From: a virus
IMG/VR virus record: IMGVR_UViG_3300048588_000268
Location: 1 to 22,738 of that record
Length of the DNA: 22,738 nucleotides
Direction: 5' to 3' (one strand)
In this document: positions 1 through 22,738 of the stretch, in pieces
Position numbering within the stretch: the stretch's first letter is position 1
How the letters are laid out: each line of letters starts with the position of its first letter
Position numbers and translations under genes: made by a program
Notes under the pieces: model-generated
Seen by the model: only the letters and a program-made list of their open reading frames with translations
Told to the model about the DNA's origin: nothing
Databases searched by the model: none

Positions 1-2
1 CG

Positions 3-269
3 CTATGCGCCGTTCATCTGCGGGTTGGGCGGCTTCAGGTTCGCCCGCAGTGTGGTCAGCGCGGCAACGATCCCGGCGTCCTGGCCGCGCCAGTAGCTGC
101 CCGGCTGGCCTGCGGGCTTCAGCGGGTCCACCATCTGCCAAGTCAGGCGTAGGGCTTCTTCCCAGCGTGCCGTCTCGGCGTCCAGCGCAGCCCGCAGCAG
201 CGCGGCTTCGGTTTCGGCCTTCATGGCGCGCTGTAGCAGCGCGAGGTCCATCTGCAGTTCAACGTGCAT
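3..269 (-). CDS. Hypothetical phage early protein, 88 aa
   Basis: The protein begins MHVELQMDLA and has a helical, probably coiled first half rich in Ala, Glu and Leu, with a basic Pro/Asn-rich end. The ATG at 269-267 lies just after the TGA of the upstream gene (276-274), which favours it over longer versions in the same frame. It is the last complete gene of the leftward operon in this window. Its TAG stop (5-3) sits in GCTATGC, one base from the GTTATGC core of the attC-like sites further right, so another degenerate site may lie at the window edge. I do not recognise the family and assign no function. Confidence 0.65.
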   Translation of the reverse strand: MHVELQMDLALLQRAMKAETEAALLRAALDAETARWEEALRLTWQMVDPLKPAGQPGSYWRGQDAGIVAALTTLRANLKPPNPQMNGA

Positions 270-273
270 GGCC

Positions 274-462
274 TCAGCCGCGCTTGGTGGCGCGCTCCCA
301 AATGGTGTCCAGCGTCTCGATCTGCTTCGCGCTGGGTCGGCGGCCTTCGGCAAGCTGGCGCTGTAGCGAGTCAACGAAGCCGAGTTCCCAATCACTCAGG
401 CGCTCGCTGCGCTTCTCGCAGTCCTCCAGCAGGGTCACGTACTCGTCAGCCCAGGTAGTCAT
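274..462 (-). CDS. Small phage protein, 62 aa, LSDWE..FVDSL..Q type
   Basis: The protein starts MTTWADEYVTLLEDCEKR and carries the segment LSDWELGFVDSLQRQL followed by KQIETLDTIWERATKRG. This pattern is familiar from small, mostly helical proteins of unknown function encoded in phage early regions of proteobacteria. That recognition is from memory, not a search. The start at 462-460 overlaps the end of the upstream gene by 17 nt, suggesting translational coupling. A longer in-frame version from 651 would be mostly shadow sequence of that upstream gene. It shows that real coding here is on the minus strand. Confidence 0.75.
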   Translation of the reverse strand: MTTWADEYVTLLEDCEKRSERLSDWELGFVDSLQRQLAEGRRPSAKQIETLDTIWERATKRG

Positions 463-673
463 CTTCGTCCTCCGGCCATCCGTGGCACAAGCACTCACAG
501 GGGTCTTCCGGGCCATCGCCGCCGTACCGAATCCAGGCGCACATGCTGCCGTCGTGGTGCGCGCATGCGCAGCCGTAGGTGCCACGCGGCCCGCTGGTGT
601 TTGTGCCTTCGTCCAACAGCCGCCCAACTGACGGTTCGAGCGGACCCACAACGGCCCGGCTACTTGGTCCCAT
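446..673 (-). CDS. Cysteine-rich small protein, 75 aa, starts inside attC-like site 1
   Basis: The protein has six cysteines (residues 35, 37, 45, 59, 61, 63) arranged as CxC, single C and CxCxC, with histidines at 39, 40 and 64, and an acidic end. Such spacing suggests metal binding, but no known family is recognised. The start ATG (673-671) is preceded by AGGAGG with a 6-nt spacer. Both lie inside the loop of attC-like site 1 (622-723), so roughly the first 17 residues are encoded by the recombination site. The recognisable Cys-rich core begins near residue 33. A shorter in-frame start could exist, but none has comparable Shine-Dalgarno support. Confidence 0.65.
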   Translation of the reverse strand: MGPSSRAVVGPLEPSVGRLLDEGTNTSGPRGTYGCACAHHDGSMCAWIRYGGDGPEDPCECLCHGWPEDEDDYLG

Positions 674-723
674 CTTCCACCTCCTGTGCGGGCCGTTGCG
701 GTCCGCTCAACCTAGCGTTGGGC
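622..723 (+). repeat. attC-like site 1 (102 bp)
   Basis: The ends are GCCCAAC (622-628) and GTTGGGC (717-723). Inner arms pair through GAGCGGACC/GGTCCGCTC and ACGGCCCG/CGGGCCGT. The left arm has one extra C (GGTTCGAG against GGTTGAG), giving plus-strand polarity. The loop carries, on the minus strand, AGGAGG and the ATG of the gene at 446-673. Confidence 0.8.
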
Positions 724-914
724 GTCTTGCTGTCTGGCACGCAAGCGCACCCGCGCGGGTTTGCGCATAGGCTCGGTTCGCCCAGGCACTCGAATTCAGC
801 CTCCGCAGGCTTCAGCCAAACGCACTGATCTCCAAGTCCTTCGCGCTCACACTCACATGTGCTGCGCGTGCAAACGCCGTCCACGCCCCGCCGAAGTGGC
901 TTTTTGTCGCTCAT
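660..914 (-). CDS. Cysteine-rich small protein, 84 aa, reads through attC-like site 1
   Basis: The protein has eight cysteines (15, 20, 22, 31, 43, 50, 56, 58), which suggests a metal-binding or knuckle-like fold. No family is recognised. The start ATG (914-912) overlaps the upstream stop in an ATGA junction, so it is probably translationally coupled. Its last 20 or so residues, after DSKTPNAR, are encoded by attC-like site 1, because the frame does not use the stop present in other site cores. The AAGACGCCCAAC junction is also seen at the end of the gene at 4095-4430. It is the third gene of a three-gene cassette. Confidence 0.6.
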   Translation of the reverse strand: MSDKKPLRRGVDGVCTRSTCECEREGLGDQCVWLKPAEAEFECLGEPSLCANPRGCACVPDSKTPNARLSGPQRPAQEVEDGTK

Positions 915-1135
915 CGCTGGTCCTTCGGCATCGTTCGCGCGGGTGCCGTCAAGCCACGCCAGCGCTTGGGCCGAGTGGCGGGCAACAGCACCGCGCCAGG
1001 GATAGCCCACACTCCGTCGCGCCACTCGCGGCGGAACAGGAAGCGCGACTGGCGGTACTCGACCTCATAGATACCTTCATGCACCGGATCAACTGCGACC
1101 GGGAACCAAGGCGTCACGCTGCGTCGTTGGCTCAT
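911..1135 (-). CDS. Hypothetical cassette protein, 74 aa
   Basis: The protein begins MSQRRSVTPWFPVAVDPV and contains EGIYEVEYRQSRFLFRREW, an aromatic, beta-rich pattern seen in short phage proteins of unknown function. The start (1135-1133) and end (913-911) both sit in four-base ATGA overlaps with neighbouring genes, so three cistrons are tightly coupled within one cassette between sites 1 and 2. The overlap decides the start against a longer in-frame version from 1174. No catalytic motif is visible. Confidence 0.65.
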   Translation of the reverse strand: MSQRRSVTPWFPVAVDPVHEGIYEVEYRQSRFLFRREWRDGVWAIPGAVLLPATRPKRWRGLTAPARTMPKDQR

Positions 1136-1374
1136 GGCTTGCCCAGGCCAATCGGGCACGGCTTCACCGGGCACTCGGCGCAGTAGCGGTGCGGCGCTGC
1201 GTGCGGGCAGTCCTCGAAGCGCGTTTCACACAGGCCGCGCAGCACATCAGCGCACTCGCGCAGCGTCTCGCGCCTCGCCGTACCGTAGGTGCTGGGGCTG
1301 GTCACATGGGCGTCGGCCTCGGCCTGCCATTTGCCCGCCAGTATCGCCAGCGTCGAAATCGAAATCGTGTCCAT
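1132..1374 (-). CDS. Small cassette protein with Cys-rich C-terminus, 80 aa
   Basis: Residues 1-50 form a helical segment, LAGKWQAEAD then ETLRECADVLRGLC. Residues 49-73 contain CETRFEDC, CAEC and C, six cysteines in all, which suggests a metal-binding tail. The ATG at 1374-1372 is the first gene start after attC-like site 2 in the leftward direction and lies 29 nt from its GCCCAAC core. The Shine-Dalgarno is weak (GAGAAAG). Similar helical domains with ETLRECAD are common in small phage proteins, but I cannot name the family. It ends in an ATGA overlap with the next gene. Confidence 0.65.
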   Translation of the reverse strand: MDTISISTLAILAGKWQAEADAHVTSPSTYGTARRETLRECADVLRGLCETRFEDCPHAAPHRYCAECPVKPCPIGLGKP

Positions 1375-1402
1375 CGTCGTCTTTCTCGGTCTTCCACCGG
1401 CC

Positions 1403-1506
1403 GCCCAACAAGCCAATCGAGGCGAGGTCAAACGGCCGGCAACAGTCAAGGTTTACTTGTCAGTTCAGCGCGGGCCGTTTGCCCCGCCTCATTGGCAACG
1501 TTAGGT
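1403..1506 (+). repeat. attC-like site 2 (104 bp)
   Basis: The ends are GCCCAAC (1403-1409) and GTTAGGT (1500-1506). Arms pair as GAGGCG/CGCCTC and CAAACGGCC/GGCCGTTTG, with an extra C in the left arm (CCAATCGAG against CCAATGAG). The TAA stop of the leftward gene at 1501-1668 is the complement of TTA inside the right core. Confidence 0.82.
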
Positions 1507-1668
1507 TTCCTTGGCTCGCGCCAGTACGCGCCGCAGCCAATCAGCGCCGCCAAGCCGCTCCCACTTCGCGGCCTCGGCGGCAGTCACCCGAGCGCGCACC
1601 GTGTGGTCGCGGCGCTCGTCGGGCGGCAGTTCTGGCCGCCCTGGTTTCTTCTTGGCCGGCGCCTTCAC
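1501..1668 (-). CDS. Small basic RHH-like protein, 55 aa, GTG start
   Basis: The N-terminus is a basic tail (KAPAKKKPGRPELPPDERR). It is followed by HTVRARVTAAEAAKWERLGG and ADWLRRVLARAK, a strand-helix-helix pattern like small ribbon-helix-helix DNA-binding proteins of phages and cassettes. The start is inferred as GTG at 1668-1666 in a GTGA overlap with the upstream stop. A longer frame to 1815 is antisense-like filler over the upstream gene. Its TAA is supplied by the right core of attC-like site 2. A DNA-binding role is an inference from the pattern. Confidence 0.6.
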   Translation of the reverse strand: MKAPAKKKPGRPELPPDERRDHTVRARVTAAEAAKWERLGGADWLRRVLARAKET

Positions 1669-1964
1669 TGCTTCAACGCCGCCAGTTCGTCGGCCAGCGT
1701 CACGGTTTCGCCGCGCTCCATCATGTCGCGCAGCTTCACGCTGGCGGCGTACCACTTGGGCGGGCACAGGTTCACCATGAAATGCGCGTCGGTCAGCGGG
1801 CAGACCGTGCGCCACGCGGCGCGGTCGTCGCTGTCTTCCTCGTACTCCTGCACCAGCAGGCCGGGCCGCTTGTCGTCCGGGTCCATGCAGCTCACCACCG
1901 TGCTGCGCACCAGCCGCAGAGAGCCCAGCGCGGGGCCTTCGATCAGCGATTCACCGGCGTACAT
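1665..1964 (-). CDS. Hypothetical cassette protein, 99 aa
   Basis: The protein begins MYAGESLIEGPALGSLRLVR. It has an acidic middle (QEYEEDSDDRAAW) and ends in a Leu/Glu-rich helix. The start ATG (1964-1962) has AGGAG upstream in the leader GGAGACTGACGATG. The gene at 2407-2826 has a near-identical leader, GGAGACTGACAGATG, pointing to related cassette 5' ends. It is the first gene of a two-gene cassette between sites 2 and 3 and overlaps the next gene by GTGA. No family recognised. Confidence 0.7.
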   Translation of the reverse strand: MYAGESLIEGPALGSLRLVRSTVVSCMDPDDKRPGLLVQEYEEDSDDRAAWRTVCPLTDAHFMVNLCPPKWYAASVKLRDMMERGETVTLADELAALKQ

Positions 1965-2049
1965 CGTCAGTCTCCTCGCGCCACCGTGGCGCGTGCGGTT
2001 AATGTGACACAACAACACGCGGGCGTCAAGCGGTATTTGTGGCACGGAA

Positions 2050-2100
2050 ACCTAACACTTCGTTCCAGCCGACCTTCGGCGGCTGAACTCCACGTTAGGC
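2050..2100 (+). repeat. attC-like site 3 (51 bp)
   Basis: The ends are ACCTAAC (2050-2056) and GTTAGGC (2094-2100). The stem CAGCCG/CGGCTG closes on a short loop around ACCTTCGG, with an extra C in the left arm (GTTCCAG against GTTCAG). The right arm, GGCGGCTGAACTCCACGTTAGGC split at its centre, resembles the consensus 3' half used to amplify environmental cassettes. The stop of the gene at 2095-2397 lies in the right core. Confidence 0.85.
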
Positions 2101-2397
2101 CCCACGGTTGCAGCAGCCGTAGCCCTCGTTCTCGGGGCAGTCGTCCGGGTTGCCGCTGCACTCCGGGTAGTCCCCTCGAATTCGCTGCTCTGCAATGTCG
2201 AGCGCGTCCAGGCGGCCCTCGTCGTAGCTGCTCCTATGCTTCCCAGCGGCGACATGCACCTCGTCAAACAGCATCGAGACGGTGACCGCACAGCGCACCC
2301 TTGCCGCGGAAACTGCGCGGCGCACAAGCTGCGTCGGCCCTTCATCGGCCTCGCGGCTCGCGTTCACGATCTGGTCAATTTCTTGTTGGGTCAACAT
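2095..2397 (-). CDS. Hypothetical cassette protein with Cys-rich tail, 100 aa
   Basis: Residues 1-75 are predicted helical (QQEIDQIVNAS, then SYDEGRLDALDIAEQRI). Residues 80-96 hold four cysteines in an acidic, Gly-rich tail (ECSGNPDDC, GYGCC). The start (2397-2395) is supported by TAGGAG with a 6-nt spacer and lies 21 nt from the left core of attC-like site 4. The TAA (2097-2095) is the complement of TTA in the right core of site 3, so neighbouring attC-like sites define both ends. Function unknown. Confidence 0.72.
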   Translation of the reverse strand: MLTQQEIDQIVNASREADEGPTQLVRRAVSAARVRCAVTVSMLFDEVHVAAGKHRSSYDEGRLDALDIAEQRIRGDYPECSGNPDDCPENEGYGCCNRGA

Positions 2398-2406
2398 TGG
2401 TTGCTC

Positions 2407-2826
2407 CTAAGTTCCCGGCCTAACAGCCGGATCAAGCGCGGACCCGCCTCCGGCGGGCCGCTTATCCGGTTCGTTAGGCCCGCGTTCGATGGCCTGCTTC
2501 AGCAGTTCGCACGCGCTGCGAAAGCCGTGCCCGAAGTCGCCTCCGAGGCCGTCTGGCGCAAAGTCCTGCACGGCACGGTCGCACAGCGCGGCCATCCGCT
2601 CGCGCTCTGCGGCCAGATCGCCCAGCATGACGGCGCGGTGTGGTGCATTTTTCGGCCAGTCAAGGTCAAACTCCTTGGCTGATTCGCGTGCGTCCTGCTC
2701 ATCCACGCATAGCGTTGCAGGTCCGTCGCAGCTCACCGCATACCATCGCTCCGGCAGCGGGCCTAACTCCTCGCTGAAGGCGGGACCGTCGCCGGCCGGA
2801 TGCTCGGCGGTACTCGTGGAATCCAT
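2407..2826 (-). CDS. Hypothetical protein, 139 aa, starts in attC-like site 5 and reads through site 4
   Basis: The central region WYAVSCDGPATLCVDEQDAR, then DWPKNAPHRAVMLGDL, resembles small early phage proteins of unknown function. A following helix (ERERMAALCDRAVQDF) and FRSACELLKQAIERG complete the folded part. The ATG (2826-2824) and its AAGGAG lie inside the loop of attC-like site 5, so about 20 N-terminal residues come from the site. The last 23 or so residues, from GPNEPDKRP on, are translated from site 4 because the frame misses the core stop. Site-derived sequence thus caps both ends. Confidence 0.65.
   Translation of the reverse strand: MDSTSTAEHPAGDGPAFSEELGPLPERWYAVSCDGPATLCVDEQDARESAKEFDLDWPKNAPHRAVMLGDLAAERERMAALCDRAVQDFAPDGLGGDFGHGFRSACELLKQAIERGPNEPDKRPAGGGSALDPAVRPGT
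2418..2479 (+). repeat. attC-like site 4 (62 bp)
   Basis: The ends are GCCTAAC (2418-2424) and GTTAGGC (2473-2479). Arms pair as CCGGAT/ATCCGG and AAGCG/CGCTT, and CCGCC/GGCGG closes a short loop. The left arm has an extra C (GGATCAAGCG against GGATAAGCG), giving plus-strand polarity. Confidence 0.87.
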
Positions 2827-2881
2827 CTGTCAGTCTCCTTCTGCGCGGGCCGTCGCCGGCCCCTTAGCTCGAACGTTATGG
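2761..2881 (+). repeat. attC-like site 5 (121 bp)
   Basis: The left core is GCCTAAC (2761-2767) and the right core GTTATGG (2875-2881), one base off GTTRRRY. Arms align through CGCTGAAGG on the left and the complement CTTAGC on the right, with one extra G in the left arm, plus a self-complementary GCCGGC-rich inner stem. The large loop holds AAGGAG and the ATG of the leftward gene at 2407-2826. It is the least regular of the nine sites. Confidence 0.62.
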
Positions 2882-2921
2882 CGCAGGGCTGGCTTAGGGT
2901 TCGCCCCAACAAAAATTCCGC

Positions 2922-2950
2922 TTGCGTATTGGCGCATGATGCTCTATTAT
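2922..2950 (+). promoter_or_regulatory. Sigma70-type promoter inside the sense cassette
   Basis: TTGCGT (2922-2927) and TATTAT (2945-2950) are separated by exactly 17 bp, close to consensus and the most AT-rich stretch nearby. The small palindrome GCATGATGC (2934-2942) lies between the boxes and could be an operator. Transcription would run rightward into 2984-3363, against the surrounding operon. Confidence 0.72.
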
Positions 2951-2983
2951 TCAGGCATCGCAACACGCAACCGGAGACACCAA

Positions 2984-3184
2984 ATGTTCACTCTCGACAA
3001 CACCAGCGGTTTCAGCCAAGCCGACCTCGACCTCATGAACCGCGCCCTGCGCCTGCTGATCGAGGACGGGGTCGAGGAATCGAACGCCGCCGACATCGTG
3101 AACAACAACTGGCAGGAGTCCGGCAACACCGTCGTCTCGCTCGCCGCTGTTCGCACCCCGCACCTGCGGCTGCCCGGCCAATGA
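2984..3184 (+). CDS. Small acidic helical protein, 66 aa, in a sense-oriented cassette
   Basis: The protein begins MFTLDNTSGFSQADLDLMNR and is mostly helical, with the motif RLLIEDGVEESNAADIVNNN. The start has GGAG 7 nt upstream and follows a near-consensus promoter by about 30 nt. It reads with the attC polarity and against the flanking operon, like a classical integron cassette. The stop overlaps the next start as ATGA. I do not recognise a named family. Pairing with a small HTH gene is compatible with a toxin-antitoxin or regulator pair, but nothing in the sequence proves that. Confidence 0.72.
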   Translation: MFTLDNTSGFSQADLDLMNRALRLLIEDGVEESNAADIVNNNWQESGNTVVSLAAVRTPHLRLPGQ

Positions 3185-3363
3185 GCGGCAGGCCCTCCCG
3201 CGAAGTGGGCCTCGCGCTGGCCCACATCCAGCGCACCGGCTGCACGCCCCAGGCTGCAGCCGACAAGTACGGATTGGCCGTGTCCACCGTGCGCCGTGCC
3301 CTTGCTCGCGCAGGGGTGCCGGCTCGGCCAGTCGGCAGGCCAGCAGCAGCGCGTGCGCCATAA
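3181..3363 (+). CDS. Small helix-turn-helix protein, 60 aa
   Basis: Residues 20-45, TPQAAADKYGLAVSTVRRAL, form a clear helix-turn-helix like those of resolvase-type or transposase-type DNA-binding domains. A basic Pro/Ala-rich tail (PARPVGRPAAARAP) follows. The ATG overlaps the preceding stop, so the two genes form a bicistron. The TAA stop (3361-3363) lies inside the left core CCATAAC of attC-like site 6, the position where many true integron cassette genes end. It probably binds DNA and may act on its own promoter (palindrome at 2934-2942), but that is inference. Confidence 0.75.
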   Translation: MSGRPSREVGLALAHIQRTGCTPQAAADKYGLAVSTVRRALARAGVPARPVGRPAAARAP

Positions 3364-3457
3364 CACGCCCATCGAGCGGACCCTCACCGGCGGGCAGCAG
3401 TTGTGCGTCTTCATGTTTGGTCATCGCCGGTGGGGTCCGCTCATGGGCACGTTATGC
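3358..3457 (+). repeat. attC-like site 6 (100 bp)
   Basis: The ends are CCATAAC (3358-3364) and GTTATGC (3451-3457). Long arms pair as GCCCAT/ATGGGC, GAGCGGACC/GGTCCGCTC and CACCGGCG/CGCCGGTG, with an extra C in the left arm (CATCGAGC against CATGAGC). The left core holds the stop of the sense gene at 3181-3363 and the right core holds the stop of the antisense gene at 3452-3667. Confidence 0.87.
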
Positions 3458-3667
3458 GGCTGCGGGTTGCTCGGTGAATCGGCAGTGCGAAAGGCGCACG
3501 GTCACTTCCTCACCCGGCTCACGTTCGTTGTAGCTGCACATTGCGCCCGCCTTTCCGGCAGTCACTTCCAGATCGGCCCATTCGCCGGCTACTCCTTTCA
3601 CGCGCGCGGAAAATGTGCCCTTTCGTGAGTGGTTCACCACGTACTCTTTTCCGATTTGCAGTTCCAT
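3452..3667 (-). CDS. Small beta-rich cassette protein, 71 aa
   Basis: The protein begins MELQIGKEYVVNHSRKGTFSA. Alternating hydrophobic residues (ARVKGVAGEWADLEVTAG, then EVTVRLSHCRF) suggest a small beta-barrel or SH3-like fold common in small phage proteins. The start has a strong GGAGG with short spacing and lies 25 nt from attC-like site 7. The TAA is the complement of TTA in the right core of site 6 (GTTATGC). It is the single gene of its cassette. Function unknown. Confidence 0.72.
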   Translation of the reverse strand: MELQIGKEYVVNHSRKGTFSARVKGVAGEWADLEVTAGKAGAMCSYNEREPGEEVTVRLSHCRFTEQPAAA

Positions 3668-3691
3668 GTTTCCTCCATAGCGGCGTCAGCC

Positions 3692-3747
3692 GCATAACAG
3701 TTCATCCAAGCGGACGGCTGCGCCGCCGCTTAATTCAGGCGTTAGGC
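3692..3747 (+). repeat. attC-like site 7 (56 bp)
   Basis: The ends are GCATAAC (3692-3698) and GTTAGGC (3741-3747). The stem is AAGCGG/CCGCTT with a short loop around ACGGCTGCG. The arm alignment tolerates an extra C on the left, but this is less clear than in the other sites. The stop of the DUF4406 gene lies in the right core. Confidence 0.8.
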
Positions 3748-4044
3748 CGCAAACTCGTCCACCGTGCCGATCTCCAGGCCCAGCCGGTGCGCCAAGTGCA
3801 ATTCCAGGTGCGCCCCCTTGCTGTTCATCCAGCCCGGCAGCAGGGCAAGCGCATCGCAATCGCACAGTGCCTTGATGTCCTCGCGCAGGTAGTCGTGCCA
3901 GTCGCCGCCAGTCTCGGCGTTGATCTCGGCTGGATTCACCGCAATGTGCCCGCGCTCGCGCAACTTGGCTGCAGCAGCGTGGAAGGCCGGAAAGTTGAAC
4001 TCTGGCAGGCCGGTCATCGGGCCGCTGATGTAGATGCGTTTCAT
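3742..4044 (-). CDS. DUF4406 domain protein, 100 aa
   Basis: The protein opens MKRIYISGPMTGLPEFNF and continues with FHAAAAKLRERGHIAVNPAE, a DYLREDIKAL-CDCDALALLPGW stretch and NSKGAHLELHLAHRLGL. This is the full layout of DUF4406, a Rossmann-like fold related to nucleoside 2-deoxyribosyltransferases and frequent in phages. A role in nucleotide metabolism is suggested by the family only. MKRIY is the usual family start and is used here; an upstream GTG at 4098 would lie in attC-like site 8. The TAA stop is given by the right core of site 7. Confidence 0.88.
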   Translation of the reverse strand: MKRIYISGPMTGLPEFNFPAFHAAAAKLRERGHIAVNPAEINAETGGDWHDYLREDIKALCDCDALALLPGWMNSKGAHLELHLAHRLGLEIGTVDEFAA

Positions 4045-4068
4045 GTTTCGTTTCGCTTCGGCCACGCG

Positions 4069-4170
4069 GCCTAACAACTCGCTCAGGCGGACCGTCACCG
4101 GCCGTCCGCATCGCCTCGGTTCTCACGCGCCGTGCAGCCGGTTCCGGCCCGCATAGCTCGGCCGTTGGGC
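4069..4170 (+). repeat. attC-like site 8 (102 bp)
   Basis: The ends are GCCTAAC (4069-4075) and GTTGGGC (4164-4170). The left arm, GCCTAACAACTCGCTCAGGC, is nearly the textbook R''-L'' half of an integron attC. It pairs with GCATAGCTCGGCC on the right, with an extra C in GCTCAGG. An inner ACCGGC/GCCGGT stem extends it. Confidence 0.83.
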
Positions 4171-4430
4171 GTCTTGTCGCAGCCGTTGCAGACTGGCGTC
4201 TCAAGCGTCCTGCGGAATGGCTGGCGCTTCCGCAGGCCCGTCACTTCGGTGCGGTCAACCGTGGCGCTCAGTTGCTGCGGGAAGCGCCACAGCCCGCACC
4301 GGCCGCATTGCTTCTGCCGTAGCCCGGCCTTGTGTTGCACCTCGGCCCACTCGTGCCACGCCAGGTATCCGTCCGGGGCTTGGTCGCCGGGCTTGTAGGT
4401 CGCCTGCTCCAAGATGCACGCAACACGCAT
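4095..4430 (-). CDS. Zinc-ribbon-like small protein, 111 aa, reads through attC-like site 8
   Basis: Residues 20-40 hold an aromatic helix (YLAWHEWAEVQHKAG). Residues 42-45 (CGRC) and 81-84 (CNGC) form two CxxC pairs typical of a zinc ribbon. The start ATG (4430-4428) shares its A with the upstream stop (TGATG), so it is likely coupled. After CNGCDKTPNG the frame enters attC-like site 8 and continues for about 25 residues, so the tail is site-encoded. The KTPN junction matches the end of the gene at 660-914. Nucleic-acid binding is likely for the fold, but the role is unknown. Confidence 0.7.
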   Translation of the reverse strand: MRVACILEQATYKPGDQAPDGYLAWHEWAEVQHKAGLRQKQCGRCGLWRFPQQLSATVDRTEVTGLRKRQPFRRTLETPVCNGCDKTPNGRAMRAGTGCTARENRGDADGR

Positions 4431-4648
4431 CACCAGATCCCTCCGCAGTCCGGGCACGGCAACAGGTAGTCGCAGTCCGGGTCCATGCCATCGCCACGGC
4501 AGTGCAAGCACTGGTCGTCGGGCTCGTCGTCGTAGTCGGTGCAGTCGTCGCAGCCGTTGCAGCCCTGCGCGCAGGTTCTTTCGCGCTCCGGAGCCAGCCG
4601 CCCAACTCCTCGTTGCAGCGGAGCGCCGCCGGCATCAGTCGTTGTCAT
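4430..4648 (-). CDS. Nine-cysteine small protein, 72 aa, starts in attC-like site 9
   Basis: Cysteines at 26, 30, 33, 36, 47, 50, 59, 65 and 68 form repeated CxxC and CxxxC units, including CNGCDDC, CLHC and CPDC, in an acidic background. This suggests two zinc sites, DnaJ-knuckle-like in spacing, but the family is not identified. The ATG (4648-4646) and AAGGAG, 5 nt upstream, lie inside the loop of attC-like site 9. It is the first gene of a two-gene cassette and overlaps the next gene by one base. Confidence 0.68.
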   Translation of the reverse strand: MTTTDAGGAPLQRGVGRLAPERERTCAQGCNGCDDCTDYDDEPDDQCLHCRGDGMDPDCDYLLPCPDCGGIW

Positions 4649-4692
4649 CGAAACTCCTTGCGGGCGCCGCCCGCTGAACTCGAACGTTAGGC
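4600..4692 (+). repeat. attC-like site 9 (93 bp)
   Basis: The ends are GCCCAAC (4600-4606) and GTTAGGC (4686-4692). Arms pair as CAGCGG/CCGCTG with an inner GCGCCG/CGGCGC-type stem, and there is an extra G in the left arm (GTTGCAGCGG against GTTCAGCGG). This is the rightmost site; ordinary phage genes follow to the right. Confidence 0.82.
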
Positions 4693-5001
4693 CCGCAACA
4701 GGCCCTCGTCGTCCACATCGCCCACGTAGTCATCGCCTGCTCGAATGGCAAGAATCGTCCGCCTCGCCACGTCCCACATCCTGTCATCGCGTTGCACCAC
4801 AACCACGCGGCAGCACCGCTCGCGCTCTGCAGCCACCGCAGCGCGCAGCCGCTCGATCTCCTCCACCGCTGCTTTCAGCGCCAGCACCGCGCCGGTCGGC
4901 GTGCCGTGCGCCTGCCAGTAGTCGTACAACTCGTGCGGCGTCAGGTGCAGGCTGTAGTTGATCCGCCAGCACGCCAGGTCCAGGGGTTTGTCCTCAAGCA
5001 T
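4687..5001 (-). CDS. Hypothetical phage protein with coiled coil, 104 aa
   Basis: A segment LTPHELYDYWQAHGTPTG is followed by a heptad-like helix (AAVEEIERLRAAVAAERERC) and an acidic end. Coiled-coil proteins with AVEEIERLRA are frequent in phage early regions. The ATG (5001-4999) overlaps the end of the upstream gene by 8 nt. The TAA is the complement of TTA in the right core of attC-like site 9, so this is the phage gene at which the cassette array begins. Function unknown. Confidence 0.72.
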   Translation of the reverse strand: MLEDKPLDLACWRINYSLHLTPHELYDYWQAHGTPTGAVLALKAAVEEIERLRAAVAAERERCCRVVVVQRDDRMWDVARRTILAIRAGDDYVGDVDDEGLLRA

Positions 5002-5245
5002 CTGCCCACTCCCACACCACCGCCTTCAGTGCGCCGTTCCTGCCCACGGGCCGCTGGACTGATGGCTTCACCCGGGCCATGTCGCGCAGCGTGTACACCA
5101 CGCGGCGCACCGCGCGTTCGTCGGCCTGCAGTTCCCAGGCCAGGTCGTTCACCGTCCACGGCCCGCGCTGCAGGGCCAGCGTCACGTCGATCGTGTTGAC
5201 GATGGCTCCGCGCAGGGTGCGGCGCGTTTTGCTCGGCAGCGGCAT
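4994..5245 (-). CDS. Winged-helix DNA-binding-like protein, 83 aa
   Basis: The region TIDVTLALQRGPWTVNDLAW followed by ADERAVRRVVYTLRDM looks like the helix-turn-helix and recognition helix of a winged-helix domain. It is followed by a short beta wing ending VVWEWADA. The ATG at 5245 gives a TGATG overlap with the upstream stop; another in-frame ATG at 5251 is also possible. The context, within a tightly overlapping leftward early operon, fits a small regulator. No specific target can be inferred. Confidence 0.65.
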   Translation of the reverse strand: MPLPSKTRRTLRGAIVNTIDVTLALQRGPWTVNDLAWELQADERAVRRVVYTLRDMARVKPSVQRPVGRNGALKAVVWEWADA

Positions 5246-5460
5246 CAGCATGCGTCTGGCCCCTGCGGCTCGCTCCACCAGCACACGCGCTCCAGGGGGC
5301 CGCCGGTGGCGGCGTCCATCCACTGTTGCCACTCGCTGTCGTACCAGCCCTGCAGGCATTCGCCGTCGGCCACGCGGCACAGCACGGTCGTGTCGCTGTC
5401 GGGCAGGCTGACGTGGGCGCTGTGCCAGGTCAGCACCTCGAATTCGTCGGTGGGCGTCAT
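5245..5460 (-). CDS. DUF551-like protein, 71 aa
   Basis: The spacing W-HSAHVSLPDSDTTVLCRVADG, then GWYDSEWQQWMDA and VCWWSEPQGP resembles DUF551-type phage proteins, which open with a W..v.e.LP....VL pattern and end in a W..lP-like motif. The function of that family is unknown. The ATG lies in an ATGA overlap with the upstream gene, and the stop shares a base with the downstream start. Family assignment is by eye. Confidence 0.65.
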   Translation of the reverse strand: MTPTDEFEVLTWHSAHVSLPDSDTTVLCRVADGECLQGWYDSEWQQWMDAATGGPLERVCWWSEPQGPDAC

Positions 5461-5921
5461 CGTTTGGCCTCTGCCAGGCGCCGTGCGCGCCAGTCGCGCG
5501 TGATTTGGCCGCCGCGCCAGCCGGCCGGCGGGGTGAACGTGAACCTGTGGTCCGTGCCGTGCGGGATCACGCGCACCTGCACGCCGTGCGGGTTGGTGGC
5601 GGGCGTGGCCGGGTCCAGGCCCACACGGGCAGGCGGTTGCCGCACCGCGTGCAGCCGCTGCCGTGGGCCGACGATGCTGCTGGCGTCAGCCGGGGCGTGG
5701 CTGGCCAGCCACCATTGGGCCGGCGCTCGCCCGCCGTGCCAGCGGCGGTACACGAGCCCGGCGTTGGCCAGGTTGGTCAGCACGGCGCCGGCCCGGTTGC
5801 GGGTGGCGCGCAGCACGTCGGCCACCTGCTGTGTGTTCAGGCCGTGGCGCTCGGCGCGGGCCAGGGCCTGCAGCACGAGCGGTTCGCCCTTGCCGGGGCG
5901 GTGGCGGGCGTGGTTAGGCAT
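5457..5921 (-). CDS. Winged-helix phage protein, 154 aa
   Basis: Residues 15-55 (LVLQALARAERHGLNTQQVA, then RNRAGAVLTNLANAGLVYRR) form a winged-helix domain of the kind that controls stepwise strand or DNA binding in MarR-like proteins. The Pro/Arg-rich C-terminal half looks less ordered. The ATG at 5921 has GGAGG in good position and overlaps the upstream gene by 8 nt; a longer frame to 6062 is shadow coding. Likely a DNA-binding early protein; the specific role is unknown. Confidence 0.72.
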   Translation of the reverse strand: MPNHARHRPGKGEPLVLQALARAERHGLNTQQVADVLRATRNRAGAVLTNLANAGLVYRRWHGGRAPAQWWLASHAPADASSIVGPRQRLHAVRQPPARVGLDPATPATNPHGVQVRVIPHGTDHRFTFTPPAGWRGGQITRDWRARRLAEAKR

Positions 5922-6534
5922 GGTTGAGCTCCTCCCACAGGATGTTGCTCGGCCGCTGGTCCAGGCCCAGGCTGTCGGCCAGGCCGTCGGCCAGGTGGTG
6001 CAGCTGGTGCACGCTGCCGTCGTTGACCACCAGGGTGTCGGCGCCGGCCATGAGGTCGGCATAGTGGGTTTCGCTGCTGTGCGGCTCGACGGCGCTGACG
6101 CGGCTGCGGCTGATGCCGACCAGGTGCGCGCCCCACTCGCGCACGGCGCGCGCTTCGTTGGGGTAGCGCACGTCAGTGATGACGATGCGGTCGTGCACGG
6201 GTTGCGCGGTGTGCAGGCCCAGGCGCAGCCGCATGATGCGCACCCAGATGTCGTGGTCCAGGCTGCGGCCGCATTCGGTGCCCAGCACCTGCAGCAGGCG
6301 TCGGGCGCTGAACCCCAGGCCGGGCAGCGGCTGCTCTTTGAGGTGGCGCTCGGTGAGGTAGGCGTGGTCCACGTCTGCGGCGCGCATCACGGTGAGCGCG
6401 GCCTCGCGCACGGGGTCGGCAAAAGCGAACCGCGCAAACCCGTAGGCGCTGACGAGGCGCCAGGCGAAGGTGTCCTTGCCGGCGCCGGCGGGGCCGGTGA
6501 GGGCGACGAGGGTGGTGGTGTCGGCGGCTGCCAT
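5914..6534 (-). CDS. Deoxynucleoside monophosphate kinase-like protein, 206 aa
   Basis: The P-loop GPAGAGKDT lies at residues 14-22 and is followed by an AFADPVREA segment. A later stretch, IVITDVRYPNEARAVREWG, is typical of phage dNMP kinases (T4 gp1 type) and of adenylate-kinase-like P-loop folds. Such enzymes phosphorylate dNMPs to feed phage DNA synthesis. The length is near that of shorter family members. The gene lies between the 85-aa protein and the winged-helix gene, with 5 nt before it and an 8-nt overlap after it. The kinase class is confident; substrate range cannot be read from sequence. Confidence 0.85.
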   Translation of the reverse strand: MAAADTTTLVALTGPAGAGKDTFAWRLVSAYGFARFAFADPVREAALTVMRAADVDHAYLTERHLKEQPLPGLGFSARRLLQVLGTECGRSLDHDIWVRIMRLRLGLHTAQPVHDRIVITDVRYPNEARAVREWGAHLVGISRSRVSAVEPHSSETHYADLMAGADTLVVNDGSVHQLHHLADGLADSLGLDQRPSNILWEELNHA

Positions 6535-6539
6535 CTGCC

Positions 6540-6797
6540 TTACCCCTTGATGCGGTGGCGGACGATGCCGACAATGCCGTTTTGCAGCGCAGCCTGGTCG
6601 CCTGCGTTGTCCAAGAACGGGCTGCTGCGCCCGTCAGTGACGCGCAGATAGTCCACCTCGACTCTTGCGGTGTTCACGATGACCTGGCTCAGGTCGCTGA
6701 TCTGCCGCGCCTGCTCGATCGTGATGGTGCCGGCCTTGATGCCGTCGATCGCATCGAACAGTCTGGCGCGCAGGCCTTCAATGTCGTGTGTATTCAT
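6540..6797 (-). CDS. Conserved small phage protein, 85 aa
   Basis: The protein is largely helical: IEGLRARLFDAIDGIKAG, then TIEQARQISDLSQVIVNTAR. This arrangement recurs in small phage early proteins of unknown function. It begins in an ATGA overlap with the HNH gene and ends five bases before the dNMP kinase start. The C-terminal 30 residues are less conserved-looking. No enzymatic motif is seen. Confidence 0.72.
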   Translation of the reverse strand: MNTHDIEGLRARLFDAIDGIKAGTITIEQARQISDLSQVIVNTARVEVDYLRVTDGRSSPFLDNAGDQAALQNGIVGIVRHRIKG

Positions 6798-7456
6798 GGT
6801 TGGGCGTCCTGCCTAATGGCGTGATTGATCTGGCGGTTGAGTGCCCCGCGCAGCTGCACCAGCTTGGCCAGTGGCCTGGGCAGTTGATGCACGCTGTTGC
6901 GCTGCATCAGCGCGGAGCGCGTGATGCACTCCAGAGCGTCGGGGGTGATCTGCGCCGCGTCCGTGGTGCTGCGGCCGGGCTTGAAAACCACCACGTAGCC
7001 TGCCGGTACCGTGCCCACGTCGCGCTCCCAAACCACGCGCATGTAGGCCTTCCAGCGCCGGTTGGGCGGCCCCGGGTCGTCACTGAACTTCTGTTCGAGC
7101 ACGCCTTTGTTCACGCGCAGTGTCCCCACCGGGACCCAGTTGTGGGGGCGGTTGCCAGCGACAAACCGCGACTGCACGCTGCGCCCGCCGGGCTGGTAGT
7201 GCACGCCGCGGTTCCAAGGGGTCGTGCCCGGCTTCAACTGTGTGGCCATGCCGCCATGGCCAGGGTTGCGGCTCCGGCGACGGGCTGTCTCGCGCACCCA
7301 GTCGGGGTTCTTTGTCAGCCCGAGCTTGGCCGCCTTCTGGTGCACCGTGCCAGTTTTGCGGCCCAGGGCGCGCGCGATGTCGGCCGTCAACGTGTCGGCG
7401 TAGTGCTGCAGCAGCACCTGACACTCGGCCTCTGTCCAGAACCGGCGCGCGGCCAT
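6794..7456 (-). CDS. HNH-type endonuclease-like protein with N-terminal HTH, 220 aa
   Basis: Residues 5-50 (WTEAECQVLLQHYADTLT, RALGRKTGTVHQKAAKLGL) form an SANT/HTH-like DNA-binding domain. The middle carries PGTTPWNRGVHYQPGGR and PHNWVPVGTLRV, then YMRVVWERDVGTVPAGYVVV and ITRSALMQRNSVHQLP. This matches the phage HNH endonuclease family with an H-N-H core near VWERD...VPAG.VV. Not all metal-binding histidines are obvious, so activity is not certain. The start shares a base with the upstream stop (TGATG); the frame to 7690 is shadow sequence. Such enzymes often sit near replication or packaging functions. Confidence 0.75.
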   Translation of the reverse strand: MAARRFWTEAECQVLLQHYADTLTADIARALGRKTGTVHQKAAKLGLTKNPDWVRETARRRSRNPGHGGMATQLKPGTTPWNRGVHYQPGGRSVQSRFVAGNRPHNWVPVGTLRVNKGVLEQKFSDDPGPPNRRWKAYMRVVWERDVGTVPAGYVVVFKPGRSTTDAAQITPDALECITRSALMQRNSVHQLPRPLAKLVQLRGALNRQINHAIRQDAQP

Positions 7457-7677
7457 CACGCCACCCCCATCGCCGCGGCCTTGTCCGCTGCGTCGTTGAG
7501 CGCCTGGGCGTGGTGTTCGGCGGCGCTGAGGGTCAGGCACTCGGCCAGCGCCACGGCGCGGCGTGGCGTCTGGCGTGTGGCGTCTGGCGGCGCTTCCAGG
7601 CAGCGCACGACGACGTAGACGCTGCGGCCGTCCTGGGCGCGCACGGGGCCGTGGGCGCGGTACACGGGCGCGTTCAT
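7456..7677 (-). CDS. Hypothetical protein, 73 aa
   Basis: The protein begins MNAPVYRAHGPVRAQDGRSV and continues with a beta-like YVVVRCLEAPPDATR and an Ala-rich helix to the end. The ATG (7677-7675) is set by an ATGA overlap with the upstream membrane-protein gene. No family recognised. The context is the tightly packed phage early operon. Confidence 0.65.
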   Translation of the reverse strand: MNAPVYRAHGPVRAQDGRSVYVVVRCLEAPPDATRQTPRRAVALAECLTLSAAEHHAQALNDAADKAAAMGVA

Positions 7678-8048
7678 GGCCGGCTCGCAATGTGCAGCTG
7701 GCGCCGCTGCTGCTGGGCCAGGCGGGCGCGCAGTTCTTCGAGCGCCAGTGCGTCGTCCCACATCAGCCGCTTGTACTGGCCGATCTGGCGCTCGGTTTCG
7801 GCCACCTGGCGGGCCACCAGCCACAGGCGCCAGCGGCGCAGCGCGGCGCGCAGGCGGCGCCGGGGGCCGTGCAGCGGCAGCGCGGGGGCTGCCAGGCTGC
7901 ACGCGGCGGTGTCGGCGCTCTGGCTGCACAGCAGCCAGCTGACGAGGGCGATGCACACCAGCACGCCGATCACGCAGGCCAGGATGACGCTGAGCGCGGT
8001 CTGGGCGCTGAGAGGGCGCTGCCCGGGGTAGGGGTGGCGGGCGTTCAT
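7674..8048 (-). CDS. Single-span membrane protein with coiled coil, 124 aa
   Basis: Residues 16-42 (ALSVILACVIGVLVCIALVS) form a transmembrane helix after a short N-terminus. A basic stretch (PRRRLRAALRRWRLWLVARQ) and a coiled coil (DDALALEELRARLAQQQRRQ) follow. It overlaps the lipoprotein gene upstream. The combination recalls spanin-like pairs, but the order (lipoprotein first), the position in an early operon and the lack of a nested Rz1 argue against a lysis role. Membrane topology is inferred from hydrophobicity. Confidence 0.7.
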   Translation of the reverse strand: MNARHPYPGQRPLSAQTALSVILACVIGVLVCIALVSWLLCSQSADTAACSLAAPALPLHGPRRRLRAALRRWRLWLVARQVAETERQIGQYKRLMWDDALALEELRARLAQQQRRQLHIASRP

Positions 8049-8341
8049 TGGCACACCCCGGCCCACGGCCCCAGGGCGCCGGCGCTGCTGCCCGGGCGGG
8101 CGGTGCAGAGCACGGGCGGCGGCAGCGCGTGGGGGTCTGTGTTCAGCGGGGCCAGCACGGCGTCGCGGCACTGGCGGTAGAGCGCGGCGGCGTCGGTGCC
8201 GGCGGGCAGGGCTTCGAGCGCCGGGCAGGCGGCCTGCACCTGGGCCACGGGCAGCCGCGGGGCGGTGCTGCAGCCGCCCAGGGTCAGCGTGGCGCCGGCC
8301 AGTAACACAGGCATCAACACAAAACGGTTGGTCGTGCTCAT
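8045..8341 (-). CDS. Predicted lipoprotein, 98 aa
   Basis: The signal peptide FVLMPVLLAGATLTLGGC ends in a lipobox (LGGC, lipidated Cys near residue 24), giving a mature protein of about 75 residues with four further cysteines. It should be exported and lipid-anchored. The start is fixed by an ATGA overlap with the preceding gene and by the signal peptide; the frame to 8536 is shadow. It may work with the adjacent membrane protein, perhaps as a superinfection or envelope factor, but this is speculation. Confidence 0.78.
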   Translation of the reverse strand: MSTTNRFVLMPVLLAGATLTLGGCSTAPRLPVAQVQAACPALEALPAGTDAAALYRQCRDAVLAPLNTDPHALPPPVLCTARPGSSAGALGPWAGVCQ

Positions 8342-8811
8342 GCCGCGGCTCCGGCAAACGCGTCTTCGGCGCGGCGCTGGTGCGCCACCTTGGCTGCGGC
8401 GGCGGCGGTGGCGGCCGGCGCGGGGGCGTCCACCACCAGCAGCAGGTGGCCGCGCTGCAGCACGGCCCGCGGGTAGTGCGGGTAGTCGTCGCGGTGGATC
8501 TCGCGGAAACCCTGCGCCGCGAGCGCGTCGAGCCACCGCTGACAGCGGCCGTTGTCGCTGGTGAGCAGCCGGGTAGTGATGCGCAGCGCGCGCAGCCGGC
8601 GTGTCGTGCTGCGGTCAGGCCGGTGCCAGGTGTGGCTGATGTCGCCGGGGAAAACCTCCAGACCCTGGGCTGCCAGGGCGGGCAGCACGGGCTCCAGGCG
8701 TTCGAGCAGCGGGGCCAGCTGGTGCAGCTCGGCCAGGCGGCGGTTCAGGTCGTCGTGGGCGCGCTCTGTGGCCTGGGCCAGCAGGGTCCGGCCGGTGCGG
8801 GTGGTGTGCAT
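8338..8811 (-). CDS. First gene of the leftward early operon, hypothetical, 157 aa
   Basis: The protein has a helical N-terminal half (LAQATERAHDDLNRRLAELH, then LERLEPVLPALAAQGLEV), a basic middle and an Ala-rich end. The ATG at 8811 has GGAGG with a 5-nt spacer; an in-frame ATG at 8823 has no Shine-Dalgarno. It follows the leftward promoter by about 30 nt. The position resembles the first gene of a lambda-type pL operon, but no known function (such as N antiterminator) is recognised. Confidence 0.72.
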   Translation of the reverse strand: MHTTRTGRTLLAQATERAHDDLNRRLAELHQLAPLLERLEPVLPALAAQGLEVFPGDISHTWHRPDRSTTRRLRALRITTRLLTSDNGRCQRWLDALAAQGFREIHRDDYPHYPRAVLQRGHLLLVVDAPAPAATAAAAAKVAHQRRAEDAFAGAAA

Positions 8812-8848
8812 CGTCGCCTCCATGCGGCCGGTGTGGCCGTGGAGGCGA

Positions 8849-8878
8849 AGTATGGAACCTAAAGTTAGTGCCAGTCAA
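8849..8878 (-). promoter_or_regulatory. Leftward early promoter (pL-like) with operator
   Basis: On the minus strand, TTGACT (8878-8873) and CATACT (8854-8849) are 18 bp apart. The spacer contains CTAACTTTAGGTTC, nearly identical to that in the rightward promoter at 10384-10413 (shared CTAACTYTAGGTTCCATA). The start would be near 8842, so the 5' leader is about 30 nt. It drives the whole leftward operon including the cassette array. Confidence 0.75.
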
Positions 8879-8942
8879 GCACCCAAGGTTACGATCCTGC
8901 TAGCATGCGCTCGCGCTCGACAGTCGGGCGTTGGAGATCCTG

Positions 8943-9221
8943 ATGTTGGTGGACAAGCAAACCCAGGCCGAGCGGGCCGCGGGCGTGGCCTGCGTGGCGC
9001 GCCTGGTGAACTATGTGGTGATCGAGGTGTCTGCAGACGGCACGTGCAAGCCCGTGTCGTTCAAGGACGGCGGGCGGCTGGACGCCAGCTGGGCGCCCAT
9101 GCCGCGCGACCAGCTGCTGCGCAAGATGCCGCAGATCCTGGGCGAGGCGGTGGAGAACGCTGGCGGCCCGCCCTACGTGCCGGCGCCGGCTACGGCCGAT
9201 CAGGTGGCGGCGTCTGGCTGA
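8943..9221 (+). CDS. Lone rightward gene in the immunity region, 92 aa, hypothetical
   Basis: The protein begins MLVDKQTQAERAAGVACVAR and has a helical N-terminus, a beta-like middle (NYVVIEVSADGTCKPVSF) and a Pro-rich tail. The ATG at 8943 has GGAG 6 nt upstream; the in-frame TTG at 8931 is less likely. Its last 22 nt overlap the 3' end of the leftward gene at 9200-9415, a convergent tail-to-tail arrangement without an obvious terminator. Only a weak -10-like TAGCAT (8901-8906) precedes it. No family recognised. Confidence 0.65.
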   Translation: MLVDKQTQAERAAGVACVARLVNYVVIEVSADGTCKPVSFKDGGRLDASWAPMPRDQLLRKMPQILGEAVENAGGPPYVPAPATADQVAASG

Positions 9222-9415
9222 CCAGTCACCCGGTACAGGGTGCTGAACTCCACGTTGAACACCTGTGTGCCGGTCACTGGGCCGCGGTTCTTGATGCGGT
9301 AGAAGATCAGGTCGCCGTGGCCGAACGTGACCAGCGTGTCGCCGGGCAATCCGTCAAGCTGTCGCAGTTCACTGCGCAGGTGGTCCAGTGTGATGCTGTG
9401 GATCGGTGCTGACAT
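9200..9415 (-). CDS. Small hypothetical protein, 71 aa, repressor operon
   Basis: The protein begins MSAPIHSITLDHLRSELRQL and continues with short beta segments (DTLVTFGHGDLIFYRIKN). The start has a strong GGAGG and lies 9 nt after the upstream TAG, so it is the third gene of the leftward repressor operon. The layout (helix then beta) is seen in phage genes beside repressors, but I cannot name it. Its 3' end overlaps the convergent gene at 8943-9221. Confidence 0.7.
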   Translation of the reverse strand: MSAPIHSITLDHLRSELRQLDGLPGDTLVTFGHGDLIFYRIKNRGPVTGTQVFNVEFSTLYRVTGQPDAAT

Positions 9416-9424
9416 GGGGCCTCC

Positions 9425-9880
9425 CTACAGGCGTTGGCGCCGCTCTTCGGCGGCGAGTTGCTGGTTCACCCAGCGCACGACGAAAGCCCGGTGGTTGGCC
9501 AGTTCGGCGGCCACCTTCTGGCGCAGTGCCTCGACCCTGGCATCGGCCTTGGCCAGCCGGGCTTTGATGCGCCGTTCTGCGGCGCTGGGCGGTCGCCCGG
9601 CATTCTCCAGCCGCAGCTCTTCGAGTTCCTCGCGGTCGGCAGCCAGCGCGAAAGTGTCGTTGATGCGGGCGGCCTTGTCGTCGAACGCTCGCCACGCCAA
9701 CTCTTCGCGGCTCGCGGCGGCATCGGCGTAGGAGATTTCGATCAAGTCGCTGTCGAAGGCTGGCACCGCGCCCACGTGCACCATGAACTGAGCCGCCAGC
9801 GGGCCGGCTTGGTCAGCGGGCACGGGCTTGTCGGCCGGCAGCAGCATGGCCACCTTCATGCGCGGAAAGCGGCGGGCCAT
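9425..9880 (-). CDS. Hypothetical coiled-coil protein, 151 aa, repressor operon
   Basis: The N-terminal part (KVAMLLPADKPVPADQAGPL) precedes DLIEISYADAAASREELAWR. A long charged coiled coil follows (DREELEELRLENAGRPPSAA, then KARLAKADARVEALRQKV). The ATG at 9880 lies 8 nt after the repressor stop; an alternative is ATG 9859. Neither has a strong Shine-Dalgarno, so coupling to the repressor is likely. Function unknown. Confidence 0.65.
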   Translation of the reverse strand: MARRFPRMKVAMLLPADKPVPADQAGPLAAQFMVHVGAVPAFDSDLIEISYADAAASREELAWRAFDDKAARINDTFALAADREELEELRLENAGRPPSAAERRIKARLAKADARVEALRQKVAAELANHRAFVVRWVNQQLAAEERRQRL

Positions 9881-9888
9881 GGGTGCGC

Positions 9889-10344
9889 TCAGGTGGTGAG
9901 CGGCCGCCCGCGTGTATTGGCGGCGCGGCGCTTGATCTCGTCGATGCTGTCGATGTATCGCGCCAACGCTTCGTGGGTGAACCAGCCGTCGGCGCGCTCG
10001 AACTCGTAGCGCAGGTATTCCAGCACGGCCTGCTTGTTCTCCAGCGGCAGCCGTTCCAGGCCTTCGGCCAGGCGCAGGGTGTCGGCATCGGTGCGCTCGC
10101 CCTTCTTGGGGCCTGCGCCTTGGAGCAACCAGTTGACGTTGACCTGGGCTTCCTTGCATAGCGCAACGGCGTGACTCAGTTCTGGGTAGCCAAGGCCAAG
10201 AAGCCACTTCCTCGCTGCGTTTGGTGTCTTGCCTACTTTTCGGCCAAGTGCTGCGTTGCGGCCGTGACCGCGGGGGATTCCGAGTTCATCGCACAGCTCA
10301 TGCATACGGCGAGCAAAGGCTTCGCGGTCATCGTCGGTGTCCAC
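9889..10344 (-). CDS. Phage XRE-type repressor, no peptidase domain, about 151 aa
   Basis: A helix-turn-helix is visible: RRMHELCDELGIPRG, then RNAALGRKVGKTPNAARKWL, LSHAVALCKEAQVNVNWLLQG. This is the core of XRE/cI-like DNA-binding domains. The C-terminal half (LENKQAVLEYLRYEFERAD and IDSIDEIKRRAANTRGR) is helical with no S24 serine-lysine peptidase. SOS-driven self-cleavage is thus unlikely; an antirepressor could be used instead. The frame is open to an ATG at 10410, but that start lies in the operator, so an internal start is more plausible: GTG 10344 (chosen) or ATG 10305. Neither has a clear Shine-Dalgarno. Confidence 0.72.
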   Translation of the reverse strand: MDTDDDREAFARRMHELCDELGIPRGHGRNAALGRKVGKTPNAARKWLLGLGYPELSHAVALCKEAQVNVNWLLQGAGPKKGERTDADTLRLAEGLERLPLENKQAVLEYLRYEFERADGWFTHEALARYIDSIDEIKRRAANTRGRPLTT

Positions 10345-10383
10345 GGGCCGGAATGTGCCGGAACCGAAAGGCACCCTTGGTGC

Positions 10384-10413
10384 TTGCTGAAACCTAACTC
10401 TAGGTTCCATAAT
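10384..10413 (+). promoter_or_regulatory. Rightward early promoter (pR-like) with repressor operator
   Basis: TTGCTG (10384-10389) and CATAAT (10408-10413) are 18 bp apart. The spacer holds AACCTAACTCTAGGTT (10391-10406), a dyad AACCTA-N4-TAGGTT, and shares CTAACTYTAGGTTCCATA with the leftward promoter. The predicted start is about 10420, practically at the ATG of the next gene. On the opposite strand CATTAT (10414-10409) could be the -10 of a weak repressor promoter. Confidence 0.75.
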
Positions 10414-10421
10414 GCCGCCCC

Positions 10422-10673
10422 ATGAACACGTCAGCCCCCCTGGATCAAGCCATCGGCTTGGTCGGCCTCACGGCGTTGGCCCGTGAGTGCAAGGTGTCGC
10501 ACCAGGCGGTGCGCAAGTGGCAACGCGCCGGCCGCATGCCGCGCACCGAGTGGACCGGCGAGACGGCCTACAGCGTCACCATCGAGCGCATCACCGGGGG
10601 CGAAGTTCGCAAGGCCGACTTGTTGAGGCCCTGGCCGGCCGTGTGCGCCGAAGAGGCGCGCGATGCGGTCTAG
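10422..10673 (+). CDS. Cro/YdaS-like regulator, 83 aa
   Basis: The pattern LDQAIGLVGLTALARECKVS, HQAVRKWQRAGRMP, then TIERITGGEVRKADLLRPWP matches the YdaS/Cro group of phage HTH proteins (putative antitoxin family), which replace Cro in many prophages. It should bind the operators around it and oppose the repressor. It is the first gene under the rightward promoter, whose start lies only about two bases before the ATG, and no Shine-Dalgarno fits, so a leaderless mRNA is likely. Confidence 0.82.
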   Translation: MNTSAPLDQAIGLVGLTALARECKVSHQAVRKWQRAGRMPRTEWTGETAYSVTIERITGGEVRKADLLRPWPAVCAEEARDAV

Positions 10674-10826
10674 CCCGCCCCGTTTTCCCCCCTCTGGCCG
10701 CGGCGACGCGGTGCCGCTGCAACCCGCTCGGGTTGTCTCCTCCGGCCTTGGCTGCGCGTGGTTTGCCGTCCGCGCGGCCCGGGTTTCGGCGGCGGGGGCT
10801 TTTCTTCCACCACACCGCACCACGCC
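10674..10826 (+). other. Non-coding gap with a small hairpin
   Basis: No credible gene is seen in this 153-bp GC-rich gap. CAACCCG (10720-10726) and CGGGTTG (10729-10735) can pair as a short hairpin, but no T-tract follows, so it is a weak candidate for a terminator or RNA structure. Confidence 0.35.
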
Positions 10827-11084
10827 ATGAGCGCAGACCTGCACGACTACCGCGGGCGCATCACGCCCGAGACGCACTGCGCACTGGAGGCCATCAGCCG
10901 CGCCACCGGCCAGGACAGACAGGAGATCGTGCGCGAGCTGCTGCACAAATGGGCGCTGGAACAGATCCATGCGGCCAGTGTGATGCACCGCCTGCTGCAG
11001 GCCGAGGGCCTGAGCGGGATCGTCGGCGGCATCGAAGGGAGCGCGAGGGATTCTGAGGGAACCCGGGGGATTGGGCGGGCATGA
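10827..11084 (+). CDS. Small helical phage protein, 85 aa
   Basis: The region RITPETHCALEAISRATGQD then RQEIVRELLHKWALEQIHAA reads as a ribbon-helix-helix-like or helical DNA-binding core. A Gly/Ser-rich tail (GGIEGSARDSEGTRGIGRA) follows. No strong Shine-Dalgarno is visible. It lies between the Cro-like gene and the helicase, so a role in early regulation or replication is possible. Confidence 0.7.
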   Translation: MSADLHDYRGRITPETHCALEAISRATGQDRQEIVRELLHKWALEQIHAASVMHRLLQAEGLSGIVGGIEGSARDSEGTRGIGRA

Positions 11085-11128
11085 GCGCCGCGCAACGTTG
11101 GGCCGGTCAGGCCTGAGCCGGCGGCGTC

Positions 11129-12640
11129 ATGGCTTCTTGGGGAGATACCGAAATCGCCGAGCGTCCAACCCGCGCGGACGTGCGCGATACGCCACCGCAC
11201 AGTGTGGAGGCCGAGCAGAGCGTGCTGGGCGCGCTGATGCTCGACAACGCCGCGTTGCACGTCATCAGCGACCTGGTCGACGTGCAGAGTTTCTACCGGC
11301 ACGAGCACGCGGCGATCTTCGTGGCCATCGAGTTGATGGTGAAGGCCGGCCAGCCGGCTGACCCGATCACGGTGTTCGAGCACCTGCAGGCCCGCGACAT
11401 GGGCGAGGACGCGGACCTGGCCTACCTGAATTCGCTGCAGGCGTCGGTGCCCAGTGCGCGCAACGTGCGCCGGTACGCGGAGATCGTTGCCGGCCACTAT
11501 GCCGACCGGGCGCTGCTGGCGGCCAGTGACGAGGCCGCGCGCATCGCGGCCGACCACCTCATGCCGCTGGCGCAGCGCATGGAGCGCATCGCCTCGGCCA
11601 TGGCCAAGGTCGAGCGGCTGAGCAAGGGCGTGGGCGGCCGGGTGCCGCTGCTGCGCCTGGACGCGCTGCGCGCCGCGCACGAGCAGGTGCGTTGGACGGT
11701 CAAGCACGTGCTGCCGGCGGCCAGCCTGGGCATGATGTTCGGCGGCAGTGGCACGTTCAAGAGTTTTATCGCGCTGGATGCTGCGCTGCACGTGGCGCAC
11801 GGGCTGCCCTGGATGGGGCGTATCACCACACAGGCCCCGGTGCTGTACGTGGCGGCCGAGGGTGGCGCCGGCCTGTGGAGCCGCATTCACGCCTGGCACA
11901 AGGCGCGCGGTCTGAAGTGGGGCGACCTGCCGTTCTACGTGGTGCCCGCGGCGGTGGATCTGACGGTCGACGCCTGGCGCGTGGTGGACGCCGCGCAGGC
12001 CGTGGGTGTGTGCCCTGGCCTGGTGGTCGTGGACACGCTGAGCCAGACCTACAGCGGCGAAGAGAACAGCGCAAACGAGATGGCTGCGTATTTCCGCGAG
12101 CTGGGCCTGCGGTTTCGGGAACTGTGGGGCTGCAGCGTGCTGCTCGTGCACCACAGTGGCCATGCCAGCACCGAGCGCCCGCGGGGCAGCAGCGCCATAC
12201 GGGCGAACGTCGATTACCTGCTGGGCGTGTTCCGTGACGAGAAGGAATTGCTCGCCACAGTGACCTGTGACAAGCAAAAGGACGGCGAACTCTTCGATGA
12301 CGCCACCTTCCACATGAGCGTGGTCGAGCTGGGCGTGGACGACGACGGCGACAAGCTGACATCGCTGGTGGCGCGACACCTGAACAGCGCCGAGGAGGTC
12401 GAGCGTGCGCGCCTGGCCGAGCAGGCGGCCGGCCGCGGCGGGCGCAACAGCAGCTTCATGGCGCTGGTGTCCAACGGCATGGAGATCAACGCGCTGCGCA
12501 AGTCGTTCTATGAGTTGCTGGAAGGCCTGGACGCCGAGGCCAAAAAGAAGGCGTTCTTCCGCGCCCGGCAGTGGGCTGTCGACCAGGGGTACATCGATGT
12601 CGCGCAGGGCATCGTGATCGATCTTCGGCAGGGCGCCTGA
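11129..12640 (+). CDS. Replicative helicase-like protein: DnaB N-domain fused to RepA-like AAA ATPase, 503 aa
   Basis: Residues 22-125 (PPHSVEAEQSVLGALMLDNA, FYRHEHAAIFVAIELM, ITVFEHLQ) match the DnaB N-terminal domain, which binds primase. From about 190 the core changes to a RepA/AAA_25-type ATPase: Walker A GGSGTFKS (205-212), AAEGGAGLWSR (242-252), Walker B LVVVDTLS (298-305), LLVHHSGH (338-345) and RGSSAIRANVDYLLG (352-366). A C-terminal winged-helix-like end follows (SFYELLEGLDAEAKKKAFFR). It probably unwinds DNA at the phage origin, with the repeats just downstream as candidate target. No strong Shine-Dalgarno precedes the ATG. Confidence 0.85.
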   Translation: MASWGDTEIAERPTRADVRDTPPHSVEAEQSVLGALMLDNAALHVISDLVDVQSFYRHEHAAIFVAIELMVKAGQPADPITVFEHLQARDMGEDADLAYLNSLQASVPSARNVRRYAEIVAGHYADRALLAASDEAARIAADHLMPLAQRMERIASAMAKVERLSKGVGGRVPLLRLDALRAAHEQVRWTVKHVLPAASLGMMFGGSGTFKSFIALDAALHVAHGLPWMGRITTQAPVLYVAAEGGAGLWSRIHAWHKARGLKWGDLPFYVVPAAVDLTVDAWRVVDAAQAVGVCPGLVVVDTLSQTYSGEENSANEMAAYFRELGLRFRELWGCSVLLVHHSGHASTERPRGSSAIRANVDYLLGVFRDEKELLATVTCDKQKDGELFDDATFHMSVVELGVDDDGDKLTSLVARHLNSAEEVERARLAEQAAGRGGRNSSFMALVSNGMEINALRKSFYELLEGLDAEAKKKAFFRARQWAVDQGYIDVAQGIVIDLRQGA

Positions 12641-12674
12641 CCGGCGCGTAACAGTGGAAATGGAGGCCCGTCAA

Positions 12675-13058
12675 ATGTCCCGTTTTGAATCTGAAGTGTC
12701 CCGTTTGCCGGGACAAAACGCCGGGGACATCGGCGGGGGACACGGCGGGACATCCCCCTTAAGGGGGGATGTCCCCCCGCGCTGTGTCCCGTTTGTCCCG
12801 GGACAAATGTCCCGCCCGATGTCCCGCAGTGCAGCCGCGGATCGAGACCGCAACCGTTTCCTGATGCCCAACGTGGCGGCGTGGCTGGATCAGCTGCGTC
12901 AATGGGCAGGCCGCGACGTGATCGACCAGGCGCTGCGAACCCAGCGCTTCGTGGCCAGCGACACCGGCCCCGATGGTGTGCTGCGCGAGATCCGCCGCAA
13001 CGAGTCCGCCGCGCCCGCCATGGTGGTGACGCGCAAATCGTGGGGGTACAGGGCATGA
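12675..13058 (+). CDS. Hypothetical protein, about 127 aa, N-terminus encoded by hexamer repeats
   Basis: The C-terminal 80 residues (NRFLMPNVAAWLDQLRQWAG, DVIDQALRTQRFVAS, REIRRNESAAPAMVV) look like a folded helical domain. The first 50 residues are low complexity and come from the TGTCCC/GGGACA repeats. The ATG at 12675 has GGAGG 8 nt upstream; ATGs at 12807 and 12819 in the same frame, each formed by a repeat, could be the real start. The end overlaps the next gene as ATGA. Function unknown; its place after the helicase suggests replication. Confidence 0.62.
   Translation: MSRFESEVSRLPGQNAGDIGGGHGGTSPLRGDVPPRCVPFVPGQMSRPMSRSAAADRDRNRFLMPNVAAWLDQLRQWAGRDVIDQALRTQRFVASDTGPDGVLREIRRNESAAPAMVVTRKSWGYRA
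12676..12825 (+). repeat. Twelve TGTCCC/GGGACA hexamers with a central palindrome; candidate origin iterons
   Basis: TGTCCC occurs at 12676, 12697, 12770, 12785, 12794, 12808 and 12820. GGGACA occurs at 12710, 12724, 12737, 12747 and 12800. Between 12747 and 12775 the sequence is a near-perfect palindrome (GGGACATCCCCC-TTAA-GGGGGGATGTCCC). Such density of a directed and inverted hexamer next to the helicase gene suggests an initiator-binding origin; no measured evidence exists. Confidence 0.7.
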
Positions 13059-13918
13059 AATACACGATCGACACGTCGGAGCTAGAAAAGCTGCGCGCGA
13101 GTTTCAGCGTGTTCAGCGACAGGCGGTTCCGAGCCGGCTTGGCGCAAGCGGCCACGGCCACGGCGCAGGCCGTGCGGCTGGATCAGCAGCGCGAGATGCG
13201 CGACGTGTTCGATCGGCCCACGGCGTTCACGCTGGGCCAGGTCTACGTGCGCCGGGCCGATGCAAACAACCTGACGGCCGAAGTCGGCATCAGCGACGCA
13301 CCGTACCGCGTCGGCTATCTGAAGTGGCATGTTTTCGGTGGACAGCGCACACGCACGCGCTTCGAGAAATTGCTCATCAGCGCCGGCGCCATGCCCGGTG
13401 ACCGGTACGCGGTGCCGGGCAAGTTCGCGCGCTTGGACGCGTACGGCAACATCAGCGCGGGGCAGATCCGGCAGATCCTGAGCCAACTGCGGATCGAGCC
13501 CACGCAGGGCGCCACCAGTGCTCTACCTCGAATCACGGCCGGCGATAAACGCCTGGTGGCCAATGCGCGCCGAGGCTCTGGGTTTGTCGGCCCGCTCAGC
13601 GGCAGCGCGGTGAAGGACGCCCGCGCCCGCATCAACCGCGTCAACGCCGCGCAGCGCAAAGCCGGGGGCGAGTTTGTGGCGTTCCCCAACGGTCGAGGCA
13701 AGCTACCGCCAGGGATCTACCAGGTCCGAGCCACTGCGTTCGGCCGCAGTGACCCGAAGCCCGTGATCGTGTTCGTCACCCGCGCCCGCTACGAGGCTGG
13801 GCGGTTGGACTTCGATTACGTGTCGCAACTCAGCGTGGCGCGCAACCTGCCAGCACAGGTCAACGCAGCCATGGCCGACCAGATGCGCCGGTGGCGTGCC
13901 AAGTACCAGGGCGCGTGA
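13055..13918 (+). CDS. Phage virion-type protein (minor tail or head-associated), 287 aa
   Basis: The pattern TAQAVRLDQQREMRDVFDRP TAF, KWHVFGGQRTRTRFEKLL, ALPRITAGDKR and LPPGIYQVR with a final DYVSQLSVARNLPAQVN is familiar from prophage proteins usually annotated as hypothetical or tail-related. They share the R.AL....AVR......F.RPT opening. The start overlaps the upstream gene as ATGA. It lies just before the packaging genes. A structural role is the better guess, but the exact virion position is not clear. Confidence 0.6.
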   Translation: MKYTIDTSELEKLRASFSVFSDRRFRAGLAQAATATAQAVRLDQQREMRDVFDRPTAFTLGQVYVRRADANNLTAEVGISDAPYRVGYLKWHVFGGQRTRTRFEKLLISAGAMPGDRYAVPGKFARLDAYGNISAGQIRQILSQLRIEPTQGATSALPRITAGDKRLVANARRGSGFVGPLSGSAVKDARARINRVNAAQRKAGGEFVAFPNGRGKLPPGIYQVRATAFGRSDPKPVIVFVTRARYEAGRLDFDYVSQLSVARNLPAQVNAAMADQMRRWRAKYQGA

Positions 13919-14066
13919 CCATGGTGCAGCGCAGCGAATCCCGTATGCCAGGCCTGCCATGGCTAACGGTATTGTTCCACTTCGCGGGTCCTTCCCAAGG
14001 GGTCCGCAGGGCGGGTAATTCGGACCAAGAACTCGGACTGTTCACAGGTTATCCACAGGGGGTTAT
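13919..14066 (+). other. Candidate cos/packaging region with a DnaA box
   Basis: This 148-bp gap before the terminase genes is where lambda-type phages carry cos. It holds repeated GGGTCC (13986-13991, 14000-14005), the inverse GGACC (14022-14026) and a perfect DnaA box, TTATCCACA (14049-14057). No cohesive-end sequence can be identified by eye, so the cos call is positional inference. Confidence 0.45.
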
Positions 14067-14597
14067 TTGATCCCGCATGTGCCTGTCAAACAGTCGGAGT
14101 TCGCGGCGGCGGTGGGGATTTCTCAGCCGGCCGTCAGTGACCTGGTGCGCGGCGGCGTTCTGCCTGAGGGTGGGTGCGCCGATGAATGGCTGCTGGCCTA
14201 CTGCCACCGGCTGCGCGAGCAGGCGGCCGGGCGCTACACCGAAGGGCCGCTCGATCTGGCCCAGGAGCGCGCCGCGCTGGCGCGGGCGCAGCGCGAATCC
14301 GTGGAGCTCAAAAACGGCGTGCTGCGCGGCGAGTACGCCGCCGTGTCGTTGCTGGCCGAGGTGCTGGCCACGGCGAGCCAGGCGGTGGCCGAGCGGTTCG
14401 AGCACCTGCCGGGCCAGCTGCGCAAGGCGTGCCCCGACCTGCCGCCCGCTGCGATCGACCGCGCGATGGCGACGATTGCCGCGGCGCGCAACGAGTGGGT
14501 TCGGCAGACCGTGGCGCTGGTGTCGGCCGGCGTGACGTCGACCGACGACGACGAGCCCGAGCTCGAGGGCCTGGACGATGAGCCGCGCGCCGACTGA
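14067..14597 (+). CDS. Terminase small subunit, Nu1-like, 176 aa
   Basis: The N-terminus (QSEFAAAVGISQPAVSDLVR) is a winged-helix/HTH that would bind cos, as in lambda Nu1. The central helices (QERAALARAQRESVELKNGV) and LREGEY-like dimer part follow, then an acidic end. The start is uncertain: TTG 14067 (4 nt after a GGGGG) or GTG 14079; no ATG fits. It overlaps the large subunit by 20 nt. Together they form the DNA packaging motor. Confidence 0.87.
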   Translation: MIPHVPVKQSEFAAAVGISQPAVSDLVRGGVLPEGGCADEWLLAYCHRLREQAAGRYTEGPLDLAQERAALARAQRESVELKNGVLRGEYAAVSLLAEVLATASQAVAERFEHLPGQLRKACPDLPPAAIDRAMATIAAARNEWVRQTVALVSAGVTSTDDDEPELEGLDDEPRAD

Positions 14598-16623
14598 GAC
14601 GCTGCGCGCCGTCGTCGACGCTGCGCTGTCTGGCCTGGCGCCGCTGCGCGCCGAGCCGCCGCAGTCGCTCAGCCAGTGGGCGGCCCAGCACTTCAGGCTG
14701 AGCGCCGAGAGCAGCCACACCCAGGGCCAGTGGGAGGCTTACCCGTTCCAGCGCGGCTGGATGGATGCGTTCAGCGACGATGCCATCGAAGAAGTCACCG
14801 TGCGCAAGAGCAAGCGCGTGGGCTACACCAAGACGCTGGTGGCGTTCATCGCCTACAACGCGGCGCACCGCCGGCGCAAACAGGCGCTTTGGCAGCCCAC
14901 CGACGACGACCGCGACAGCTTCGTCAAGAGCGAGATCGACCCCATGCTGCGCGACGTGGCGGCGCTGCGCCCCGTGCTGCTCAGTGGCAAGGAGGACACG
15001 CTCAAGCTCAAGCAGTTCATGGGCAGCGTTTTGCACACCCTGGGCGGCAAGGCTGCGCGGGCGTTTCGGCGCATCACGGTCAGCGTGGCCATGCTCGACG
15101 AGGCGAGCGCGTTTGACCTGGTGGTCGAGAAATCGATCGACCCGGTGGAAGGCGCGCGCGGGCGCCTGGAGGGCGCGGCGTTCCCCAAGCTCGTGGCGGG
15201 CAGCACACCGCGCGTGAAGGGGATCGACCACATCGAGACCCGCGAGGCCAACGCCGACGCAGTGATGCGCTATCACGTCGTCTGCCCGCACTGCCAGGCC
15301 GAGCACCCGCTGCAGTGGGGCGGCAAGGACGTCCGCCACGGGTTCAAGGGCGGCGGGCTCGGTGGTGACGACTCGCCGGTGCGCCACATCTGCCCGCACT
15401 GCCACGGCGCCATCACTCAGGGCGACTACCTGCAGCTGTGGGCCGATGGCGCGTGGGTCAGCGCCTGCGGAAACTACCGGTACGGCGCCGACGCCCGGTG
15501 GCGCGATGCCGACGGCGCGCTGCGCAGCCCGCCCCGGCACGTCGCCTTCCACATCTGGACGGCCTACAGCCCCCAGCGCAGCTGGGCCGACATCGTGCGC
15601 GAATTCCTTGAGGCCAAGCGCAAAGCCGACGAGGGCCACAACGGGCCGCTGATCACCTTCATCAACGAAACCCTGGGCGAGCTGTGGGAAGAAAAGTTCG
15701 AGCGTGCCGACGAGCACGAGCTACAGCGCCGGGCCGAGCCCTACCGGCGGTTCACCATCCCCATGGGGGGGCTCGTGCTGGTGTGCGGCATCGACACCCA
15801 GGACGACCGCTGGGAGGCCGTCACCTGGGCCATCGGCCGCGGTGAGCAGATGTGGTGCGTGGACTACTCCGTGCTCTACGGCAACCCCGCTGACGAGCGC
15901 GAGTGGGCCGACAAACTCGACGCCTACCTGGCCACCACCTTCCAGCACGCCAGCGGGCAGGCCATGAAGATCGAAGCAGTGGCCATCGACACCATGGGTC
16001 ACTTCACGCACCAGGCGTACAACTACTGCCGGCAGCGTGAACGACGGCGCGTGTTTGCCGTGCGCGGTGACCCGCAGGGCGGCAAGCAGATCAAAGGCAA
16101 GGCCACCATCCAGGACGTCAACTGGCGCGGCAAGGTGCTCAAGCGCGGCGTGCGGCTGTGGTACGTGGGCACCGACACCGCCAAAGACGTGCTGTACGGC
16201 CGCCTGCACGTGCAGACGCCTGGCCCGGGTTATGTGCACTTCAGCCAGGAGCTGCCGGCCACGTTCTACGCCGGCCTGACGGCTGAAAGCCGCGTGCCCG
16301 TGCGCACCGCGCGCGGCGTGGACTACCGGTGGGTCAACCCGCCCGGCCGGCGAAACGAGCCCCTTGACTGCACCGTCTACGCCCTGTTCTGTACGCACGC
16401 CCTCGGCCTGCACACACGCACCGCGCGCGAATGGGACCGGCTGGAACAGGCCGTGCAGCCCGCCACGGCCGATCTGTTTGCCGGCCCTGCCGAGGCCGCT
16501 GTCAGCCTGGCCCCCCCCCCCGCCCAGCCCGCCCCGCTGCAACGCAACGCCGAACCGCTGGCCGTGCCCCCGCCCAGCACCTACATGCAGCAGATCAACC
16601 GCTTGCGACAGGCCCGCCGCTGA
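14578..16623 (+). CDS. Terminase large subunit, GpA family, 681 aa
   Basis: The Walker A-like KSKRVGYTKTL lies at residues 77-87. A Walker B-like SVAMLDEASAF is at 169-179. Two CPHC pairs (236-239, 272-275) form a zinc site, and the nuclease part includes GIDTQDDRWEAV (404-415) and VAIDTMGHFTH. The length is close to lambda gpA (about 640). It would package DNA and cut cos ends. The C-terminus is Pro/Ala-rich (PPPAQPAPLQ). Confidence 0.95.
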   Translation: MSRAPTETLRAVVDAALSGLAPLRAEPPQSLSQWAAQHFRLSAESSHTQGQWEAYPFQRGWMDAFSDDAIEEVTVRKSKRVGYTKTLVAFIAYNAAHRRRKQALWQPTDDDRDSFVKSEIDPMLRDVAALRPVLLSGKEDTLKLKQFMGSVLHTLGGKAARAFRRITVSVAMLDEASAFDLVVEKSIDPVEGARGRLEGAAFPKLVAGSTPRVKGIDHIETREANADAVMRYHVVCPHCQAEHPLQWGGKDVRHGFKGGGLGGDDSPVRHICPHCHGAITQGDYLQLWADGAWVSACGNYRYGADARWRDADGALRSPPRHVAFHIWTAYSPQRSWADIVREFLEAKRKADEGHNGPLITFINETLGELWEEKFERADEHELQRRAEPYRRFTIPMGGLVLVCGIDTQDDRWEAVTWAIGRGEQMWCVDYSVLYGNPADEREWADKLDAYLATTFQHASGQAMKIEAVAIDTMGHFTHQAYNYCRQRERRRVFAVRGDPQGGKQIKGKATIQDVNWRGKVLKRGVRLWYVGTDTAKDVLYGRLHVQTPGPGYVHFSQELPATFYAGLTAESRVPVRTARGVDYRWVNPPGRRNEPLDCTVYALFCTHALGLHTRTAREWDRLEQAVQPATADLFAGPAEAAVSLAPPPAQPAPLQRNAEPLAVPPPSTYMQQINRLRQARR

Positions 16624-16625
16624 CC

Positions 16626-16907
16626 ATGGACGCCTTGGGCATCATCCTGCGCATCGTGCGCGAGACCATCCAGGCCAGCGGCGTGCCGCCTGACGCCGTG
16701 CAGGATGCGCTGGCCGAGGCCGAACGGCGCAGCCGGCGCAGCCTGGGCGGCGCCATGCACCACATCAGCCGCGTGCCGCAGGTGCTGGCCAAGGAGCAGA
16801 TCATCGAACTGGCAGCGCAAGACCTCAGCGCGCAGCAGATCAGCCAGCGCGTGGGCGTCAGTGACCGCTACGTGCGGCGCATCCTGCGCCTGCTGCGGGT
16901 GGAGTGA
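16626..16907 (+). CDS. Small HTH protein after the terminase, 93 aa
   Basis: The C-terminal part (KEQIIELAAQDLSAQQISQR, VGVSDRYVRRILRLLRVE) is a clear helix-turn-helix like those of Mor/C-type activators or resolvase HTH. The N-terminus is a helical segment (LRIVRETIQASGVPPDAVQD). It sits between the terminase and the head genes and may regulate late genes or bind DNA during packaging, but no role is established. Confidence 0.75.
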   Translation: MDALGIILRIVRETIQASGVPPDAVQDALAEAERRSRRSLGGAMHHISRVPQVLAKEQIIELAAQDLSAQQISQRVGVSDRYVRRILRLLRVE

Positions 16908-16923
16908 CGGCCGCCGCCGGCCG

Positions 16924-16950
16924 CGGAACAACCCGCCCCCCGCAGTTCCG
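16924..16950 (+). repeat. 27-bp repeat, copy 1, upstream of the gpW-like gene
   Basis: Begins CGGAACAACC and ends CCGCAGTTCCG, so the ends CGGAAC and GTTCCG are inverted. It matches the copy at 20204-20230 in 24 of 27 positions. It lies 23 nt before the ATG at 16974. Confidence 0.85.
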
Positions 16951-16973
16951 TCTCGCGCGCGAAAGTGCGCAGC

Positions 16974-17516
16974 ATGCTGCCACCCCGCGTCCCAGCAGGC
17001 CAGACACTGAGCCTGACGATCAGCGAAAGCGCCTATCCGGCCACCGCTGGTTGGTCCATGCGCCTGATCCTCAGCCCTGCCACCGTGGGGCCGGTGCTGT
17101 CCATCAACAGCACCGCCAGTGGATCAGACCACGTCGTCACAGCCTCGGCCGCCGCCACGGCCGCCTGGGCTCCCGGTGGCTACGTCTGGGAGGTGTGGGC
17201 CATCCAGGGCGCCGAGCAATACCGCGTGGCAGCGGGGAGCACCGTCGTGGAGGCTGGCCTCATCGCTGGCGACACGTGGAAAGACCACCGCACGCAGGCC
17301 GAAAAGAACTTGCAGGCCATCGAAGACACCCTGGCCGGCAAAGCCGACAGCGGCACGCAGTTCTACGTCATCGCCGGCCGCCAGCTGCAGAGCTACCCGC
17401 TCGCCGAGCTGCGCAAGCTGCGCGACGACTACCGGCGCGAGGTGGCGTCAGAGCGCACCGCCGCGCGTTTTTCCGCGGGCCTGGGCGACCGCCGCCGGCT
17501 CGCCGTCCGCATGTGA
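16974..17516 (+). CDS. gpW-like head-tail joining protein with N-terminal beta domain, 180 aa
   Basis: The C-terminal part (GRQLQSYPLAELRKLRDDYR, FSAGLGDRRRLAVRM) has the small helical-beta form of the gpW family, which sits at the neck between head and tail. The N-terminal 100 residues are beta-rich (QTLSLTISESAYPATAGWSM, APGGYVWEVWAIQG). The ATG at 16974 is chosen; GTG at 16965 is also open. Position between terminase and portal matches gene W of lambda. The family call is by eye. Confidence 0.6.
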   Translation: MLPPRVPAGQTLSLTISESAYPATAGWSMRLILSPATVGPVLSINSTASGSDHVVTASAAATAAWAPGGYVWEVWAIQGAEQYRVAAGSTVVEAGLIAGDTWKDHRTQAEKNLQAIEDTLAGKADSGTQFYVIAGRQLQSYPLAELRKLRDDYRREVASERTAARFSAGLGDRRRLAVRM

Positions 17517-17528
17517 TCGGGGGTTGAC

Positions 17529-18176
17529 ATGACATTGCAAGTGGTTTTGCTCACCGACGTGGTGGGTGTTGGTGCGGCCGGGGCGACGCAGAGCGTGGAA
17601 GACTCGCTGGCCGCCGGCCTGGTGGCCGAGGGGCGGGCTGAGCGTGCCGGGTCTGGATGGACGCAAGCGCCTGGGGTGGAGACGCTCACCACCGCCCAGG
17701 TGCAGGCGGTGCAGGCAGCCATCGACGCCGGCCAGCTCGACGTCTTCGCCGGCTCCAAGCTCCCCACCCTGGCCGGCGTGCCGGTGGGCAGCATCACGCT
17801 CAACGCGGGCAGCGGCAACACCGTCAGCGCGCTGCGCCTGACCTTCGCGCCGCCCACCGACACCATTGGTGCGCAGCGCCTGCTGGTGCCCACGGACGAG
17901 ACCTTCGTGCTGGCCGTGGGCAGCACGCGCAGCTTCACCATCGACGAGCTCGCCGGCACGGCGCTGGTGATGCACGCCGTGGGCGTGAGCAGCAGCACCA
18001 CGTACACCGGCGCGGCCTACGTCATCGGCTCGGCCGAGGCCGACCTGGCCGACGCGCTGGCCAACGACGCGCGGCTGGAGTGGCTGTCTGACGACATCGC
18101 CCGCGTCGATGTCACGGTGGAGCAGGGCTCCACGGCGCAGACCGCCATCGTCAGCATCCTGGGGTGGACGCGATGA
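17529..18176 (+). CDS. Hypothetical beta-rich protein, 215 aa
   Basis: A short N-terminal part (DVVGVGAAGATQSVEDSLAA) resembles linker sequences of tail-fibre proteins. It is followed by SITLNAGSGNTVSALRLTFA and later TIDELAGTALVMHAVG, a beta-sandwich-like sequence. It overlaps the next gene as ATGA. Its position between the gpW-like gene and the LamG-like gene suggests a virion appendage or decoration protein, but no family is recognised. Confidence 0.7.
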   Translation: MTLQVVLLTDVVGVGAAGATQSVEDSLAAGLVAEGRAERAGSGWTQAPGVETLTTAQVQAVQAAIDAGQLDVFAGSKLPTLAGVPVGSITLNAGSGNTVSALRLTFAPPTDTIGAQRLLVPTDETFVLAVGSTRSFTIDELAGTALVMHAVGVSSSTTYTGAAYVIGSAEADLADALANDARLEWLSDDIARVDVTVEQGSTAQTAIVSILGWTR

Positions 18177-18994
18177 CCAATGCCATCGTTGCCCCCGTCA
18201 GCGTCCTGCCGCGCAGCGCCGTCGCGCTGGCCGCTGCCAACCCCGCCATCTGGTACCCGCTGCACGAGGCGACCGGCACTACGCTGGCCTGTGCCCTGGG
18301 CAACGGACCCACGCTCACTGTCGGCGGCACCAGCCCGGCCGCCACCATCTGGGCCAACCCCGGGTGCCTGACGCCCAACGGCACCGACCATCGTGCCACC
18401 GCCGCGCAGCAGGCCTATGCCGACGACGTGCTCAACCTGGCCAGCCTGGTGGCTGGCGGCATGCTGATGGTGGGCCTGGAACTGCAGTTCGCCGGTGCCA
18501 ATGCGGCCACCACCTACGCGCTGTGGCACGGCCGCGATGCGTCCACCGCCGGCTATGGCGGCTGGGGATTTGGCGTGAACGGCTCGGACCAGCCCACGCT
18601 GCTATTCCGCGGCCAGGGCGCCGGCTCCAACGTCAGCGGCGCCATGGGCCTGAGCATTGGCGACACGCACGCCGCCCCGGTGCAGATGCTGCTGGCCCTG
18701 TGGATCGAGGACGCGGTCTACCTGCGCAGCGAATTGCGCACGAGCGCGACGGGCACCAGCGTGGGCGCCGCGCAGTACGACCTCACCGGCCTGACCATCC
18801 CGTCTGCCGCGCTGGACGGCCTGACGCTGGCAGCCAAGCGCATCAGTGGCGCCAGCTTCAACTCCTACATGGCCGGCCGCCTGAACAACGTGTGGGCCCA
18901 GAAGCGCACCGTGTTCGACGCCACAGTGGCCGAGGCCGCGTGGGCCGACATGCAGGCCCGGCGGCGTGAGTTCCCTGGCGTGCTGCGGGGCTGA
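18173..18994 (+). CDS. LamG/concanavalin-like domain protein, 273 aa
   Basis: The sequence PAIWYPLHEATGTTLACALG, VGLELQFAGANAATTYALWH, GGWGFGVNGS and FNSYMAGRLNNVWAQKR reads like the repeated strands and turns of a LamG or concanavalin A-like lectin fold. Such domains bind sugars or decorate virions. It starts in an ATGA overlap and is followed after 4 nt by the phosphoesterase gene. Its presence in the head operon is unusual. Activity is not shown by sequence alone. Confidence 0.7.
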   Translation: MTNAIVAPVSVLPRSAVALAAANPAIWYPLHEATGTTLACALGNGPTLTVGGTSPAATIWANPGCLTPNGTDHRATAAQQAYADDVLNLASLVAGGMLMVGLELQFAGANAATTYALWHGRDASTAGYGGWGFGVNGSDQPTLLFRGQGAGSNVSGAMGLSIGDTHAAPVQMLLALWIEDAVYLRSELRTSATGTSVGAAQYDLTGLTIPSAALDGLTLAAKRISGASFNSYMAGRLNNVWAQKRTVFDATVAEAAWADMQARRREFPGVLRG

Positions 18995-18998
18995 CGCC

Positions 18999-20183
18999 AT
19001 GGCCTTCAACATCGTGCTGGAGTCGTGCGAAGAGGCGGCGCAGCCCCTGCGGGCCGCGCCTGCCATGCTGGCCCTGGCGCCGCGGCTGCTGGTGATGCTG
19101 GGCGACGACCCGTACTACAACGTGGCGTGCCAGTACGGCGCGCGCAACGTCGCGCGCGTCACCACCAGCAGCACGGCCGAGACGATCAAGGACCGCGTGC
19201 ACGCCATGTGGTCCAAGCCGGGATGGCGCGACCTTGCTGCGCGGCGCAGCGCCGGGGACATGCTGATCTCCTGGGCCGGCGGTGACGACCACCGCTGGGC
19301 CGACTCGTGCGACCACACCATCGCCGCGGCCGAGTCCGGCGCCGGGCCGGTGGGCGCGGGGCTGACGCAGTCGCAGGTCAATGCCGTGGCCACCGCCTGG
19401 TACACCGCGCACCGCGAGCTTGGCGCCACGTACTGGGACTACCCCACTGCCGCGGCCATGGCCGGCAACAACGGCGACGTGCCCAGCGGCCCGGCGGCCG
19501 GCGGCGCCGCCATGGCGGCCGCCAGCTTCCCGGTGATCTATCACCACCTGGATTTCGACCGCAACGGCGAGCCGGGCGGCAGCCACGTGCGCGTGATCGT
19601 GCCGGACCTCATCAGCTACCGCAGCCCCACCACTGCCACCGACAACATCAGCAAGGTGTGCATGGGCGCCGCTCAGGAGGCGTGGTTCATGGATGCCGTG
19701 CGCAGCGCGTGGGCCGCTGGATTCCAGCACATCATCATCGCCAGCAGCAAGAAGCTTTACGTCAAAGACTCCAACGGACGATACGGCAGCGGAGAGAACT
19801 CGGACACCTGGGGTGCGTACACCGCAGAGCGAGACCGTGTGTTCGGCACGCTGCACGCGGAGGGAATCCGCGTCGTCGTGATGAGCGGAGACCGGCACAC
19901 GCCCAACGTCGTTCGCCGCACGGTGGCCGACCACGGCGCCGCGTTCGACTGCCTGGACCTGTGCGCGTGCCCGACAGGCGTGGAGAACAACGACACCGGC
20001 CAGGGCGACACGCTGGGCCAGCTGTGGCTGCGCAGCGCCGCCGACCGGTACGAGTGCGTGTTCGGCGCGCTGGAGTTCGGCGACGACGGCCGCATGCGCG
20101 CGTCCATCCGCGACGCGCTGTCCGGCCGCACGCGCTGGGGCTGCTGGGTGGCGCCGCGCAGCAACGAGCCGCTCTACGCCTGA
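18999..20183 (+). CDS. PhoD-like metallophosphoesterase, 394 aa
   Basis: Metal-binding motifs of the PhoD/calcineurin-like superfamily are seen: LGDDPYY (34-40), GGDDHRWADS (94-103), YHHLDFD (181-187) and MSGDRHTP (295-302). The family usually cleaves phosphodiesters or phosphomonoesters with Ca/Fe-type metals. There is no signal peptide, so it may act in the cell or be packaged. It sits between the gpW-like gene and the portal, where lambda has no such gene, and with the LamG-like gene looks like an inserted module. Substrate unknown. Confidence 0.8.
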   Translation: MAFNIVLESCEEAAQPLRAAPAMLALAPRLLVMLGDDPYYNVACQYGARNVARVTTSSTAETIKDRVHAMWSKPGWRDLAARRSAGDMLISWAGGDDHRWADSCDHTIAAAESGAGPVGAGLTQSQVNAVATAWYTAHRELGATYWDYPTAAAMAGNNGDVPSGPAAGGAAMAAASFPVIYHHLDFDRNGEPGGSHVRVIVPDLISYRSPTTATDNISKVCMGAAQEAWFMDAVRSAWAAGFQHIIIASSKKLYVKDSNGRYGSGENSDTWGAYTAERDRVFGTLHAEGIRVVVMSGDRHTPNVVRRTVADHGAAFDCLDLCACPTGVENNDTGQGDTLGQLWLRSAADRYECVFGALEFGDDGRMRASIRDALSGRTRWGCWVAPRSNEPLYA

Positions 20184-20215
20184 TGGCCATGACCCTGCTC
20201 CCCCGGAACAACTGA
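20183..20215 (+). CDS. Possible 10-codon mini-ORF between the phosphoesterase and the portal
   Basis: The ATG shares its A with the TGA of the phosphoesterase (TGATG). It encodes MAMTLLPRNN and stops inside the second 27-bp repeat. It could be a coupling leader, or chance. No Shine-Dalgarno is visible. Confidence 0.2.
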   Translation: MAMTLLPRNN

Positions 20216-20230
20216 CCCCCCGCAGTTCCG
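20204..20230 (+). repeat. 27-bp repeat, copy 2, upstream of the portal gene
   Basis: Begins CGGAACAACT and ends CCGCAGTTCCG, differing from copy 1 only in three adjacent bases near the middle. It lies 22 nt before the portal ATG. Both copies are followed by AGTGCG about 9 nt before the start. Confidence 0.85.
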
Positions 20231-20252
20231 CCCGCGCCGCCACAGTGCGGGC

Positions 20253-21860
20253 ATGCCCTCCTTCTGGCAACGTGCTGTCTCCCGCCTGGGCCTGGTGCCG
20301 GCGTCGGCCGTGGCCGGGCAGGTGCGGGCGGCTCAGGTCGACGCTGCGCGGCGCGTGGCCGGTAGCCTGCGTGGGCAGCAGCGTTCGCTGATCGCAGCGC
20401 TCACCAGCAACGACACCACCACCTGGCAGGCAGACGGCCTGCACATCAACGCCGCCAGCGAATCCGGCCTGGCCGTGGTGCGGGCGCGCAGCCGCGACGC
20501 CGCCGTCAACAACCCCTGGGGGCGCCGATTCGTCGGCCTCGTGCTGCGCAACGTGCTTGGCCCCAACGGCGTGCGCTACCAGAGCCGCGTGCGCGTGGGC
20601 AGCACGGGCGAGCTCAACAAGTCCGCCAACACCCGCCTGGAGGCCGCCTGGGCCGCGTGGGGCCGCAAGGGCGCGTGCGACGTCACCGGGCGCTACACCT
20701 GGCGCACCGTGCAGCGCATCGTCATGCGTCACTGGGTTGTTGACGGCGAGGCCTTCGTGCGCCTCCTGCCCGGCCGCGGCCCGCACCGGTTTCAGGTGCA
20801 GGTGCTGCCGCCTGAAATGGTGCCCACAAGCACCCGCCTGGACCTGGCCAACGGCCACAAGGTGCGCCAGGGCGTCGAGGTCAACGCCGAAGGCGCGGTG
20901 CAGGCGTACTACATCCGCCACGACAACCCCGCGCTCGACCCGCTGGGCGTGGCCGAGCAGGGTGTCAGCCCCCGCGGGCTCAAGCGCATCCCGGCCGCAG
21001 AAATGCTGCACCTGTTCACGCCTGACGAGGCCGGGCAGCTGCGCGGCGTGCCGTGGATGGCCGCCGGCCTGAAATCGGCCTACCAGGCGGCTGATTTCGC
21101 CACCGCCGGCCTGAACAAGGCGCGCGAAAGTGCCAAGCGGGGCGGCTGGCTCGAGGCCATGCCCGAGCACGTGGACCCGCCCAGTGGCGCCAGCGGTGCC
21201 GAGCGCCTGGCAGACGGCCAGGCCGCTGACGGCACGCCGTACCAGACCCTGATCGACGGCACCTGGGACCAGCTGCCCTACGGCTACACCGCCAAGCCGT
21301 TCGAGAGCGACTACCCCAACATCGAGTACGGGCAGTTCATCAAGGATTGCCTGCGCAACGTCGCCAGCGGTTTCGAGGTCAGCTACATCAGCCTGGGCAA
21401 CGACCTGGAGGCCGTCAACTACAGCAGCGGCCAGCTCGGCCTGGAAGACGAGCGCGCGCTGTGGCGCACCGTGCAGGCCGCGTTTGCCGAGGACGACTTC
21501 TGTGCGCCGGTGTTCGGCCTGTGGCTGCGCTACGCCCTGGTGGCCGCGCCCGAACTGTCGGGCCTGAGCTTTGACCGCATCGACCAATACGCTGCCGCCG
21601 CGGCGTGGCAGTGCTACCGCTGGGCGCCCCTGGACCGCGAAAAACACATCTCGGCCCAGCGCGATGCCATCGATGCGCGCATCAGCAGCCCGCAGCGTGA
21701 GATCGTGGCCAATGGTGACGACCCCGACGAGATCCTGGCCGAGATCCGCGACTGGGCGCAGCAAACCGCCGACCTCCCGGCCGTGCAGCGCCCGGGTTCG
21801 GCAACGCAGCCGCAAGAGCCCGCGCGCGTGCGCCTGGTGGCCAGCCGCGACATGGAGTAA
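20253..21860 (+). CDS. Phage portal protein, lambda family, 535 aa
   Basis: The sequence ARSRDAAVNNPWGRRFVGLV, WVVDGEAFVRLLPG, IPAAEMLHLFTPDEAGQLRG and a long helical middle are typical of lambda gpB-type portals, about 530 residues long. It forms the ring through which DNA enters the head. It follows the second repeat and precedes the protease-capsid gene by 9 nt. The Pro-rich end (GSATQPQEPARVR) is usual. Confidence 0.93.
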   Translation: MPSFWQRAVSRLGLVPASAVAGQVRAAQVDAARRVAGSLRGQQRSLIAALTSNDTTTWQADGLHINAASESGLAVVRARSRDAAVNNPWGRRFVGLVLRNVLGPNGVRYQSRVRVGSTGELNKSANTRLEAAWAAWGRKGACDVTGRYTWRTVQRIVMRHWVVDGEAFVRLLPGRGPHRFQVQVLPPEMVPTSTRLDLANGHKVRQGVEVNAEGAVQAYYIRHDNPALDPLGVAEQGVSPRGLKRIPAAEMLHLFTPDEAGQLRGVPWMAAGLKSAYQAADFATAGLNKARESAKRGGWLEAMPEHVDPPSGASGAERLADGQAADGTPYQTLIDGTWDQLPYGYTAKPFESDYPNIEYGQFIKDCLRNVASGFEVSYISLGNDLEAVNYSSGQLGLEDERALWRTVQAAFAEDDFCAPVFGLWLRYALVAAPELSGLSFDRIDQYAAAAAWQCYRWAPLDREKHISAQRDAIDARISSPQREIVANGDDPDEILAEIRDWAQQTADLPAVQRPGSATQPQEPARVRLVASRDME

Positions 21861-21869
21861 CCACCCACG

Positions 21870-22738
21870 ATGCAACCCGAAACACCGATCCCCGACCGCG
21901 TGCGCAAAGCCGCAGCTGAGCACCAGCAGCGCAGCATCACGCTCGACCGTGCGCAGATCGACGAGGAAAAGCGCACCGTCGAGCTTGCGTTTGCCAGCGA
22001 CATCCCCTATCAGCGCTGGTGGGGCACCGAAATCCTTGATTGCACCGCCGGCGCCGTGAACCTGCAGCGCCTGAACGCGCGCCACCCGCTGCTGCTCAAC
22101 CACGACACCAACGACCAGATCGGCGTTGTCGAGCGCGCATGGGTGGACGCCGACCGCAAGTGCCGCGCCGTGGTGCGATTCAGCCGCAGCCAGCTCGGCG
22201 AGGAGATCTTCCGCGACGTGGTGGACGGCATCCGCGAACTGGTCAGCGTGGGCTACTCCATCGATGAGATGGTGCTCGAAAGCCAGGACAAGGACAGCAA
22301 CACCTACCGCGTCAACAAGTGGACCCCGTTCGAAGTGTCCATCGTTCCCGTTCCGGCCGACGCCTCTGTGGGCGTGGGCCGTTCCCTGGCCGCCGAGGCC
22401 CCCACCGCTCAAACCAAGGAGAACCCTGTGAGCGACACCACCACCGCCGCCCCGGCCGCCACCCAGCAGCCGGACATCCGCGTCATCGCCAGCGACGCCA
22501 TCAAGCGCGAGCGCGAGCGCGCCAGCGAAATCCGCGCCATGGGCCAGCACCACGGCCTGGTCGAGGAGGCCGAGCGCGCCGTCACCGACGACGTGTCCGT
22601 CGACGCCTTCCGCAAGACCGTGCTCGACAAGCTCACCGCCGCGGGCAAGCTCAAGCCGGCCGAAGACCCGCACCTGGGCCTGAGCCAGAAGGAGGTGCGC
22701 CAGTTCAGCGTGGCCCGCCTCATGTACGCCCTGCTCGA
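21870..22738 (+). CDS. Prohead protease fused to major capsid protein, partial
   Basis: Residues 20-170 carry the S78/HK97-like prohead protease pattern: ITLDRAQIDEEKRTVELAFA, LLLNHDTNDQIG with the candidate catalytic His, ELVSVGYSI with the candidate Ser, and FEVSIVPVPADASVGVG. The frame then runs without a stop past the protease end into ENPVSDTTTAAPAATQQ and a helical scaffold-like stretch (IKRERERASEIRAMGQH) that normally starts the capsid protein in related phages. The gene is open at the window end. A Shine-Dalgarno and in-frame GTG at codon 187 suggest a second, shorter product. Confidence 0.85.
   Translation, partial: MQPETPIPDRVRKAAAEHQQRSITLDRAQIDEEKRTVELAFASDIPYQRWWGTEILDCTAGAVNLQRLNARHPLLLNHDTNDQIGVVERAWVDADRKCRAVVRFSRSQLGEEIFRDVVDGIRELVSVGYSIDEMVLESQDKDSNTYRVNKWTPFEVSIVPVPADASVGVGRSLAAEAPTAQTKENPVSDTTTAAPAATQQPDIRVIASDAIKRERERASEIRAMGQHHGLVEEAERAVTDDVSVDAFRKTVLDKLTAAGKLKPAEDPHLGLSQKEVRQFSVARLMYALL
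22416..22430 (+). promoter_or_regulatory. Internal ribosome-binding site and GTG start for a capsid-only product
   Basis: AAGGAG (22416-22421) is 6 nt before an in-frame GTG (22428-22430), exactly at the protease/capsid junction. This spacing is optimal for initiation, and nested starts are known in lambda (C and Nu3). Confidence 0.65.
22428..22738 (+). CDS. Predicted capsid or scaffold-capsid product from internal GTG, partial
   Basis: From the internal GTG the product would begin MSDTTTAAPAATQQPDI, followed by a charged helical delta-domain-like region (ERERASEIRAMGQHHGLVEE) and KLKPAEDPHLGLSQKEVR. It lacks the protease part and would allow many capsid subunits per protease. It is in the same frame as the fusion and is cut by the window end. 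Whether both forms are made is untested. Confidence 0.55.
   Translation, partial: MSDTTTAAPAATQQPDIRVIASDAIKRERERASEIRAMGQHHGLVEEAERAVTDDVSVDAFRKTVLDKLTAAGKLKPAEDPHLGLSQKEVRQFSVARLMYALL

Follow-up and report, generated by a model that had tools for sequence, protein, structure and literature searches.

The stretch of DNA analysed here, referred to as the window, is the complete IMG/VR record IMGVR_UViG_3300048588_000268, a linear sequence of 22,738 bases. Its gene content is that of a temperate-type tailed phage, with a CI-like repressor (9889..10410, − strand; phrog_4, 8.4e-8), a Cro-like gene (10422-10673, +), a replicative helicase (11129..12640, +; phrog_19 and others), the terminase large subunit TerL (14578..16623, +; phrog_15, 700 bits), a portal gene (20253-21860, +) and a leftward early region. 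The helicase and TerL served as markers for finding relatives. Nine hairpins occupy the left end of the leftward early region, and to their right lie called phage early genes (4687..6534, −), including a dNMP kinase (5914-6534; phrog_139, PF21448). The record stops to the left of this array, near the expected position of attI; no attI was seen in the window, and an integron integrase (TIGR02249) is absent from the whole 22.7 kb. A nucleotide search of GenBank phages at the megablast level gave no match to the record, an Rfam scan of the window returned nothing at gathering thresholds, and an exact search found no contig overlapping the left end.

The hairpins were compared with integron attC sites by means of a covariance model, R1, built from 18 attC sites of class 1 plasmids and acidobacterial chromosomes, all of them non-phage. 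These training sites were chosen by an R-box and stem rule together with our own selection, and the MAFFT alignment of their arms stayed gapless. R1 detects seven of the nine sites, all on the + strand, with E values from 3e-9 to 5.5e-4: site 1 (622..723; 22.9 bits, E 5.5e-4), site 2 (1403..1506; E 4.3e-6), the short-form sites 3 (2050..2100; E 3.3e-9), 4 (2418..2479; E 5e-6) and 7 (3692..3747; E 5.2e-9), site 8 (4069..4170; E 1.5e-6) and site 9 at the right end of the array (4600..4692; E 1.3e-7). The seven matches crowd within 4.1 kb, which meets the CALIN criterion of at least two attC sites in a close array. Nothing significant was found by R1 in 18 related phage loci (266 kb). A second model, R2, built from 31 attC sites of relatives that had themselves been chosen from R1 matches, recovers the same seven sites with E ≤ 7e-5 (5.9e-6 for site 1). 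It should be mentioned that an R1 search with the filters off missed long sites that the default filters found.

Sites 5 (2761..2881, +) and 6 (3358..3457, +, with a long stem) are missed by both models, and R2 misses both even when short segments are searched. Their R boxes deviate, being GTTATGG at site 5 and CCATAAC/GTTATGC at site 6. They are kept as attC-like because, by eye, both show L''/L' arms that include the extra base, GCT[G]AAGG/CCTTAGC at site 5 and CAT[C]GAGCGGACC/GGTCCGCTCATG at site 6. A simple scan for R''...R' with a stem finds five sites on the + strand of the window, compared with 0-2 on both strands together in 20 shuffled windows. At all nine sites, the more stable fold is that of the bottom strand. 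Among the 31 sites of relatives, at least 90% have a C in the bulge column of the attC model (column 16), and the given structure pairs 85% of the cells; 60 cells have changed on both sides, a count that none of 500 shuffles (19.0 ± 3.6) attained. The features by which an integron attC site is recognised, namely R boxes, L boxes and an extrahelical base, are thus present, with two of the nine sites missed by the models.

The sequence-only reading had described nine imperfect palindromes with attC hallmarks, RYYYAAC/GTTRRRY-type ends throughout and, at eight of them, an extra unpaired base in the left arm as in the attC L'' box. All nine hairpins lie at the positions that it gave, and the hallmarks hold, for seven sites by model and for sites 5 and 6 by eye as attC-like. 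The extra base also holds and fits the bulge of the attC model. The statement about the ends must be corrected, as two sites are without perfect ends. That reading had further expected attC model matches on one strand, and the seven matches, all on the + strand, agree with this. The array in the window is a real attC array. As a separate observation, the attC lengths in these phages form two groups, of about 51-69 and 86-121 nt. Candidate attC sites picked up by regular expression in locus L011 were rejected as arising from a G+C-rich repeat.

The small ORFs between the sites lie mostly on the − strand, and several begin or end within the sites themselves. The loop of site 1 contains the antisense Shine-Dalgarno sequence (SD) and ATG of ORF 446..673 (−), which has no Pfam or PHROG match; the loops of sites 5 and 9 likewise contain the SD and ATG of ORFs 2407..2826 (−) and 4430..4648 (−), respectively. 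The TAA in the R' box provides the stop codon of ORF 2095..2397 (−) at site 3, of ORF 3452..3667 (−) at site 6 and of ORF 4687-5001 at site 9, and the stop of ORF 3742..4044 (−) lies in R' of site 7. ORF 1665..1964 (−) has an SD and no PHROG match. ORF 1132..1374 (−), whose start codon was chosen by eye, has a DNA homologue in a cassette of the phage integron L080 (82.8% identity over 122 bp), and the alignment terminates at the R'' box, GCCGCC(C/T)AACA. The only sense-oriented cassette (2984..3363, +) consists of ORF 2984-3184 and an HTH-like ORF starting at 3181, the TAA of which lies in R'' of site 6. The two small ORFs of this cassette overlap, and a promoter-like stretch is visible by eye upstream; it is possible that the cassette is self-expressed.

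Most cassette ORFs have no family match in Pfam or PHROG. ORF 3742..4044 is DUF4406 or nucleoside 2-deoxyribosyltransferase-like (PF14359, 97 bits; phrog_355, 134 bits), and DNA methyltransferases are found among the cargo of the relatives L065 and L090. Counter-defence and host takeover are inferred to be the probable uses of the cassettes.

With TerL and the helicase of the window, 46 viral loci were retrieved; all viral sequences used in this study are metagenome assemblies. Two of the loci, L035 and L036, have attC arrays adjoining the early genes, and L036 encodes a true integron integrase (428 bits, cut-off 265). The best match of this IntI to a solved structure is 2A3V, the V. cholerae IntI (residues 57-366, E 6.9e-80). 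The V. cholerae enzyme is the integrase of a chromosomal superintegron and does not come from a phage. A search with the L036 IntI led to 28 viral loci with IntI relatives, as well as to bacterial contigs. When a tree was built that also took in IntIs of Burkholderiales chromosomes, acidobacteria and class 1 integrons, 20 sequences from phages or prophages grouped in a single clade (100/99); the viral IntIs of L077, L079 and L081 fall outside it, making 23 phage-labelled sequences in the tree. The tree holds one very long row (L167). Small MAG contigs in the clade are labelled 'prophage' by tree position alone, the Rubrivivax contig being the only one annotated.

An IntI match was found in 134 of 399 Burkholderiales genomes. 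The IntI of the Rubrivivax contig is 79% identical to that of L036, the next best Burkholderiales sequence listed being 62% identical, and the TerL and helicase of the contig are 74% and 56% identical to those of the window. The contig carries early genes, attC sites and intI, and next a tyrosine-integrase-like gene on the opposite strand; the genes farther out, an ABC transporter permease among them, we read as host chromosome. The host group of the lineage is probably Burkholderiales.

In relatives sequenced far enough to the left, early genes are followed by the attC array, attI and intI, with a phage integrase after these in L036 and L064. The left edge of L036 carries intI together with two ORFs, one small and HTH-like, the other phage-integrase-like; in L064, intI is flanked by the phage early genes on one side and a second integrase on the other, past which come further genes, one of them endolysin-like. 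For L036, L064 and the Rubrivivax contig, gene names outside the families that were searched for come from reading the sequence. The attI is conserved in relatives, its pattern being present in 14 viral contigs. Two contigs, L140 (oriented position 13842) and L141 (10488, near a TerL-like gene), have the phage attI without a called intI beside it, and these attI sites might be relics or sites served in trans. A further IntI-like protein, annotated as xerD and 46.6% identical to the L036 IntI, is encoded at 4680-5678 of L136 (Virus Rctr41k, KX853513) among many small genes, with no R2 attC match.

The orientation of the cassette genes, which had gone unnoted in the sequence-only reading, is the reverse of that in bacterial integrons. 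When 13 phage arrays are oriented so that intI lies to the left and the attC sites are on the + strand, 74 of the 76 called cassette ORFs are antisense to attC and point toward intI. The usual integron arrangement, in which cassette genes run along attC and away from intI, is therefore not met; there are no data on promoters. The ORF calls were made with an ad hoc codon scorer trained on genes of the window and L036. As this codon-based caller gave nothing on the chromosomal controls, the longest ORF of each interval was also counted without codon information. It is antisense in 32 of 42 phage intervals (sense being favoured in 10), whereas in Burkholderiales chromosomal integrons it lies on the sense strand in 34 of 39. 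Of the 34 long attC sites (≥80 nt), 17 contain an antisense SD together with the start codon of an ORF, as does only 1 of the 28 short ones, and the R' TAA ends an ORF of 40 or more codons at 22 of 42 GTTA boxes. These last two counts are only suggestive, because they have no null and longer sites offer more room for a start codon.

Comparison of close relatives reveals differences between arrays at the expected recombination points. Long aligned backbone segments of L059 and L070 are 92-97% identical, whereas the arrays between them give no alignment; the identity spans intI to GGTCGAATT.ACGTTAG, which contains the attI GTTAG, breaks there, and resumes at the R' box of the last site. L072 and L073 share 1,095 + 580 bp at 100% identity; what sets them apart is a single 523-bp cassette, complete with an attC, that sits exactly at the attI G|TT in L073. 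The genes of this cassette recur in L064, and one of them also in L065, elsewhere in the array. The pairs L062/L080, L069/L059 and L061/L059 likewise diverge at or near the attI box. Cassette exchange at G|TTRRRY is accordingly seen in L059/L070 and L072/L073. None of the near-identical pairs includes the window, and no near-identical partner was found for its own array. These comparisons, without recombination data, suggest that the phage arrays work. It is noted that L063 and L064 differ by about 52 bp (at ~10340, reversed coordinates) in otherwise identical arrays; this difference falls within a cassette gene, away from any attC box, and is left out of the cassette changes.

Based on these results, we propose, with a probability of roughly 0.85, that a temperate phage lineage harbours a resident integron, of which the array in the window is the cassette portion. 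There is no experiment behind this proposal, and intI and attI of the window's phage are inferred from relatives because neither is in the window. The sequence-only reading, an integron-like attC array in a phage early operon, is supported by the model matches and by the breakpoints in relatives. Relatives that differ by segments with GTTRRRY breakpoints, which it had set as a check, do exist, outside the window's own array. It was correct in finding normal phage early genes on the right and no integron integrase in the window, to which we add that the lineage encodes its own IntI, as found in relatives. It had also placed the array under a phage-type leftward promoter; the leftward early region holds, and the promoter itself rests on that reading alone.

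In the proposed mechanism, the folded bottom strand of an attC would be recombined at G|TTRRRY with attI or a second attC by an IntI that either the phage or the host provides. Small accessory genes would be added and removed in this way, a step for which the support is comparative and not experimental. As the genes are antisense to attC and directed toward intI, early phage transcription would be expected to cross the cassettes into intI. The ribosome-binding site and start codon would often be supplied by an attC loop and the stop by the TAA of the neighbouring R' box, so that an inserted cassette could be translated wherever it is inserted.

Three alternatives were considered. The first is a passive CALIN: the phage would have acquired part of an integron from a host chromosome, and that part would now be inert. 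In its favor, intI is absent from the window (though the sequence breaks off close to where attI is expected), hosts offer a rich pool, as judged from the frequency of IntI matches in Burkholderiales genomes, and CALINs in phages have been described (Qi et al. 2023, PMC9892861). However, several relatives have an array and intI at a comparable place, the phage IntIs form their own clade, the orientation is opposite to that of chromosomal arrays, and the arrays of near-identical relatives differ with breakpoints at R boxes. We regard this alternative as unlikely. It is also improbable that the window's phage has lost intI and relies on host integron integrases acting on its sites. The attI of L140 and L141 without an adjacent called intI and the common occurrence of IntI on host chromosomes would be consistent with such a loss, but L036, L064 and the Rubrivivax prophage, with a helicase related to that of the window, retain intI. 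Finally, hairpins that are terminators or mRNA structures, with mosaicism produced by ordinary homologous or illegitimate recombination, are very unlikely: some loops do contain a ribosome-binding site and start codon, leaving a role at the RNA level possible, but the sites fit an attC model that was built independently, R boxes and bulge being conserved, the L073 insertion starts and ends at the G|TT cut and carries its own attC, and IntI is present in relatives.

Returning to the resident integron as the preferred reading, a bolder form of it would be a phage-domesticated integron class, combining reversed cassettes, early transcription toward intI, start codons in attC loops, stops in R' boxes, and plug-in genes swapped among phages and with host integrons. 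The balance tips only slightly toward this form. Integrons are known as bacterial gene-collecting devices; a phage lineage that kept such a device, its genes turned to match a phage operon and single cassettes visibly gained or lost, would provide phages with site-specific renewal of their accessory genes and let small genes pass directly between the integrons of phage and host. The precise difference between L072 and L073 makes cassette capture in the phage directly testable.

Integrons in phages are already known. Qi et al. (2023, PMC9892861) reported integrons or CALINs in Shewanella phage M16-3, V. anguillarum phages, TJE1, PH101 and P12002L; of six phage attC sites assayed there with IntI1, five recombined, and the arrays of TJE1 and PH101 are called typical. 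In the literature searched, with preprints and most subscription papers outside its scope, no description of the present lineage or of reversed cassettes was found; the conserved, reversed form thus did not appear in those papers. The likeness to the phages of Qi et al. lies in attC arrays inside phage genomes, some with intI. The present lineage differs in having one phage IntI clade, reversed cassettes, and gain or loss between near-identical phages. In M16-3, by contrast, the small genes next to intI are annotated as pointing away from it, and the IntI of this phage is 45.4% identical to that of L036. Class 1 integrons share the IntI, attI and attC machinery, including the attC arms and bulge, but their cassette genes read away from intI by annotation; the class 1 IntI, taken from a P1 record with a class 1 integron, is about 56% identical to that of L036. 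Burkholderiales chromosomal integrons have attC sites recognised by the same model (50 matches, ten loci) and contribute close non-phage IntIs to the tree. They differ in that their cassette ORFs are mostly on the attC strand, their attC sites are mostly short, and their listed IntIs, the prophage excepted, are at most 62% identical to the L036 IntI.
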